From Solirubrobacter deserti (lineage in GTDB: Bacteria; Actinomycetota; Thermoleophilia; Solirubrobacterales; Solirubrobacteraceae): DNA of 64,000 nucleotides. The stretch is taken from positions 682,001 through 746,000 of the forward strand of contig NZ_QPKJ02000005.1 of NCBI RefSeq assembly GCF_003344625.1, read 5' to 3'. Below, piece by piece: positions 1-64,000 of this stretch. Within the stretch, counting starts at the first letter, position 1. Every line of letters begins with the position of its first letter. The notes under the pieces are model-generated. The model was given only the letters and a program-made list of their open reading frames with translations. It made no database searches and had not been told where the DNA came from. The translations under genes and the position numbers were made by a program.

Positions 1-824
1 CGCCGGATCGCGGCGGCTTCACGGGTTGGATGCGCTGGAGCGTAGACCGGGACGCGCCGGCGTCCGAGCAGTGGCTGACGGCTGACGTGCGGGCGTTCGC
101 GCAGTCGGCGACGATCGTCGCGCCGGACGCCGTCGAGGTCGGCGACTCGGCGCAGATCGAGGGTTCGATCGTGCAGCCATCGGGTGTGTTGCCGGGTTCG
201 CGCGTGGTGCCGCTGCGGTACCCGATGTCGGTCCGCTGGGGCGGGTCGGAGAATCTGGCGATCGGTACTGACGAGGCGGCGGCGAAGGCCGCGGGCAAGG
301 CGGCGATCTTCGATCCGGCGACGCGCAGGTTCACGGCGCTCAAGTCGGGTGAGGTGACGCTGTCGGTCGAGGTGGACTCGATGCGCGAGTACACGGGCAC
401 CGAGTCGATGGCGCCGATCACGACCTCGCGCGTGATCAAGACCCAGGTCACCTCGGTCGACGAGGACGCGCCGATCGGCGGCTCGGTCCCGGCGACGCTC
501 GCGCTGACGATGGGTCCGGCGGTCGACTTCGGCGCGTTCACGCCGGGTGTCACCAAGACCTACGAGCGGACCACGACGGCGACCGTGATCTCCACGGCCG
601 GCGACGCGGCGCTGTCGGTCTCGAACCCGGGGCACCTGACCAACGGCGCGTTCAAGCTGGCGCAACCGCTGCAGGTCTCCGGGCTCCCGAAGACCTACTC
701 CGGCCCGGTCACCAACGACGTGGCGACGGTCGGCTTCAAGCAGGAGATCAACGAGCGCGATCCGCTGCGCACCGGCGCCTACGCGACCACGCTGACGTTC
801 ACGCTGTCCACGACGCAGCCGTAA
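1..824 (+). CDS. C-terminal part of a large secreted protein (cut by window edge)
   Basis: The frame is open from the first base, so this is the end of a longer gene; the internal ATG at 30 is not a credible start. The first part contains Ig-like beta-strand sequence (a Big-type 'RRFTALKSGEVTLSV' segment). The last ~115 residues form a module that recurs at the ends of the proteins at 39698-43969 and 50640-52502: GGSVPATLAL, a STAGDAALSV core, then an LRTGxY step and a TLTFTLSTTQP end. Such ends suggest a cell-surface or secreted protein, with the module as a retention or sorting domain. Function of the whole protein is unknown. Confidence 0.75.
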   Translation, partial: PDRGGFTGWMRWSVDRDAPASEQWLTADVRAFAQSATIVAPDAVEVGDSAQIEGSIVQPSGVLPGSRVVPLRYPMSVRWGGSENLAIGTDEAAAKAAGKAAIFDPATRRFTALKSGEVTLSVEVDSMREYTGTESMAPITTSRVIKTQVTSVDEDAPIGGSVPATLALTMGPAVDFGAFTPGVTKTYERTTTATVISTAGDAALSVSNPGHLTNGAFKLAQPLQVSGLPKTYSGPVTNDVATVGFKQEINERDPLRTGAYATTLTFTLSTTQP

Positions 825-835
825 CCCGGTGCTGG

Positions 836-861
836 GGCCGCCGTCTCGCGAGACGGCGGCC
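836..861 (+). terminator. Perfect 13-bp palindromic hairpin after the secreted-protein gene
   Basis: A perfect inverted repeat with no unpaired spacer lies 12 bases after the stop codon at 824. It is very GC-rich and lacks a T tract, as is usual for high-GC actinobacterial terminators. Confidence 0.6.
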
Positions 862-868
862 TCGCCCA

Positions 869-897
869 CTTCAGTTCGTGAAGCTTTGGGCTAGACT
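869..897 (+). promoter_or_regulatory. Putative promoter/operator of the HxlR gene
   Basis: A 5-5-5 inverted repeat (CTTCA-GTTCG-TGAAG, 869-883) precedes a possible -10 box TAGACT at 892-897, ten bases before the HxlR start. An inverted repeat overlapping the promoter is the expected layout for an autoregulating winged-helix dimer. The -35 match is weak. Confidence 0.4.
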
Positions 898-906
898 GGG
901 AGACGC

Positions 907-1263
907 ATGCCTGACCCCAGTTGTCCCGTCTGTCGCACCGCCGAGATCGTCTGCGGGAAGTGGACGCTGCTGATCGTGCGCGATCTGTCCGAGGGCCGGT
1001 CACGCTTCTGCGAGCTCGAGCGCTCGCTCGGCGGGATCTCGCCGCGGACCCTCTCGCTGCGCCTGCGCGCGCTGGAAGAGGAGGGCATCGTGCACCGGAC
1101 GACCTACCCCGAGGTCCCGCCGCGCGTCGAGTACGCGCTGACGGAGAAGGGTCGCGCGCTCGTGCCGATCATCGACTCCATGCGGGTCTACGGCAGCGAG
1201 TGGCTGGGCGCGGAAGGCTCGTGCGCTGAGGCGCCCGAGGCGCCTGAAGTCGTCGCCGCATAA
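907..1263 (+). CDS. HxlR-family winged-helix transcriptional regulator
   Basis: 118 residues, the usual length for the family. The whole protein is one HxlR domain: CPVCRTAEIVCGKW at the N-terminus, the GGISPRTLSLRLRALEEEGI recognition-helix region, then the wing with VEYALTEKGRAL. Cys residues near the N-terminus (CPxC) could serve redox sensing as in some HxlR/QorR proteins; that is inference. A short GGGAGAC precedes the ATG. It stands alone between a terminator-like hairpin and an unrelated gene, so its target may be itself or a distant gene. Confidence 0.88.
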   Translation: MPDPSCPVCRTAEIVCGKWTLLIVRDLSEGRSRFCELERSLGGISPRTLSLRLRALEEEGIVHRTTYPEVPPRVEYALTEKGRALVPIIDSMRVYGSEWLGAEGSCAEAPEAPEVVAA

Positions 1264-1338
1264 TTCCGTCCGGGGCGTTTGCTGCAATAGCGCGTTCGCC
1301 CTGGAGGAGCGCGTGAGCGTGCGACGAAACGCTGCGCC

Positions 1339-2583
1339 ATGCACAACCGGGCGCTGCGTGACTCACTTGCGGCCTTCGTCCAGGAGGCGGCCTGGCAGCT
1401 TGCGGAAGAGGTGTCGGGAGGGGCGGAGATCCCGTTCGAGCTCGACGCCACGCCGACGCGCAGCGCTCCGCTGTACTGCTACCGGCCGCTGACCGGGCAA
1501 TTCATCGGCCAGCGGGCCGGGATGCTGACGCGGCTGCCGAGCTATCTGCCGGCGACCAAGGGGCTGGCGGCGCTGCCCGACCTGCCCGCCTACCTGGCCA
1601 AGCGCGGCCGGCGGGCGCCCGCGCACGAGCTGGCCGACGCGGCGCTGCAGGCCTTTCTCGGCGCGGTCTGGGAGGACGTGACCGACTTCGTCTTCGACGA
1701 GCCGCGCTTCGACGCCGCCTACGCCGAGCTGGAGGAGATCGCCTACGACGGCTGCGCGCTCAGCGTCGTGATCACGCCGGTCGAAGGGCTCGTGATCGAG
1801 TCCGACGAGGTCGCACTCGGAAACGGGCTGACCCTCGCGCGCGCGACGACGCTCACCGACGCGCCGCACGGCCTGCCCGAGGACCCGCACGCCACCGTGG
1901 CCGTGCTGGCGCTCGAGTCCAAGGACGGGCGGGCGCTCGAGCAGGCGGGCCGGCGGCTGCGGCGCCTGCAGACCGCGCTGCGCCTGTGGGACGACGCCGA
2001 GCCGGCGCTCGGCCCGACCGCGCACGCGCGCACGGACGGCGCATCCTGGATGACGATCCCGCTCGCGACCGGCATCCGGCGCCCGAGCGGCGACTGCCTG
2101 CTCGGCGAGGACGAGGAGGACCCGCTGCGCGCATTCTGCGGGCTGGTCTCGCGCCGCACGCCGCGGGCCGGCGAACTGGCCTGGGCGCTGCGCCGCTTCG
2201 AGCTCGGTTGCGAGCGCGGCAGTGCCGTCGAGGCGCTCACGGACTGGCTGCTGGCCGCCCGCGCGCTGCTCGCCAATCGCGGCGCCGAAGGCTACGAAGG
2301 TGTCGCCGAGCGCCTGGCGGCGATCTGCGCCGAAGCGCCGGACCGGCCCGCGCTGGAGGCCCGCGTGCGCGAGGCGGTCTCGCTCGAGCGCGCCGCCGTG
2401 GTGGGGTTCGTCAAGCCGTCGCCGGAGGTGGAGGCGCTCGTCTGCGAGCTCGGCGGCTGCCTGCGCGCGGTGCTGCGCGACGTGCTCTGCGGCCATCTGG
2501 ACCCGCAGCTGCGCAAGGTGGCCGACGAGCTGCGCACCCCGTCAGTCGAAGAGGTGCGCGCGGACGGCCGCCAGGCCGTCTAG
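1339..2583 (+). CDS. Conserved protein of unknown function (414 aa)
   Basis: I do not recognise a family. The protein is soluble, mostly helical and acidic, with no signal peptide or membrane segment. It contains tryptophan-rich N-terminal helices (residues 1-130), a middle beta-rich part (about 135-250) and a C-terminal helical part. The ATG at 1339 is used because the GTG codons just upstream are out of frame. Its 3' end overlaps the end of the convergent ArsA-like gene by 42 bases, so both coding frames constrain the same DNA. Confidence 0.65.
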   Translation: MHNRALRDSLAAFVQEAAWQLAEEVSGGAEIPFELDATPTRSAPLYCYRPLTGQFIGQRAGMLTRLPSYLPATKGLAALPDLPAYLAKRGRRAPAHELADAALQAFLGAVWEDVTDFVFDEPRFDAAYAELEEIAYDGCALSVVITPVEGLVIESDEVALGNGLTLARATTLTDAPHGLPEDPHATVAVLALESKDGRALEQAGRRLRRLQTALRLWDDAEPALGPTAHARTDGASWMTIPLATGIRRPSGDCLLGEDEEDPLRAFCGLVSRRTPRAGELAWALRRFELGCERGSAVEALTDWLLAARALLANRGAEGYEGVAERLAAICAEAPDRPALEARVREAVSLERAAVVGFVKPSPEVEALVCELGGCLRAVLRDVLCGHLDPQLRKVADELRTPSVEEVRADGRQAV

Positions 2584-3600
2584 GTCGTGCACGTCCTCGT
2601 CGAGCTCGGGGACGATCAGCGTCGGCGGGTCGCGCAGCTCGGCCTGCAGGATCGCCACGTTGGCGGCATCGCGGGAGGCCAGCGCGCCCAGCTGCTGCGC
2701 CGCGGCCTGGACGCGCTCGGCCAGCGCGGGCCCGAGCAGGTCGGTCACGTCGTCCGGTAGGCCGTCGTCGGGCGGCTGGTGAACGCGATTGACGATCAGC
2801 CCGCCGAACGGCATTCCCGCCTCGCGCAGCTTGCGGTGGAAGAAGATCGCCTCCTCGACCGGGTCGTGGCGCGGCGCGGTCACGATCAGGAACGTCGTCG
2901 CGGGGTCCTTGAGCAGCGCGCCGACGCGCCGCGCGCGCTCGGTGAAGCCGTCGATCATCCCGCCGAGTGAGCGGAAGAAGCCGCTCAGGTCCTGCAGCAG
3001 GTCGACGCCCGTGACCCTGCGCATGACGCCGAACATGATCCCGGTGCCGCGGCCGAACAGGCCCGCAGGCTTGAGGAACATCCGGATCGCGCGGCCCTGG
3101 AAGAAGCGCGTCAGCCGGCCGGGCGCGTCGAGGAAGTCCAGCGCGTTGCGCGCGGGCGGCGTGTCCAACACGAGCACGTCGAACGCGCCCGACTGATCGA
3201 GCTCGTAGAGCTTCGCGATCGCCGTGAACTCCTGGGAGCCGGCCACCGCGCTCGAGAGCTGCTGGTAGATGCGGTTGCCGTAGACCTCGTCGCGGGTGCG
3301 CTCGTCGGGCGCGAGCCGCTCGATCAGCTCGTCGAACGTGCGCTTGGCGTCGAGCATCATCGCCCACAGCTCACCCTCGACCTCCGCCTCGATCCGGTGC
3401 GGCTCGTTGCCGAGCGTGTCGAGCCCGAGCGCGGTCGCCAGCCGCTTGGCCGGATCGATGGTCACCACGGCGACCTTCAGGCCCTTCTCGGCGAGCCCGA
3501 GCCCGACCGCCGCGGCGGCCGTCGTCTTGCCCACGCCCCCCGAGCCGGCGCAGATGACCATGCGCTTGCCCTCGAGCAGCGGCTCGAGGGAGGTCAGCAT
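2542..3600 (-). CDS. ArsA/GET3-type P-loop ATPase
   Basis: 352 residues. The deviant Walker A loop SGGVGKTT is at residues 20-27 and is followed by the ArsA-style TIDPAKRLATALGL switch region and an LVLDTPPARNALDFLD Walker B/switch segment. Family members are dimeric ATPases that couple nucleotide state to binding of a hydrophobic client or an oxyanion; in actinobacteria the substrate is generally unknown. The start is 7 bases after the end of the response-regulator gene, so the two are likely cotranscribed. No arsenic genes are nearby, so an arsenite-pump role is unlikely. Confidence 0.85.
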   Translation of the reverse strand: MLTSLEPLLEGKRMVICAGSGGVGKTTAAAAVGLGLAEKGLKVAVVTIDPAKRLATALGLDTLGNEPHRIEAEVEGELWAMMLDAKRTFDELIERLAPDERTRDEVYGNRIYQQLSSAVAGSQEFTAIAKLYELDQSGAFDVLVLDTPPARNALDFLDAPGRLTRFFQGRAIRMFLKPAGLFGRGTGIMFGVMRRVTGVDLLQDLSGFFRSLGGMIDGFTERARRVGALLKDPATTFLIVTAPRHDPVEEAIFFHRKLREAGMPFGGLIVNRVHQPPDDGLPDDVTDLLGPALAERVQAAAQQLGALASRDAANVAILQAELRDPPTLIVPELDEDVHDLDGLAAVRAHLFD

Positions 3601-3607
3601 AAAGACT

Positions 3608-4240
3608 TCAGATCAGGCCCTCACGCACCGCGAACGCGACCGCTTGCGAGCGCGAGCGGGCGTTCAACTTCGTCACGACGTCGTGCAGGACGTTCTTCAC
3701 GGTGCGTTCGGAATAGCAGAGCGTCTGGGCCACCTCGCGCGTCGGATGTCCGTCTGCGATCAGCGCCAGCACCTGCTGCTCGCGGTCGGTCAGCTTGGCC
3801 GCGACGGGCCGGGCGGCGGCCGCCTCGGCGTTGGACTGGTGGTTGGCGAGCAGGTGCTCGAGCAGGTCCGGCGTGACCACGCCCGTGCCGTTCGCGGCGG
3901 CCTTGACGGCGCTCGCCAGCGTGTCCGGCGTGAGCTCCTCCTTGCGCAGATAGCCGACTGCACCGGCCTGCAGCGCGCCGACGACCGCTTCCTGGCCGCC
4001 GTCGGAGGAGCACACGATCACGCGCGCGCCGGTCGCCTCGCGGACGGCCGGCAGGAAATCGCTGCCGCCGGGGAGCTTGGGATCGAGCAGGACGATGTCG
4101 GACTCGAAGAGCGCCGGGTGCTCCCAGGCGTCGCGGACGGACTCCGCGCCGGCGACCGACTCGACGTCTTCGAGCAGGTCAAGACACGCCACCAGCCCCC
4201 GCCGGTAGATCGTATGAGTGTCGAGGACGAAGAGTTTCAC
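3608..4240 (-). CDS. LuxR/NarL-type response regulator
   Basis: 210 residues from a GTG start. Residues 1-125 form a receiver domain with phospho-acceptor Asp53 (in VLLDPKLPGG) and a K in GYLRKEEL. The usual N-terminal acidic pair is reduced to Asp7 (DTH). Residues ~147-210 form a LuxR-type helix-turn-helix (LTDREQQVLALIADG, then a TVKNVLHDVVTKLNARSR recognition region). No histidine kinase is adjacent; the divergent gene is a Ser/Thr kinase, which could phosphorylate it (inference). It starts 82 bases from that kinase gene and is followed at 7 bases by the ArsA-like gene. It may regulate the nearby CIS locus, but no site was demonstrated. Confidence 0.88.
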   Translation of the reverse strand: MKLFVLDTHTIYRRGLVACLDLLEDVESVAGAESVRDAWEHPALFESDIVLLDPKLPGGSDFLPAVREATGARVIVCSSDGGQEAVVGALQAGAVGYLRKEELTPDTLASAVKAAANGTGVVTPDLLEHLLANHQSNAEAAAARPVAAKLTDREQQVLALIADGHPTREVAQTLCYSERTVKNVLHDVVTKLNARSRSQAVAFAVREGLI

Positions 4241-4322
4241 CCTTGTGGGTGGTTGCCCGCGGTCAAATCCATGGCGATACTACGACCGGTGCCTCAATAC
4301 GGTCAAACAGGGGATTGCAGGG
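4241..4322. promoter_or_regulatory. Divergent promoter region, response regulator / Ser-Thr kinase
   Basis: 82 bases separate the two divergent starts and must hold both promoters. No clear -35/-10 pair stands out. The region is less GC-rich than its surroundings, with several A/T steps (CAATACGGTCAAACAG). Confidence 0.4.
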
Positions 4323-7208
<2,886 letters not shown>

Positions 7209-7322
7209 TCGAGGCTGAGGACCGCCGGTGGCTGCAGGCAGTCACCGGCGGGCAAGTCGGCCGCGTCGAGCGGCTGACGACTCGCCCGCGAAGACGGTCG
7301 AGGGACGCGCGCGCCTCGAGGT

Positions 7323-10300
7323 CTACGCCAGGAGCTTGCGCGCCTCTTCCAGCCGCAGCTGGTAGCGGTAGCGGTACTGCTCGGCCGGCCGCTCGGTGTC
7401 GGCGATCCACTCGCCCCACTTCGCCGGGTCCTTGCCGAAGTCGGCGTTGCCGCCCGCGATCGCCTTGCGCTTGACCGCGAGCGCCGTGTCGATGAACCAC
7501 TTGGCCTGGAGCTCGGGCTTGGTGGCGAACCCCTTGTAGGCGCCCTGGTCCCAGATGCCGACGCGCATCTGGAAGAAGCCGACCGAGTCCGCGTCGCCGT
7601 AGTTGAGGTTCTTGACCCCGGACTCGACGAGCGCCGCCATGACCGGCAGCTCGGGCGGGAGCCCGGCGGCCTCGGCCTGCTTGGCGAGCCACTTCGCGAG
7701 CTCCTCCTGCGACGCGTCGTCGCCCGGGTAGTCGCTGGCGGCGCTGCCGGGATCGATCGACGCCGCCGCGACGCCGGGCTGCGCGGCCGCCGGAGCCTCG
7801 ACCGGGGGCGTGGGCGCGATAGGTGCGCCCGGCGCGGGCGCGACGGCGGGCGGCGGGGCCGCGGCCGGCGGCGCGGGCGGGACGGCCGCGGGCTGCCCGG
7901 CGAGCTCGCGGCGGCGGGCCGCCTCGGACGGGTCGACGGCCTTCAGGAACATCGCCGACGCGTGACGCTCGGCGCGCTCCTTGCTCGCCTCGGCGCGCGC
8001 GATGGCCATGAACATCTGGGAGTCGTTGCGGCGCGCCTCGGCGGCGTCGCGCGCGACGGCGGCCTGCGCCTTGGCCACCGCGGTCGGGTCGATCGCGGGC
8101 GGCTGCGCGGCGAGCTGCGCGGGCTGGGCGGCGGGCGCGGCCACCGGCGCCGCTGCCACGGGTGCGGCGGCGTCGAAGCGGCGCCCGCCCGCGAACTGCC
8201 CCGCGTAGTACGGCTCGCTCAGGCTGGAGACCTTCACCACGTCGCCCGTGCTCGGCGCGTGCAGGAACTTGTCGCCGCCGAGGAACATGCCGACGTGGTG
8301 GACGTCGCCGTTGGCGGCGAAGAACACCAGGTCGCCGGGCTTGAGCTGGTTGCGGTCGGCAACCTCGGTGCCGGACTCGATCTGTGTGTAGGTGACGCGC
8401 GGGATCTGGATGCCGGACTGCGCGTAAGACCACTGCATCAGGCCCGAGCAGTCGAAGCCGGTCTGCGGCGTCGAGCCGCCCCATTTGTAGGGCGTGCCCA
8501 TGTGCTTGGACGCTTCCTGGATCGCGGCGAGCGCCTTCGGGCCCGGGCCGTTGCCGGCCGCGATCGCCTGTTGCAGCGGCCCGGCGATGTCCGCGGGCAG
8601 CCCGGCGAGCCCGGCCGCGGCGGCGGGATCGACCGGCGCGGCGGCCACGGGCGCCGCCACCGGCGCGGCGGCCGCCGCGGGCTGCGGCTGGGCGTTGAGC
8701 AGCTGGTTGGCCTCGGCCAGCCGCTCCTGGTAGCGGCCGCGGTACTGCTCGGCGGGGCGTTCGACGTCCGCGACCCACTCGCCGAACTGGCTCGGGTCGT
8801 CGACCGACTTGCCCGCGACGATCCGCTGCTTCTTGACCGCCTCGGCCTGGTCGAGGAACCACTTCATCTGCAGCTCGGGCTTCTCGGGGTAGCCGGCGTA
8901 CGCGCCCTGGTTCCAGATGCCGACGCGCATCTGGAAGAAGCCGACCGAGTCCGCGTGGCCGTGGTTGAGGTTCTTGAGGCCGGACTCGACCAGCCCGGCC
9001 ATCACCGGCAGCTGCGGCGGCAGCCCTCGCTCCTTCGCCTGCGCCGCCATCCACGCCGCGACCTGCTCCTTCGGCGCGTTGTCGCCGGGATAGGTGCTGG
9101 GGGCCGCGTCGACCGCCGCGGACACGTCGACGGCGGGCGCGGCCGCCGGCGCCGCGACGGCCGGCTGCACCACCGCGCCGCCGGGGAGCACGGGCGCCGC
9201 CGCAGCGACGGCCTTCGGCTTCTCGACCGCCGGCAGGAACGCCTGCGAATCGCTGCGGTCCGGCTCGCGGTCGGCGGACGCGGCCGCCGTGGCCTTGACC
9301 GCGGGCATGAACGCGTTCGACTGGCTCGGGTCGAAGGCCGGCGCGGCGGCCGCGGCGGCCACGGGCGCGCCTGGCGCCGCCGCCGCGAACTGCGCGGGCG
9401 CGGCGGCGGCCGGCGCGGCGGCGACGTCCGCGGGCGGCTTCCAGTCCGGCGTGATCTCCTGCTTGAAGCCGAGGTGGATGTGGTTCTGGTGCGCGGCGTC
9501 GGTGAAGTAGCCGGGGCCGGAGATCGCGAACGGCGAGCCGATCTCGTTCGGGCGGATGTCCGGGTCCAGCTGTGAGACCTCGGACGCGATCTCGCGCGCC
9601 AGCGGGCTGCCCGGCCCGACGATCTCGCCGTCGATCGCGGCGATGTCGAGCCCGCGGCCGTAGAAGTGGTTGGAGATCGAGCCGCCCGCGGTGAACTTCG
9701 AGTGGTCCGAGCACATGCACGAGACCGTGATCTTGTGCTCCTGGCTGAGCTTGGTCAGCACGCCGATCACGCGCGGATCGATGCGGCCGGCCTTGATGTC
9801 GGCCTTGCCCACGTCGTCGAGCACGACGTTCTTGTTCTCCAGCAGCGCGAGCGCCTCGGGGCTCGGCGGGCCGCCCGTGCCGACCTCCTCGCCGCCGAAC
9901 TGCTTGGGGTCGATCGGGGCGCTCGGCGCCGCCGCCTGCACGGGCGCCGCGGCCTGGACCGGCGGCGCGCCCGCCGCTTCCCCGTTGACGCGGATGAAGA
10001 CGACGTTGCCGCTGCTCGTGGAGCGGTCGATGTGGCTCACCGAGTCGGCGTTGTTGCCCTCCAGCGCCTTGAACTTGCCGTTCTGCACGGTGCTGTCGAG
10101 GTAGCCGATGTGGCCGTCGGCGCCGAAGTCGTTCTGCCCGCCCCAGTCGTAGGCGACGATGTCGCCCGGCCGCGCCTGGTCGGCGCTGACGATCTGCAGC
10201 CCGTGCTGGTTCTGCTCGGCCGCGCGGACCCACGTCTGCACGGCCGCCCAGCCGCCGCCCGGCATCTTCTTGCCGGCCTTCTCGAGCGTCCAGGTGATGA

Positions 10301-12908
10301 ACGACGCGCACCACGGGTTGCCGGACGGGACGCCCGCCGCGGACAGGTACTCGTCGACCTTCGGGCCGGCGTTGGTGCCCACCTCACGGACGCCCAGCTC
10401 GCCGCGCGCGACCGTCAGCGCCGCCGAGCCGAGCGAGCTGCCACCCGCCGTCGGCGCGACGGCGGCCGCGGCCTCCGCCATGCCCGCCACCGGCGCGGCC
10501 ACCGCTTGCGGCGCGGCGCGGTTGGCGAGCAGGCCCTTGGCCTCCTCGAGCTTGGTCTGGTAGCGGTAGCGGTACTGCTCGGCCGGGCGCTCGGTGTCGG
10601 CGATCCACTCGCCGAAGTGGTTCGGGTCGTCGATCGGCTTGCCCGCCGCGACGCGCGCGTTCTTGACCTTCTCCGCCTCGTCGAGGAACCACTCGATCTG
10701 CTTCTGCGGGTCCTTGCCGAAGCCCGCGTACTCGCCCTGGTCCCAGATGCTCACGCGCATCTGGAAGAAGCCGATGCTGTCCGCGTCGCCGTAGTTGAGG
10801 TTCTGCAGGTTGGACTCGACGAGCGCCGCCATCACCGGCAGCTCCGCCGGGAGGCCGCGCTTCTCGGCCTGGCCGGCCATCCAGGCCGCGAGCTGCTCCT
10901 TCGGCGCGTCGTCGCCGGGATAGACCTCGGGTGCGGCGGCCGCGGCCGCGACGACGTCGGACACCGGCAGCGCGGCCGGCTGCCCGGCGAGCTGCGCGGG
11001 CGCCTCCGGCTCGGCCTTCTTGATCGCGGGCAGGAAGGCCTGCGAGTCGCCGCGGTCAACCTCCCGTTCGCCGGAGGCGGCGGCCGCGGTGGCCTTCACC
11101 GCGGGCAGGAAGGCGTCGGACTTCGTCGGATCGAACGCCGGCGCGGGCGGGGGAGCGGCGGCCGCGGCGGCGACCGGCACACCCGGCGCGGCGGGCACCG
11201 CGGCGAACTGCGCGGGCGCGCCGGCGACGGCGGGCGCCGCGGCCGCGGGCGCGGTCGCCGCGACGTCGGCGGGCGGCTTCCAGTCCGCGGTGATCGGCTC
11301 CTTGAACCCCAGGTGGATGTGGTTCATGTGCGCCGCGTCGGTGAAGTACCCGGGCCCGGAGATCGCGAACGGCGAGCCGATCTCGTTGGGGCGGATGTTC
11401 GGGTCCAGCTGGGAGACCTCGGACGCGATCTCGCGCGCGAGCGGGCTGTCCGGGCTCACGATCTCGCCGTCGATCGCAGCGATGTCGAGCCCGCGGCCGT
11501 GATGGTGGTTGGAGATCGACCCGCCCGCGGTGAACTTCGAGTGGTCCGAGCACATGCACGAGACCGTGATCTTGTGCTCCTGGCTGAGCTTGGTGAGCAC
11601 GCCGACGACGCGCGGGTCGATCCGGCCGGCCTTGATGTCGGCGATGCCGTCCTTGTCCAGAACCACGTTCTTGTTCTTGAGCAGCGCGAGCGCCTCGGCG
11701 TTCGGTTCGCCACCCTTGCCCTCGGCCCCGAACTGCGCCGGATCGATCGCCGCCGGCGCCTTGGGCGCCTCCACCACCGCCGGCGCCGCGACCGGCTGGG
11801 CGGCGGGCGGCGCCTGCGCCGCGGTCGGCAGCGTGTTGTCGGGCGCCGCCGTCGGCAGCGCGTTCTCGGCGGGGGCGGTCGGCAGCGAGTTCTCGGCCGG
11901 TGCCGCGGGCAGCGAGTTGTCCACCGGCGTGGCCGGCAGCCCGTTCCCGCCCTTGGCTCCGCCCCCGCCTGAGAGCCGGCGCGCGAGCCGCCGCGCGAGC
12001 CCGCCCGACTGCTGCTGCTGGTTGCCGCTCGCGGGCAGCGCGCCCCTGACCGCGCCGTCAGCGGGGAGCGAGTTGTCGGCCCCCGACGGCACGTCGGTGA
12101 GCGGCGTCGTGTTCTCGCCCGCGGGCAGCTCGTCCGAGCCCGGCAGCGCGGACGTCGTCTCGTCGAGCGCGTTCGCGGCGCCCTCCTGCTCGGCCTTCTT
12201 GGCCGCCTCTGGGGAGTTCTCGTCCGCGATCCGCTTGGCGGCTTCGGCGGCCGGGTCCGGCCTGTCCTCCGGCTCCTGGGGCTTCTCGGGCTCCTTGGCC
12301 TTGTCCGTGTCGGTCTTGGCCGCCTCGCCCTCCGGCGGTGCCGCCTCGGGCGGGGGAGCAGCGGCCGGTGGCGGCGCCGCGGGCGGCGCAGCGGCGGCGG
12401 GCGGGGCGGCGCCGTCCGCGGGCGGCGCGACGCCCGGCACGCTCGGCGCCCCGGCTACGCCCGGCACGTCCGACGCCGGCACGTCCTGACCCGCGCCGGC
12501 GGCCGGCGGCGCGTCCGGCTCGGCCGGCGCCACCGGCTTGGGCGGAGCGTCGCCGTCACCGCCGATCCTCGGGATCGCGGGCAGGTCCACGCGCGAGACG
12601 ACGTCGGCCACCTTGCCCGGCAGCTCGCCGAGGTTCGGCACGACGTTCTCGGAGAAGTGCCAGATGCCGACGCCCTCCATGGCGGCCGCCATCATCACGC
12701 CCGCCAGCGAGGACTTGGACTCGCGGATGTCCAGCGTGTGGAACGCCTTGCCGCCGCCGAGCGACATCTCCTGCGCGAGCTGCTCGAGCCCGGCCTCGCG
12801 GCACGTCCCGACCGGGTCGCGGCGGAAGCGCGCGCGGAAGCCCGGGTCGGCCAGCAACCGCTCGATCAGCCGGGCGGCGACATCGGCTTCGGAAGGGGTG
12901 GCGGCCAC
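7323..12908 (-). CDS. Giant multi-module peptidoglycan hydrolase of the CIS locus (1861 aa)
   Basis: From a GTG start, with no signal peptide. Order: short helical N-domain (1-45, with LADPGFRARFRRDP), Ala/Pro-rich disordered region (to ~390), M15-type peptidase 1 (~400-540; HHHGRGLDIA and NHIHLGF metal motifs), lytic-transglycosylase-like module 1 (~660-797; ESNLQNLNYGDADSIGFFQM), CHAP amidase/endopeptidase (~819-974; Cys near 868 in NPWCASF, His in DGHIGYL), M15 peptidase 2 (~1003-1156), transglycosylase 2 (~1273-1403), NlpC/P60 peptidase (~1456-1581; GFDCSGLMQW, HHVGMF), transglycosylase 3 (~1728-1861). Linkers repeat a short SxAFLPAVK-like motif. It would cut glycan strands and stem peptides. 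It follows the M50 protease gene by 3 bases, at the end of the CIS operon. Without a signal peptide it probably leaves the cell through the CIS or acts on lysis (inference). Internal repeats make assembly errors possible. Confidence 0.9.
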   Translation of the reverse strand: MAATPSEADVAARLIERLLADPGFRARFRRDPVGTCREAGLEQLAQEMSLGGGKAFHTLDIRESKSSLAGVMMAAAMEGVGIWHFSENVVPNLGELPGKVADVVSRVDLPAIPRIGGDGDAPPKPVAPAEPDAPPAAGAGQDVPASDVPGVAGAPSVPGVAPPADGAAPPAAAAPPAAPPPAAAPPPEAAPPEGEAAKTDTDKAKEPEKPQEPEDRPDPAAEAAKRIADENSPEAAKKAEQEGAANALDETTSALPGSDELPAGENTTPLTDVPSGADNSLPADGAVRGALPASGNQQQQSGGLARRLARRLSGGGGAKGGNGLPATPVDNSLPAAPAENSLPTAPAENALPTAAPDNTLPTAAQAPPAAQPVAAPAVVEAPKAPAAIDPAQFGAEGKGGEPNAEALALLKNKNVVLDKDGIADIKAGRIDPRVVGVLTKLSQEHKITVSCMCSDHSKFTAGGSISNHHHGRGLDIAAIDGEIVSPDSPLAREIASEVSQLDPNIRPNEIGSPFAISGPGYFTDAAHMNHIHLGFKEPITADWKPPADVAATAPAAAAPAVAGAPAQFAAVPAAPGVPVAAAAAAPPPAPAFDPTKSDAFLPAVKATAAAASGEREVDRGDSQAFLPAIKKAEPEAPAQLAGQPAALPVSDVVAAAAAAPEVYPGDDAPKEQLAAWMAGQAEKRGLPAELPVMAALVESNLQNLNYGDADSIGFFQMRVSIWDQGEYAGFGKDPQKQIEWFLDEAEKVKNARVAAGKPIDDPNHFGEWIADTERPAEQYRYRYQTKLEEAKGLLANRAAPQAVAAPVAGMAEAAAAVAPTAGGSSLGSAALTVARGELGVREVGTNAGPKVDEYLSAAGVPSGNPWCASFITWTLEKAGKKMPGGGWAAVQTWVRAAEQNQHGLQIVSADQARPGDIVAYDWGGQNDFGADGHIGYLDSTVQNGKFKALEGNNADSVSHIDRSTSSGNVVFIRVNGEAAGAPPVQAAAPVQAAAPSAPIDPKQFGGEEVGTGGPPSPEALALLENKNVVLDDVGKADIKAGRIDPRVIGVLTKLSQEHKITVSCMCSDHSKFTAGGSISNHFYGRGLDIAAIDGEIVGPGSPLAREIASEVSQLDPDIRPNEIGSPFAISGPGYFTDAAHQNHIHLGFKQEITPDWKPPADVAAAPAAAAPAQFAAAAPGAPVAAAAAAPAFDPSQSNAFMPAVKATAAASADREPDRSDSQAFLPAVEKPKAVAAAAPVLPGGAVVQPAVAAPAAAPAVDVSAAVDAAPSTYPGDNAPKEQVAAWMAAQAKERGLPPQLPVMAGLVESGLKNLNHGHADSVGFFQMRVGIWNQGAYAGYPEKPELQMKWFLDQAEAVKKQRIVAGKSVDDPSQFGEWVADVERPAEQYRGRYQERLAEANQLLNAQPQPAAAAAPVAAPVAAAPVDPAAAAGLAGLPADIAGPLQQAIAAGNGPGPKALAAIQEASKHMGTPYKWGGSTPQTGFDCSGLMQWSYAQSGIQIPRVTYTQIESGTEVADRNQLKPGDLVFFAANGDVHHVGMFLGGDKFLHAPSTGDVVKVSSLSEPYYAGQFAGGRRFDAAAPVAAAPVAAPAAQPAQLAAQPPAIDPTAVAKAQAAVARDAAEARRNDSQMFMAIARAEASKERAERHASAMFLKAVDPSEAARRRELAGQPAAVPPAPPAAAPPPAVAPAPGAPIAPTPPVEAPAAAQPGVAAASIDPGSAASDYPGDDASQEELAKWLAKQAEAAGLPPELPVMAALVESGVKNLNYGDADSVGFFQMRVGIWDQGAYKGFATKPELQAKWFIDTALAVKRKAIAGGNADFGKDPAKWGEWIADTERPAEQYRYRYQLRLEEARKLLA

Positions 12909-12911
12909 CGG

Positions 12912-14543
12912 CTACTTCTTCCCTCGGAAGCGTTCCCAGAGCGGCTTGCCCAGCACGAAGAACACCGGCGCGAAGAACGCGACCCACAGCGTTCCCATCA
13001 CGCCGTAGACGACCGACGCAGGCGCGTAGTCGAGGAAGATGTCCTTGTAGCGGAACGTGATCGCGATCGCGAACAGCGCCATCACGACCGACCAGCCGAG
13101 CCCGAACAGCGCGTAGCGCGCGAGCACCGGGGAGTCGTTCTCGCGCCGGCCCTCGCCGCGGATGCGCCGGTCGAACTGCTCCTTCGCGCGCCGGCGCAGC
13201 CCCGGCTCGTTCAAGCCGTCGACGAGGATGTGGTAGCCGTCGCGTTCGATGAACGGGTTGAGGTTGAAGAACGCGCCGACGTAGGCCGCGAACGCGAGGT
13301 TGAAGAAGATGTCGCGCACGGTCCCCTCGGGGAGCAGCAGCGCGCACAGCGCAAACACGGCGCCGAGGCTGAAGTCCGACGCCGGCCCGGCCGCGCTGAC
13401 CGCGATCCGCCGCCGCCGCGGCTCGAACCACGCCTCGCTCGTGTCCACGAACGCGTACGGGAAGATCGCGATCGCCTTCAGCCCCGCCTTGTCCACGCGC
13501 CGCCCGAAGGAGGCCATCGTCAGCCCGTGCGCGAGCTCGTGCACGCCGACGACGGCGAAGCGACCGAGCAGGAACACGAGCCCGCCCCAGCCGATCTTGG
13601 ACGCGACCACGAACGGCGTCCCATAGCGGCCCGCGATCAGGTAGATGAACGCGCCGAGCCCGAGCACGCCCAGCACCCCGAGCACGATCAGCGCCGGACG
13701 CGTGAAGAAGACCCAGCCGCCGCCGCGGTAGATCGCCTCGATCGTGGGGCCGAGGCCGGTGAAGATCTTCTCCCGCGGCTGGATCAGCTTGCGCCACCAC
13801 GAGGTCGGCGCCTCCGCGATCGGCTGTCCGCCGGCCACGCCCGACAGGAAGCCACGCTCGCCCAGGTCGGTCAGCAACCGGACGAGCCGGGTCGATCCTG
13901 TCGAGCCGAAGCGCTGCTCGCACAGCGCGATCAGCTCCAGCAGCGAATGGGTGCCGTCGAGGCGCTCGAACACCCACGCGTCGTTGTCCGAGAGCCGCAG
14001 GAAGGTGCCGTTGCGCGTGTCCTTGAGCACCCAGCGCTGGCGCCCCTCGGACGCGTCCAGCCGCTTGAGGGCGTACCCGGAGCGCACGCGCGGCCGCATC
14101 CCGAACTGGGTGCCGCCCGTCCCGACCGCGGGCGCGAACGCGGTCGCGCCCGCGGGCACGAACATCGTCCGCCCGGCCTCGGCGGCCTCGCGCCGGCGCT
14201 CCACGCGCAGCTCCGCGTCCCCGAGCCTGATCTTCGCCCCGTCGCGCAGCGGCGACGGACCCGTGACGCGCACCCCGTCCAGCCACGTCCCGTGCGAGGA
14301 GCCCGCGTCCTCGAGCACCGCGTCGGCCGTGATCCGCGCGTGCGTGCGCGACACCGACGGATCGTCGAGCAGGACCGTCGAGCCGGGCGCGCGACCGATC
14401 ACCAGCTCAGACACCACGGGGACCCGCTGCCCGCCGTCCAGCACGAGCTCCAGCGGGGCGGGCGCCCCGTTCAGGGGCGCCCCGCAGCTGCCGCAGTAGC
14501 TCGCTCCGCGCTCGAGCTGGCGACGGCAGCTGGGGCACAGCAC
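12912..14543 (-). CDS. Zinc-ribbon/FHA/PqqD-like membrane M50 metalloprotease
   Basis: 543 residues, GTG start. Residues 1-25: two CxxC pairs of a zinc ribbon. Residues ~46-112: FHA domain with Arg51, SRTH (65-68) and SSHG (82-85), the phosphothreonine-binding residues. Residues ~150-240: PqqD-like winged-helix segment (WVLKDTRNGTFLRLSDNDAW). Then several membrane segments with the zinc site HELAH (335-339) and the partner motif NPFIERDGYH (Asp435). This matches 'putative peptide zinc metalloprotease' proteins related to site-2 proteases. It sits between the PASTA protein (6-base gap) and the giant hydrolase (3-base gap). Likely role: phosphorylation-dependent membrane protease; processing of the hydrolase N-terminus is a hypothesis. 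Confidence 0.87.
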   Translation of the reverse strand: MLCPSCRRQLERGASYCGSCGAPLNGAPAPLELVLDGGQRVPVVSELVIGRAPGSTVLLDDPSVSRTHARITADAVLEDAGSSHGTWLDGVRVTGPSPLRDGAKIRLGDAELRVERRREAAEAGRTMFVPAGATAFAPAVGTGGTQFGMRPRVRSGYALKRLDASEGRQRWVLKDTRNGTFLRLSDNDAWVFERLDGTHSLLELIALCEQRFGSTGSTRLVRLLTDLGERGFLSGVAGGQPIAEAPTSWWRKLIQPREKIFTGLGPTIEAIYRGGGWVFFTRPALIVLGVLGVLGLGAFIYLIAGRYGTPFVVASKIGWGGLVFLLGRFAVVGVHELAHGLTMASFGRRVDKAGLKAIAIFPYAFVDTSEAWFEPRRRRIAVSAAGPASDFSLGAVFALCALLLPEGTVRDIFFNLAFAAYVGAFFNLNPFIERDGYHILVDGLNEPGLRRRAKEQFDRRIRGEGRRENDSPVLARYALFGLGWSVVMALFAIAITFRYKDIFLDYAPASVVYGVMGTLWVAFFAPVFFVLGKPLWERFRGKK

Positions 14544-14549
14544 CGCAGA

Positions 14550-17500
14550 TCAGCCCCCGAGCGTCAGCGGCTGGTACACCATGTCGTCGCCGCCCGGGCT
14601 GACGGTCTCGCCCTCGCGCAGGGCGCCGACCGGCACGCGGACGAGCGCACCGACGTCCTCGAGGCACGTCGCGTCCGCCTGGATGACGAGCAGCTCCTGC
14701 CCGTCGCTGCGCCACACGACCTTGCACGCGCGCACGGACGTCTTCTTCGCCTTCTCGATGTCGAACCCGTTCTTGGCGTCGCCGATGAACAGCGTGAAGC
14801 GCGAGGACCCGTGGTTGGAGATCATCGCGATCTGCTTGCCGTCGGGCGAGATCGCGGCATCGATCGTCATCTTGTTCGGCCGCTCGATGTCGGACACGAA
14901 GCGGCCCTTGGTCCAGTCGCCGGGGCTGGAGGAGAACGGGTCGCGGCCGTTCTTGAGGCGCCAGCGCACGATCCCCGCGGCGCTCTGGTCGTTCTTGCCC
15001 GCAAAGGCCAGGATCGTCTTGCCGTCCGGCGCCCAGCGCACGACGCGCGACGGCGAGAACGACGGCTCCGCGAGGCAGTTCGCGTCCATGCCGTTCGAGT
15101 TGATCTTGCCCAGGCACAGGTCCACGTCCGAGCCGCTGGAGCGGGTGAAGGCGAGCACGTTGGTGTCCGCGGTCGGCGCCCACGCGAGGTTGGAGTCGTT
15201 TCCGCCCTCCGGGCCGAGCGCCACCGGGTCCGAGTTCTCCTTCGAGATCTCCTTGAGCATGATCTGGCCGTCGGCGGAGTAGGCGACGTGGTCGCCGGCC
15301 GCGCTCCACGCGGGGTCGGTCTCCTCGGCGTCGTCGTCGGCCACCGGGTCCAGCCGGGTGCCGTTGGCGCCGTTGACGCGCAGGACGTTCTTGCCGTTGG
15401 TGAAGACCAGCTGCGGCTGCCCGGCGGAGACGAACAGCTGCGCCTTCTGGCCCTTCTTGACCTTCGTGCCCGGCTCGGGCTGGACGCCGATCAGGCGGCC
15501 GACCGGCGCGTCGTTGAAGCGCTTGACGGTGTTGGGCACGACGCCGAGGTCGGCGACCTTCTTGGCGTAGGTCTCGACGTCGTCCTTGCCGATCGGCGGC
15601 ATGGTGATCTCGGCACCGGCGCCCTTGGCGTCGTCGCCGCCACCGCCGCCGCCACCGCCGCCCTCGCCGTCGGCACCGTCACCCTCGCCGTCGCCACCGC
15701 CGTCATTCGCGCTCGGGTCCGGGAAGAAGATGTCGACCGGCTCGCCCTTTTGGACCACTTCCTTGGCCGCCGGGATCTGGCTCTCGATCTGCGCCTTCGG
15801 GTCCGCGTCGGCCGGGGAGGACTGCCCGAGGGTCAGGCCCTTCTCACGCAGGGTCCGGTTCGCATCCTCCGTGGTCATCCCGGTCAGGTCGGGCACCTCG
15901 AGCTTGCCCGAGCCGACCGCGATCAGCACCGTGACGGGCGTGCCCTTCTCGACCTCCTCGCCGGCCTTCGGCGTCTGGTCGATCACGGAGCCGGCCGGCT
16001 TGGAGTCGTCGACCTTCGTCTTCTGCGACGGGTCCAGCTTGAGCTCGGACTTGGTCAGCGTCTCCTCGGCCACGAACGCCGACTCGGCGCCCTTGACGTC
16101 CGGCACCGCGACGTTCTGCGGCAGCGAGCGGTAGAGCAGGAACAGCAGCAGGATCAGCAGCGCCAGGACGAGCAGCGACCACCACGGGATCCACGGCCGC
16201 TGGCGGAACACGCCCTGCGAGGGCGCGAGCGGGCCGGTGATCTTGTTGCCGCCGCGCGTGGGCATCTTCAGCCCGCCGCTCATCATCGAGCCCGCGTTCA
16301 TGCTCTTCATCTGCGGGCCCGCGAACTGCGGACCGCGCATCTGCGGCATGCGGATCTGGAGCCCGCCCGGGCCCATCTGGACGTCCGGCGGGTACAGCTG
16401 CGGCTTGTACACGCGCGGCGGGTACATGCCAGGCACGTTCGCCCGGGGGCGCCGCTTGTACCACTTCTTCTTGGGCGGCGTGGTGTCCACGCCGTCGAGC
16501 ACCTCGGCGCCCAGCGGCTGCGCGGCCGCGCGCTTGGCGGCCTCGTCGCCCGTGATCGTCTCGATCGAGAGCTGTCGGTCCTTGCCGCGGCCGATCCAGA
16601 TCTGCTTGGGCGGCTTGACCTGCATCTGGGTCGTGATCGACCCGCCCGCGGGGATCTCCTGCGGCGGCCGGTTGAAGCCGAACTGCAGCTCGCCGTCGGG
16701 GTCCTCGCCGTCGAGCGCGACGAGCACCGGGGCGTTGGCCTTGTTGAGGACCGTGACGTCGTAGGTGGCCTTGCGGCGCCCGCGGCGGCGCTGCGGGCGC
16801 AGCGCGGTGGCCGTGTCCTCATACGGGCCGATGTGCAGGTGCAGCGGGGCGGCGGCGGCGACGATCCGGCTCGCCTTGGAGTCCGCGACGACCTTGAGCT
16901 CCCACAGCCGCGCCTCGGCCTCAGGGCCGCGCGGCGGGTGCAGGTGGACCTCGACCTCCTGCTCGTAGGTCCCGCCCGCGCCGAACGGCACGAGGTAGAC
17001 GGTGCCGGGGTGGATCGACCACCAGCCCTCCGGCAGGCCCTCGACGCGCAGATCGTAGTTGTCGACGATGCCGCTCTGGTTGCGGATCAGCGCGAGCACG
17101 CGGCCGCGCTCGCCCGGCTCGACGGTGTGCTCGAGCACGCCACCCTTGGCGTAGTCGCCCTGCTCGCCCTCGCGCAGCACGATCGTCGCCGGCTCGGCGG
17201 GCAGCTCGTCACGCCGGTCGGCGACGCGCGGCGGCGGCGTGCCGCCTCCACGGGCCGGGACGGCGGGCACCGGGGCGTCCACGGGGACCGCCGGCAGGTT
17301 GCGCACCATCGTCTTGGCCACCGGGCGCGCGCCGGGCGGCGCGACGGCGGGAACCGGCGCGGGCGGCGTCGGCGGCGGAGGGGCGACCTCGGGCGTGTGG
17401 TGGCCGTTGCCAAGGCCGTTGCCGGTCTCGGGCGCGACCGGCGCGGCCGGCGTCACGACGGGCGGCGGAGGCGGCGGCGGAGCGGGAGCGGGGGCCGGGC

Positions 17501-17636
17501 TGGGCTGGGGCTCGACCTGGTCGGAGGTGATCGCCGGCATCGCGTAGCCGGTCGGCTCCCAGCGCAGGTACTCACCGCAGCTGCAGAAGTCCTGGTCCGC
17601 AGGGTTCTCCTTGCCGCAGCTCTGACACGTCCTCAT
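14550..17636 (-). CDS. Zinc-ribbon / PASTA / beta-propeller membrane protein, candidate CIS membrane anchor
   Basis: 1028 residues. N-terminal zinc ribbon (CQSCGKEN..CSCG), Pro-rich linker, two Ig-like beta domains (~165-400; EPGERGRVLALIRNQSG), a Met/Pro/Gln-rich strand, one membrane helix (~480-507), then outside the cell three PASTA-type repeats (VPDVKGAESAF, VPDLTGMTTEDANRTL, and a more diverged MPPIGKDDVETYAKKVADLG) and a C-terminal TolB/PD40-like propeller (SPDGKQIAMIS and similar repeats). PASTA repeats bind peptidoglycan stem peptides in PknB-type kinases. Its ATGA overlap with the gpI-like baseplate gene ties it to the CIS operon, so it could dock the baseplate to the membrane and wall. 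That role is inference. Confidence 0.85.
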   Translation of the reverse strand: MRTCQSCGKENPADQDFCSCGEYLRWEPTGYAMPAITSDQVEPQPSPAPAPAPPPPPPPVVTPAAPVAPETGNGLGNGHHTPEVAPPPPTPPAPVPAVAPPGARPVAKTMVRNLPAVPVDAPVPAVPARGGGTPPPRVADRRDELPAEPATIVLREGEQGDYAKGGVLEHTVEPGERGRVLALIRNQSGIVDNYDLRVEGLPEGWWSIHPGTVYLVPFGAGGTYEQEVEVHLHPPRGPEAEARLWELKVVADSKASRIVAAAAPLHLHIGPYEDTATALRPQRRRGRRKATYDVTVLNKANAPVLVALDGEDPDGELQFGFNRPPQEIPAGGSITTQMQVKPPKQIWIGRGKDRQLSIETITGDEAAKRAAAQPLGAEVLDGVDTTPPKKKWYKRRPRANVPGMYPPRVYKPQLYPPDVQMGPGGLQIRMPQMRGPQFAGPQMKSMNAGSMMSGGLKMPTRGGNKITGPLAPSQGVFRQRPWIPWWSLLVLALLILLLFLLYRSLPQNVAVPDVKGAESAFVAEETLTKSELKLDPSQKTKVDDSKPAGSVIDQTPKAGEEVEKGTPVTVLIAVGSGKLEVPDLTGMTTEDANRTLREKGLTLGQSSPADADPKAQIESQIPAAKEVVQKGEPVDIFFPDPSANDGGGDGEGDGADGEGGGGGGGGGDDAKGAGAEITMPPIGKDDVETYAKKVADLGVVPNTVKRFNDAPVGRLIGVQPEPGTKVKKGQKAQLFVSAGQPQLVFTNGKNVLRVNGANGTRLDPVADDDAEETDPAWSAAGDHVAYSADGQIMLKEISKENSDPVALGPEGGNDSNLAWAPTADTNVLAFTRSSGSDVDLCLGKINSNGMDANCLAEPSFSPSRVVRWAPDGKTILAFAGKNDQSAAGIVRWRLKNGRDPFSSSPGDWTKGRFVSDIERPNKMTIDAAISPDGKQIAMISNHGSSRFTLFIGDAKNGFDIEKAKKTSVRACKVVWRSDGQELLVIQADATCLEDVGALVRVPVGALREGETVSPGGDDMVYQPLTLGG

Positions 17637-18334
17637 GACTCGACCTTCTTCTTTGCTGCCTTGACGCGCAGCCGGTACGTAGCGTGCACCGGCTTGTACT
17701 GCTCGATGATGCGGGCGACGGCCGCCTGCATGTCAGCGTCCACGGGCTTGTCGCAGTAGACGACGAAATCCGAGGACGCGGTATTCCCATCGGTGGCCGG
17801 CTTGCCGTGCCAGGTGACGCCGCCGTTGTCCTCCACGCGCAGCGGCACGCCCGGGAAGTGCAGCTGCAGCGCGAGCTCCATGCCCTTCACCGTGCCGCGC
17901 CGGCGGCCCAGCTCCGCGGAGCGCCGGACCATCTCGCGCTGGTGCTTGATGTCCTGCGTCTCGTCGAGGTCGACACCCAGCCACGCGGCCAGGAGGCTCA
18001 GGATGTCCGGCGGCGCGAGGTTCGGGTCAAAGTGCGAGGGGAGCGCGTCCAGCACCGCGACGATCGGGTCCAGCAGCTCCTCGAGCGAGCCGATGAACCG
18101 CATGCCGAAGTCGCCGTCCTGGTAGAGCGAAGGCAGCCCGTTGCGCAGGTACGCGCGCGAAGACGCGACCGGCGGGGTCTCCTTCGGCCCCAGCGACAGC
18201 TGCATCATCAAGGTGCCGAAGCCGGCGCCGGAGAACGTGCGATAGCCGTTCCCGTTGCCGTCGGTGGACAGCTCGAGATCGGTCCCGTGACCGTTCGAGC
18301 TCTCCTCCGGCCCCTTGTACTGCCCTGTGCTCAC
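17633..18334 (-). CDS. CIS baseplate protein, phage tail protein I (gpI/Afp12-like)
   Basis: 233 residues, GTG start. After a variable ~50-residue N-terminus comes the conserved tail-protein-I core: SRAYLRNGLPSLYQDGDFGMRF, then LDPIVAVLDALPSHFDPNLAPPDILSLLA with a WLG motif, then RRGTVKGMELALQLHFPG. In phages and Afp/PVC particles this protein joins the gpJ-like wedge at the baseplate edge. It shares one base with the upstream gpJ-like gene (TAGTG) and four bases (ATGA) with the downstream PASTA gene, implying translational coupling. In fibre-bearing particles the next gene is usually the tail fibre; here it is the PASTA protein. Confidence 0.88.
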   Translation of the reverse strand: MSTGQYKGPEESSNGHGTDLELSTDGNGNGYRTFSGAGFGTLMMQLSLGPKETPPVASSRAYLRNGLPSLYQDGDFGMRFIGSLEELLDPIVAVLDALPSHFDPNLAPPDILSLLAAWLGVDLDETQDIKHQREMVRRSAELGRRRGTVKGMELALQLHFPGVPLRVEDNGGVTWHGKPATDGNTASSDFVVYCDKPVDADMQAAVARIIEQYKPVHATYRLRVKAAKKKVES

Positions 18335-20331
18335 TAATCCTCGCGGTGCGTGGCCTTGACGATGTGCAGGCCGGAGGCGATCAACTCGTCCGGCTCCAGC
18401 ACGATGTGCGTGCCGGCCGGCTTGGCCGACTGCTCGCCCGTCTCCAGGTTGGTCTCGTAGAGACGCAGGATGCGCACGAACTCCACGCCTTCGACGGCAT
18501 GTACGACACCGTAAAGCTCACCCTGGTTCAGCGCCCGCCCAAATGGCCAGCCCGCGCCGGGGCCCGTCGGATTTCCCCCTACCAGCGGGTTCAGGTACGT
18601 GTACAGCGCGTGCGCGACGTCCTGCTCGACGCGCGCGGTGTCCGCAAGCGGACGTGCCTGCAGGTTCACGACGACGCTCAGCCCCCGGAACCGGCACGGC
18701 TTGAGCTCCACCTTCGTGCCGATCAGCCGCCGCTCGTCGAGGTACTCGCCGACCTCGCTCAGCAGCTCGGGCTCCGGGACGAGCTCCTCGAAGTGCAGGC
18801 GCCGGTCGGCCGGGTAGATGCGCGGGATCAGGTGCAGCGGGACGGGGCCGCCGTCGCGCGGCGGGATGCAGACGGCGCGCGCGACGCGCGGGCTCGCCTC
18901 ACCGGCCAGGAACTCGAAGTCCTCGGCCGTCACGGCGCGATAGCGCGAGCGGATCTCCATCGACGCGCGCTGGCGCGCGTGCGTGAGGATCTCGGCGTCC
19001 ACGCCACCGGAGGCCGCGTCCGGGTTGGTGACCGTGTCCACGCCCGCGATCGTGCTCTTGAGCACGCTCAGCGAGTTCGCGGTGACGTTGCCGTCGCGCC
19101 CGCCGCCGTGGCGGTACTTGGTGAAGCGCAGGATCGCGCCCTTGGGCGGCACGGCGCCGTACTGGATCCAGCGCCCGCTGGTCTCGCGGATCGCGGGCCC
19201 GAACTCCACCTCGCCGGACACCAGGTCGACCGTGAAGTGGCGGTCGTGCTCGGTCGAGCCGACGAAGTCGGTCCGGAACTCCCAGCGCACCCAGTCGCCC
19301 GTGTCCGGGTCCTGGACCTCGAGCGTCTCGCTCGCGTCGAGCTTGAGGATCGGGTGGTGGCGCAGCGGGAAGATCTGCCCGGGCGTGCCGTCGGAGGACC
19401 CGAGGATCTCGCGCTCGACCAGGGACGCGTGCGTGGCGGGCAGGCGCGCGCCCATCGGGACCGCCGTGATCGAGTAGATCTCCGGCGCGTGCGAGTAGGT
19501 CGCGCCCTCGCGGCCGCTGGCCGTCGTCTCGGTGATCCGGCAGCGCAGCCAGTACAGCCGCTGGCCGGCGATCGGGGCGATCGCCGAACGCGGCGGCAGC
19601 TCCAGCTCCACCACACCCGAGCCGTAGTTGAAGCCGCCCGTGAGGTCCTCGAGCACGGTCGCCGGGAGCCACTCGTCGTCGCCCTGGGAGACCTCCCAGC
19701 GCAGCGGCGGGTCCTCCGGGTTCACGCCCGCGCCGCGCGCCTGCGAGGCGTCGACGTCGATCTGGATGATCAGGCGGTCCAGCGGGTCCTCGAAGCCGAG
19801 GTACAGGCAGTCGCCGACCTGCGGCGGCGTGCCGAACGCAAGCTGGTCCGAGCCCTGCGGGCGCGCCTCGCCGTCGGCCACGCCGACGTTCTTGGGCGTC
19901 TGCCCGACGCGCTGCAGCACGTAGGCCGCGGGCGTCATGGACGGGATCGTGAAGTCCTCGTCGACCTGGAAGATCACCGACTCGTCCTGGGCGGTGCGCG
20001 GCGTGCCGACCTCGGTGTCGCCGCCCGCGATCAGGATCGGCTCGCTCGGCGCGTCCGCCAGCCGGAAGCGCAGGCTCGTGGTGGCGGCGGAGGGGCCGTC
20101 GAGGCGGATCCCGAGCAGGTCCAGCAGCGCGACATGGAGCTTGTCCGGCACGCGGTTGAGCCGGTAGATCGTCATCTCCGTCATCCACGCGAACAGCTCG
20201 ATCAGCGTGATGCCGGGGTCCGAGACGTTGTGCTCGGTCCACTCGGGGCACGAGCGCGCGATGCGCGTGCGGGCCTCGGAGACGAGATCCTGGAAGCGGC
20301 GGTCGTCGAGCTGGATCTCGGGGAGCCTCAC
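18334..20331 (-). CDS. CIS baseplate wedge protein (gpJ/Afp11-like)
   Basis: 665 residues, GTG start overlapping the gp25 stop (GTGA). N-terminal signature EIQLDDRRFQDLVSEARTRI and NVSDPGITLIELFAWMTEM are characteristic of 'putative baseplate assembly protein' of CIS and phage tails. Middle beta domains follow, and the C-terminal half shows the gpJ-like YRAVTAEDFEFLAGEASPRVARA and LVGGNPTGPGAGWPFGR segments. It forms the wedge around the spike and triggers sheath contraction. Length is typical for Afp11-type proteins with an inserted domain. Confidence 0.92.
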   Translation of the reverse strand: MRLPEIQLDDRRFQDLVSEARTRIARSCPEWTEHNVSDPGITLIELFAWMTEMTIYRLNRVPDKLHVALLDLLGIRLDGPSAATTSLRFRLADAPSEPILIAGGDTEVGTPRTAQDESVIFQVDEDFTIPSMTPAAYVLQRVGQTPKNVGVADGEARPQGSDQLAFGTPPQVGDCLYLGFEDPLDRLIIQIDVDASQARGAGVNPEDPPLRWEVSQGDDEWLPATVLEDLTGGFNYGSGVVELELPPRSAIAPIAGQRLYWLRCRITETTASGREGATYSHAPEIYSITAVPMGARLPATHASLVEREILGSSDGTPGQIFPLRHHPILKLDASETLEVQDPDTGDWVRWEFRTDFVGSTEHDRHFTVDLVSGEVEFGPAIRETSGRWIQYGAVPPKGAILRFTKYRHGGGRDGNVTANSLSVLKSTIAGVDTVTNPDAASGGVDAEILTHARQRASMEIRSRYRAVTAEDFEFLAGEASPRVARAVCIPPRDGGPVPLHLIPRIYPADRRLHFEELVPEPELLSEVGEYLDERRLIGTKVELKPCRFRGLSVVVNLQARPLADTARVEQDVAHALYTYLNPLVGGNPTGPGAGWPFGRALNQGELYGVVHAVEGVEFVRILRLYETNLETGEQSAKPAGTHIVLEPDELIASGLHIVKATHRED

Positions 20332-20729
20332 TCCATCTCCTCCGCGGGGATCACGTAGAAGGGGTACACGAGGTTGCGCGACGTGTTGGTGGCGCGCACC
20401 TTGTAGACGATGTCGATGGTGAGCAGGCCGCTCGCGGCGTCCGAGCCGTCGAAGTCGACGCGCTCCACCTCGATCCGCGGCTCCCAGCGGGCCAGTGCGT
20501 CGCGGACCGCCTGCTCCATGCTGCCGATGGTGTTCGCGTCGATCGAGTCGAACACGAAGTCGTGCACCCCGCAGCCGAACTCGGGGCGCATGGGGCGCTC
20601 GCCGGGCGCTGTGCCGAGGATGAGCTGGATCGCCTGCTCGATGTCCTGCTCGTCCTTGGCCAGCGCGATCCCGCCGCGGCGGTCCACCTGCAGCGGGAAG
20701 GCGAGGCCGGATCCGATGATCTCCGTCAC
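20328..20729 (-). CDS. CIS baseplate protein gp25 (GPW/gp25, Afp9-like)
   Basis: 133 residues, GTG start. The whole protein is one gp25 domain, including QLILGTAPGERPMRPEFGCG followed by VRDALARWEPRIEVERVD; the EPR motif is the gp25 hallmark. It nucleates sheath assembly on the baseplate. It lies between the spike and gpJ-like genes, as in Afp, PVC and actinobacterial CIS loci. Confidence 0.93.
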   Translation of the reverse strand: MTEIIGSGLAFPLQVDRRGGIALAKDEQDIEQAIQLILGTAPGERPMRPEFGCGVHDFVFDSIDANTIGSMEQAVRDALARWEPRIEVERVDFDGSDAASGLLTIDIVYKVRATNTSRNLVYPFYVIPAEEME

Positions 20730-20739
20730 GCGTTCGACC

Positions 20740-22443
20740 CTAACCGATGTTGATCGGCATGCCCTTGATACTTACGGGGCCCGATCCCTGGATGTTGACC
20801 GTCGCGCCCTTGAGTGTGAGCGCGGCGGTCGCTTCGACGTTCACCGAGACGCCCTTGACCGTCATGCTCGAGCCCGCTTCGACCACGAACGTCTGGGCCT
20901 TCTGCTTGTTGTTGCCGGTCGTGTCGTGGGTCGAGTTGCCCTTGACCGTCGTCTTCTCGTCCTGCCTGATCTCGACGACCATGTTCTGGTCGGACTTGAT
21001 CTCGAAGTCCTTCTTGGAGTGCTGGTGAATCTTCTCGTTGCTGAGCACCGCGAAGGATCCGTCCCGGTTCTGGAGCAGGTCTGGGCCCGGCTTGTCCCGG
21101 CCGTTGAAGGTCGAGCCGAGCACCACCGGGCGCCGGCTGTCGCCGTGCTCGAAGCCGACGATGACCTCCTCGTTGACCTGCGGGAGCATCAGCAGGCCGC
21201 GGGCGTTGCCCGTGCTCGGGGTCGCGACGCGCGCCCACGCCGACTCCTCGCTGTCGGACAGGCTCGGGTACTTGACGCGGACGCGACCCATCTGCTCCGG
21301 GTCGTTGTTGTTGGTCACCACGCCGACCACCAGCGAGTTGGTCCACTCGCGGTTGGCGGGCGGGCGGATCAACTCGGTGAGCGTCCGGGCGCTGCGTCCG
21401 GAGATCTGGAAGCTCGTGTTGTATCCGCGGTGGCCGTGGTAGGTGTGCGTGCTCGAGGAGACGGTGAACTCGCCGCCGAACTTGGTGCCGACGCCCTCGA
21501 TCTTGACCTTGCCCCCGGCCTTGATCTCCGGGCTGCCGAGCGCGACGCCGTCCGCCTCGTAGAAGGCGTCCGCCATCCGCTGCAGCGTGGCCTTGGCGAT
21601 CTCGTTCGCCTCGCCGTTGTTGGCCGCGATGCGGTCGGCGACCATCGTCTTTCCGCCGCCGAGGTCGTTGGCGACCGAGCTGCGCTGGACGCCCGCCTGC
21701 GACGTCGTCTGCGCGTTGCTCGCGTTGCCGTTGACGACCTGCTTGTTCTTCGGGTCCCAGGCGCGCACCTGCACGGTGTCGACCTGCTGGACGCCGCTCA
21801 TGCGCGGGCGGAACGTCGTCAGGTTCTCGCCCCAGCGCAGGCTCTTGACCGCGCCGGTGGCCACGTTGGCCTTGCGGAAGTCGAGCTTGCCGTCGACCAC
21901 GACGACCTCGAAGTCGTGCATCAGCGCGAGCCGCCACAGGAAGTCCCAGTCGGTCTCGTTGCTCTGCTGGAAGAACTCGTGGACGACGCTGGTCGCCTCG
22001 ATCTTGCCCGCCGCCAGCCCGGACTCGCCGACGACCTTCTTGACCATGTCGGAGGCCGACACCTGCTGGAAGGTGCGCGTCTTCTTCTGGCGGTTGAGCT
22101 TGTGCGCCTCGTCGTACGCTCGCGCGGAGATCACGACGCCCTGGGGCGTGAACTCGGGCTCGACGGCCGCGATCTGGCCCTTGAAGATCGTCGTGGTCGA
22201 CTTGGCGTCGAGCTCGCCCGCCTTGATCTCGAGCTTGGCGCCGATCTTCAGTGGGTTCGTGTCGATGTTCTCGCCCTTGGGGTCCGTGATCCGGACGAGC
22301 GCCGTGTCCGGCAGGATGAGGCTGTCGACGACCTTGACCTCGTGCAGGAAGTCGCGGAACTTGGGGTCGAGCGGCTGGCCGTCGACCGCCACCGTCATCG
22401 AGGCGACGTGCTGCTCGGACTTGGTTCCGGTCTGCGGCGGCAT
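20740..22443 (-). CDS. CIS spike protein (VgrG/gp27-gp5-like, Afp8-like)
   Basis: 567 residues from ATG 22441-22443, which overlaps the stop of the LysM gene (TGATG); an open frame extends 100 codons further upstream but reads through that gene and has no family similarity. Residues ~1-370 form a gp27-like ring (NETDWDFLWRLALMHDFEV). Next is an OB fold (RVRVKYPSLSDSEESAWARV and VGFEHGDSRRPVVLGSTFNG), then a C-terminal beta-helix spike with repeated VNVEATAALTLKGATVNI-like strands. No PAAR domain or toxin extension is visible at the end (KGMPINIG). Confidence 0.92.
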   Translation of the reverse strand: MPPQTGTKSEQHVASMTVAVDGQPLDPKFRDFLHEVKVVDSLILPDTALVRITDPKGENIDTNPLKIGAKLEIKAGELDAKSTTTIFKGQIAAVEPEFTPQGVVISARAYDEAHKLNRQKKTRTFQQVSASDMVKKVVGESGLAAGKIEATSVVHEFFQQSNETDWDFLWRLALMHDFEVVVVDGKLDFRKANVATGAVKSLRWGENLTTFRPRMSGVQQVDTVQVRAWDPKNKQVVNGNASNAQTTSQAGVQRSSVANDLGGGKTMVADRIAANNGEANEIAKATLQRMADAFYEADGVALGSPEIKAGGKVKIEGVGTKFGGEFTVSSSTHTYHGHRGYNTSFQISGRSARTLTELIRPPANREWTNSLVVGVVTNNNDPEQMGRVRVKYPSLSDSEESAWARVATPSTGNARGLLMLPQVNEEVIVGFEHGDSRRPVVLGSTFNGRDKPGPDLLQNRDGSFAVLSNEKIHQHSKKDFEIKSDQNMVVEIRQDEKTTVKGNSTHDTTGNNKQKAQTFVVEAGSSMTVKGVSVNVEATAALTLKGATVNIQGSGPVSIKGMPINIG

Positions 22444-23102
22444 CAGTTCTCGATGCTCGGGATCGACAGCGAGCGGCCGCGGCGCAGGTGCAGCGGGTTG
22501 TCGACGCCGTTGGCCTCGGCGATCAGGCGCCACTGCGTGGCGTCCCCGTACGTGTCGTAGGAGATCGACGGGAGCGTGTCGCCGTCCTTGATGCGGTGCA
22601 CGCCGAAGCCGGCCTGCGCGCGGGTCGTGGGATTCTGGCCCTTGGGCGGCTCGCCCGTCTGCGTGAGGCTGAGCTTGACGTCGGCGCGCAGCGGCTGGCC
22701 CTCGGGTGTGAACAGCTTGTACGTGCAGGTCAGGCTCGTGCACGCGCCCTTGAACTTGAGCTTGCCCCAGCCGAAGGTGATGAACGGCGGCGCGGCGGTC
22801 GGCGCGCCCGCGTTCTGGCCGGACGGGACCTCCATCGCGTCGAGCAGCATCGCGGTCGCCTCGCCCACCGACATCGTGAACGGCGGGAACGTCTGGTCGA
22901 ACAGCAGGCTCAGCTCGAGCTTGCGCGGGTTGCCGCTCGTGAACTTCTGGTTGGGGGAGGACTTGCCGTTGACCTTCTCCGCTTCCCAGGTGTTCGTCTT
23001 CGCGATCGAGTACTCGGTCGGGTTGAAGTAGCAGTCGAGCTTCTTGCCGCCCTCGATCTCGAGGTAGGCGCGGACGAAGTTCTCGGGCAGTGCGCTGGCC
23101 AT
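22443..23102 (-). CDS. CIS tube-baseplate adaptor with LysM domain (Afp7-like)
   Basis: 219 residues. The N-terminal two thirds carry the adaptor core (LDCYFNPTEYSIAKTNTWE, RKLELSLLFDQTF, FKGACTSLTCTYKLFTPEGQPLRA). The last ~50 residues are a LysM-like fold (HRIKDGDTLPSISYDTYGDA through RRGRSLSIPSIEN). In Afp/PVC particles this protein links tube-initiator rings to the spike; the LysM fold is structural there rather than wall-binding. It lies between the second tube gene (4-base gap) and the spike gene (overlapping). Confidence 0.9.
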   Translation of the reverse strand: MASALPENFVRAYLEIEGGKKLDCYFNPTEYSIAKTNTWEAEKVNGKSSPNQKFTSGNPRKLELSLLFDQTFPPFTMSVGEATAMLLDAMEVPSGQNAGAPTAAPPFITFGWGKLKFKGACTSLTCTYKLFTPEGQPLRADVKLSLTQTGEPPKGQNPTTRAQAGFGVHRIKDGDTLPSISYDTYGDATQWRLIAEANGVDNPLHLRRGRSLSIPSIEN

Positions 23103-23106
23103 CTCG

Positions 23107-23559
23107 CTACATCACCTTCATGCCGGAGTGGGCGACTTCGAGGGACTGCGTCATGAACTCGTTGCCGCCCGCGTTGAGGTCCGAGCCCGTCCACTTGACC
23201 GGGTAGGCGTTGCGGAACGACCACGACTGCACGGTGTTGCCGAGCTCGTCCAGGACGTTGATCGACAGGTCGGTGGGCTGGACCTTCACCACCGACTTCT
23301 GGAACCACTCGATCAGCGCCTTCTCCTTGGTGACGCCGCGCTTGAGCGTGATGTTGCCCTGCTTGATGCGCGTCGGCAGGCGGTGCACGAACGTGTTGAT
23401 GCCGCCCTCCGGGTATTCCATCACGTCGACCTGCGCCGACAGACCCGTGACCTGGGTGAAGAGCCCGACCTCCAGTGTGAGCGACGGGATGCTCACGCTG
23501 AACGCTTTCGCGTGCTGGACGGGCGGGTTCGTTTCGGCTGTTCCGCTGGCAGGTGGCAT
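23107..23559 (-). CDS. Second CIS tube protein, probable tube initiator (gp19-like, Afp5-like)
   Basis: 150 residues. gp19-family beta-barrel sequence: AKAFSVSIPSLTLEVGLFTQVTGLSAQ, INTFVHRLPTRIKQGNITLKRGVT and WSFRNAYPVKWTGSDLNA. It is paralogous to the main tube protein at 27878-28324 but differs in the loops. By position, immediately before the LysM adaptor, it is the tube-initiating ring. Confidence 0.9.
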   Translation of the reverse strand: MPPASGTAETNPPVQHAKAFSVSIPSLTLEVGLFTQVTGLSAQVDVMEYPEGGINTFVHRLPTRIKQGNITLKRGVTKEKALIEWFQKSVVKVQPTDLSINVLDELGNTVQSWSFRNAYPVKWTGSDLNAGGNEFMTQSLEVAHSGMKVM

Positions 23560-23569
23560 GGGCGGCTCG

Positions 23570-26500
23570 CTACGGGTTGTCGATGATCAGGTGGCCCATC
23601 TGCTCGCGCTCGGCGAGCAGATCGCGCTTGAAGCGGTCGAGGAAGTACTCGTAGAGCTCCTCGCGCTTATGGGCCTCGTCTTGGGCTTTGTTGGGGTCCT
23701 CGCCGGGCGCGGGCTGCCCGGACGGCGTTTCGGTCGCGGGCGTCGACGCCGGCGCCGGGTCCGCGAGCTCGCGGGAGATGGTGATCGGCGCCTGCTGCGT
23801 GATCTGCGGCGGCCCGTCCTCGCCCGGGGCGGGGAAGTGCACCGTGCGCAGGCCGCCTTCGCCCTGGTTGGAGAGCGCGCCGCCCGTCGCGTCCGCGAGC
23901 CGCTCGGCGGCGCTGCGCGCGATCTGCGGCGTGTCGCTGACCAGCTCGAGGTTCGGCCGCTCCGGCGCGGGCATCGGCGCGGCGGCGGGCGCCGCGGCCG
24001 CCGCGGCGGCGGCGCGAGCGGCGATCCGCTTGTTCGCGCTCGCGGGAGCCGACGGCTTCGGCGCAAGCGCCAGCGGCGCCGGGGCGCCTGGGGCTGAGGA
24101 CCGCGCGAGCGTGGCGGGCGCGGACTCGTACGCGGCGCGCGCGATCGAGGGCCCGCCCGTGAACGCGGCCGGCGCGAGCCCGCCCGCCGTCGTCGGCGCG
24201 GCCGGCTCCGGCGCCGCGCTGCGCGCGAGCGTGGGGCCGCCCGCGAACGAGCTCTCCGTATCGAGCCCGAGCGTCTCGGCGCCGGTTCGCGCGGCGCGCG
24301 CGAGGGTCGGCTGGGTGGAAGCGACGCGCTCGGCGTCGGTCCTCGTCGATCGGGCAAGGGTCGGCCGCTCGCCGGCCTGCGGGGAGCGCGCGAGGGTCGG
24401 CTGTGCCGCGCCGGTCTGCGCGGTGCGCGCGACGGTCGGCTGCCCGGCGCCGGTCTGCGCTGCGCGCGCGAGGGTCGGCTGTGCGCCGCCGGTCTGTGGG
24501 GTGCGCGCCAGCGTCGGCTGTCCGGGCGCGGCCGTCTCGCCGCCGGCCTGTGCGGTGCGCGCGAGGGTCGGCTGTCCGGGTGCGGTCGTCTCGCCGCCGG
24601 CCTGTGCGGTGCGCGCGAGGGTCGGCTCGGCGGTCCCGGTCGTCTCCGCGCCGGCCTGTGCGGTGCGCGCGAGCGTCGGCTGTCCGGCGCTGGTCGACTC
24701 GGCGCCAGTTTGCGCGGAGCGCGCGAGCGTCGGCTGCTCCTCGCCCTCTTCCTCGTTCGCGAGCGCATCCGGGGCGGCGTCGGAAGTCGGGGCTTCGTCG
24801 GCCGGGGCCTCGCCGCCCGCGGCCGACGGCGACGGAGTCGACGCGTCGTCGGCCGGAGCCGGCGCGCTCGTCGCCGCGGCCGGCCCGTCCCCGCCGGGCG
24901 TCTCCTCGTCCTCGTCGTCCGCCGCGCGCGCGAGCGCGGGCCGGCCCGACGAAGCGGCCGGCTGCACCGTCCGCGCGAGGGTCGGCTGAGCCGACGACGC
25001 GGCGCCGCCCGTCGTGGTGGGCTGCGCCGAGCGCGCCAGCGTGGGCTGCGGCGACGAGCTCCCGGCTGCGGGCTGGGTGGCGCGTGCGAGGGTCGGCTGC
25101 GGGGCCGAGGCCGCGCCGCTGGTCGGCTGCGGCGAGCGAGCAAGCGTCGGCTGCGCGGCAGCCGGGGCGGGTTCCGGCGACGCCGCGGGCGCAACCGACC
25201 GAGCGAGCGCGGGGGAGCCGGACTCGGTCGCGTCGCCCGGCGAGCCCGCGGGGTCGGGGTTGGCCGCCGTCGGCTCATCGTCCGGGCCGCCACCGGTGAC
25301 TGCGTCCATGAAGCGGCGGAAGATGCCGCGCCGCGGTGCTTCGGCCTCGACCGGCTCGGGCGCTTCGGCCGCGACCGGCTCGGCCGCGGGCTCGGGCGTG
25401 GGGGCGGCGGCCGGCGCGGGCTCGACCGGCACCACCGGCGGCGCGGCGGCGGCCGCCCGAGCGACCTTCATGACCGGGCGGGCCGGCGCCTCAGGCTCGG
25501 CCGCGACCTTCCGCGCGAGCTTGACCGGCCCGGCCGAAGCGCTCGCGGGCGGCGTGTCGTCGGGCGTGCGCGCGACCGAGGCCGCCGACGAAGAGACGGC
25601 CGGCGGCGGGTCGGCCGGCGTGCGCGCGACCGAAGCCGTCGGCGACGAGGTCGTGGCCGGCGTCTCGGCCTGCGTGCGTGCGACCGAGGCCGCCGACGAG
25701 GAGGTGGGGGTCGGCGTGTCGGCCGGGGTGCGCGCGACCGAGGCCGGCGGGGACGGAGCCGCGGGCGGCGTGTCGGCCGGGGTGCGCGCGACCGAAGCCG
25801 GCGAGGACGGAGCCGCGGGCGGCGTGTCGGCCGGAGTCGTCGCGACCGAAGCCGGCGAGGACGAGGCCGCGGGCGGCGTGTCCGCGGGCGTGCGCGCGAC
25901 CGACGGCGGCGTGGTCGAGAGCCGCGACGGGCGCGGCAGCGTGATGGCCTCGGGGTCGTCGTCGTCGCCGGGCGTGCGGGCGATCGAGGCGGGGGCGGAC
26001 GGGGTCGGCGTGTCGCCGGCGGGCGTGCGCGCGATCGACGCGGGCGCCGGCGGGGTCGGCGCGTCGTCGGCGGGCGTGCGCGCGATCGACGCGGGGGCCG
26101 GCGGGGTCGGCGTGTGGTCGGCGGGCGTGCGCGCGATCGACGCGGGCGCCGGCGGGGTCGGCGTGTCCGCGGGGGTGCGGGCGATCGAGGCGGGGGCCGA
26201 CGGGGTGAGCGCGTCGTCGGCGGGGGTGCGGGCGATCGACGCGGGGGCCGGCGGGGTCGGCGTGTCGTCGGCGGGTGTGCGGGCGATCGAGGCCGGCGCC
26301 GGCGAGGTCGGCGTGTCCGCGGGGGTGCGGGCGATCGAGGCGGGGGCCGACGGGGTCGGCGCGTCGTCGGCGGGTGTGCGGGCGATCGAGGCCGGCGCCG
26401 ACGGGGTCGGCGTGTCGTCGGCGGGTGTGCGCGCGATGGACGCGGGGGCCGGCGGGGTCGGCGTGTCGTCGGCCGGGGTGCGGGCGATCGAGGCCGGGGC

Positions 26501-27328
26501 GGACGAGGTGTCGTCGGCGCGGGTGCGCGCGATCGAGGCGGACGCCGAGGGTGTCGGCGCGTCGTCGGCCGGGGTGCGCGCGATCGACGCGGGTGCCGCC
26601 GCGGCCGGCGCGTCTTCGGCCGGGGTGGGGGCGACCGAGGCGGGCGGCGCGTCCGTGCCCGGCTCGAGCGGCTTGCGGGAGAGGCGCTTCGGGGAAGCGC
26701 CTGGGTCTTCCTCGTCGGCGGAGTCGGCGAGGCCGAGTTCGTCCGAGGAGAGCGGAGCGCCGGTGCCGGCGCCTTCGACGATGCGGGCGCCGCGAGAGCG
26801 CTCGAGGCCGCCGCGCGCGACGAAGCGGGCGACGCGCTCCTCCTTCGTCGGCTCGGGCATCTTCTCGGCGACGCTCATCGGGACGAGGTCGCTCTCGGCG
26901 CCGGCGGAGTCGCCGAACAGCCACTGGGCGGCGAACGGGCTCATGCCGGCCCTGGCCCAGTCCGGGCCCTCCGCGGGGCCCTGCGCCGCGGCGGGCGCGG
27001 CCGGGGCGGCCGGAGCGGGAGCCGAAGCGGCGGGCGCGGCCGGGGCGGGCGGCGCGGCGGGCGCGGCGACCTCGCGTGCGAGCTCCGCGGCGGGCGCGGG
27101 CGCGGCGACGGGCGGCGCGGGCGGCGCAGGGGCGGCCGCGGTGAAGGTCTCGGGAGGCTCGGGCTGGCGCGCGAGCCGGGTGGAGGCGGCGAGGTGCTTG
27201 GGCGCGCGGGCCTCGGCCACTTCGCGCGCCAGGGCGCGGCCACCGTGACGGCCGGCGCTGTGGCGCGCGACGACGCGCAGCCCCATCTTCACGGGTGGGC
27301 GCTTGGGGGGCTGGGTGTCGTCGGCCAT
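23570..27328 (-). CDS. 1252-aa disordered repeat protein in the tape-measure position of the CIS operon
   Basis: I know no family for the full protein. N-terminal ~220 residues are Ala/Pro-rich with short conserved helical patches (DWARAGMSPFAAQWLFGD; KEERVARFVARGGLERSRGARI). Then come three repeat families: 13 units of ASIARTPADD(T/A)PTP with 16-17-residue period (~248-465), seven of ASVARTPADTPPAA (~18 residues), and at least 15 of QPTLARxAQ. A four-residue [ST][ILV]AR core runs through nearly the whole chain. The last ~30 residues are a well-formed charged helix (LYEYFLDRFKRDLLAEREQM). It follows the chaperone-like and DUF6760-like genes and precedes the tube initiator, the place of a tape-measure gene. 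No transmembrane helix or signal peptide. Length control is inference. Confidence 0.8.
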   Translation of the reverse strand: MADDTQPPKRPPVKMGLRVVARHSAGRHGGRALAREVAEARAPKHLAASTRLARQPEPPETFTAAAPAPPAPPVAAPAPAAELAREVAAPAAPPAPAAPAASAPAPAAPAAPAAAQGPAEGPDWARAGMSPFAAQWLFGDSAGAESDLVPMSVAEKMPEPTKEERVARFVARGGLERSRGARIVEGAGTGAPLSSDELGLADSADEEDPGASPKRLSRKPLEPGTDAPPASVAPTPAEDAPAAAAPASIARTPADDAPTPSASASIARTRADDTSSAPASIARTPADDTPTPPAPASIARTPADDTPTPSAPASIARTPADDAPTPSAPASIARTPADTPTSPAPASIARTPADDTPTPPAPASIARTPADDALTPSAPASIARTPADTPTPPAPASIARTPADHTPTPPAPASIARTPADDAPTPPAPASIARTPAGDTPTPSAPASIARTPGDDDDPEAITLPRPSRLSTTPPSVARTPADTPPAASSSPASVATTPADTPPAAPSSPASVARTPADTPPAAPSPPASVARTPADTPTPTSSSAASVARTQAETPATTSSPTASVARTPADPPPAVSSSAASVARTPDDTPPASASAGPVKLARKVAAEPEAPARPVMKVARAAAAAPPVVPVEPAPAAAPTPEPAAEPVAAEAPEPVEAEAPRRGIFRRFMDAVTGGGPDDEPTAANPDPAGSPGDATESGSPALARSVAPAASPEPAPAAAQPTLARSPQPTSGAASAPQPTLARATQPAAGSSSPQPTLARSAQPTTTGGAASSAQPTLARTVQPAASSGRPALARAADDEDEETPGGDGPAAATSAPAPADDASTPSPSAAGGEAPADEAPTSDAAPDALANEEEGEEQPTLARSAQTGAESTSAGQPTLARTAQAGAETTGTAEPTLARTAQAGGETTAPGQPTLARTAQAGGETAAPGQPTLARTPQTGGAQPTLARAAQTGAGQPTVARTAQTGAAQPTLARSPQAGERPTLARSTRTDAERVASTQPTLARAARTGAETLGLDTESSFAGGPTLARSAAPEPAAPTTAGGLAPAAFTGGPSIARAAYESAPATLARSSAPGAPAPLALAPKPSAPASANKRIAARAAAAAAAAPAAAPMPAPERPNLELVSDTPQIARSAAERLADATGGALSNQGEGGLRTVHFPAPGEDGPPQITQQAPITISRELADPAPASTPATETPSGQPAPGEDPNKAQDEAHKREELYEYFLDRFKRDLLAEREQMGHLIIDNP
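24230..25170 (-). repeat. In-frame coding repeats, QPTLAR units
   Basis: At least 15 units of QPTLAR followed by 7-14 variable residues; spacing is less regular than in the SIAR block, and an acidic non-repeat stretch (~24730-24960) interrupts it. Blocks such as GCGCGCGAGGGTCGGCTG recur at DNA level. Confidence 0.8.
25540..26610 (-). repeat. In-frame coding tandem repeats, SIAR and SVAR units
   Basis: About 20 imperfect units of 48-54 bp within the 1252-residue gene. Unit length is a multiple of three throughout, so copy-number change keeps the frame. Units are highly similar at DNA level (recurring GCGATCGACGCGGG-like blocks), indicating recent duplication. Confidence 0.85.
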
Positions 27329-27334
27329 CTGGGG

Positions 27335-27490
27335 TCAGTCCTCGTAGGGATAGGCGAGCGCGTCTGCCTCGCGCAGGAACTTGCGGCGGTCCGCGTGTTC
27401 CAGGTCCAAGATCGTGTCGAGCGGCCAGTGGAAGTGATACGCGAGGCGGGCCGTCTCCTCCATCAACTCAGGAGGGGACGGCCGACTCAT
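27335..27490 (-). CDS. 51-aa DUF6760-like small CIS protein
   Basis: A short gene starting at ATG 27490 inside the stop of the preceding gene (ATGA overlap) and ending with TGA six bases before the next gene. The product begins MSRPSPPELMEETARLAYHF, continues HWPLDTILDLEHADRRKFL and ends in an acidic ALAYPYED. As I remember, actinobacterial CIS loci carry a protein of this size and pattern (DUF6760) at this place. By position it resembles the short overlapping partner of a tail-assembly chaperone. Function is not established. Confidence 0.82.
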   Translation of the reverse strand: MSRPSPPELMEETARLAYHFHWPLDTILDLEHADRRKFLREADALAYPYED

Positions 27491-27861
27491 TCCCCCAGGC
27501 GCCCGTCCTCTATCTCCGTAAGGTCGACTTCGAATTCGTTCGAGCAGGCCGGGCAGGCCACCACCCCCACCGCCTCGCCGTCGGAGTTGATCCGCTCGTA
27601 GAGGCGCTGGAGGTGGTCGAAGTCGGAGGCGTACAAGCTCTCCACCAGCTCGGGGGTGATCTCGGTGAAGTCCCCGATCCGGGTGATGGTCCGGGCCAGC
27701 AGCAGCACGGTCAGGTAGGCCTCGTTCTGGCGTACCTCGACCGACCGCAGCGGCTCGATCTCGTCGCGGGCCGTCGCCAGCCGCATGGTGCCGTCACGAT
27801 GGACGCCACCGGCGCTGTCGACGAGCCCCCTGGGGAGCGTGAACGCGTACTCCGACTTCAT
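27487..27861 (-). CDS. Tail/baseplate assembly-chaperone-like protein with CxxC motif
   Basis: 124 residues from ATG 27861 (an in-frame TTG two codons upstream is possible). Recognisable CIS-locus pattern: FTLPRGLVDSAGGVHRDG, MRLATARDEIEPL, AYLTVLLLARTITRIG, ITPELVESLYASDFDHLQRL. A C-terminal ACPACSNEFEVDL segment could bind zinc with other cysteines. Similar proteins are annotated as T4-type baseplate hub assembly chaperones or tail assembly proteins. It lies between the tube gene (16-base gap) and the DUF6760-like gene (ATGA overlap). Confidence 0.75.
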   Translation of the reverse strand: MKSEYAFTLPRGLVDSAGGVHRDGTMRLATARDEIEPLRSVEVRQNEAYLTVLLLARTITRIGDFTEITPELVESLYASDFDHLQRLYERINSDGEAVGVVACPACSNEFEVDLTEIEDGRLGE

Positions 27862-27877
27862 AGGCAAGCCACCAGAA

Positions 27878-28324
27878 CTACTTGATCTCGAAGCCCTCGT
27901 GGCAGAGCGTGATGCCCTCGACGGCGACCTCGTTGGAGTCCGCCTTCAGGCCCACGCCCGTGTACTTCTTGGGCCACGCGTTGATGATCGAGTACGTCAC
28001 GACGGGCTTGAGCTCGTAGTCCATCATCGTGATGGTGCAGTCCTTGCGGGCTTCCTTGAGCTTGCCGTCGACGATCATCTTGCGCCATTCCCACAGCGTC
28101 TTGTCCTGATCGATGCCGCGCTTGAGCTCGATGTCGCCCCACTTGGTGTTGCCCATCGCCTTGATCACGTCGGTGCGCCCGTTCGGCAGCGACCGCTTGA
28201 TCTCGGTGACTTCAGACTCGGAGTCGAAGCCCGTCGCCTCCTTGAAGAACCCCGCCGCCTCGGCTCCGCCGATCTGCAGGGTGAACCAAATCGGGACGTG
28301 TGCTTCCTTGTCATTGGCCGGCAT
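27878..28324 (-). CDS. CIS inner tube protein (gp19-like, Afp1-like)
   Basis: 148 residues. Single gp19 tube domain: WFTLQIGGAEAAGFFKEATGF, DIELKRGIDQDKTLWEWRKM and YSIINAWPKKYTGVGLKADS. Hexameric rings of this protein stack to form the inner tube. It directly follows the sheath gene (36-base gap), as in other CIS loci, and an AAAGGA lies upstream of its ATG. Confidence 0.94.
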   Translation of the reverse strand: MPANDKEAHVPIWFTLQIGGAEAAGFFKEATGFDSESEVTEIKRSLPNGRTDVIKAMGNTKWGDIELKRGIDQDKTLWEWRKMIVDGKLKEARKDCTITMMDYELKPVVTYSIINAWPKKYTGVGLKADSNEVAVEGITLCHEGFEIK

Positions 28325-28360
28325 ATCCGGTCAGTCCTTTCTACGCGTTGCCGATTCGAC

Positions 28361-29923
28361 TTAGCTGATGGACGAGCCCTCGCCGCCGCTGAACTGCGAC
28401 AGGCGGAAGACGACGAACTCGGCCGGCTTGACCGGCGCGATGCCGATCTCGCAGATCACCTGGCCGGCCTCGATGACCTCAGGCGGGTTGGTCTCGGAGT
28501 CGCACTTGACGTAGAACGCCTGCGACGGGGTGGAGCCGAACAGCGCTCCGTCGTTCCACACGCGGGTGAGGAAGTTCTCGGCCGCGATCCGAAGCTGAAT
28601 CCACAGCTTCTCGTCGTTGGGCTCGAAGACGCTCCACTGCGTGCCCTCCATGATCGACTCGCTCACGAAGTTGAACAGCCGGCGGACGTTGATGTAACGC
28701 CACTCGGGATCGCTCGACATCGTGCGCGCGCCCCAGACGCGGATGCCGCGGCCCGGGAAGGCGCGGATCGCGTTGATGCCGACCTTGTTCAGGCCGCCCT
28801 GCTCGGCGTGCGTGACCTGGAAGCCGAGGCCGTTGGCGCCGAGGACGACCTCGTTCGCCGGGGCCTTGTGGACGCCGCGCGTGCCGTCCGTGCGGCACCA
28901 CAGGCCGGCGATGTGGCCGGACGGCGGCACCATCATCGGCTTGTTGGTGAGCGGGTCCTGGACCTCGATCCAGGGGTAGTACAGCGCGGCGAACTTGGAG
29001 TCATAGCCGGCCGTGTTCAGGCGCCACTCGAGCACGTCCTGCGGGAGCAGGTCCGGCGGGGTGTCGAGGATCGCCATGCGGTCGCCCGCGCCCTCGGCGT
29101 GGGCGATCAGCTTGCCCTGGAGGTCACGGAACGCGGTGTCGTCGCCGTCGTCGCCGATCAGCTTGACGATGTCCGGCGCGACGACCATCGTGATCTCGTC
29201 GACGGCGGCGAGGCCGCCGAGGCCCTTGCGCCGGGCGACGTCGCCCGCGAAGTGCGTGCCCTCGACCTTGCCCGGGTCGATCGACGGCGTCGAGAGCTTG
29301 AAGACGCCGGTCGCCGGGACGCGCTGCGCCTCGGGGAGCGCCGCGCCGGTCTCCTCGATCTTGATCAGCTTGGACTGCGCGTTGACCTTGGTGGCCAGGT
29401 TCGTGCGGCCCTTCTTGGTCGACAGGCCCGTGAACTCCTCGTTCTGCGAGCCCTGCGTGACCTTGACCGTGTAGGTCTTCTCGGCGCCGTCACCGGCGGT
29501 CGGCTCCTCGGAGACCTCGACCGTGACGTCGTCCTTGCCGGGGTTGAGCGCGACGGCGGCGAACGCCTCGACCGACGCGTCGGTGGCGGCGGGCAGAGCG
29601 GCACGCGGCGTGGGGCCGCGGCCGTTGGAGCCGCCGTCCTCGCCGACACGCACGATCCAGCAGGTCGTGCCGCCGTTCTGGAAGAAGCCGTAGACGGAGT
29701 GCGCGAGGTACGCGCCCTCCATGAACGGCCCGTTGTCGGGCTCGTTCGGGTCGCCGTAGATCTTCGAGAACTGAGTCCAGTTCGAGATCCGCATCGGCGT
29801 GTTGACCGGGCCGCCCGGGGCGAGGCCCACGAACGCGGCGATCGACGTGCTCACGCCCTCGATCGGCTTGTTCGCGGACGGGACTTCCTCGACGTAAACG
29901 CCGGGAGTCAGGTACGTGGGCAT
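28361..29923 (-). CDS. CIS contractile sheath protein
   Basis: 520 residues. N-terminal sheath signature YLTPGVYVEEVPSANKPIEGV and a C-terminal subtilisin-like sheath region (FNFVSESIMEGTQWSVFEPN, LWIQLRIAAENFLTRVWNDG, VICEIGIAPVKPAEFVVFRL). The middle ~120-270 is an inserted surface domain. A strong AAGGAG lies four bases before the ATG, fitting high expression. The single sheath gene means one sheath type, as in actinobacterial CIS. Confidence 0.95.
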   Translation of the reverse strand: MPTYLTPGVYVEEVPSANKPIEGVSTSIAAFVGLAPGGPVNTPMRISNWTQFSKIYGDPNEPDNGPFMEGAYLAHSVYGFFQNGGTTCWIVRVGEDGGSNGRGPTPRAALPAATDASVEAFAAVALNPGKDDVTVEVSEEPTAGDGAEKTYTVKVTQGSQNEEFTGLSTKKGRTNLATKVNAQSKLIKIEETGAALPEAQRVPATGVFKLSTPSIDPGKVEGTHFAGDVARRKGLGGLAAVDEITMVVAPDIVKLIGDDGDDTAFRDLQGKLIAHAEGAGDRMAILDTPPDLLPQDVLEWRLNTAGYDSKFAALYYPWIEVQDPLTNKPMMVPPSGHIAGLWCRTDGTRGVHKAPANEVVLGANGLGFQVTHAEQGGLNKVGINAIRAFPGRGIRVWGARTMSSDPEWRYINVRRLFNFVSESIMEGTQWSVFEPNDEKLWIQLRIAAENFLTRVWNDGALFGSTPSQAFYVKCDSETNPPEVIEAGQVICEIGIAPVKPAEFVVFRLSQFSGGEGSSIS

Positions 29924-29932
29924 GTCACTCCT

Positions 29933-30301
29933 TCACTCGTGGACGTGCTGGCCGCTGAGTTCGCTTCGCAGTCGTTCCACTATCGGGACGGCCACGAGGC
30001 GAGATGTATTCCAGACCGGCTCGAGGACTTCCATCAAGTCCTCTTCGCGGGCCCAGAGCACGACGGTGGTTTCCGGACTCGCGCCGCGCACGAGCTGCGC
30101 GAGCTCGTGCGAGGACCCATTGTCCAGATCGAGCACCACGATGTCGGGGCGCAGCCGATGCGCGGCCCCGATGATGGCGCTGGGCCGGTCCTCGTGACCG
30201 ACCACTTGACAGCCTTCCTCGACCAGGACGCGATTCATGCCGACTCGCATGATCGGGCCCAGGTTTCCGAGCAGGACGCGGGGGCCGGGCTCAATCGCCA
30301 T
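29933..30301 (-). CDS. Receiver-only response-regulator-like protein inside the CIS operon
   Basis: 122 residues from ATG 30301, which has AAGGTG five bases upstream; an in-frame ATG at 30355 would add 18 residues. One receiver fold: VLLGNLGPIMRVGMNRVLVEEG, then a conserved phospho-acceptor in IVVLDLDN, and TTVVLWAREEDLMEVLEPVW. The acidic residues at the end of strand 1 are replaced (LGNLG), so normal Mg-dependent phosphorylation is doubtful. It has no output domain. It ends 10 bases before the sheath start, so it belongs to the CIS transcription unit. It could be a phosphorylation-independent switch or adaptor. Confidence 0.78.
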   Translation of the reverse strand: MAIEPGPRVLLGNLGPIMRVGMNRVLVEEGCQVVGHEDRPSAIIGAAHRLRPDIVVLDLDNGSSHELAQLVRGASPETTVVLWAREEDLMEVLEPVWNTSRLVAVPIVERLRSELSGQHVHE

Positions 30302-30388
30302 GCCCACACCTTGCTCGGGATCGATCGGGAAGGCCAGAGGCTGTGAGGCAGCCATTCGGGCAATCCGTGCCGAAGAACGTCTTCATCG

Positions 30389-31207
30389 TCAAAGCTCGAG
30401 GTCGGCCCCGGCCCCGGGCACTTCGAGCAACGCGTCCGCCTCTCGGCCGTCGGCCGTGCGCGCCAGCAGCCGGTGCAGGCCGGGCGGCAGGCGGTCGAAG
30501 CGGAACGTGCCCTGGGGGTTGCTGGACGCCCACGCGCCGAGATCGGGCAGCGTGACCCAGACGTCCGGGACGGGATTGCCGTCCTTGTCGCGCACCCGCC
30601 CGGTGGAGCGGTGCATCTCGAGGACGGTGCGGGGGGAGTCGGTCATCTGCGTGCGGATGGTCTGCGTGCGGACCTCCGGGCCACGCTCCTTGCGCGCCCC
30701 GGACTCCACGGAGAGGCGCACAACGTAATCGAGAGAGACTTTGTATTGGCCGCCGACCGCGCTCCAGAAGTCGGCCTTCTCCCCCTTGCTCTGCCCGATC
30801 CGCCCCTTGATCGGCCACGGCTGGCTGCCGTTGACGAGCCGGCCGTTGAGCCGCTCCTGGGGCAGCTGCGAGTAGGCGAACAGGATCGCGAGCACCTGGC
30901 TCAGCAGGCGGTGCTCGTCCTCGACGGCCTGTGTCCACGCCGTCACGGCGTAGGAGCACTCCATGACCATCGGCGGGCGCGTGTCGACGCGGCGGCCCGG
31001 ACCGGTGCTGGACGGCGTCCATTCGCTCGCGCGGAAGTTCTCGGCCTCGCGCAGGTCGTAGAGGAAGAGGTTGACCGTCGGCTTGGACAGCTGCCCCGAC
31101 CAGTCGCGCGACGGTGCGTCGAACTCGATGTCGACGCCCTCGAACCCGTGACGCTCGAGCTCGTCCTTGAGAAGCTCGCGCAGCGTCTCGTCGAGGTCGG
31201 CCAGCAT
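30389..31207 (-). CDS. DUF4255 / Pvc16-type CIS cap protein with C-terminal beta domain
   Basis: 272 residues from ATG 31207 (GTG at 31237 in frame is an alternative). N-terminal ~190 residues are the DUF4255/Pvc16 fold: MLADLDETLRELLKDELERH, KPTVNLFLYDLREAENFRA and LLSQVLAILFAYSQLPQERL. In PVC/Afp this protein caps the tube and ends sheath polymerisation. Residues ~195-272 resemble a carboxypeptidase-regulatory Ig-like domain (GRVRDKDGNPVPDVWVTLPD). It is the first gene of the downstream CIS half, divergent from the methyltransferase operon. Confidence 0.87.
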   Translation of the reverse strand: MLADLDETLRELLKDELERHGFEGVDIEFDAPSRDWSGQLSKPTVNLFLYDLREAENFRASEWTPSSTGPGRRVDTRPPMVMECSYAVTAWTQAVEDEHRLLSQVLAILFAYSQLPQERLNGRLVNGSQPWPIKGRIGQSKGEKADFWSAVGGQYKVSLDYVVRLSVESGARKERGPEVRTQTIRTQMTDSPRTVLEMHRSTGRVRDKDGNPVPDVWVTLPDLGAWASSNPQGTFRFDRLPPGLHRLLARTADGREADALLEVPGAGADLEL

Positions 31208-31288
31208 CGTGTTGAGCGGCACGTTGATCGTCAGCACGGCGTGCACCCTACCTGCGCTCGCGCCGACGGTGTGAAGATTGCCGCCCTG
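31208..31288. promoter_or_regulatory. Divergent promoter region, CIS structural genes / acyltransferase operon
   Basis: 81 bases between divergent starts must serve the sheath-tube-baseplate unit on one side and the methyltransferase operon on the other. I see no strong -35/-10 pair. Confidence 0.35.
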
Positions 31289-32701
31289 ATGCCCGAGACG
31301 ATCTACGACGAGGTCCGTTACTCCAATTTCCCGTATGCGCAGACGCATCCCGATCGTCTCGCGACGGTCGCCGTTCTGCACGGGATCCAGCCGCCCGACC
31401 CGTTCACGGCGCGCGTGCTCGAAATCGGCTGCGGTGCAGGGGGAAACCTGCTCGCGATGGCCGCCGCGTCCCCAAACCTGCGCGCGGTCGGGGTTGACCT
31501 CGCGGCCAAGCCCATCGCCGAGGCTCAGCAGGCCGTCTCCGAGATCGGGCTCACCAACCTGGAGTTCCGCCAGGAGGACGTCCGCGGCCTGACGAACGGA
31601 GCGCTAGGTCAGTTCGACTACGTCGTCGCCCACGGCGTCTACGGCTGGATGCCCGAGGACGCCGATGACGCGCTGCTGGCCGCGATCAAGGCCTCGCTCG
31701 CGCCCGCGGGCATCGCCTACGTGTCCTTCAACGCCCAGCCCGGCGGCTACTTCCGGCGCATGCTGCGCGACGTCGGCCTGTGGCACGCGCGCCACGAGTC
31801 GAGCGTGACCGACAAGGCCGAGAAGGCGCAGGAGCTGTTCAAGTTCCTGCAGGAGTACCGGGTCAGCGACGCCGACACCTACGGTCAGCTGCTCGGCCGT
31901 GAGGTCGGCGTGCTCGCCGACGCGCCGAGCTACAAGCTCGTGCACGACGACCTGGGGGAGTCCTGGACGCCGCGCTGGTTCGCGGAGTTCGCCGAGCACG
32001 CCGGGCGGCACGGGCTGGGCTATGTCGGTGAGGCGGACCTGTTCAGCCTGCGCTCGGAGATGCTGCCCGAGGGCGTCGAGGCGCTCGTGTGGGAGCTCGC
32101 GGACGGCGACCGGATCGCGTTCGAGAACATCAGCGACGCGCTCACCGCGCGCCACTTCCGCCAGAGCGTCGTCGCCCACGCCGGCAACCACGCGACGGCC
32201 GAGGCGGCGCCCGAGCGCACGATGGGACTGCACTGGGCCGTGCGCCCGAACGCCGAGCCGCTCGAGATCGGGCTGACCGCGGACGCCTTTGCGGTGCTCG
32301 ATCGCGAACGTCCCCGCGCGCTGCCGTTCGAGGCGCTGCGCGCGGAGCTGGACGCTGAGCCGGAGGCGCTCGCCGAGGCGCTGCTCGACGGCTTCCGGCG
32401 CGAGCGGCTGATGCCGCACGCGGGGCCGCTCCGCGCGGCGATCGAGCCGGGTGAGCGCCCCTCGGCGTCGCGGCTGGCGCGCTGGCAGGCCTCGCGCGGC
32501 GCCGACATGGTCTCGCTCGCCTACATGCGGGTGCGGATGGAGGAGCCGGCGGCGCGGGTGCTGATCACGCTGCTCGACGGCACGCGCGACCGCGCGGCGA
32601 TCCGCGCCGACCTGGCCGCCGCGGTCGGCTTCGAGCTCAGCGAAGAGGACCTTGAACGCAACCTCGTGGAGCTGGCGCGGTTGTTCCTGCTTGAGCCCTG
32701 A
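31289..32701 (+). CDS. SAM-dependent methyltransferase with methyltransferase regulatory domain
   Basis: 470 residues from ATG 31289; GTG 31271 is also in frame. Class I Rossmann core: motif I VLEIGCGAGGNLLAMAA, acidic post-I VGVDLA, then QEDVRGL and FDYVVAHGVYGWMPED. Residues ~220 on match the regulatory domain often fused to this family (AEFAEHAGRHGLGYVGEADL, WAVRPNAEPLEIGLTADAF), followed by a C-terminal winged-helix-like part (LLDGTRDRAAIRADLAAAV). Substrate unknown. Its stop overlaps the ATG of the MBOAT gene (TGATG), so it heads that operon; envelope polymer or CIS protein modification are both possible. Confidence 0.87.
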   Translation: MPETIYDEVRYSNFPYAQTHPDRLATVAVLHGIQPPDPFTARVLEIGCGAGGNLLAMAAASPNLRAVGVDLAAKPIAEAQQAVSEIGLTNLEFRQEDVRGLTNGALGQFDYVVAHGVYGWMPEDADDALLAAIKASLAPAGIAYVSFNAQPGGYFRRMLRDVGLWHARHESSVTDKAEKAQELFKFLQEYRVSDADTYGQLLGREVGVLADAPSYKLVHDDLGESWTPRWFAEFAEHAGRHGLGYVGEADLFSLRSEMLPEGVEALVWELADGDRIAFENISDALTARHFRQSVVAHAGNHATAEAAPERTMGLHWAVRPNAEPLEIGLTADAFAVLDRERPRALPFEALRAELDAEPEALAEALLDGFRRERLMPHAGPLRAAIEPGERPSASRLARWQASRGADMVSLAYMRVRMEEPAARVLITLLDGTRDRAAIRADLAAAVGFELSEEDLERNLVELARLFLLEP

Positions 32702-34086
32702 TGCTGTTCCCGACCGTCCAGTTCGCCCTCTTCTTCCCGGTCGTCCTCGTCCTCTCGTGGGCGCTGATCAAGCGCCAGGCGCTGTGGAAGCCGTTCATCA
32801 TCGTCGCCAGCTACGTGTTCTACGGCTACGCCGACTGGCGCTTCTGCGTCCTGCTGGCGGCGATCACGATCGGCAACCAGTGGGCGGCGCGGCTGATCGC
32901 GCGGACCGAGGGCGAACGGGCACGGTCGTGGATCCTCGGCGTCGCGGTGGCGCTCGACCTGCTGGTGCTGGGCGTCTTCAAGTACTACGGCTTCTTCGTC
33001 GAGAGCTGGGACCGGGCGCTGGGGCCGTTCTCGCTGCCGCTGCCCCTGCTGACGATCGCGCTGCCCGTGGGTGTGTCGTTCTTCACCTTCCAGGCGATCT
33101 CGTACGTCGTCGACGTCAAGCGCCGGCTCGTCGAGCCGGCGTCGATGATCGACGTCGCGATCTACCTGAGCTTCTTCCCGCACCTGGTCGCCGGGCCGAT
33201 CGTGCGGGCGCGGGAGTTCCTGCCGCAGCTCCAGCAGCCGCCGGACCCGCGCAAGGTCGCGGTCGGCTCGGGCCTCGCGCTGATCGCCCTCGGGCTGGTG
33301 AAGAAGCTCGCGATCGCGGACACGCTCGCGCGCGAGGTCGTGGACCCCGTGTTCGCCGTGCCCGGCGCGTACGCGGCGCCCGACCTGTGGTTGGCCGCGT
33401 ACGCGTACACGGCGCAGATCTACTGCGACTTCTCCGGCTACACGGACATGGCGATCGGGCTCGCGCTGCTGCTGGGCTACGTGTTCCCGCAGAACTTCCG
33501 CTCGCCCTACCGCGCGACCGGCTTCAGCGACTTCTGGCGGCGCTGGCACATGACGCTCAGCCGCTTCCTGCGCGACTTCCTGTACATCCCGCTGGGCGGC
33601 AACCGCAAGGGGCGCTGGAAGACCTACCGCAACCTGATGATCACGATGGTGCTGGGCGGGCTCTGGCACGGGGCGGCGTGGCCGTTCGTGCTGTGGGGCG
33701 TCTTCCACGGCGCGATGCTGTGCGCCGAGCGCGCCTGGGGCGCCCGCGTGACGCTGCCCGCGTGGTTCCGGTGGGGCGTGACCTTCCACCTCGTGGTGTT
33801 CGGCTGGATCCTGTTCCGCTCGCCCGACATGGACATCTTCGGCGCCTACGTGGCGCGCATGGTCGAGCCCGGGCCTGCCACCCTGTTCACGGTGCCGATC
33901 GCGCTCATGGTGCTCGCGGTGATCGGGCTGCAGCTCGTGCCCGAGCGGACGGTCGAGCGCGTGCAGGTGCGGATCGAGCGCACGAACCCGGTGGTGCTCG
34001 GAGCGGGCCTCGCGGTGGTCATCGCGCTCGTGGCCGCGACCGTGTCCAGCCAGGGCGTCGCCCCGTTCATCTACTTCCGATTCTGA
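32701..34086 (+). CDS. MBOAT-family membrane O-acyltransferase (AlgI/DltB-like)
   Basis: 461 residues with about ten hydrophobic segments. Family motifs: YVVDVKRRLVEPA, LSFFPHLVAGPIVRAREFLP, FSGYTDMAIGLALLLGY, FWRRWHMTLSRFLRDFLYIP, and the catalytic-site GLWHGAAWPFVLWG with His323. These proteins move acyl groups from the cytoplasm across the membrane to an extracellular polysaccharide or wall polymer, with an SGNH partner doing the final transfer; both kinds of partner are encoded just downstream. Coupled to neighbours by one-base overlaps on both sides. Confidence 0.94.
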   Translation: MLFPTVQFALFFPVVLVLSWALIKRQALWKPFIIVASYVFYGYADWRFCVLLAAITIGNQWAARLIARTEGERARSWILGVAVALDLLVLGVFKYYGFFVESWDRALGPFSLPLPLLTIALPVGVSFFTFQAISYVVDVKRRLVEPASMIDVAIYLSFFPHLVAGPIVRAREFLPQLQQPPDPRKVAVGSGLALIALGLVKKLAIADTLAREVVDPVFAVPGAYAAPDLWLAAYAYTAQIYCDFSGYTDMAIGLALLLGYVFPQNFRSPYRATGFSDFWRRWHMTLSRFLRDFLYIPLGGNRKGRWKTYRNLMITMVLGGLWHGAAWPFVLWGVFHGAMLCAERAWGARVTLPAWFRWGVTFHLVVFGWILFRSPDMDIFGAYVARMVEPGPATLFTVPIALMVLAVIGLQLVPERTVERVQVRIERTNPVVLGAGLAVVIALVAATVSSQGVAPFIYFRF

Positions 34087-35096
34087 TGCCCGACGACTCC
34101 CTGATGAACCGCTTCGACCGCAACGGGCTGACCCGTTTCCGGGCCCGTGACGGCGTCATCGCCCTGCTCGTGTGCGCGGCCCTGCTGGTCGTGTTCAAGG
34201 GCGACGGGCTGCGCGCCCAGGGCGAGCGGATGGACCCGGGCTGGGACCGTGACGTCGTGCTCTTCTTCGGCGAGCCGGCCGGCGCGATCGCCGACGCTTT
34301 GCCGTTCGCCGAAGCGGCCGACGACGTGACGGCGTTCCTCTCACCCGACGAGGCGCTCGACAGCGGCAGCGGGTTCGAGAAGGTCGCGGCGCAGGCCGGA
34401 GGCGAGCTGCCGCCGGTCACCGCCGACGCGTTCGACCCGGTGGCCCTGGGCGAGCCCGCGCCGCCCAAGGAGCGCCTGCGGACCGTTCTGGTCACGGGCG
34501 ACTCGATGGCGCAGCCGCTGGACGCCAAGCTCGCCGACGCGCTGTCCGGCCGCGAGGTGAAAGTGGTACGCGACGTGCGCCTCGGCACCGGCATCTCGAA
34601 GTCGTTCCTGCTCGACTGGGGCGAGCTCTCGACCACGCAGGTGCGGCGGCGCAAGCCGGACGCGACGATCGTGTTCCTCGGCGCCAACGAGGGCTTCCCG
34701 ATGGAGAACGCCGCGGGCGCCGAGGTCGAGTGCTGCTCGGCCGAGTGGGCGGCGCTGTACGCCAACCGCGCGCGCCGGATGGCGGACACCTACCGCCAGG
34801 GCGGCAACGGCCGCGTGTACTGGATCACGATCCCGGCGCCCGAGGATCCCGAGCGGGCGAACATCAGCCGCGCCGTCAACGCGGCGGTCAAGGTCGCCGC
34901 GCAACCGTGGGCGACACAGGTGCGCGTGGTCGATACGGTGCCCATGTTCACGCCCCGCGGTTACGAGGACGCGATCTCGATCGACGGCCGCCGCCGCATC
35001 GTTCGGGCCGCTGATGGGATCCACCTCAATGACGAGGGTGCCGAGCTGCTCACGGAGACGGTACTGGCGCGCCTCGGGCAGGACTTCACCTACTAA
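34086..35096 (+). CDS. Membrane-anchored SGNH acyltransferase/esterase-like protein
   Basis: 336 residues. One N-terminal membrane anchor (~22-38). The SGNH fold follows: block I VLVTGDSMAQPL (Ser140), FLGANEGFPM in the block III place, and DGIHLNDEGAELL near the end (Asp310, His313). It resembles DUF459 and AlgX/AlgJ-like partners of MBOAT proteins, which place acetyl groups on an exported polymer outside the cell. Its ATG overlaps the MBOAT stop (TGATG). Confidence 0.88.
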   Translation: MPDDSLMNRFDRNGLTRFRARDGVIALLVCAALLVVFKGDGLRAQGERMDPGWDRDVVLFFGEPAGAIADALPFAEAADDVTAFLSPDEALDSGSGFEKVAAQAGGELPPVTADAFDPVALGEPAPPKERLRTVLVTGDSMAQPLDAKLADALSGREVKVVRDVRLGTGISKSFLLDWGELSTTQVRRRKPDATIVFLGANEGFPMENAAGAEVECCSAEWAALYANRARRMADTYRQGGNGRVYWITIPAPEDPERANISRAVNAAVKVAAQPWATQVRVVDTVPMFTPRGYEDAISIDGRRRIVRAADGIHLNDEGAELLTETVLARLGQDFTY

Positions 35097-35106
35097 TAAG
35101 GTCAAC

Positions 35107-35442
35107 ATGTCTCGACTTGCCGTATTCGCCGCAGCGCTCGCCTTCCTCGTCGCTCTTCCCGCGTCGGCCCAGGCCGCGACCTGCGCGCCGCCGAAGTACC
35201 CGGGCTCGGGCTACTTCACCTCGCTGAAGGCGACCAAGGTCAGCTGCAGCGAGGCCAAGAAGGTCGCGCTCGCGTTCCACGAGTGCCGCACCAAGCGCAG
35301 CGTCAGCGGCCGCTGCACCTCGCGCGTGCGCAACTACTCGTGCTCGGAGCGCCGCACCACGATCTCGACCGAGATCAACGGCCGCGTGACCTGCAAGAAG
35401 GGCAGCCGCAAGGTCGAGCTGACCTACCAGCAGAACACGTGA
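35107..35442 (+). CDS. Small secreted Cys-rich protein
   Basis: 111 residues. A clear signal peptide (RLAVFAAALAFLVALPASAQA) is followed by ~87 basic residues with six cysteines (ATCAPP, KVSCSE, FHECRT, GRCTSR, YSCSERR, VTCKKG), probably three disulfides. Small actinobacterial proteins of this pattern are common and uncharacterised. It overlaps the next gene (GTGA), so it is made together with the acyltransferase set, perhaps as an extracellular partner. Confidence 0.8.
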   Translation: MSRLAVFAAALAFLVALPASAQAATCAPPKYPGSGYFTSLKATKVSCSEAKKVALAFHECRTKRSVSGRCTSRVRNYSCSERRTTISTEINGRVTCKKGSRKVELTYQQNT

Positions 35443-36308
35443 TCGCGGCCCTCGCGGCCACGCTCACCCTGTTCGCGGGCGCGGCCGACGCCCCGAAGTG
35501 CTACGGCGCGGCCGCGCGGGACACCGAGAAGCCGTGCGTGAGCACGACCAAACGGGTCACACCGACGCCCGACCAGGCGGCGATCACGCCCAACGTCGCG
35601 TGTGTGCGCGGAGACCTCGCGGACTCCTGCACCTACGGGTCCGCGGAACCGGTCGCGACCGTCGCGCTGCTGGGCGACTCGCACGCCGCGCATTGGCGCG
35701 CGGCGTTGCAGGTGCTCGCGCAGCAGCGTCGCTGGCGGGTGGTGGAGTTCGCGCGCCCGCACTGCCCCTTCTCGTTCTCGGAGCCGGCTCCGACGGAGGC
35801 GGGCGCGAGCGACTGCGTGGCCTTCAACCAGCGCGTGATCGAGTGGCTGGCCGCGAACCCGTCCGTGGCCACGGTGTTCGTCTCGAACAACTCGCGGCTC
35901 CCGATGGCCCAGCGCGGGATCTCGGCCCGCGTGCGCGGGCATCTCGCCGCGTTCGCTGCGCTTCCCGAGTCCGTGCAGCGCATCTTCGCGCTGCGCGACA
36001 CGCCGACGGTGCGCGTCACGACGCCCGACTGCATCCGGAAGGCCCTGGCGGCCAGGGTGGCCCCGGGCGGCGCCTGCTCGATCCCGCGGCGGCGCGCCCT
36101 GGTGGTTGACGCGACGACGATCGCCGCCGAGCGCATGAGCTACCGCGGCGGGCGCGTGATCGACCTCTCGAGCTTCTTCTGCGACCGGCGGGAGTGCTTT
36201 CCGGTCGTCGGCGGCGTGCTGGTCCACAAGGACCAGGACCACCTCACGCAGCGCTTCTCCGCGACGCTCGGCCCGTACATCGGCCGCGCGCTCGATCAGG
36301 CCGGTTAG
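35439..36308 (+). CDS. Secreted SGNH-domain protein (OafA C-terminal type)
   Basis: 289 residues from a GTG that overlaps the previous stop. A short hydrophobic N-terminus (~1-15) may be a signal or anchor. Block I VALLGDSHAAHW and the terminal DQDHLTQRFS catalytic motif match the SGNH domain normally fused to acyltransferase-3 proteins of the OafA type; here it is a stand-alone protein. At least eight cysteines suggest an extracytoplasmic location. Its TAG shares two bases with the TAA of the convergent ATPase gene (36306-36307). Confidence 0.87.
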   Translation: MIAALAATLTLFAGAADAPKCYGAAARDTEKPCVSTTKRVTPTPDQAAITPNVACVRGDLADSCTYGSAEPVATVALLGDSHAAHWRAALQVLAQQRRWRVVEFARPHCPFSFSEPAPTEAGASDCVAFNQRVIEWLAANPSVATVFVSNNSRLPMAQRGISARVRGHLAAFAALPESVQRIFALRDTPTVRVTTPDCIRKALAARVAPGGACSIPRRRALVVDATTIAAERMSYRGGRVIDLSSFFCDRRECFPVVGGVLVHKDQDHLTQRFSATLGPYIGRALDQAG

Positions 36309-38278
36309 TGGCCGTTGGCGCGCGCGCCGACCTTGATCACCTCGTGGAACATCCCGAAGTCGGCCTCGAGCGTGAGGCGGCCCTGCTTGCCGTACTCGTT
36401 CGCGACGGCGCGGACGAGGTGCTTCATCGCGATCGGTGAGTTCTCGTCGGCGGCCATGAACGCGCCGGCGAGCGAGCAGTTGCGGATCGCGCCGCCGGAG
36501 AGCTTGAACTTCTCGGCCAGAAAGTCGAGGTCGATGTCCTCCGCGAGCGGCGCCTCGGCGGGGAGGACCTTGCGCCAGATGCGCCGGCGGTCCTCCTTCT
36601 CCGGGAACGGGAAGTCGATCACGAAGTCCAGGCGGCGGATGAAGGCGTCGTCGATGTTGCGGCGGAAGTTCGTCGCCAGGATGACGGCGCCCGGGTAGCC
36701 CTCCATCTTCTGCAGCAGGTACGCGACCTCGATGTTCGCGTAGCGGTCGTGCGAGTCGCTGGTCTCCGAGCGCTTGCCGAACAGGGCGTCGGCCTCGTCG
36801 AAGAACAGGATCGCGTTCGAGCCCTCGGCGGCGCCGAAGATGCGGTCCAGGTTCTTCTCGGTCTCGCCGATGTACTTGGACACCGTCGTGGCGAGATCCA
36901 CGCGGAAGATCTCGAGGCCGAGCTCGGCGGCGATCACCTGCGCGCCCATCGTCTTGCCCGTGCCGGACTCGCCCGCGAACAGGACCTTCAGGCCCTGCGT
37001 CCGCGACACGGTCCGCTCGTAGCCCCAGTCGCTCAGCACGCGGTCGCGGTGGCGCAGGTAGGCGCTGATCGACTGCAGCTGCTCGGTCTGTTTGGGCGGG
37101 ACGACGAGGTCCTCCCACTTGTAGCCGGGCGGGAGCCGGGCCGCGAGCTCACCGAGCTTGGAGGAGGAGGCCTGGCGGGCGCCGGCGTCCAGGTCGCGCA
37201 CCTCCGGCGCCTCGGCGCCACGCGCCACGGCCGACAGCCGCGCCACCTCGGCGGCCTCGATGATCTGCGTCATGGAGAGCCGGAACTTGGCCGCGACGTC
37301 GTCGGTCTCGGTCACGCCGGTGAGGTCCGCCCACGCCTGGCGGCGCTCGGCGAACGACGGCGGGCCGGCCTCGACGAGCAGCACGGTGCGCTCGCCCAGG
37401 GCGAGCGCCGCGGTGCGCGTGGGCGCGGCGAGGATCGTCCGGTCCGGGCGGGCCTCGATCGCGCGCAGCAGCCGGCCGCGCTCGGCCGGCTCGACGTCCT
37501 CGAGCCCTTCGAAGATGATCGGCCGCCCCTCCAGCGCGCTGATCAGCGCGGCCTCGGCCATGACGTCCTTGTCGGTGAGGTCGCGCACGTGGGCGGCGAG
37601 CAGCGGCCGCCCGAGCGCGGTCGCGATCAGCGTGTCGGCGTCGGGGCCGGCGAGCACGATCGGCAGGTGCGAGGAGCGCGCGAGCAGCGCCGCCATCGTC
37701 TCCACCGCCTCCGCGCGGCCCGGCGCGTGCGCGGGCAGTTCGAGCATCCGCAGGCGGGTCGGGTGCGGCGACTCGTCCATGCGCCCGCCGAGCAGAACCG
37801 CCGCGAGCCGGTCGGCGATCTTGATCGGCCGCTCCGCGAGCGGCGTCTGCGCGTCCCCGAGCAGCTTCAGCGCGCCGCGCGCCCGCAGGCGCCCGGCGGC
37901 GTCGAACGCCACCATCACGTCCGCCGGGGTGAGCCCTTCGCCCTCGAGTAGCTGCCCGACCAGCCGCGGCGACGGCAGTTTGCGCGTGACGTCGTCCTGC
38001 AGGTACGCGTACAGGCGCCCGTAGCGCGGGTTGAGCTCGGTCGCGGCGCAGACGGCCAGCACGGCCGCCTCGAGCAGGTCGAGCCCGAGCGCGCGCACGA
38101 CCTCCTGCAGGCGGCCGTCAGCGTCGAGCGACGAGTCGCCCTGGGACAGCCGCAGCGCGACCTCGTCGGAGATGTAGAGCCCGCGGAACGGGTCGCCGGG
38201 GTCCGGGTCCGACGCGGCGACACGCTCGACCGCCGCCATGACGCGGCGGTCGATGAAGCCGAAGGAGATCTCCGTCAC
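36305..38278 (-). CDS. CIS AAA+ ATPase (Afp15/Pvc15-like)
   Basis: 657 residues, GTG start. The N-terminal ~400 residues contain a degenerate P-loop-like domain (LPIVLAGPDADTLIATALGR). The active AAA+ domain is in the C-terminal third: Walker A FAGESGTGKTMGAQ, Walker B AILFFDEADALFGKR, sensor 1 ILATNFRRNID, and arginine motif FIRRLDFVIDFPFP. CIS loci encode such an ATPase near their ends; it is needed for particle assembly or remodelling, though its exact role is unsettled. It starts 20 bases after the DUF4157 gene and is parted from the other CIS genes by the opposing acyltransferase operon. Confidence 0.93.
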   Translation of the reverse strand: MTEISFGFIDRRVMAAVERVAASDPDPGDPFRGLYISDEVALRLSQGDSSLDADGRLQEVVRALGLDLLEAAVLAVCAATELNPRYGRLYAYLQDDVTRKLPSPRLVGQLLEGEGLTPADVMVAFDAAGRLRARGALKLLGDAQTPLAERPIKIADRLAAVLLGGRMDESPHPTRLRMLELPAHAPGRAEAVETMAALLARSSHLPIVLAGPDADTLIATALGRPLLAAHVRDLTDKDVMAEAALISALEGRPIIFEGLEDVEPAERGRLLRAIEARPDRTILAAPTRTAALALGERTVLLVEAGPPSFAERRQAWADLTGVTETDDVAAKFRLSMTQIIEAAEVARLSAVARGAEAPEVRDLDAGARQASSSKLGELAARLPPGYKWEDLVVPPKQTEQLQSISAYLRHRDRVLSDWGYERTVSRTQGLKVLFAGESGTGKTMGAQVIAAELGLEIFRVDLATTVSKYIGETEKNLDRIFGAAEGSNAILFFDEADALFGKRSETSDSHDRYANIEVAYLLQKMEGYPGAVILATNFRRNIDDAFIRRLDFVIDFPFPEKEDRRRIWRKVLPAEAPLAEDIDLDFLAEKFKLSGGAIRNCSLAGAFMAADENSPIAMKHLVRAVANEYGKQGRLTLEADFGMFHEVIKVGARANGH

Positions 38279-38298
38279 TTAAGGCCGCGGCCCACGAA

Positions 38299-38844
38299 TC
38301 AGTGCTTGACCTTGTCCGCCACGGCGTCCGCTTCGGTCTCGATGGCATCGCCGGGGTTCGAGACCGAGAGCGGCCCGCTGGTCGGCGCGCCGCGCTGCTG
38401 GGCGACGTGCGCGAGCTCGTGCGCGATCAGCTTGTCGCCGTCGGACGTGCCGGGCTTGTACTGGTCCTTGCCGAAGTAGACGTCCGTGCCGGTCGCGAAC
38501 GCCCTCGCGGAGACCGCGTGATTGAGGTCGTTGGCGTAGTCGCCGGTATGCACGCGGACATCGGAGAGGTCGCCCATCTGCGGCGACAGCTTGTTCGCGA
38601 CGCCCGAGTCGAGCGCCTGGCCGCCTCCGCGCGTGGAGTCGATCTTGGACTGGACCGAGTCGTGGACCTGGCCATTCTCCATGATCCCGGCGCCCTGACG
38701 AGCGGCGATCGCGCCACCGAACGCGCGGTTGCCCACGTTCGAGACCAGGTTGTGGAGCGGTGCGGCGGGGTCTTCACGCTGCGTCTGCTCCGGCTTCGGT
38801 GCCCGGGGCTTCTCGTGTTCGTGAAGGCGTTCGGGATCACTCAC
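38299..38844 (-). CDS. eCIS-associated DUF4157 protein with HELAH motif
   Basis: 181 residues from GTG 38844; upstream frame extension overlaps another gene. The DUF4157 core is complete: SGVANKLSPQMGDLSDVRVHTG, AVSARAFATGTDVYFGKDQY and the zinc-protease-like LIAHELAHVAQQRG. The end carries an AIETEADAVADKV helix. DUF4157 domains mark CIS-associated toxins and cargo or loading factors; here the domain has no toxin attached. It is the first gene of the distal CIS unit, followed by the ATPase. Confidence 0.92.
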   Translation of the reverse strand: MSDPERLHEHEKPRAPKPEQTQREDPAAPLHNLVSNVGNRAFGGAIAARQGAGIMENGQVHDSVQSKIDSTRGGGQALDSGVANKLSPQMGDLSDVRVHTGDYANDLNHAVSARAFATGTDVYFGKDQYKPGTSDGDKLIAHELAHVAQQRGAPTSGPLSVSNPGDAIETEADAVADKVKH

Positions 38845-38904
38845 ACCGCCGAGGATACGGGCCGACCGGTCCAACGCGCAACCACCAAAGTGTATGCTTC
38901 GGGC

Positions 38905-39597
38905 ATGTATCCGGAGGAGAGCCAGAAAGCGAACCCGCTCGAGATCCTCGGCGCCTGGCTTCACATCTGGACCCCGCCGCGCGGCGTCGAGATCCCACCC
39001 GTGCCGTGGCGCAAGATCGCGATCGGCAGCGCCATCGGCCTCGTGGTCGTCGGCATCGCGGCCGCGATCCTGGTCCCGCGCATCGACGCCAACAAGGAGC
39101 AGACTGCGGCCGAGATCGCCGCCCACAAAGAGCGCGTGCGCAAGGAGAACGTCGCCCGCATCAACCGCTCCCAGGCGGCGAAGCTCGGCGAGGCGAAGGC
39201 GCTCGCGCCCGCGGCCGGCGCCTCCGTCGCGGAGGTCGAGCACGCCAAGGGCCAGCTCATGAACCGGGTCGAGGCGGACATGTACGCGGACGCGCAGGCG
39301 CGCGCCAAGACCGGCGAGATCAAGCCCGTGACCGCACCCCCGGAGTGCGAGCGCGCGCAGGGCTCGCCGACCAGCGGCCCGATCGGCGTCTTCAACTGCT
39401 TCATCCAGACCACCCCGATCAAGGCGGGCGAGCGCAACATGGCGGGCGCCCTCGGCTACCCGTTCCGCGCCGTCGTCCACTACGACACGTACACGTACGC
39501 GTGGTGCAAGGCCGAGCTCGTGCCCGGGGAGAAGCTCGTCGTCTCGCCCGAGTCGGCGCCGCTGCTGCCCCCGGAGTGCCGCTGGCCGCAGGACTGA
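38905..39597 (+). CDS. Single-pass membrane protein of unknown function
   Basis: 230 residues. A ~35-residue cytoplasmic start precedes one membrane helix (~37-60; IAIGSAIGLVVVGIAAAILV). A long charged helix (~63-110, EIAAHKERVRKENVARINR) follows, with possible coiled coil, then a small C-terminal domain with four cysteines (PPECER, FNCFIQ, AWCKAE, PPECRW). The Cys-containing end implies disulfides outside the cell. Divergent from the DUF4157 gene by 60 bases and followed by a terminator hairpin, so it is a single-gene unit. No family recognised. Confidence 0.72.
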   Translation: MYPEESQKANPLEILGAWLHIWTPPRGVEIPPVPWRKIAIGSAIGLVVVGIAAAILVPRIDANKEQTAAEIAAHKERVRKENVARINRSQAAKLGEAKALAPAAGASVAEVEHAKGQLMNRVEADMYADAQARAKTGEIKPVTAPPECERAQGSPTSGPIGVFNCFIQTTPIKAGERNMAGALGYPFRAVVHYDTYTYAWCKAELVPGEKLVVSPESAPLLPPECRWPQD

Positions 39598-39652
39598 ATA
39601 CAGAAGCATCACATCTCGGACGCAGCAGTCCGGAAGAGTCGCACACGTCCTT

Positions 39653-39675
39653 GGGGGCGGCCGGAAGCCGCCCCC
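39653..39675 (+). terminator. GC-rich hairpin after the membrane-protein gene
   Basis: A 9-bp perfect stem (GGGGGCGGC/GCCGCCCCC) with a 5-base loop, 55 bases after the stop and 22 bases before the next start; it should separate the two transcripts. Confidence 0.65.
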
Positions 39676-39697
39676 TTCGCGTTAACAAGGAGTCAGG

Positions 39698-42600
39698 TTG
39701 CCTCATTCCGTACCCTGGCGGCGCGCGTGCGCCGTGGCTGTGACCGGTGTGCTGGCGCTGGCTGCGCCGGCCGCCGCCGAGCCGGTGAAGGCGGGCCCCG
39801 TGCTGCCCGACGAGCTGACCGTCCTCACGATGGGCGGCGCCGTCCCGCTGCCGGTCCCGGCCGGCGTGAACGGCGATGAAGTCGCGTTGTACCGCTACGC
39901 GACCGAGGGTGCGTACCGCGGCCGCCTGCGCTACCCGAGCGTGCCGGCCGACGGCGTCACGCCGCTCACCAAGAGCACCCACCCGGCGGTCGCGCCGCTG
40001 CGCTCGCACGCGCTCAAGCGCTCGGTCGACGGGCGCTTCGTGACCTTCGCCGCCAACAAGCTGCCCTTCAACGCGCCGATCTTCCAGGACTACCGGTCCC
40101 ACGTCGCGGTGCACGTCGCCGCCGACGGCACGCGGACCGAGATCCCGCTCGGCTACGAGAACACCGGCAACTTCAGCGCCGTCACCGTCGACGGCACGCG
40201 CAGCTGGTTCTCCAACAGCTCCGAGCTGTACACGATCCTCCCCGGCGAGACCGACAACACCCGCATCGGGATCGGCGCGCTGCGGGAGTCCACGCCGGGC
40301 GTCGAGATCGTCGACGGCTCGGTGCAGTTCACGACCTTCTCCGGTGTCTACCGCCTCGACGGCGGTCTGCCCACGACGGGTTCGCTCTCCATGACGCCCG
40401 CGCGCATCCCGCTGATCGAGCTCTCCAACGCGGTCGACAGCGCGTTCGTCGACACGGACGGCACCGCCGGCGTCGACACGGCCTACGTCTCGCGCGGGAC
40501 GCGCGGGCTCTACAAGTACACGCTCGCGGGCGGCCAGTGGACGCAGCGCGGCATCGCCGCCGGCGACTTCAACTACGTCACCGCGCGCGCCGTCGCCGGC
40601 GCCGTCGAGGTCTACGCGTCATCGGGTGACGGCCTGCGGGTGCTGAAGGTCGTCGACACCGCGCACATCGGCGCCCCGTTCGCCACCAGCGGCGCCGAGA
40701 CGATCGTCTACGCGCCCGAGGCACGCCGCTTCACCGGCCTGACGTTCGCCCCCGGCGCCGGCTTCGAAGCCGAGACGACGCCCTATCCGGCGACGCCGCC
40801 GCAGCTGTACCCCTCCAGCACGGAGGTCGAGACGTTCGCCGGTCGCACGTCGACCCTGACCGTCGATGTCGCCGACCCGAACACGCCGTCGTCGGAGCTG
40901 ACGCTGACGGTGCAGTCCTCGAACGCCACCGTGCTGCCGAACGACAACGTCACGGTCACCGGCACCGGAACGCGGCGCACGGTCACGCTGCGCCCGATCA
41001 CCAACGGCTCGTCCGACCTCATTCTCACGGTCGCGGCCGGCAGCGAGCAGACGACGCGCACGATCGAGGTCGCCGTCTTTCCGGAGCCGCCGGACCCCAC
41101 CAGCCATTACTACAGCGGCCTCGTGGACATCTCGGCGGCGATCGACCTCGGCGGCGAGCTGTTCCTCGGCATGTCCGACGAGGCCAACAGCCTCGCACTG
41201 TTCAAGAAGGGGGAGGACGGCGCGGCGATCGAGGGCTTCATCGCCGGGCTCCCCGGCGGCGAAGCCGATCTCGAGGGCGCGGTGCGGTTCGGCGACACGA
41301 TCGTCGTGACCGGTTCGCACGGCAACAACCGCTCGGGCGAGTTCCGCGCGGAGCGTCGCTTCCTCGCGCACATCAGGCTCTCGGGCACGGGCGAGCAGCT
41401 CCAGCTCACGGGCGCCGGCAGCTACACCCGCCTGTGGGACCAGTGGCGCGGGTGGGACGCGGCCAACGGCCACGGGCTCGGCGCGAACTTCCTCAAGTTC
41501 GAGACCGCCACGCGGCCGGGTGTGCTGCCGAACGCGCCGAACGGCTGGAACGTCGAGGGCCTGACGATGGCCCCGGGCAGCTCCACGACGGGCTGGTTCG
41601 GGATGCGCGCCCCGACGGTCACGGGCGCCGACGGCATCGAGCGCGCCGTCATCCTGCCGGTGAACAACCTCGACCAGCTGACGTCGAACGCCGTCGACGC
41701 GCAGCTGGGACGGCCGATCCTGCTCGACCTCGGCGGCCGCTCGATCCGCGACATCGCCAAGAACGCCCAGGACCAGTACCTGATCTCGGCCGGCCCCGGC
41801 GACACCAGCGACTCGCTGCAGACCTGGGCGCTGTACACCTGGGACGGCAATCCGGACCACGACCCGCAGATGGTCAAGGAGCTGGCGACGGACGCGCAGC
41901 GCATCGGTGCGTGGGAGGGCATCGCCGAGGTCCCGGCCGACCTCGGCACGGGCAGCCGCGTGCTGTTGACCGCCGACTCCGGCGACACCGGCCTGGGCAA
42001 GGCCTACGGCCAGTACGTGACGCTGGACGCGCCGGCCGCGCGTCCGGCCGTCGTGGGCGGCTTGGCCGCGACCACTTCCGCGGGCGCGATCGCGCTCCGC
42101 TGGGACGCGGCGGCGGGCGCCACGCGCTACTACGTCACGGCCAAGACGGCGGACGGCGCCGACGCGCCGGGCACGCCGCGCTTGGTGACCGGGACGCGCA
42201 CCGACATCGGGGGCGTGCCGGGCGGGACCGAGTACACGGTCGACGTGCGCGCCGAGAACACGGCCTCGCGCTCGGCGAGTGCCACGAAGCTCAAGGTGAC
42301 GCCGGAGCAGGGCCCGCGGACGCCGACGACGACCACGCTGCAGCTGGTCGGCACGCCGGTGTTCGGCGAGCCGTACACGCTGGTCGCGACGGTCAGCGAC
42401 CCGGACGCGACGGGCACGATCCGCTTCACCAACAACGGCTCGACCCTCCCGGACGATGACCTCGGGCCGGACGTCGTGGACTTCCCGGTGGTCGACGGCA
42501 AGGTGACGATCAACCCCGGTACACGCGTGCAGCCGGGCGTGAGGAACCTGCGCGCGGATTTCACCTCCACCAACCCTGAGACGTTCCTGTCATCGTCGTC

Positions 42601-43969
42601 AGGGTCCGTGCCCACGTTCATCGCGTGGCGGCCGCGGGTCCCGAAGGTCGAGGTCGTGTCGATCACGGGCGATCGCGTCGCGGGCGGCCAGCTCGCGATC
42701 AAGGCGAAGATCAGCGGCTACACGCCGGCCGAGCTGGGCTCGAACGAGGCCATCCTCGGGTTCGGCACCCGTGCCGACGGCGCGACGGCGCGGACCGTGA
42801 TCGGCAACGTCACGGCCGAGGCCGACGGCGAGGCCACGCTCATCACGTCCGCCCTGGCGGCCGGTAAGCACCGGATCTCGGTGGACGTGCGGCGCGGGAT
42901 CAACCCGCACATCGCCGGCTGGTCGACGGAGATCCCGCTCGAGATCGCCCCGGCGGGCTCCGAGCCGGCCCGGCCGCGCCCGGTCACGATCCCGAAGGTC
43001 GCGCTGAGCGTCACCGGCACGCGGATCACCAACCAGCCGCACACGCTGACGGCGCGCGTCTCGGACCGGTCGCTGGCCGGCACGGTGCAGTTCTTCCAGT
43101 ACAGCGGCGGCTCGATCGGCACCCCCGTGCCGGTCGTGAACGGGATCGCGACGCGCACGGGCACGATCACGGCCGACCTGCAGCAGGTGTTCGCGCGCTT
43201 CGAGCCGGCCGATGACCGCGACATGACGGCGTCGGCCGTCTCACTCGGCGTCGGCATCCTGCGGGCCGCGGGCGCGGAACCGCCGCTGGGCGATCCGACG
43301 CCCACCACCACGACGCTCTCGCTCGACGGCGAGCGCGTGGCGGGCGAGCCGCTGACGGCGAACGTCGAGGTCAAGACCGACTCGACGGCTCCCGTCGCCG
43401 AACGCGACATCAACGGCTACATCGAGCTGCTGGCCGACGGCACGGAGATCGCGATGGTCCCGGTGCTCCGGGGCAAGGCGACGGACACGTTCACGCTGCC
43501 GGTCGGCTCGCACACGCTGCAGGCCCGCTACGTGTCCTCGGACGAGCGCCGGTCGCTGAGCTCGGCGTCGGCGGAGCAGCCGGTCGCCGTGGCGGTGCAG
43601 ACCGAGGCGGAGGCGCCGGTCGGCGGCTCGGTCCCGGCGACGCTGGCGCTGTCCATGGGCGCTCCGGCTTCGTTTGAGCCGTTCGTGCCGGGCGTTGAGC
43701 ATCAGTACACGGCGCAGACGTCGGCGAAGGTCATCAGCACCGCGGGTGACGCGGCGCTGACGGTGAGCGAGCCGGGCCGCATGACCAATGGCGCGTTCTC
43801 GCTCGCCTCGCCCCTGCGCGTCGAGCTCTCGAAGACGGCCTGGACCGGGCCGGTGTCGAACGAGTCGGTCGACATCGCGTTCAAGCAGGCCATCGGTGCC
43901 AACGATCCGCTGCGCACCGGGACGTACAGCAAGACGCTGACGTTCACGCTGAGCACGACGCAGCCGTAG
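39698..43969 (+). CDS. Large secreted multidomain protein (1423 aa, Ig-like repeats)
   Basis: Starts at TTG 39698, with AAGGAG seven bases before it. Signal peptide ~1-28. Residues ~30-760 are beta-propeller-like, with an esterase-like phytase character in places (WNVEGLTMAPGSSTTGW; LISAGPGD). Residues ~785-870 form a fibronectin-III-like domain (VGGLAATTSAGAIALRWDAA). At least four Ig-like Big3_5-type repeats follow, each opening like TTTTLxLxGxxVxGEP. The last ~115 residues are the module shared with the proteins ending at 824 and 52502. Likely an extracellular or surface protein; catalytic activity is uncertain. Confidence 0.82.
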   Translation: MPHSVPWRRACAVAVTGVLALAAPAAAEPVKAGPVLPDELTVLTMGGAVPLPVPAGVNGDEVALYRYATEGAYRGRLRYPSVPADGVTPLTKSTHPAVAPLRSHALKRSVDGRFVTFAANKLPFNAPIFQDYRSHVAVHVAADGTRTEIPLGYENTGNFSAVTVDGTRSWFSNSSELYTILPGETDNTRIGIGALRESTPGVEIVDGSVQFTTFSGVYRLDGGLPTTGSLSMTPARIPLIELSNAVDSAFVDTDGTAGVDTAYVSRGTRGLYKYTLAGGQWTQRGIAAGDFNYVTARAVAGAVEVYASSGDGLRVLKVVDTAHIGAPFATSGAETIVYAPEARRFTGLTFAPGAGFEAETTPYPATPPQLYPSSTEVETFAGRTSTLTVDVADPNTPSSELTLTVQSSNATVLPNDNVTVTGTGTRRTVTLRPITNGSSDLILTVAAGSEQTTRTIEVAVFPEPPDPTSHYYSGLVDISAAIDLGGELFLGMSDEANSLALFKKGEDGAAIEGFIAGLPGGEADLEGAVRFGDTIVVTGSHGNNRSGEFRAERRFLAHIRLSGTGEQLQLTGAGSYTRLWDQWRGWDAANGHGLGANFLKFETATRPGVLPNAPNGWNVEGLTMAPGSSTTGWFGMRAPTVTGADGIERAVILPVNNLDQLTSNAVDAQLGRPILLDLGGRSIRDIAKNAQDQYLISAGPGDTSDSLQTWALYTWDGNPDHDPQMVKELATDAQRIGAWEGIAEVPADLGTGSRVLLTADSGDTGLGKAYGQYVTLDAPAARPAVVGGLAATTSAGAIALRWDAAAGATRYYVTAKTADGADAPGTPRLVTGTRTDIGGVPGGTEYTVDVRAENTASRSASATKLKVTPEQGPRTPTTTTLQLVGTPVFGEPYTLVATVSDPDATGTIRFTNNGSTLPDDDLGPDVVDFPVVDGKVTINPGTRVQPGVRNLRADFTSTNPETFLSSSSGSVPTFIAWRPRVPKVEVVSITGDRVAGGQLAIKAKISGYTPAELGSNEAILGFGTRADGATARTVIGNVTAEADGEATLITSALAAGKHRISVDVRRGINPHIAGWSTEIPLEIAPAGSEPARPRPVTIPKVALSVTGTRITNQPHTLTARVSDRSLAGTVQFFQYSGGSIGTPVPVVNGIATRTGTITADLQQVFARFEPADDRDMTASAVSLGVGILRAAGAEPPLGDPTPTTTTLSLDGERVAGEPLTANVEVKTDSTAPVAERDINGYIELLADGTEIAMVPVLRGKATDTFTLPVGSHTLQARYVSSDERRSLSSASAEQPVAVAVQTEAEAPVGGSVPATLALSMGAPASFEPFVPGVEHQYTAQTSAKVISTAGDAALTVSEPGRMTNGAFSLASPLRVELSKTAWTGPVSNESVDIAFKQAIGANDPLRTGTYSKTLTFTLSTTQP

Positions 43970-43975
43970 GCAGAG

Positions 43976-44001
43976 GGGCGCCCCCGGTCACGGGGGCGCC
44001 C
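43976..44001. terminator. Bidirectional 11-bp hairpin between convergent genes
   Basis: Perfect stem (GGGCGCCCCCG / CGGGGGCGCCC) with loop GTCA between the convergent stops at 43969 and 44005; usable in both directions. Confidence 0.7.
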
Positions 44002-44004
44002 ATC

Positions 44005-44667
44005 TCACACTGTGCGCTCGTCCTCGGGCGGGTCGAGCTTGCCCTCGTTGTACAGGTCGAGCAGGATCTCCTTGGCGTAGGTCTCGGCGAGCTCTCCGGT
44101 CCACTCGCCCTTGGCCTGCAGGCGCGCGCACACGCGTCGCGAGAACTCGTCGACCACGGCCGCGCCGACCGCCTCGAAGGTCGGGTCCCCGGCGAGCTCG
44201 TGCTGCGCCTCGACCACGCAGTCGAAGTACTCCTGCGTGCCCCCGGAACCGCCGGCGACGCTCGGCTGCCAGACCTTCCAGCCGTCCGCCTCGCGCACGA
44301 GCTTGGCGGGCGTCGACTTCATGCCCGCGACGTCGCGGTCCACGTGCACCTCCGCGCGATTCCCGTGCACCTTCACCGCCGTGATCCTCGGCGCGACGGT
44401 GCGTATGGGCTCCGGCCAGCCGCGCAGGTTCTCGCGCACCGCCGTCACGCACGCCTTGTTGTCGACGCTCACGACCTCGCGCTGGGCGCCCTCGGAGAGG
44501 GTCCGGCACACCGCCGCCGCGTCGCCGGCCGCCACAGCGGTCCGGTAGCGCTCGAGCACGGTCCGCGCCTCGGTCTCGGGGCTCGGCGCCGGCGCGCTCG
44601 CCCGCTCCATCTGCGCACCGCAGCCGCAGACCATCGTCGTCAGTAGAACTCCCGCGATCCACCGCAT
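44005..44667 (-). CDS. Putative lipoprotein with NTF2-like N-terminal region
   Basis: 220 residues from ATG 44667. The N-terminus (RWIAGVLLTTMVCGCG) is a lipoprotein-like signal with Cys14 or Cys16 as lipidation site; the lipobox is imperfect. Residues ~35-135 look like a small NTF2/DUF4878-type fold (ARTVLERYRTAVAAGDAAAVC, VKHGNRA-like strands, LVREADGWKVW). The C-terminal ~80 residues are helical. Divergent from ParA by 102 bases. Function unknown. Confidence 0.75.
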   Translation of the reverse strand: MRWIAGVLLTTMVCGCGAQMERASAPAPSPETEARTVLERYRTAVAAGDAAAVCRTLSEGAQREVVSVDNKACVTAVRENLRGWPEPIRTVAPRITAVKVHGNRAEVHVDRDVAGMKSTPAKLVREADGWKVWQPSVAGGSGGTQEYFDCVVEAQHELAGDPTFEAVGAAVVDEFSRRVCARLQAKGEWTGELAETYAKEILLDLYNEGKLDPPEDERTV

Positions 44668-44769
44668 CGATGTCTCTTGTGCCCACCCTTCGCGGGGAGG
44701 AATCCCTGAATCGAAGGCGAACGAGGGGCCCGATGGGCTTCCCCTGCGACAGCGAACGGAGCGTGTGAC

Positions 44770-45522
44770 GTGGCCAAGGTGATCGCCTTCGCCAATCAGA
44801 AGGGTGGCGTGGCCAAGACGACGACCACCCTCAACCTGGCCGCGGCGTTCGCCGAGGCGGGGTATCGCGTGCTGTGCGTGGACATGGACCCGCAGGGCAA
44901 CCTGTCGATGTCGCAGGGCCTGGATCCCGAGACGCTCGAGAAGTCGATGTTCGACGTGCTCGTGCACGACCTGCCGATCCGCGAGGTCACCTACAAGTGC
45001 GAGATCGACGTCGCCGCGGCGTCGATCGACCTCGCCGGAGCCGAGATCGCGATGTCGGTGAAGATCGGCCGGGAACGCTCTCTGGACAAGGCACTCCGCG
45101 CAGTTTCCGACGACTACGACTTCGTCTGCATCGATACGCCGCCCTCTCTGGGACTCTTGACGGTGAATGCGCTCACCGCCGCCGACAAGGTCATCGTCCC
45201 CGTCCAGTGCGAGTATCTGTCGATGCGCGGGCTCCTTCAGCTCCAGAACACGCTTCAAATGATCCGCGAGAACCTCAACCCCGCCGTCGACATCATGGGC
45301 ATTCTGCCCACGATGGTGGATACGCGGACGCTGCACGCGCAGGAGGCGCTCGAGATCCTGGAGGAGAACTTCGGGGACCGGGTGTTCGGGGCGCGCATCA
45401 AGAAGACCGTCCGCTTCGCGGAAGCTCCCGTGAAGGGGATGTCAGTGCTGAAGTACGACCCCACTGGGCAGGCGGCAGACGCGTATCGCCGGCTGGCGAA
45501 GGAGGTGCTCTCGAATGGGTAG
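44770..45522 (+). CDS. ParA/Soj-family ATPase
   Basis: 250 residues from a GTG start. Deviant Walker A QKGGVAKTTTT (residues 10-20), switch I VDMDPQGNLSMSQGL, Walker B FVCIDTPPSLGLLTVNAL, and the VPVQCEYLSMRGLLQL segment define a complete ParA-type ATPase that dimerises on ATP and binds nonspecific DNA or membrane. No parB or parS-like site is visible. It overlaps the FtsZ start by 8 bases, so it probably positions or regulates division rather than plasmid segregation (inference). Confidence 0.93.
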   Translation: MAKVIAFANQKGGVAKTTTTLNLAAAFAEAGYRVLCVDMDPQGNLSMSQGLDPETLEKSMFDVLVHDLPIREVTYKCEIDVAAASIDLAGAEIAMSVKIGRERSLDKALRAVSDDYDFVCIDTPPSLGLLTVNALTAADKVIVPVQCEYLSMRGLLQLQNTLQMIRENLNPAVDIMGILPTMVDTRTLHAQEALEILEENFGDRVFGARIKKTVRFAEAPVKGMSVLKYDPTGQAADAYRRLAKEVLSNG

Positions 45523-46909
45523 CGGCAAGCGGGCGAGCATGCGGGAAGGCCCGTTGGCCAACCTGTTCCGGAAGACCGAGACTGAAGGGCTGGGCGAGCA
45601 GCCGCAGCCGCCGGCCGTGCGAGCGGAGGAACCACGCGTGGATGAACCGCAACAGCCGGCCGTGCCCGAGCGCGCGACGCCGGTGCAGCCGCCTTCCCCG
45701 CAGGAGCGGCTGCGGCACGCCTTCAGCACGGACGTGCCGGGCGACATGATGGCCCCGCCCCCGGCGGACGAGCCGCCCGCCGCGCCGCCGTCGGCCGCGG
45801 ACTACCAGTGGGGCTCGGTCAGCCAGGACCGCGTCGGTACACCGCAGCTGCGCGTGGTCGGCGTGGGCGGCGGCGGCGTGAACGCCGTCAACCGGATGAT
45901 CGAGGCGGAGGTGAGCGGGGTCGAGTTCATGGCCCTGAACACGGACGCCCAGTCCCTGCAGTCCTCCTCGGCGCACCTGACGCTGCAGATCGGCGCGGAC
46001 ATCACGCGCGGGCTCGGCTCGGGCTCCGATCCGGACCGCGGTCGCGCGGCCGCGATGGAGGACTACGACCGCATCAAGTCCCTGCTCAAGGGCTCGGACA
46101 TGGTCTTCATCACGGCGGGCGAGGGCGGCGGCACGGGCACGGGCGCGGCGCCGGTCGTGGCGCGCGTGGCGCGTGAGCTCGGCGCGCTCACCGTCGGGAT
46201 CGTGACCAAGCCGTTCGGCTTCGAGGGCTCGCGCCGCCTGCAGGCGGCCGAGGCCGGCATCGAGGCGCTCGCCGAAGAGGTGGACACCCTCATCGTCGTC
46301 CCGAACAACAAGCTGCTGTCGGTGCTGGACAAGCAGACGTCGATGGTCGAGGCGTTCCGCGTCGCCGACGACGTCCTGCGCCAGGGCGTCCAGGGCATCA
46401 GCGACCTGATCACGCTCCCGGGCCTGATCAACCTCGACTTCGCGGACGTGCGCACGATCATGTCCGAGGCCGGCAACGCGCTGCTCGGCATCGGCATGGG
46501 CACGGGCGAGAAGCGCGCGATCGACGCGGCCGCGCAGGCCACGTCCTCGCCGCTGCTGGAGACGACGCTGGAGGGCGCGAAGGCGATCCTGCTGTCCATC
46601 ACGGGCGGCCGGGACCTGTCGCTGTGGGAGGTCAACGAGGCGGCCCGCGCCGTCCAGGAGACCGCGCACCCCGACGCGAACATCATCTTCGGCGCCATGG
46701 TCGACGAGAAGCTCGAGGACGAGGTGTGGGTGACCGTCGTGGCCACGGGCTACGAGGGCACGCCGTCGCGCCCGGCCACGGCCGACCGCGGCGGCTTCCG
46801 TGAGCCCGTGGGCGAGCCGCGGGTAACCCGAACGCGTGAGCGTGAGCCCGCCGCCCGCTCGGCGCGTCCGACCGACGTCGACGTCCCTGAGTTCATCCCG
46901 CGATTCTGA
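45515..46909 (+). CDS. ftsZ: Cell division GTPase FtsZ with ~110-residue N-terminal extension
   Basis: 464 residues. The ATG at 45515 lies inside the end of parA and has a strong AAGGAGGTG seven bases upstream, so the extension is real. Residues 1-110 are Pro/Glu/Ala-rich and disordered. The FtsZ core starts at ~111 (LRVVGVGGGGVNAVNRMI) and has the tubulin signature GEGGGTGTGAAP (~206-217), FRVADDVLRQGVQGISDLIT and NEAARAVQETAHPDANIIFG. It ends with a basic linker and DVPEFIPRF, the usual C-terminal peptide for ZipA/FtsA/SepF-type partners. FtsZ usually begins within ~12 residues of the core, so the extension is unusual. Confidence 0.95.
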   Translation: MGSGKRASMREGPLANLFRKTETEGLGEQPQPPAVRAEEPRVDEPQQPAVPERATPVQPPSPQERLRHAFSTDVPGDMMAPPPADEPPAAPPSAADYQWGSVSQDRVGTPQLRVVGVGGGGVNAVNRMIEAEVSGVEFMALNTDAQSLQSSSAHLTLQIGADITRGLGSGSDPDRGRAAAMEDYDRIKSLLKGSDMVFITAGEGGGTGTGAAPVVARVARELGALTVGIVTKPFGFEGSRRLQAAEAGIEALAEEVDTLIVVPNNKLLSVLDKQTSMVEAFRVADDVLRQGVQGISDLITLPGLINLDFADVRTIMSEAGNALLGIGMGTGEKRAIDAAAQATSSPLLETTLEGAKAILLSITGGRDLSLWEVNEAARAVQETAHPDANIIFGAMVDEKLEDEVWVTVVATGYEGTPSRPATADRGGFREPVGEPRVTRTREREPAARSARPTDVDVPEFIPRF

Positions 46910-46911
46910 GT

Positions 46912-46963
46912 GGGGGCGCCCCTTCGGGGGCGCTTCGCGGGGGCGCCCTTTCGAGGGCGCCCC
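46912..46963 (+). terminator. Two tandem TTCG-loop hairpins after ftsZ
   Basis: A 7-bp stem (46916-46933) and a perfect 10-bp stem (46940-46963), both closed by TTCG tetraloops, start just after the ftsZ stop. The following gene has its own GGAGGTG at 46964-46970. Confidence 0.65.
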
Positions 46964-46977
46964 GGAGGTGACGCCCG

Positions 46978-48432
46978 ATGGCTGATCGCGGCGTCGTCGC
47001 GGCCGGCCACCCACTCACCGCCCAGGCCGGCGCGGACATCCTCCGCGCCGGCGGCAACGCGGTGGACGCGGCGCTGGCCGCGCTGATGATGTCGTTCATG
47101 GCCGAGCCCTTGTTGACCGGGCTCGGCGCGGGCGGCTCCATGCTCGTCGCGCCGCCCGGGGCGGAGCCGGTGCTGCTGGACTTCATGGTCGCGGCGCCGT
47201 CCGGCGGTGACCGCGCGCCGCTCGACGCGGTCGTGATCGACTTCGGCGACGCGGTGCAGGTGTTCCACATCGGCGCGTCCTCGTGCGGCGTGTACGGCGT
47301 GCCGGCCGGGGTGGCGGAGGCGTCCGCGCGCTTCGGGAGCGTGCCGCTGCCGGACCTGGCCGCGGCGGCGGTCGCCGCCGCGCGTGACGGGATCGTGACC
47401 AACCGGACGCAGGCGCTGCTGTGGGAGCTGCTGGCGCCGATCGCGGTCGCGACCGCGGAGTCCCGCGCGCGCTACCAGCTCGACGGCGCGCTCCCGCGCG
47501 AGGGTGACGTGGTGCGCGACCCGGACCTGGCCGACGCGATCGAGCGGCTCGCGTCCGAGGGCGCCGGACCGTTCTACGAGGGCGACATCGGCCTCGCGGT
47601 GTCGGATTGGGTGCGCGAACGCGGCGGGACGCTCTCCCGCACCGACCTTCATGCCTACTCGACGATCCCGCGCGAGCCGGTGCGCGTCCGCTATCACGGC
47701 CGCGAGGTGCTCACGAACCCGCCGCCCAGCGCCGGCGGGCTGCTGATCGCCTACGCGCTCGCGCTGCTGGAGCGGGCGGGCGGCAAGCCGGACGGCGCGG
47801 CGCTCGTGACCGCGATGGAGGCCGCGCAGACCGAGCGCACGGAAGCGTTCCTGGACCACCTGCACGCGCCGGGCTTCGCGGAGGCGTTCATGAGCTCCCG
47901 GCTCGGCTCCACCACGCACGTCTCCGTGCTCGACGCCGACGGCTGGGCGTGCAGTGTCACGACGACCAACGGCGAGGGCTCTGGGCTCGTCGTCCCCGGC
48001 ACCGGCATCCACGTCAACAACATGATGGGCGAGCAGGACCTCTCGCCCGCGGGCTGGTTCACGCACCCGCCGGGGCGGCGGCTGCCGTCGATGATGGCGC
48101 CGACGATCGTGCTCGAGGACGGCCGGCCCGAGCTGGTGGTGGGCAGCGCCGGCTCCAACCGCATCCGGTCAGCGATCCTGCAGGTGATCGTCAACGCGAT
48201 CGACCACGGGATGGACGCGCAGCCCGCCGTGGACGCGCCGCGCCTGCACTTCGAGGACGGGCTCGTCTACACCGAGCCCGGCATCGCGGACATCGCGGGC
48301 CGCACGATGGTGCGCTTCCGCGAGCGCAACCTCTTCTTCGGCGGTTGCCAGGCGGCCGAGCGCCACCACGGCACCGGCGCGTTCAGCGGCGGGGGCGATC
48401 CGCGTCGGGGCGGCGCGGTGGTGACGACCTGA
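46978..48432 (+). CDS. Gamma-glutamyltransferase family protein
   Basis: 484 residues, cytoplasmic by sequence (no signal peptide). N-terminal HPLTAQAGADILRAGGNAVDAALA and the FNVGG-equivalent GLGAGGSM are family marks. The nucleophile motif is STTHVSVLDADGW, where the first Thr of TTH becomes the new N-terminus after self-cleavage; GTGIHVNNMM and RLPSMMAPTIVL follow. The family moves or hydrolyses gamma-glutamyl groups of glutathione or analogues. At 484 residues it is shorter than the classical ~550-580. Its 3' end overlaps the convergent copper-protein gene by 50 bases. Confidence 0.92.
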   Translation: MADRGVVAAGHPLTAQAGADILRAGGNAVDAALAALMMSFMAEPLLTGLGAGGSMLVAPPGAEPVLLDFMVAAPSGGDRAPLDAVVIDFGDAVQVFHIGASSCGVYGVPAGVAEASARFGSVPLPDLAAAAVAAARDGIVTNRTQALLWELLAPIAVATAESRARYQLDGALPREGDVVRDPDLADAIERLASEGAGPFYEGDIGLAVSDWVRERGGTLSRTDLHAYSTIPREPVRVRYHGREVLTNPPPSAGGLLIAYALALLERAGGKPDGAALVTAMEAAQTERTEAFLDHLHAPGFAEAFMSSRLGSTTHVSVLDADGWACSVTTTNGEGSGLVVPGTGIHVNNMMGEQDLSPAGWFTHPPGRRLPSMMAPTIVLEDGRPELVVGSAGSNRIRSAILQVIVNAIDHGMDAQPAVDAPRLHFEDGLVYTEPGIADIAGRTMVRFRERNLFFGGCQAAERHHGTGAFSGGGDPRRGGAVVTT

Positions 48433-49807
48433 CGGTCACCACCTGGTTCATGAACGCCGAGTGCAGCGAGCACATCAGCAGGTAACGGCCGGGCTCGGTG
48501 AAGCGCCGGCCGTACTGGTCGCCGTCCTGCGACCACGGTGAGCCGAAGCCGACGGGGCCGTCGGCGAGCGTGACATCGTGGCGCTCGTCGTCGGGGAACC
48601 GCCAGCGGACGATCGCGCCGCGGCCGACGACGAGGTTCGGCGCGCTGAAGCGGAAGTCGCGCACCGTCACGCTCGTGGTCGGGCCTTCGATCTCGCGCGC
48701 CGAGCCGTCAGCCTGGGTGGTGGGTCGCGCGCGGCCGTCGCCGCCGACGCGCGAGAGCGTCAGGCGCAGCTTGGGCGGCGCGGTCCGCGCGCGGGGGAAC
48801 TCAGCGCCGAGTTCCTGCGCGTCCGGCGGTGCGGGCGCGCACTTGACGTCCGGCGCGCCCGGTGCCGGCGGCGCGACATAGACGTGGCTGATCCCCATCA
48901 CGCGCGTGTGCGGGCGCGTGTTGTCGTAGGACGCGGTGACCTTGAGGGTCTCGCCCTTCTGGAACGCGTAGCCGGTGGGCGACTGCCACCAGCTGATCGC
49001 CTTCGGGTCCGGCTCGTGCAACAGCGGGCGGACGGCGTACAGCTTGTCGTCGGAAGGCGCGTAGAACGGCTTGTTGGTGACGAGCGTGCGGTACTTGCAG
49101 CCGGGCTGGCTGAGGATGAGCTCGTTGGCGCCGCCGTGCAGGTGGCCGCCGACGGCGACGATCCGGCCCGCCTCGGGCATGTCGAACGTGCGCGCGCGCC
49201 GGTGCTCCTTCGATCCCCGGCCGGGCACCGACCACTGCGGGTCGGGCGAGCACGGGATCACCGACAGCCAGTACGGCTTGACCGGGATCACCGGGCGCGG
49301 GTCGATCGTCACGCGCGTCTCGACGTAGAACTCCTGCGTGCCGGAGCGGTGGTGCATGACCATCAGCGACGACCGCCACTTGTCGGCCGGGTTGCTCGGA
49401 TACCCGTATCCCGGCGGCAGCGTCAGCGGGCGCAGCTCCTCGCTCGTTCCGTAGAAGCGCTCGCGCGTGCGCTTGAGCGGGCACATCGGGTCCCGCCGCT
49501 GATCGTCCGGGCCGCCGTTGGTGTAGACGATGTGGTGCAGCATCGCGGTGTACTGCGGCAGCACCGTGCCGTCCTTGTCCACGAGCCGGACGTCCATCCC
49601 GACAATCGCGCCCGGCACGTCGGGCGGCGCGACCTTCACCGACTCGAACAGCGTCGCGTACGGGCCGAGGTTGTACGGGCCGCTGCGCTGGACGTGCGTC
49701 GTCAGCGTCGGGTCCGCGCGATGCTCGGGGACGGGCGGCGTGATCTGCGCGTGTGCCGTGGGCGCCAGCACGAGCAGCAGCGCCACGGCTAGGAGGGTCC
49801 GGACCAT
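48383..49807 (-). CDS. Secreted copper protein: PHM-like N-terminal region fused to a cupredoxin
   Basis: 474 residues from ATG 49807, chosen because it begins a standard signal peptide (VRTLLAVALLLVLAPTAHA); ATG 49825 is an alternative. Residues ~30-320 have paired His motifs (MLHHIVYTNG, MVMHHRSG, GGHLHGG) that recall type II copper monooxygenases of the PHM class. Residues ~375-460 form a cupredoxin with TVRDFRFSAPNLVVGRG, a His in DERHDVT, and the blue-copper CSLHSAFM (Cys, His, Met ligands). The fusion could pass electrons from the cupredoxin to the N-terminal copper site. Substrate unknown. Confidence 0.75.
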   Translation of the reverse strand: MVRTLLAVALLLVLAPTAHAQITPPVPEHRADPTLTTHVQRSGPYNLGPYATLFESVKVAPPDVPGAIVGMDVRLVDKDGTVLPQYTAMLHHIVYTNGGPDDQRRDPMCPLKRTRERFYGTSEELRPLTLPPGYGYPSNPADKWRSSLMVMHHRSGTQEFYVETRVTIDPRPVIPVKPYWLSVIPCSPDPQWSVPGRGSKEHRRARTFDMPEAGRIVAVGGHLHGGANELILSQPGCKYRTLVTNKPFYAPSDDKLYAVRPLLHEPDPKAISWWQSPTGYAFQKGETLKVTASYDNTRPHTRVMGISHVYVAPPAPGAPDVKCAPAPPDAQELGAEFPRARTAPPKLRLTLSRVGGDGRARPTTQADGSAREIEGPTTSVTVRDFRFSAPNLVVGRGAIVRWRFPDDERHDVTLADGPVGFGSPWSQDGDQYGRRFTEPGRYLLMCSLHSAFMNQVVTVRSSPPRRPDADRPRR

Positions 49808-49873
49808 CGGACCGCAAGTCAACACGATCGGACGGACGAAGGTGTCGGATCCCGGTGCGGCTAAGGTGGCGAC

Positions 49874-50560
49874 ATGTTGAGGATTGCGTCAGTGTTGCTC
49901 GCGATGCTCGCCGCGCCGGCCGCGGCGCAGGCTCAGACCCCGCCGCCGCTCACGCCGGCGCAGGGGTGGATCGACGACCTCCCGATGTACTTCGTGGGCG
50001 GCTGCCTGAGCTTCAGCGGCCAGCCGGCCTGCTGGGACGGCATGCCGCCGACGCCGGGCACCTCGCCGCGCGTGGGCGTGGCTCCGGGCTCGACCCTGAC
50101 CCTGCGCTTCGGCGTCCCGGCGACCGCGGTCACCGTTCCCGCGGGCGTCGGCACGCTGACCCAGCGCGACCCGCACACGTGGGCGCTGACGCTCGCCCCG
50201 AGCGCCGTGGCGACGTTTCCGCTGCCGGTGAACGCGACGCTCGCGGGCGACACGCACGCCGGCCTGGCGCACTTCTCAGCCACGGTCGCCGTCACCAGTC
50301 CGGAGGTGCTCGACGTCGAGCGGTCGGGCTCGGTCGTGCGCCTGCGCGTGCGCGTGCCGGCGCGCGGAACGGTGCGCGCCCACGTCCGCGTCGGCGATCA
50401 GCGCCGGTCCGCGGTGGTGGAGCGGACGTTCTCCGCGGCGGGGCAGCGGCGGCTGCGCGTCAAGCTCCGCGGCACGCCCGCGCGCAGCGCGTGGCTGGTC
50501 ATGCGCTACACGTTCCCGGGCGGTCAGCCCGTTGAGATTTCACAACGCCTGCCGGCTTGA
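49874..50560 (+). CDS. Secreted beta-rich protein of unknown function
   Basis: 228 residues with a signal peptide (~1-22, ending AAAQAQT). Two Cys in GGCLSFSGQPACWDG may form a disulfide. The rest is predicted beta strand with many Val/Arg/Thr, such as VVRLRVRVPARGTVRAHVRV. No catalytic motif or family recognised. Divergent from the copper-protein gene by 66 bases. Confidence 0.7.
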   Translation: MLRIASVLLAMLAAPAAAQAQTPPPLTPAQGWIDDLPMYFVGGCLSFSGQPACWDGMPPTPGTSPRVGVAPGSTLTLRFGVPATAVTVPAGVGTLTQRDPHTWALTLAPSAVATFPLPVNATLAGDTHAGLAHFSATVAVTSPEVLDVERSGSVVRLRVRVPARGTVRAHVRVGDQRRSAVVERTFSAAGQRRLRVKLRGTPARSAWLVMRYTFPGGQPVEISQRLPA

Positions 50561-50639
50561 TCTGACCTCCGACGGCGCATAGTGTCACCGCGCCAAACCG
50601 CACGCGCGGGTCCAGGGCGCGGGCCTGAAGAGGGGGACC

Positions 50640-52502
50640 ATGTCGTTTTCAAACAAGCTGTTGGCGGCCGCGGCCGCCGCGGTCGTCGCGGGCTGCGCCG
50701 TTCCGGCCGTCGCGTCGGCCGAGCCCACCGTGGACGCGGCGAAGGCCGCGTTCGACGAGCTCGGCCTCACCACGATCGCGCAGTTCCCGAGCGGGCGCAC
50801 CGCCCCGCCCACTGCGGGCAGCGCCGAGAACTGGGGCTACCGCACGTATGAGCAGGTCAACCAGGAGCTCGCGAACCTCGCGTCCGCGAACCCCGGTTTC
50901 GTCAAGCTCAAGACCGCGCCCTACAAGAGCGTCCAGGGCCGGGACGTCAAGTACCTGGAGATCACCAACGACGTCGACGCGCACGACGGCCGGCCCGTGT
51001 TCTTCATGATGGGGACGATCCACGGCAACGAGTGGGCCGCCATGGAGCACACGGTCGAGTTCATCTACGACGTGATCAACACGTCCAAGACGAACCCGAA
51101 GGTCAAGGCGATCTTCGACAAGGTGCGCTTCATCGCCATGCCGATCGTCAACCCGGACGGCGTCGTCGCCTGGACGCGCGCGAACAGTCGCGGCGTCGAC
51201 ATGAACCGCAACTATCCCTTCGGCTGGGGCTCGAACATCGGCGTGTCGCTGACGGCGCGCGGCGCGGGCCCGGGGTCCGAGCCCGAGGTCCAGAACACGA
51301 TGGAGATCGTCAAGAACCATCAGGTCGTCGCGCTGGTCACCAACCACAACGCGTCCCACGCGCTGTTCTATCCGGGCCTGGAGATCGCGGCCGGGCTCCC
51401 CGCGGACCTGGACGTCATCCGGGGCCTCTCGCTCGCGATGGCCGATCGCACCAAGGGCGGCTACACGAACGTCCGCGACTCCGCGCACGATTATGAGACC
51501 AGCGGCGAAACGGTCGACTGGTCCTACTACGCCACGCGCGGCTTCGCGGTCACGATGGAGTCCGTCGGCGGTTCGCAGAGCTGCGGCGTGCGCAACGCTC
51601 CGACCAACCGCTCTTCGCAGACGCCGAACTACGCGTTCTGCACGGTCGGCGACTACACCGGCGTGGTCCCGGACGCGGCGCCGCAGGACGTCAAGACCGC
51701 CTACCACGGCCACCCCGTCCGCGACGCCTTCTACCAGGCGCTCGTGTTCCCGACGATCGACGCCGGTCATTCCGTGATCACCGGCAAGGCACCCGCGGGC
51801 CACACGCTGAAGGTCAGCAAGTCCTTCAACCTGTACACGAACCGGATCAAGCTCACCTCGAACCCGGAGCCGACGAACCCGCCGCAGGCGATCCCGACGA
51901 CGCTCCAGTCCTCGATGACGGTCCCCGCCTCCGGCCAGTTCTCCTTCCACGTGAACCCGTCCGTGCGCCCGGTCCCGCCCTACCGCGCCGAGGGCATGGT
52001 CCCGGGCCCGAACGGCTTCTACCAGGAGAGCTGGACGCTCACGTGCGTGGCGCCCGACGGGAAGACGGTCAGCGGCCAGCAGGTGCTGATCGACAAGGGC
52101 CAGACGAAGACGGTGGCCCCGTGCGGCACGGAGGGCACCGTCGGCGGCACCGTGCCGGCGACGCTCGCGCTGTCACTGAGCGCGCCCGCCAGTTTCGAGC
52201 CGTTCGTCCCCGGCGTGGCGAAGGAGTACACGGCCACGACCCACGCCACCGTCACCTCCACCGCGGGTGACGCGACGCTGACGGTGGCCGACACCGGCGC
52301 CAACCCGGGTCACCTGGCCAACGGCGCGTTCACCTTGGCGTCGCCGCTGCAGGGGCTCGGCGTGGTCAAGTCCTGGACGGGCCCGACCTCCAACGAGGAC
52401 GTCACGGTCACGTTCAAGCAGGCGATCGGGGGCAATGAGCCGCTGCGTACCGGCACCTACGCGAAGGCGCTCACCTTCACGCTGTCGACGACCAACCCCT
52501 AG
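50640..52502 (+). CDS. Secreted M14 zinc carboxypeptidase with shared C-terminal module
   Basis: 620 residues with a signal peptide (~1-27). Residues ~68-410 are an M14 domain: zinc ligands His128 and Glu131 in GTIHGNEW, Arg/Asn site in DMNRNYPFGW, third zinc ligand probably His236 in TNHNASH, and catalytic Glu307 in FAVTMESVGG. It removes C-terminal residues from proteins or wall peptides outside the cell. The last ~120 residues are the module also found in the proteins ending at 824 and 43969. A GAGGGGGA sequence precedes the ATG. Its stop overlaps the end of the convergent FAD gene by 4 bases. Confidence 0.92.
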   Translation: MSFSNKLLAAAAAAVVAGCAVPAVASAEPTVDAAKAAFDELGLTTIAQFPSGRTAPPTAGSAENWGYRTYEQVNQELANLASANPGFVKLKTAPYKSVQGRDVKYLEITNDVDAHDGRPVFFMMGTIHGNEWAAMEHTVEFIYDVINTSKTNPKVKAIFDKVRFIAMPIVNPDGVVAWTRANSRGVDMNRNYPFGWGSNIGVSLTARGAGPGSEPEVQNTMEIVKNHQVVALVTNHNASHALFYPGLEIAAGLPADLDVIRGLSLAMADRTKGGYTNVRDSAHDYETSGETVDWSYYATRGFAVTMESVGGSQSCGVRNAPTNRSSQTPNYAFCTVGDYTGVVPDAAPQDVKTAYHGHPVRDAFYQALVFPTIDAGHSVITGKAPAGHTLKVSKSFNLYTNRIKLTSNPEPTNPPQAIPTTLQSSMTVPASGQFSFHVNPSVRPVPPYRAEGMVPGPNGFYQESWTLTCVAPDGKTVSGQQVLIDKGQTKTVAPCGTEGTVGGTVPATLALSLSAPASFEPFVPGVAKEYTATTHATVTSTAGDATLTVADTGANPGHLANGAFTLASPLQGLGVVKSWTGPTSNEDVTVTFKQAIGGNEPLRTGTYAKALTFTLSTTNP

Positions 52503-53806
52503 CGGCTGCGGAAGATCCCGGCACCGTCGACCTGCGCCTTGAGCGCACGGAGGCGGTGCTGGGTGAAGCCGTCGTGGAAGCGCGCCGGGCGCTCGGTGAA
52601 GTTCACCAGCGCGCGGCCCGCGTCCCAGGGCTCGAGCGCGTCGTCGAGGCGGGCGAGGGCGGCGTCGACGGTCATGGCCGTCTCGGCGTCCGGCGCGAGG
52701 CCGACGGAGAACATCAGGAACTCGCCCTTGACGTCGTTGAGCGCGCCGTTGCAGACGCTGCCGCGGGCCATCGCGCCGCCGAGGTGACGCAGCTCGACGG
52801 CGAGCAGCGGCGCGCCGGCGTGGGCGAGCAGGCCGGCGATCGCGCCGTCGGTCAGGTCGTTGAGCAGGCGGTGCCCGTGGGCGGCGGCGCTCGGCTCCTT
52901 CGGGTCGTTGTGGATCGCGCCGAGCGCGTCCGGCGGCATCGGCGCGACCAGGTCGGCGACCGGCCCGAGCGCGCGCAGCGGCGCGAGGATCGCGTCGCCG
53001 CCGAGGATCGCGACCTCGACGATCGCGACCGGGTCGCCACCGGGCGGGTTGATGAGCCGGCACAGCGAGGTGACCTCGTCGCCCACGGTGCGCGTCCAGT
53101 CCCGCCAGGCGGTGAACACCTCCTGGGCGCGGACGCCGGGGAACACCAGCGCGCCGCCGTGGAGCGCGGTCACCGGGTGCAGCTCGAACTCGATCGCGGT
53201 GACGATCCCGTAGGCCGGCGTCCCGCCGCCGCGCAGCGCCCAGAACAGCTCGGGGTGCGTGCGGGTGTCGGTGCGGATGAGCTGCGCGTCGGCGGTCACG
53301 ACCTCGATCGCGGTGACCGCGTTGCAGGCGAACCCGTGCTTGCGGGCGAGCCAGCCGACGCCGCCGCCGAGCGTGTAGCCGACGACGCCGACATCGGGTG
53401 AGCTGCCCGCGAGCGGCGCGAGCCCGTACCGGGCGGCGGGGACGGTCACGTCGCTCCAGCGGGCGCCGGCGCGGACACGGGCGGTGCGGGTGGCTGGGTC
53501 GATCCGGACGCCGCGCATGTGGTCGGTGCGGACGAGGATCGTGCGCTCCAGCGAGCCGGTCGCGCCCGCGCCGTGGCCCGTGGCCTGCGGCGCGAGGTCG
53601 AAGCCGCTCTCGCCCGCGAACTGGACGAGCGTCACGACGTCCTCGTCCGTGCGCGGGAACACGACCGCCGCGGGCCGCTGATCGACGGCGCGGTTCCACG
53701 GCTTGCGCAGGTCCTCGTAGCCGGGGTCGGTCGGACCGTGGACCTCGCCGTGAAGGCGGGAGCGGAGGGCGGAGAGGTCGGCGGAGGGGCGGTCCGTGAT
53801 CAGCAT
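52499..53806 (-). CDS. FAD-linked oxidoreductase (PCMH/BBE type)
   Basis: 435 residues from ATG 53806; an in-frame ATG at 53839 would add 11 residues. FAD-binding PCMH domain: PAAVVFPRTDEDVVTLVQFA, QATGHGAGATGS, and GVVGYTLGGGVGWLARKHG, followed by the substrate domain and a berberine-bridge-enzyme end (VNFTERPARFHDGFT). The usual His of the HSGGH/RxGGH flavinylation motif is GHGAGA here, so one covalent His may remain (TGHG). Members oxidise alcohols, sugars or secondary metabolites; the substrate is not evident. Confidence 0.9.
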   Translation of the reverse strand: MLITDRPSADLSALRSRLHGEVHGPTDPGYEDLRKPWNRAVDQRPAAVVFPRTDEDVVTLVQFAGESGFDLAPQATGHGAGATGSLERTILVRTDHMRGVRIDPATRTARVRAGARWSDVTVPAARYGLAPLAGSSPDVGVVGYTLGGGVGWLARKHGFACNAVTAIEVVTADAQLIRTDTRTHPELFWALRGGGTPAYGIVTAIEFELHPVTALHGGALVFPGVRAQEVFTAWRDWTRTVGDEVTSLCRLINPPGGDPVAIVEVAILGGDAILAPLRALGPVADLVAPMPPDALGAIHNDPKEPSAAAHGHRLLNDLTDGAIAGLLAHAGAPLLAVELRHLGGAMARGSVCNGALNDVKGEFLMFSVGLAPDAETAMTVDAALARLDDALEPWDAGRALVNFTERPARFHDGFTQHRLRALKAQVDGAGIFRSR

Positions 53807-53857
53807 GACCCGATGGTGCGGCGCGGCGGCGATCCGCACATCGGGGGAATGCCTAGT

Positions 53858-54478
53858 TCAGACCCCGCCCATCTCCTTAGGCGGCCAGTAGGTGGCGACC
53901 GCCTCGCCGATGATCCAGTCGCGCGGGACCGGACCCCAGAAGCGGCTGTCCTCGGAGTCGCCGCGGTTGTCGCCCATCATGAAGTACGTGCCCGCCGGGA
54001 TCTTGATCTCGTTGAGGTTGCACTCGGGCCCGGAGCACTCGGACGCGAACGGCTCCTCGGTGGGCTTGCCGTTGCGGATGACCTTGCCGTCGACGACCGC
54101 GATCGTGTCGCCCGGCATGCCCACGACGCGCTTGACGAACGTCGTGTCGGCCTTCTCGCCCGTCGCCTTCGCGCACGGCTGGCGCGCCTCGGCGCCGCCG
54201 TCGTACCACGGTCCCTGCCCGCGATTGCCGCACTCGCGCGTGTCCACGCCCGAGGGCGGCGTGAACACGGTCACGTCGCCGAGCTTCGGGTCGCCGCCGA
54301 CGCGGTGCGAGAAGCGGTTGACGAGGATGCGTTGCCCGACCTCGAGCGTGGGCACCATCGACTCCGACGGGATGCGGTAGGGCTTGACCGCGAACGCCTG
54401 GATCGTCAGGGCGAAGAACAGCGCCACCGCGACGGTCAGGACGAGTTCGACCGTCGAGCGGAGCGGCTTCGTCTTCAC
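53858..54478 (-). CDS. lepB: Type I signal peptidase
   Basis: 206 residues from GTG 54478; the open frame upstream reads into the CHAT gene and is not coding. One N-terminal membrane anchor (~9-30). Catalytic Ser40 in PSESMVPTL and Lys116 in FVKRVVGMPGDTI; box E GDNRGDSEDSRFWGPV is complete. Cys residues (~83-102, ~150-157) in the inserted loop may form disulfides on the outer face. It cleaves Sec/Tat signal peptides of exported proteins. The 14-base gap from the CHAT gene suggests possible cotranscription. Confidence 0.94.
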   Translation of the reverse strand: MKTKPLRSTVELVLTVAVALFFALTIQAFAVKPYRIPSESMVPTLEVGQRILVNRFSHRVGGDPKLGDVTVFTPPSGVDTRECGNRGQGPWYDGGAEARQPCAKATGEKADTTFVKRVVGMPGDTIAVVDGKVIRNGKPTEEPFASECSGPECNLNEIKIPAGTYFMMGDNRGDSEDSRFWGPVPRDWIIGEAVATYWPPKEMGGV

Positions 54479-54492
54479 TTTGCGAAGGGTAG

Positions 54493-57288
54493 TCAGCCCG
54501 CCCCGAAACAGACGAACGCGGCCGGCGCGACGCTCATCTCCGGCGCGTCGAGCCGCGCGTTCAGGAGCGCCGCGGCGGGCCTGACGCCCGCGGACAGCTC
54601 GTCGTCGAGCGCGAGCATCAGGCCCTTGGCCGCCGCGTCGGGAACCGGCACCACGGCGGCGATCAGCGAGGACGTGCCGAGCGCGAACAGCGCCGCCGTG
54701 AACCCCATCAGTTCGTCGCCCGCGTGGACGGCGGACAGGCCCGACTCGCACGATGAGAGCACGATCCGCTTCGGGACGCGGCTGAGACGCTCCAGGTCGT
54801 AGACCGTCAGCTGCCCGTCCGCCAGCTCGAGGCTGCAGAACTGCGGGTTGTCGTCCCGGAAGCGCCCGTGCGCGGCGATGTGGACGGTGTCCACGCCGTC
54901 GAGCGCCAGCGCGACCTGCTCGACCGTGGCGTCGTCGCGGGTGAGCGTGACCGCCTCCGGGTGCCGGCGCGCGAGCTCCTCGACCTCTGCGGTCGCCGCG
55001 GGCAGCCGCGGCCCGGCCACGAGCAGTCGGCGCGGGTGGCGTGGCGGCGGGCCGGCGAACGCCGACCGGTACCACAGCCGCAGGGAGGGGGAGACCGACA
55101 CGGCGCGCTGTCGCAGGCTCGGCAGCAGCGCCCACGGCAGCGCGTGCAGCTCGCCGGTCGGCACGATCACGAGCTCCCGCTGCGCGTCCGGATCGATCGC
55201 GAGCAGGGCGTCGAGCCGCTGCGCCACCGTGGCCACGACGTCGCGCATGCCCTGCTCCGTCCGGCTTCCGGCGCGCGCGGTGGCGAGGTTGCGCAACCCG
55301 AAGCGCAGGCTCGCCACCTCCTTCGCGATCTCCGCTCGCGCGCCGACGGTGCGCATCCGCGCCCGCCCGTCGGCGAACGTGACCGCGTGCAGTTGGCCTT
55401 CCAGCGCGAAGAACGAGACGAGCACCCGATCCCCGAGCGCCGCGGTCACCGCGTCCACCGGCGGCATCCCGTCGAGCCCGGCGACGAACGCCGTGATGCT
55501 CGCGCTCTCGCGCCGCCCGCCCACGTGCCGCTGGGAGCGCCCATGCCCGCCGCCGCCGTGCGGCGCGCCGCGCTCGGACGGGTCGTCGCCGGTGCGCGGC
55601 GCGCCGCCCACACGCGCGCCGAGCGCGCGGCCCGCAGCGCCGGCGGCCACGCGTGCCTCGCCGCGCGCCTGCAGCGCGTGGCGCCGGACGGCACGTTCCA
55701 GTGCGGCCTGCCGGCGGCGCAGCTCAGTCTCGACGCCGCCCTCGCGCAGTCCCGCCTCGAGCGCGGCGGTCACCCGCCGCAGCTCCTGCAGGTCGCGCGC
55801 GAGCGCCTCGTCGTCGGGCGGTCGCGCCGGCCGCCGCAACAGGCCCGCCGCCCGCCGGCGCTCGGCGGCGACGAGCACGCGCCACGCCGAGCCGGACTCC
55901 ACCGCGAGCCGCAGCCCGAGCGTCGCGAGCTCCTCGCCGTGCCCGGACGCGTGCGCGCGCAGCTCGGTCGCGCCGAGCGTCATCCGGTGCGCCTCCAGCG
56001 CGCGCAACCCGGCCGCGACCGCGGCGCTCGCCCCGCGCCGGTCGCCGCGCGCGAGCCGGACGAGCGCCGTGGCGTGCCACGCGCGCGTGCGCACCTGTAC
56101 GGGTCCGCGATCCCGTCCGGCCGCGGCGAGCTCGAGCTGGCGCCGCGCGACCCGGGGCCGCCCGAGCGCGAGCGCCGCCCGCCCGGCGATCAGCCGCGCG
56201 TCCAGCGCCTCGACCTCCCACCCGACGGCCTCGAGCGACCGCACCGCCCGCTGCGCCGTGCCGAGCGCGTCCTCGAGCCGCGCCTGCCGCTCGTCCGCGC
56301 CCGCCACCGCTTCGGGCGCCGCGCGCTCGGCCTCCAACCAGGCGGCGTGCGCGGCGGCGGCCCGCGCCAGCGCGGCCCACCCCGGCCGGTGCTGGCGGGT
56401 GAAGGCCTGGTCGGCACGGACGGCGTGGGCGCGGGCCGCGGTGGTGTCGCCCGCGAGCAGCTCGGCGTGCGCGGCCAGCAGGCGGGCTTCGGCGAGGTCG
56501 GCGCCGAGGCCCGCGGCGGCGAGCTCGACCACGGCGGCGTCCGCGTTCGCCTTGGCCTCGGCCGCCAGGCGCGCCGACAGCAGCACCTCGCAGCGGTCCA
56601 TCAGCAGCAGCGCGAGCGGGACCTCGTGGGCGCGGTACTCGGCCTCGACGCGGTCGAACCAGGCCAGCGCCGCGGGCACGTCGCCGCTGCGGGCTGCGGC
56701 CCAGCCGCGGTTGTGGCGGACCTGCGTCGCCGCGAGCGCCTGGCCGATCGACTCGTGCAGTTCCTCCGCGCGCGCGAGGTCGGCCTCGGCGGCGCTCAGC
56801 GCCCCCCGGTAGACCTGCAGCACGCCGCGGTTGCAGAGCAGGCGCGCCTCCCACAGCGTGTCACCGGCGCGGCGGTGCGCGCGCAGAGGGCTGCGGTAGC
56901 CGCGCAGAGCCTCGTCGAGCCGCCCGAGCTTCTGCAGGATCAGCGCGCGCTGGCCCTGGACCCGCGCGCGCAGATGCCCCTCGAGCGCCGGCTCGGCTTC
57001 GTCGAGTGCCGCGAGCGCGTCCGCGGTGTCGCCCTGCAACGTCAGCGCGAGCGCGAGGCTCATGCGTGCCTCGGCCGCCCTCCGCTTGTCACCGAGCGCG
57101 ACCGCCCGCCGCAGGTGCGCGACGGCGTCGCCGACCCGCCCGAGCTCGACCGCCGCCAATCCGAGTGCCCGCTCAGCGACGGACCGCGTCTCGGCGTCGC
57201 CGCTCTCCAGCGCCTCGGTGGCGAGCCGCCGCGCCGCCCGCGCATCGGCGGACGCGAGCCGAACGGCTTCCTCGGCGATGTCGAGCAC
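54493..57288 (-). CDS. TPR-CHAT caspase-like protease
   Basis: 931 residues, GTG start. The first ~500 residues are TPR-like helical repeats (ALGLAAVELGRVGDAVAHLRR, ALRGYRSPLRAHRRAGDTLW). A charged Gly/Arg/His-rich linker follows (~550-600). The C-terminal ~330 residues are a CHAT domain: LHALPWALLPSL, catalytic His807 in HIAAHGRF, catalytic Cys847 in LSSCESGLSAV, and ELMGFTAALFALGTSSLIA. CHAT proteases are caspase/separase relatives, switched on through their TPR part. It lies 121 bases after the 149-residue gene that is coupled to an ECF sigma factor. The set recalls TPR-CHAT plus sigma regulation in type III-E CRISPR, but no CRISPR element is present. Confidence 0.9.
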   Translation of the reverse strand: MLDIAEEAVRLASADARAARRLATEALESGDAETRSVAERALGLAAVELGRVGDAVAHLRRAVALGDKRRAAEARMSLALALTLQGDTADALAALDEAEPALEGHLRARVQGQRALILQKLGRLDEALRGYRSPLRAHRRAGDTLWEARLLCNRGVLQVYRGALSAAEADLARAEELHESIGQALAATQVRHNRGWAAARSGDVPAALAWFDRVEAEYRAHEVPLALLLMDRCEVLLSARLAAEAKANADAAVVELAAAGLGADLAEARLLAAHAELLAGDTTAARAHAVRADQAFTRQHRPGWAALARAAAAHAAWLEAERAAPEAVAGADERQARLEDALGTAQRAVRSLEAVGWEVEALDARLIAGRAALALGRPRVARRQLELAAAGRDRGPVQVRTRAWHATALVRLARGDRRGASAAVAAGLRALEAHRMTLGATELRAHASGHGEELATLGLRLAVESGSAWRVLVAAERRRAAGLLRRPARPPDDEALARDLQELRRVTAALEAGLREGGVETELRRRQAALERAVRRHALQARGEARVAAGAAGRALGARVGGAPRTGDDPSERGAPHGGGGHGRSQRHVGGRRESASITAFVAGLDGMPPVDAVTAALGDRVLVSFFALEGQLHAVTFADGRARMRTVGARAEIAKEVASLRFGLRNLATARAGSRTEQGMRDVVATVAQRLDALLAIDPDAQRELVIVPTGELHALPWALLPSLRQRAVSVSPSLRLWYRSAFAGPPPRHPRRLLVAGPRLPAATAEVEELARRHPEAVTLTRDDATVEQVALALDGVDTVHIAAHGRFRDDNPQFCSLELADGQLTVYDLERLSRVPKRIVLSSCESGLSAVHAGDELMGFTAALFALGTSSLIAAVVPVPDAAAKGLMLALDDELSAGVRPAAALLNARLDAPEMSVAPAAFVCFGAG

Positions 57289-57345
57289 AGCGCGAGCCTA
57301 CGCGTCCCGCGCTGAGCGGCAATGCGCCAATACGCGAGTCAGGAC

Positions 57346-57373
57346 TAAAGGTCCCGACCCACGCTGCCGATAC
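57346..57373 (+). promoter_or_regulatory. Sigma-28/WhiG-type promoter-like sequence
   Basis: TAAA (57346-57349), a 16-base spacer, then GCCGATAC (57366-57373): a near match to the FliA/WhiG consensus TAAA-N15/16-GCCGATAA. It points to the plus strand, although both flanking genes are on the minus strand. A start would fall near 57380. Confidence 0.5.
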
Positions 57374-57379
57374 CAGGAC

Positions 57380-57411
57380 CAGACCGCCCACCGAGGCGGT
57401 TTTCTCGTTCT
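57380..57411 (+). ncRNA. Candidate short or antisense RNA with hairpin and T-rich tail
   Basis: Just after the sigma-28-like promoter lies a 6-bp stem (57383-57388 ACCGCC with 57395-57400 GGCGGT) with a CACCGA loop, followed by TTTTCTCGTTCT, which looks like an intrinsic terminator on the plus strand. The transcript would be very short unless it reads through, in which case it is antisense to the 149-residue gene and the sigma gene. The only terminator here with a T tract. Confidence 0.35.
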
Positions 57412-57859
57412 AGATCGACGTCCAGGGCACGGCGATCTGCGCCCCCTGCAGCAGCACGTGCAACCGCATCGCGCCCGCCTGCAGTCCGTCGAGCACGAAG
57501 CGCCCGAGCTCGTCCGCCTGCACGGAGACCGCTGCTCCGCCCGGCCGCTCGGCTCGCACCGTCGCCGCCGCCGGAGGCAGCAGCTGCCCCTCGACGCGCC
57601 GCGAGCGCGGGCCCGTCGCCACGACCTCGAGCTCGATCCCGAGCGCTGGCGACTCGAAGCTCAACTGCCGCGCTTCACCCACACCGCGCACGCCCGCCTC
57701 GACCAGCTCGTCCGCCGAGTCGCGCATCAGCTCCGCCAGATCCTCGTCGATCGTGCGCCACCCGAAGGCGGCTCGGGCGGCGTCGTCCACCAGCGGTGGG
57801 ACCGGATCGACCTTCCCCATCACGGCGCGCAACCGCGCCTCCAACACGTCGTCGTTCAT
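57410..57859 (-). CDS. 149-aa sigma-coupled protein between ECF sigma and TPR-CHAT genes
   Basis: Starts with ATG inside the stop of the sigma-factor gene (ATGA overlap). Residues 1-70 are helical and acidic (NDDVLEARLRAVMGKVDPV, WRTIDEDLAELMRDSADELV). Residues ~75-149 are a beta-sandwich-like domain resembling carboxypeptidase-regulatory repeats (VRAERPGGAAVSVQADELGR, FVLDGLQAGAMRLHVLL). No membrane segment and no zinc anti-sigma motif (HxxxCxxC). Position and coupling are those of an anti-sigma factor, and the two-domain build would suit a protease substrate of the CHAT protein; both are inference. Confidence 0.72.
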   Translation of the reverse strand: MNDDVLEARLRAVMGKVDPVPPLVDDAARAAFGWRTIDEDLAELMRDSADELVEAGVRGVGEARQLSFESPALGIELEVVATGPRSRRVEGQLLPPAAATVRAERPGGAAVSVQADELGRFVLDGLQAGAMRLHVLLQGAQIAVPWTSI

Positions 57860-58425
57860 GGCTGGTTCCCTCCGGAGGTGTCCTGGGCGGTGACGCCTTC
57901 GCCCTCGGCCAACCCGCGGAGCCGATCCAGGCACCGCTGACGGGTCGGGCCGATGCTGCCGATCGGCATGTCCAGCGCGACGGACACCTCCTCGTAGCTC
58001 GGCGGCGGGTCCGCGACCAGCAGCCGCAGCAGTCCCTGGCAGCGCTCGGAGAGCCCTCCGAAGGCCTGCCACAGCGCGCGGTCGCGCTCCTCCACCAGCA
58101 ACGCGGCGTCCAGCTGCGCCTCCGTGACCCGTTCCGGCGGCTCGTCGCTGACGACCATCCGGGCGGAGTGACGCAACGTGCGCAGGCACTCCCGGCGCGC
58201 CGTCGTGGCGAGCCAGGCGCCGACGCGCTCAGGGTCCTGCAGGCGGCCGAGATGCTCGACCAGGCGCAGCCAGGTCGTCTGCACCACGTCGGAGGCGTCC
58301 ACCGGGGAGAGCCGATGGGACCGGGCGACGGACCAGACCAGTCCGTTGTAACGGTCCACCAGGGCGTCCCAGGCGGCGCGGTCCCCGTCCGCGGCGGCGT
58401 GCACCAGAGCAGCCACCTCAGCCAT
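57856..58425 (-). CDS. ECF-type RNA polymerase sigma factor
   Basis: 189 residues from ATG 58425 (upstream in-frame ATGs are possible but less likely). Region 2: DRAAWDALVDRYNGLVWSVAR, DASDVVQTTWLRLVEHLGRL and GAWLATTARRECLRTLR. Region 4: LSERCQGLLRLLVADPPPSYEEVSVALDMPIGSIGPTRQRCLDRLR. Only sigma-2 and sigma-4 are present, as in ECF factors. It heads the unit with the 149-residue protein (ATGA overlap) and the TPR-CHAT protease. The target promoters are unknown. Confidence 0.93.
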   Translation of the reverse strand: MAEVAALVHAAADGDRAAWDALVDRYNGLVWSVARSHRLSPVDASDVVQTTWLRLVEHLGRLQDPERVGAWLATTARRECLRTLRHSARMVVSDEPPERVTEAQLDAALLVEERDRALWQAFGGLSERCQGLLRLLVADPPPSYEEVSVALDMPIGSIGPTRQRCLDRLRGLAEGEGVTAQDTSGGNQP

Positions 58426-58501
58426 AGGGCGCGAACGTACCATGAGCGGGCTTGACGTCGTCATGCACCGACACAGAGCGCCGACGCCGCGCGCTGATAC
58501 G

Positions 58502-59440
58502 TCAGGGGATCAGCAGCAGCTTGCCGGTCGTCCGCCGCGCCTCCAGGTCCTCGTGCGCCCGCCGCGCCTCCTCCAGCGGGTACCGCCCGCCCACACGCAC
58601 GTCCAGCGTCCCGTCCGCGACCCAGCCGAGCACCGCGCCCGCGCGCTCGAGCAGCTCCTCGCGCGTCGCCACGTACTGGGGGAGCCCCGGACGGGTCAGG
58701 TACAGCGACTTCGCCTGCAGCGCCTGCGGATCGACGTCCGGCGCCGGCCCGCTCGACATCCCGTAGAGGACCATGAACCCGCGCGCGCGGAGCGAGGCCA
58801 GGCTGTCGGCGAACGTCGTCGCGCCCACCGAGTCGTACACCACGTGCGCGCCGCCCAGCTCCTGCACCCGCGCGCGAAAGTCCTGGTAGCCGACCGTCTC
58901 GTCCGCTCCCGCACCGCGCGCCAGGTCCGCCTTCTCGCCCCCGGACGTCGTCGCGATCACGTGCGCCCCGAGCGCCTTGCACAGCTGCACGAGCAACAAC
59001 CCGACGCCGCCCGCGGCCGCGTGCACCACGACCACGTCGTCGCGCTGCACCGGGTAGGTCGAGTACGCCAGGTAGTGCGCCGTCATGCCCTGTAGGAGCA
59101 CCGCCGCCGCCTGCTCGGAGGAGACGCCGTCGGGCACCGGGACGGCCGCGTCCGCCGGCACGACGACCCGCTCCGCGTAGGAGCCGGGCGCCGCGACCCA
59201 GCCCACGCGCTCGCCGGTCCCCACGACCGTGCCCGCGCCCTCCGCGCCCACGATCAGCGGCACCTTCGCCTTCCCGTAGGCCGCGCCGCGGCCCTCGCGC
59301 TCGTACACGTCGCGGAAGTTGACGCCGATGGCCTCGACCTGCACCAGCAGCTCGCCGTCACCCGCGACGGGCTCGGGCTCGTCGTCCCGCACCTGCAGGA
59401 CGTCCGGCCCGCCCTTGGACTCGATCACGATCGCGCGCAT
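58502..59440 (-). CDS. Zinc-independent NADPH:quinone oxidoreductase-like protein
   Basis: 312 residues from ATG 59440 (MRAIVIESKGGPDVLQ, the usual family start). Medium-chain dehydrogenase/reductase fold: VEAIGVNFRDVYERE catalytic-domain motif, and cofactor-binding VVVHAAAGGVGLLLVQLCKA with AxxGxxG. No zinc-ligand cysteines, so quinone-reductase (QOR) type. It reduces quinones or enones with NADPH. Its 5' end overlaps the end of the upstream small membrane-protein gene by 16 bases. Confidence 0.92.
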   Translation of the reverse strand: MRAIVIESKGGPDVLQVRDDEPEPVAGDGELLVQVEAIGVNFRDVYEREGRGAAYGKAKVPLIVGAEGAGTVVGTGERVGWVAAPGSYAERVVVPADAAVPVPDGVSSEQAAAVLLQGMTAHYLAYSTYPVQRDDVVVVHAAAGGVGLLLVQLCKALGAHVIATTSGGEKADLARGAGADETVGYQDFRARVQELGGAHVVYDSVGATTFADSLASLRARGFMVLYGMSSGPAPDVDPQALQAKSLYLTRPGLPQYVATREELLERAGAVLGWVADGTLDVRVGGRYPLEEARRAHEDLEARRTTGKLLLIP

Positions 59441-59847
59441 ACCCGGCACTTTGCCAGCACGAGGCCCACGGTCAGCCCGAACGCGGCGTGATCGGCCCAC
59501 TGGCGGCCCTGCGGCAGCGCTGCGATCGGCGGGAACAGCCGGCCGAGCACGGCCAGGTCGAGCGCCGCGATGCCAAGTCCGCCGGCCAAGCCCCAGAGCG
59601 GTTCACGGCCCGCCGGCAGGACCGCGGTGAGCACCGCCGCCCACCCGAGCGACAGCGCCCCGTGCACCGGCGCCCCCGCCGCCAGCAGCACCAGGGTCCG
59701 CTCCTCCCGCGGCAGCAGGACCTTTCCCAGCGCCCGCCCGCCCTCGGCCGGGTCGCCGCCCTCGAGCAGCGTCCACACGGTCGACGGGAGGCCGGAGAGG
59801 ACCGCGCCCGCGACGCCCGCCGCGAGCGCCTGCGAAGAGCGGCGCAT
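59425..59847 (-). CDS. Small multi-pass membrane protein
   Basis: 140 residues from ATG 59847. About four hydrophobic segments (ALAAGVAGAVLSGLPSTVW, LGWAAVLTAVLPAG, LWGLAGGLGIAALDLAVLG, AAFGLTVGLVLA). No family recognised with certainty; small actinobacterial membrane proteins of this shape are common. It overlaps the quinone-reductase gene, so it is cotranscribed with it, and is divergent from the HAD gene by 25 bases. Confidence 0.72.
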   Translation of the reverse strand: MRRSSQALAAGVAGAVLSGLPSTVWTLLEGGDPAEGGRALGKVLLPREERTLVLLAAGAPVHGALSLGWAAVLTAVLPAGREPLWGLAGGLGIAALDLAVLGRLFPPIAALPQGRQWADHAAFGLTVGLVLAKCRVCARS

Positions 59848-59872
59848 CGGCCGAAGGCTAGGCTCTCGCGCC

Positions 59873-60511
59873 TTGGAGTTCGGAGTGATCTTCGACTGCG
59901 ACGGAACGCTGGTCGACTCGGAACCGCTCTCGGGCGAGGCGTGGCGGCGCACCCTCGCCCCCTACGGCTACGCCGTGACCGACGAGGACCTCGAGGCGTG
60001 CGTCGGGATCACCTACACGCGCACCCACGCCTACCTGGCCGAGCGGGTGGAGATCCCGAGCGCCGACGCGCTGTGGCCGGAGCTGCGCACGACGCTGTTC
60101 GCGCTGATCGACGAGCGGCTCGAGCCCTTCGACGACGCCCTGGAGACGCTCGCCGCGTTGCGGGCGAGCGGCGTCCCCGTGGCGGTTGCTTCCTCCTCGG
60201 TGCGTGAACGGCTCGACCACACGCTGGCCAGCGCCGGACTGCAGTTCGAGATCACCGTCGCGGGCGACGAAGTGGCCCACGGCAAGCCCGCGCCGGACAT
60301 GTTTCTGCTCGCGGCGAAGCGGTTAGGGATCGTTCCCGGACGCTGCGTCGTCGTCGAGGATTCAGCCCCGGGCGTCGCCGCGGGGCGCGCCGCCGGGATG
60401 CCGACGCTCGGCGTCTGCCGCGTACCTGGCGCAGAATCGCTACTCGCAGTAGCGGACCGCGTCGTCAACATACTTAGCGTGGATGAAGTAGTTGCGTTGG
60501 GGGCGGTTTAG
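59873..60511 (+). CDS. HAD-superfamily phosphatase (beta-phosphoglucomutase/CbbY-like)
   Basis: 212 residues from TTG 59873 (a GTG at 59885 would cut into the first strand). Motif I FDCDGTLVDSEP with Asp8 and Asp10, cap domain ~18-85, motif II VAVASSSVRERL, motif III Lys in AHGKPAPDMFLLAAKRLG, and motif IV VVVEDSAPGVAAGRAAGM. Acts on small phosphorylated metabolites such as sugar phosphates; exact substrate not predictable. Confidence 0.9.
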   Translation: MEFGVIFDCDGTLVDSEPLSGEAWRRTLAPYGYAVTDEDLEACVGITYTRTHAYLAERVEIPSADALWPELRTTLFALIDERLEPFDDALETLAALRASGVPVAVASSSVRERLDHTLASAGLQFEITVAGDEVAHGKPAPDMFLLAAKRLGIVPGRCVVVEDSAPGVAAGRAAGMPTLGVCRVPGAESLLAVADRVVNILSVDEVVALGAV

Positions 60512-60552
60512 GAACGCAAACCTCCCGCTCTGAGCGAAATTGACGCGCAAAG

Positions 60553-60592
60553 TTGACAGCGTGATGACTTTTCCTGTCACAGGGCGTAGATT
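60553..60592 (+). promoter_or_regulatory. Putative promoter/operator of the ArsR-type gene
   Basis: TTGACA at 60553-60558 is a consensus -35 box but the best -10-like TAGATT (60587-60592) is 28 bases away, too far for a simple sigma-70 pair. An inverted repeat TGACA-N16-TGTCA (60554-60579) covers the region and may be an operator. The ArsR-like gene itself begins at 60617 after GGAGG. Confidence 0.35.
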
Positions 60593-60616
60593 GGTGTGCG
60601 TCTTCTGGAGGTAGTC

Positions 60617-61207
60617 ATGGCGGAAGCCGAAACGCACCCGGCGCAGGGGCAGGGTGAACTGGATGAATCGCTGCTCAGGGCGATCTCTCATCCGTTGCGA
60701 CATCGTTTGCTGGGCATGTTGGATGGGCGGACCGCCAGTCCGAATCAGCTGGCGCGCGAACTCGACCTGCCACTGGGGCGGGTGAGCTACCACATCCGGC
60801 TGCTCAACGATCTCGGAGCGATCGAACTGGTGCGGACGGAGCCTCGGCGCGGCGCGCTCGAGCACTTCTACCGCGCGGTTACGACCGTCTGGTTCAGTGA
60901 GGCGGACTGGCAGAAGCTGCCGCGTTCGGCTCGCCGGGGGATCCTCGGACAGAACCTGCAGCACATCTTCGGCAGCGTCACCGCGGCCGCCGACGCCGGT
61001 GGCTTCGACGCCGCCTCCAGCGTCGTGCTGCGTGCGCCGCTGGAGCTCGACGAGGAGGCGCAGACGGAGATCGCCGACCTGCTGCGCGAGACGATCGAGC
61101 GCGCGCGTGAGATCAACCTGCGCGCCGCCGAGCGCCGCTCGAACGGCAACGGCGCCTCGACGACCGCGACCGAGCTCGCGATCCTGCACTACGAGCGCCG
61201 CGAATAG
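60617..61207 (+). CDS. ArsR-type winged-helix transcriptional regulator
   Basis: 196 residues from ATG 60617, nine bases after a GGAGGT ribosome-binding site. Winged helix ~18-100: LLRAISHPLRHRLLGMLDGR, SPNQLARELDLPLGRVSYHI, LNDLGAIELVRTEPRRGALEHFYRA. The C-terminal ~90 residues are a helical sensing/dimer domain (EEAQTEIADLLRETIERARE). No metal-binding Cys pair, so a metal-sensing role is unlikely. The MFS-like gene follows 52 bases later and is a plausible target. Confidence 0.9.
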   Translation: MAEAETHPAQGQGELDESLLRAISHPLRHRLLGMLDGRTASPNQLARELDLPLGRVSYHIRLLNDLGAIELVRTEPRRGALEHFYRAVTTVWFSEADWQKLPRSARRGILGQNLQHIFGSVTAAADAGGFDAASSVVLRAPLELDEEAQTEIADLLRETIERAREINLRAAERRSNGNGASTTATELAILHYERRE

Positions 61208-61259
61208 CGCTCCGCCGACGGGCCCGGCAACCGCGCGGGCCCGTAAGCTTGCGGCCTAG

Positions 61260-63005
61260 ATGGCCGGACTTCGCCGCGCGCTCGTCGCGATAGCCGCCGC
61301 GCTCGCGCTGGCCGACGCCTCGATCGTCGCGCTCGCCCTGCCGCCGATCCTGGTCGAGTACGACACGTCGATCTCGGGCGCGGCGGCGATCGTCGGCGTC
61401 TATGCGCTTGTCCTCGCCCTGTGTCTGTGGCCGGCCCGCCAGTTGCGCGCCGGCCCGGCCGGCCTGCTGGTGTTCGCGGCTGCTTCCGTGGGCTGCGCGC
61501 TCGCCCCGAACCTGTGGCTGATGCTCGTCTTCCGCGCCCTCCAGGCGGCGGGAGCGGCCGCGGCGCTGCTGACCGCCTACCACGTGCTGGAGGCGGGCGA
61601 GTCCGACCACGGCCGCCGCTGGTGGCTCGGCGCCGCGCTGATCGGCACCGCCGCGGGCCCCGCGATCGGCGGTGCGCTGACCGAGATCCTCGACTGGCGC
61701 GCGATCTTCGCCGTCCAGGTCCCGCTCGCCCTCGCCGCCGCGTGGGCGTGCCGCGCGCCCGCGGGCGAGGCCGGGTCGGCGCCCGCCGCCGCCCCGGGCG
61801 GGGCTTCGCCGCCCACCACCGGCGCTTCTCCGTCCGCCACCGGCGCCTCGCCGCTCGCCACCGGCGCTTCGCCGCGCGCCGCTGCGGCTTCGTCGCCCGC
61901 CACCGGCGCTTCGTCGCCCACCGCCGCGGCCTCGTCGCCCGCCGCCGACACGCGGTCCCTCGCCGCGCTCGCGCTCACCACCGCCGCGTTCACCGCGGTC
62001 CTGTTCCTGCTCGTCATCGAGCTCGTCGCCGGCTTCGCGATCTCGCCGCTGCGGGCCGCCCTCGGCGTGTCCGTGCTGCCCCTCGCGGCGCTCGCCGCGG
62101 CCGCGATCCCCGGTGAGCGGCAGGCCCGCGCGCTCGCGGGCGCGGTGCTGCTCGCCGGCGGCGGCGCGGCGCTCGCCTTCCTGCCCGCGCCGACCATCGC
62201 CTGGACGCTCGCGCCGCAGGTCCTCGCGGGCGCCGGGATGGGCCTCGCGCTGCCCGCGCTCAGCCCGGAGCGGAACCTGACGCAGGCGGCGCGCACGCTG
62301 GTCGCCCGCCACGTCGGCATCGTGCTCGTGCTCGCGATCCTCGCGCCGGTCGCCACCGCGCAGCTCAACCGTGCCACCGACGAGGCGATCCTGAAGGGCG
62401 CGAGCCTCGTCCTGGACGCCCAGATCGACCCGCTGCAGAAGCTCGAGCTCGCGCCCGCGCTGCTCGACGACTTGAACACCGACGCGCCGCGCCAGAGCCT
62501 CACCGACGCGGTCGCCACGCGGCGCGGCGAGTTCGCCGACAACCCCGCCGTGTACGACCGGCTCGGCCAGCGGCTCGACGACGTCGTGGTCGCGGCCGTG
62601 CTGGAGGCGTTCCAGGTCGCGTACCTGATCGCCGCCGCACTCGCCATCGTCGCCGCGCTCGTCCTCATCCCGCACGTGCGTCGCCCCGCGATGGCCCTGG
62701 CCGCCGCGCTCGCCGCGGGCTGCGCCGTGGTCTACGTCGTCGAGGGCGACGCCGAGGCGCCGCCCGCGGTCGCGCTCGCCGACCCGTGCAACCCGCCCGC
62801 GGTGCCCGGCGCCTCCGGGCTCGCCGGCGCCCTCCAGGAACGCGTGCTCGCGCAGCTCAACCAGGCGGCGTGCCGCCTCGAGGTCACCCGCGAGGAGCTC
62901 GCGCTGGCGATCTTCGACGCCGACCGGGCGCAGGAGTTCGAGGCCGAGCACGGCGTCGACCCGCGCGGCACGATCGACCTGCTGTCACTGCTCGGCGGCG
63001 GCTAG
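61260..63005 (+). CDS. MFS-like transporter with Ser/Ala/Pro-rich central loop
   Basis: 581 residues. The first ~165 residues hold five to six membrane helices of drug-efflux MFS type (LADASIVALALPPI; RALQAAGAAAALLTAYHVLE; GPAIGGALTEILDWRAIFAVQ). A disordered loop (~170-235) carries GASPxATGASP repeats. About eight further hydrophobic segments follow but are interrupted by a soluble stretch (~380-440, EAILKGASLVLDAQIDPLQK), and the last ~85 residues are soluble (VTREELALAIFDADRAQEFE). This is atypical for MFS, so efflux function is uncertain. Confidence 0.78.
   Translation: MAGLRRALVAIAAALALADASIVALALPPILVEYDTSISGAAAIVGVYALVLALCLWPARQLRAGPAGLLVFAAASVGCALAPNLWLMLVFRALQAAGAAAALLTAYHVLEAGESDHGRRWWLGAALIGTAAGPAIGGALTEILDWRAIFAVQVPLALAAAWACRAPAGEAGSAPAAAPGGASPPTTGASPSATGASPLATGASPRAAAASSPATGASSPTAAASSPAADTRSLAALALTTAAFTAVLFLLVIELVAGFAISPLRAALGVSVLPLAALAAAAIPGERQARALAGAVLLAGGGAALAFLPAPTIAWTLAPQVLAGAGMGLALPALSPERNLTQAARTLVARHVGIVLVLAILAPVATAQLNRATDEAILKGASLVLDAQIDPLQKLELAPALLDDLNTDAPRQSLTDAVATRRGEFADNPAVYDRLGQRLDDVVVAAVLEAFQVAYLIAAALAIVAALVLIPHVRRPAMALAAALAAGCAVVYVVEGDAEAPPAVALADPCNPPAVPGASGLAGALQERVLAQLNQAACRLEVTREELALAIFDADRAQEFEAEHGVDPRGTIDLLSLLGGG
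61800..61965 (+). repeat. Coding repeat in the central loop of the MFS-like gene
   Basis: Imperfect tandem units of 21-27 bp (CCACCGGCGCTTCGCCG-like) encode GASPxATGASP in the loop between the two halves of the transporter. All units keep the frame. Confidence 0.7.
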
Positions 63006-63024
63006 AGATCCGCGAGGCGATCTC

Positions 63025-63282
63025 TCAGCCGAGATCGCAACGCACCGGCGAAGCCGGTCGCTGCGATACAGCGCCTAGAACCAGCCGCCACACACCCGCC
63101 TCGCGCACGGACGAGAACGGCCGCCCCACCTGCGCCGCCAGCGCGCCGACGTCGATCGGCGCCTCACGGTCGGTCGCGAGCACCACCAGCACGTCGTCCG
63201 CCGCCAACGCACCCAGCGCCGCCCGCGCCCGCAGCACCGGCAGCGGGCAGAGCAATCCACGCGCGTCGACTAACACCTCCAC
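63025..63282 (-). CDS. TusA-family sulfur-carrier-like protein
   Basis: 85 residues. Single TusA/SirA-type domain with the active CPxP motif (VDARGLLCPLPVLRARAAL, Cys12) and the following DVLVVLATDREAPIDVGALA strand-helix. TusA proteins pass persulfide sulfur to tRNA-thiolation or other sulfur-transfer enzymes. A cysteine desulfurase is not encoded nearby. Divergent from the antiporter gene by 20 bases. Confidence 0.85.
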   Translation of the reverse strand: MEVLVDARGLLCPLPVLRARAALGALAADDVLVVLATDREAPIDVGALAAQVGRPFSSVREAGVWRLVLGAVSQRPASPVRCDLG

Positions 63283-63302
63283 GATCCGGGGTAGATCATG
63301 CC

Positions 63303-64000
63303 GTGGCCGAAGTCGAGCTGTTCGTCTTCCTGCTCTTCGCCGTCGTCGTGCTGGCCGGGCTCGGCCTGCGCAGCGGTGTCCCGTACCCGGTCGTGCTCGT
63401 GCTCGGCGGCCTTGTCATCGGGCTTATCCCCGGCGTCCCGAGCCCCGTGGTGGACCCGGAGATCATCCTGTTCGTCTTCCTGCCGCCGCTGCTCTACGCG
63501 AGCGCGATCTCGGTCTCCGCGCGGGAGCTCAGAGCGAACGCGAAGCCGATCGGCCTGCTCGCCGTCGGCCTGGTCCTGGTCACGATCGCGGCCGTCGCGG
63601 CCGTCGCCAACGCCGTCATGGGCGTCCCGTGGGCCGCGGCGTTCGTGCTCGGCGCGGTGCTCGGCCCGACCGACCCCGTCTCGGCCGCCGCCGTCCTGGA
63701 CCGGCTCGGCGTCACCGGGCGCGCGAAGACGATCCTCCAGGGCGAGTCGCTGATCAACGACGCGACCGGCCTCACCGCCTACCGGCTCGCGCTCGGGGCG
63801 GTGGGCGCGTCGGCGGGCTCGGTGTTCGAGATCGGGCTGGAGTTCGTCGGTGTCGCCGCGGGCGGGATCGCGATCGGGCTGGCCGCTGGCTGGATCTTCG
63901 CCCACGTGCGGCGGATCGTGACCGACCCGAGCCTCGACGTCGCGCTGAGCCTGCTCACCCCGTTCGTCGCCTACGTGCCCGCCGAGGAGCTGCACGTCTC
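63303..64000 (+). CDS. Na+/H+ antiporter (CPA1/NhaP-like), cut by window end
   Basis: Starts at GTG 63303 (reads VAEVELFVFLLFAVVV) and stays open to the window edge; ~233 residues are present. Hydrophobic segments continue throughout. Family motifs: LFVFLPPLLYASAISVSARE, and AAFVLGAVLGPTDPVSAAAVLDRLG, LQGESLINDATGLTAYRLAL with the ND pair that carries ions in CPA1 antiporters. It exchanges Na+ or K+ for protons across the cell membrane. The C-terminal half is outside the window. Confidence 0.9.
   Translation, partial: MAEVELFVFLLFAVVVLAGLGLRSGVPYPVVLVLGGLVIGLIPGVPSPVVDPEIILFVFLPPLLYASAISVSARELRANAKPIGLLAVGLVLVTIAAVAAVANAVMGVPWAAAFVLGAVLGPTDPVSAAAVLDRLGVTGRAKTILQGESLINDATGLTAYRLALGAVGASAGSVFEIGLEFVGVAAGGIAIGLAAGWIFAHVRRIVTDPSLDVALSLLTPFVAYVPAEELHV

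What the first reader, a model, noticed from the sequence alone, without database searches (positions are those of the whole stretch)
7323..12908. Seven catalytic wall-hydrolase modules in one protein with no signal peptide
Three transglycosylase-like, two M15, one CHAP and one NlpC/P60 modules lie in a single 1861-residue chain at the end of the CIS operon. Together they could cut both glycan and peptide bonds. The N-terminus is not a signal peptide. I recall no described CIS or phage protein with this many distinct wall-degrading domains. It may be a CIS cargo, a tail-associated lysin, or a lysis protein freed after firing.
Basis: partly seen in the sequence, partly recalled or inferred. Interest (0 to 1): 0.85.

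Follow-up and report, generated by a model that had tools for sequence, protein, structure and literature searches.

The report
Leader-tagged wall-cutting protein beside injection machine
A soil bacterium's contractile injection gene cluster ends in a very long protein with seven cell-wall-cutting parts, and in place of an ordinary export signal it starts with a folded tag of the kind used for small antibiotic peptides, next to a membrane protease that may recognise that tag.

Summary
One 1861-residue chain in a Solirubrobacter CIS operon carries two MepA/M15-like, three lysozyme-fold, one CHAP and one NlpC/P60 module, all with catalytic motifs, and no Sec/Tat signal. The gene 3 nt upstream encodes a zinc ribbon-FHA-PqqD/RRE-like-M50 membrane protease; NHLP leaders are known to bind RRE domains. 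Leader protein and M50 protein are adjacent in 15 of 15 loci of the class, and both are missing from the two more distant CIS loci long enough to test. Leader and an M50 protein also pair without a detected CIS in one distant genome. Enzyme modules differ between genomes while the leader stays. A single-pass PASTA/propeller protein sits where Streptomyces encodes CisA, and a Ser/Thr kinase gene lies beside the cassette. Best reading: a two-gene 'gated lysin' cassette in which the membrane protease recognises and releases the hydrolase, which reaches the wall when a membrane-docked CIS fires. Whether the target is the producer's own wall or a neighbour's is unresolved. New variant of a known kind.

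The parts
7323..12908 (-). 1861-aa leader-tagged multi-domain peptidoglycan hydrolase (whole gene)
12579..12908 (-). residues 1-110: NHLP-like leader domain (about 6-45), then RESKSSLAGVMMAAAMEG motif (62-79)
   Evidence: NF038399 and TIGR04509 matched in 10 of 10 excised ortholog N-termini; profile finds nitrile hydratase alpha chains in PDB; motif in 17 of 17 rows
11265..11747 (-). M15/MepA-like module a (residues 388-548), SNHHHGRGLD and HMNHIH
   Evidence: 87% identical to copy b
10524..10925 (-). lysozyme-fold (SLT-like) module 1, LVES at 696
9981..10430 (-). CHAP module (residues 827-976), WCASF and GHIG
   Evidence: Pfam PF05257; PHROG endolysins
9426..9914 (-). M15/MepA-like module b (residues 999-1161)
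8694..9095 (-). lysozyme-fold (SLT-like) module 2 (residues 1272-1405)
8169..8591 (-). NlpC/P60 module (residues 1440-1580), DCSG, HHVG
   Evidence: Pfam PF00877 E 9e-33; PHROG phage tail proteins
7326..7733 (-). lysozyme-fold (SLT-like) module 3 (C-terminal)
   Evidence: relative P0168 ends in a canonical SLT domain instead
12912..14543 (-). zinc ribbon-FHA-PqqD/RRE-like-M50 membrane metalloprotease (HELAH 335, NLNPFIERDG 427), partner gene
14550..17636 (-). single-pass protein: N-terminal zinc-ribbon-like part, TM at 483, three PASTA stretches and a PD40 repeat; occupies the place that CisA has in Streptomyces
4332..7208 (+). Ser/Thr protein kinase with one TM-like stretch (HRDLKPEN, DFG), convergent with the hydrolase; start codon uncertain (ORF 4218-7208)
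   Evidence: kinase gene in 9 of 9 loci that run on past the hydrolase
17633..31381 (-). CIS structural genes: Tail_P2_I, Baseplate_J, gp25, spike (about 20740-22446), CIS_tube+LysM, tube, low-complexity 1252-aa protein, small protein, tube, sheath, response-regulator-like small protein, Pvc16 cap
   Evidence: spike by position and reading of the sequence, not by a family match
36305..39612 (-). AAA+ ATPase (36305-38278) and eCIS_core/DUF4157 protein (within 38299-39612; true start uncertain)

Best explanation
The hydrolase and the upstream FHA-RRE-M50 gene form a two-gene 'gated lysin' cassette added to one subtype of membrane-docked actinobacterial CIS. Proposed steps: (1) the hydrolase is made in the cytoplasm without a Sec/Tat signal (shown by sequence). 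(2) Its NHLP-like leader is bound by the PqqD/RRE-like domain of the M50 membrane protein, which holds it at the inner membrane face (inferred from homology, the published NHLP-RRE interaction and the gene pairing). (3) The adjacent Ser/Thr kinase, acting through the FHA domain, signals envelope state, with the PASTA protein as wall sensor and CIS anchor (inferred; analogy to T6SS PpkA-Fha and to CisA). (4) On firing, the CIS breaches the membrane while the M50 protease frees the hydrolase from its leader. Its small domains on Ala/Pro-rich linkers then reach the wall and cut both glycan and peptide bonds (inferred). The likeliest outcome is lysis or opening of the producer's own wall, as a holin-endolysin pair would do; delivery into a neighbour is the main alternative.
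For: Leader is NHLP-like: two NHLP families matched in 10 of 10 excised N-termini; excised segments from G206 and G299 pass the cut-off of TIGR04509 and 4 of 4 from G766 pass NF038399. Of 11 PDB rows at E<=1, 8 are nitrile hydratase alpha chains (best 6lk7 E 0.0026, the other seven 0.3-0.42). Partner: Pfam PqqD at E<=0.1 in 26 of 39 homologs and 8 of 11 excised segments, best 1.2e-6; PDB PqqD 3g2b E 0.0033 over segment 2-84 of 90 and TfuB1 E 0.0071. M50 motifs intact. Leader gene directly follows the M50 gene in 15 of 15 loci of the class, two of them assemblies of one species; spacing -14 to +3 nt in 9 of 9 measured, by first in-frame start codon. CIS locus G113 keeps the PASTA protein but has neither gene; G391 has neither. 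Leader proteins near an M50 protein in a genome without a sheath match: G766. Leader kept while enzymes change (M23, weak Glucosaminidase and SLT-like in G206). NHLP-RRE binding and M50 processing of RiPPs are published (passages of PMC12455567, and PMC10885120). CisA: single-pass, encoded just after the baseplate, needed for firing (passages of PMC12237407).
Against: No binding, cleavage or localisation is shown. The window's own PqqD match is weak (E 0.011, 16.5 of 23.4 bits), and the M50 proteins of G766, G299 and G206 showed no PqqD match at E<=0.05. In one search designed beta-trefoils matching 22 residues score above PqqD. The fold search of the M50 model was filled by FHA domains, so the RRE fold is untested. 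The window's leader is just under the curated cut-offs. The L(X)4L motif by which NHLPs bind RREs and the Gly-Gly motif are not conserved in the region after the helices, so the contact must differ in part. The kinase gene is not in the same operon. Nothing separates self-lysis from delivery to another cell.
Confidence: 0.5

Rival explanations
1. Luminal CIS cargo: the leader is a loading signal and the long chain of small domains is threaded into the inner tube and injected into another cell, whose wall it cuts.
For: Last gene of the CIS operon. Small domains on flexible linkers could fit a tube (inference). Known CIS effectors include a predicted peptidoglycan hydrolase tested as a toxin (EAT10; passages of PMC8213781) and tape-measure-like Sle1, packaged in the Streptomyces particle (abstract and one section of PMC13277306). 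The SLT-like module has a weak tape-measure PHROG match, E 0.0026, and NlpC matches phage tail proteins. A short F[LMQ]xA[VI] motif recurs in linkers, 117 against 4.5 expected in 61 related proteins.
Against: It does not explain the M50 partner, which lies near leader proteins in a genome with no sheath match. No DUF4157 match in the protein. The linker motif is absent in several diverged relatives.
Confidence: 0.28
2. Leader-guided export independent of firing: the M50-RRE protein (or an unknown partner) exports the hydrolase, which remodels the wall so that CIS particles can assemble at or leave the envelope.
For: EpeP, an M50 protease, is thought both to cleave and to export a peptide (passage of PMC10885120). 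Leader proteins near an M50 protein occur without a detected CIS in G766.
Against: Export of a short peptide is a poor precedent for a chain of 1861 residues. Classical NHLP export uses a peptidase-ABC transporter (passages of PMC2887384); in this genome none of the 81 listed TIGR03796 matches passes its cut-off and none covers profile positions 1-138. In the class sample 12 of 15 leader genomes also have a CIS sheath.
Confidence: 0.15
3. Ordinary cytoplasm-released autolysin whose NHLP-like segment is a relic without function, kept in the operon by chance.
For: The matches of this window's leader are just under curated cut-offs.
Against: Leader under purifying selection (rough dN/dS 0.21, 0.24, 0.32), R[ETS][SL][KR]S[STA][LVI] motif in 17 of 17 rows (pattern drawn from these rows), steady pairing with M50.
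Confidence: 0.07

Closest known systems
NHLP / RiPP precursor leaders with RRE-containing enzymes and M50 proteases
   Same: Nitrile-hydratase-like leader, PqqD/RRE-like domain and M50 protease encoded side by side
   Different: The 'core' is a chain of folded enzymes of ~1750 residues, no modifying enzyme among the operon genes scanned, no C39-type transporter over cut-off, Gly-Gly and L(X)4L not conserved, linked to a CIS
Streptomyces cytoplasmic CIS with CisA (type IId)
   Same: Actinobacterial CIS with a single-pass membrane protein encoded just after the baseplate genes
   Different: Membrane protein has PASTA and PD40 parts instead of the CisA C-terminal domain; extra M50 + hydrolase cassette; kinase and FHA parts. 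Sequence homology to CisA was not tested
CIS effectors: EAT10 (peptidoglycan hydrolase), Sle1 tape-measure-like effectors
   Same: Encoded with CIS genes; wall hydrolysis (EAT10) or modular effector (Sle1)
   Different: Leader-tagged, many catalytic modules, not DUF4157-fused, not next to the DUF4157 gene
Phage endolysins and tail lysins
   Same: CHAP, SLT-like and NlpC modules match endolysin and tail PHROGs
   Different: Seven modules in one chain, NHLP-like leader, no head genes among the 20 ORFs of the neighbourhood scanned
T6SS threonine phosphorylation pathway (PpkA-Fha)
   Same: Ser/Thr kinase plus FHA protein beside a contractile machine
   Different: Here FHA is fused to RRE-like and M50 domains in a CIS; analogy only

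Membership tests
NHLP RiPP leader | nitrile hydratase alpha-like N-terminal domain | tested here: met
   the window itself slightly under curated cut-offs, excised segments of G206, G299 and G766 over them
NHLP RiPP leader | Gly-Gly cleavage motif ending the leader | tested here: not met
   GG near 50 in the window, L023, L025, L028, L030, L037, L059 and some G766 copies, but absent or elsewhere in L024, L032, L033, L035, L062, L065
NHLP RiPP precursor | short hypervariable core peptide with modifying enzymes and peptidase-ABC transporter | tested here: not met
   ~1750 residues of enzyme modules and linkers follow; no modifying enzyme among the 20 ORFs scanned; no TIGR03796 match over cut-off in the genome
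RRE (PqqD-like) domain in the partner | PqqD-like sequence and fold | tested here: inconclusive
   Pfam PqqD in 26 of 39 and 8 of 11, none in three distant members; PDB PqqD E 0.0033 behind designed trefoils; AF2 shows three strands then helices there; fold search did not test it
M50 metalloprotease | HExxH and NPxxxxDG motifs, membrane helices | tested here: met
   HELAH 335, NLNPFIERDG 427; TM-like stretches; PF02163 33.8 bits over cut-off 27.2. Motif meaning recalled
CIS gene cluster | sheath, tubes, gp25, Baseplate_J, spike, Pvc16 cap, AAA+, eCIS_core | tested here: met
   spike by position and sequence only
CIS effector/cargo | packaged in the particle | not testable with these tools
   needs purified particles
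CIS effector/cargo | DUF4157 domain in the protein | tested here: not met
   no PF13699 match listed for the hydrolase; the eCIS_core gene lies about 25 kb upstream
NlpC/P60 and CHAP peptidases | curated family score and catalytic Cys/His | tested here: met
M15/MepA (LAS) metallopeptidases | SxHxxGxxxD and HxxHxH motifs and fold | tested here: met
SLT / lysozyme superfamily | curated SLT family score | tested here: not met
   no SLT Pfam match in any of 18 modules at E<=0.1
SLT / lysozyme superfamily | lysozyme-like fold with catalytic Glu | tested here: met
   model of copy 2 matches 8b2h, MltC, MltF, LytB; Glu invariant in 18 of 18; register-consistent but weak HHalign to SLT (probability 9.6, P 0.0034)

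The most novel reading that the evidence does not exclude
A RiPP-type address system (NHLP-like leader plus RRE-M50 gatekeeper) has been taken over to hold, license and release a giant multi-enzyme lysin for a contractile injection machine, so that CIS firing and wall breakage are coupled through a leader-protease switch under kinase/FHA control. This would be a new class of CIS effector control, with an NHLP-type leader serving a large chain of folded enzymes.
Probability: 0.4. Interest if true: 0.85.

Novelty: new variant of a known kind. Interest (0 to 1): 0.68.

Why it matters
How intracellular CIS in Gram-positive-type bacteria get their effectors through membrane and wall is open. A cassette that pairs a wall hydrolase with a membrane protease likely to recognise its leader makes that step testable by simple gene removals, and it would extend RiPP-style leaders from small peptides to a large enzyme. 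It also gives a search key (leader motif plus M50 neighbour) for CIS effectors that carry no DUF4157 domain.

Tried and rejected
Phage origin of the leader: 86 stretches of IMG/VR matched a pattern, 0 encoded a relative. PDB sequence search with the SLT-like profile gave 0 rows at E<=1, and with the M15-like profile 3 unrelated rows, so fold prediction was needed. HHalign of the SLT-like modules to canonical SLT domains of the same genome was weak. The leader as a transmembrane or Sec signal was rejected by hydropathy only; no signal-peptide predictor was on hand. A tape-measure (length ruler) role was judged unlikely because length varies from 636 to 1992 aa among relatives. RRE fold search: no PqqD structure was among the 50 rows shown, because FHA rows filled the list. 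Foldseek 'pdb' itself was never accepted. Literature: no paper held both 'contractile injection system' and 'NHLP'; 'Solirubrobacter' with 'contractile injection' gave one soil-amendment paper (listing and abstract start only); searches with hydrolase/cargo, FHA/kinase, NlpC/CHAP and PASTA terms showed no title describing this cassette among the rows listed (lists were cut at 8-20 rows). Passages of PMC12998442, PMC12067865 and PMC7470986 gave nothing on this cassette. The library holds only open-licence PMC papers. The >=67% sheath-identity class used in the full report was chosen after seeing the data. G058 (leader fragment with a stop, no CIS gene found on its contig) was set aside in the pairing and kinase counts.

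Full report
What is there. The window lies in a 7.55-Mb assembly of 428 contigs; the gene next to the finding is 100% identical in Solirubrobacter deserti CPCC 204708 (class Thermoleophilia). The minus strand from 31381 down to 7323 is a contractile injection system (CIS) operon: Pvc16 cap, a small response-regulator-like protein, sheath, tube, small protein, a low-complexity 1252-aa protein, second tube, CIS_tube+LysM, spike, gp25, Baseplate_J, Tail_P2_I, a PASTA/PD40 protein, an FHA-M50 protein and finally the 1861-aa hydrolase. An AAA+ ATPase and an eCIS_core (DUF4157) protein lie at 36305-39612. A Ser/Thr kinase gene (about 4332-7208, +) converges on the hydrolase.

Copy number and decay. 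The first M15 copy lacks the catalytic motif in L028, L037 and L025 but not in the window, where it is 87% identical to the second copy, as gene conversion could give. Rough dN/dS is 0.15-0.73 for the modules compared, other than M15a (1.00, 0.72, 0.51 against L028, L037, L025); the leader gives 0.21, 0.24, 0.32; L037 is cut off and does not cover the last three modules. In 51 longer relatives with the leader, my own module profiles found 2-8 matches per protein and 2-4 kinds; at least one value of 8 (P0131, S. soli) is inflated by a split M15 match. More distant relatives swap modules: G206 carries M23, a sub-threshold Glucosaminidase match, a motif-less M15-like part and a C-terminal SLT-like module; P0168 ends in a canonical SLT domain (94 bits).

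The N-terminus. All 10 excised ortholog N-termini match NCBIfam NHLP models NF038399 and TIGR04509, best E 2.2e-10; the window's segment is just under the curated cut-offs (37.4 of 40 and 31.5 of 34 bits; as a whole protein 32.9 and 26.7). Excised segments of G206 and G299 pass TIGR04509, and 4 of 4 from G766 pass NF038399; G345 passes neither. A profile of 17 leaders finds 11 PDB rows at E<=1, of which 8 are nitrile hydratase alpha chains (best E 0.0026, the others 0.3-0.42). Sources name one of 51 relatives 'NHLP-related RiPP peptide' (NCBI) and five 'putative modified peptide' (JGI). After the helices comes a motif R[ETS][SL][KR]S[STA][LVI], present in 17 of 17 rows (pattern drawn from these rows), while Gly-Gly and L(X)4L are not conserved there.

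Pairing. The M50 gene was found in 11 of 201 genomes of the order. With S. soli, G299, G206 and G345 added there are 15 loci of the class, two of them assemblies of one species: the window, L022, L023, L024, L025, L028, L030, L032, L033, L035, L037, G188, G299, G206 and G345. The leader protein directly follows the M50 gene in 15 of 15; spacing is -14 to +3 nt in the 9 measured. In a class sample the leader is in 15 of 399 genomes, the sheath in 29 of 399, both in 12 (Fisher p 7e-13, not corrected for relatedness). Of 13 genomes with sheath identity of at least 67%, 12 have the leader; the exception, G305, breaks off inside the PASTA gene just before the cassette. None of the other 16 sheath genomes has a leader match. 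Of those 16 I fetched four: G113 has the PASTA protein but no M50 or leader in 19.9 kb, G391 has none of the three in 6.4 kb after Tail_P2_I; the G384 and G075 pieces were too short. Three genomes have a leader match without a sheath match: G058 (fragment with a stop), G263 and G411 (weak). Elsewhere in the phylum, G766 carries four leader proteins, three of them within about 4.2 kb of an M50 protein, and has no sheath match (80% complete genome). A Chloroflexales M50 relative (L027) showed no leader in 9.9 kb. So in this sample the two genes come and go together as a cassette.

Context for mechanism. The PASTA/PD40 protein has one predicted TM (483) and lies just after Tail_P2_I, the place of CisA in Streptomyces, a single-pass protein needed for firing (PMC12237407, passages). 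The kinase gene is near in 9 of 9 loci that run on past the hydrolase; a PAAR-like gene is found in 6 of those 9, one of which supplied the query. Kinase plus FHA recalls the T6SS PpkA-Fha pathway (listing and abstract starts). Classical NHLP export looks absent: none of the 81 listed TIGR03796 matches in the genome passes the cut-off or covers profile positions 1-138.

Conclusion. Shown by sequence: a multi-module hydrolase with intact motifs, an NHLP-like leader, steady pairing with an FHA-M50 gene, CIS linkage. Supported but not settled: the RRE-like domain of the partner and the lysozyme fold of the SLT-like modules. Inferred: leader-RRE docking, proteolytic release, CIS-dependent access to the wall, kinase control, and the target. 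I favour self-wall opening (holin-endolysin logic) over injection into a neighbour, without direct evidence.

Noticed in passing
window 23570-27328 (-): 1252-aa protein in the tape-measure position is mostly low-complexity with many PASIARTPADD-like and QPTLARTAQ-like repeats; no Pfam match.
   Followed up: no
window 7323-12908, linkers (F at residues 600, 625, 1200, 1224, 1654): Short linear motif F[LMQ]xA[VI] recurs in linkers: 117 matches against 4.5 expected in 61 related proteins (not independent, a few duplicates; none in L030, L033, L035, L062, P0160). Possibly a docking site.
   Followed up: partly
L063 8484-12594 and L064 4030-5079: G766 has four NHLP-leader proteins with long low-complexity tails, three of them near an M50 protein, and no sheath match in the genome.
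   Followed up: partly
L024 20807-21280, L030 7640-8278, L033 5727-6362, L035 4088-4606, L059 8082-8456, L062 10116-10586: PAAR-like repeat gene close to the kinase gene; no match in the window.
   Followed up: partly
L059 15118-18356: In G299 the leader and the C-terminal module of the hydrolase lie in different reading frames.
   Followed up: no
window 29933-30355 (-): Small protein with a weak response-regulator-receiver match between cap and sheath genes, found also in L060 and L061.
   Followed up: no
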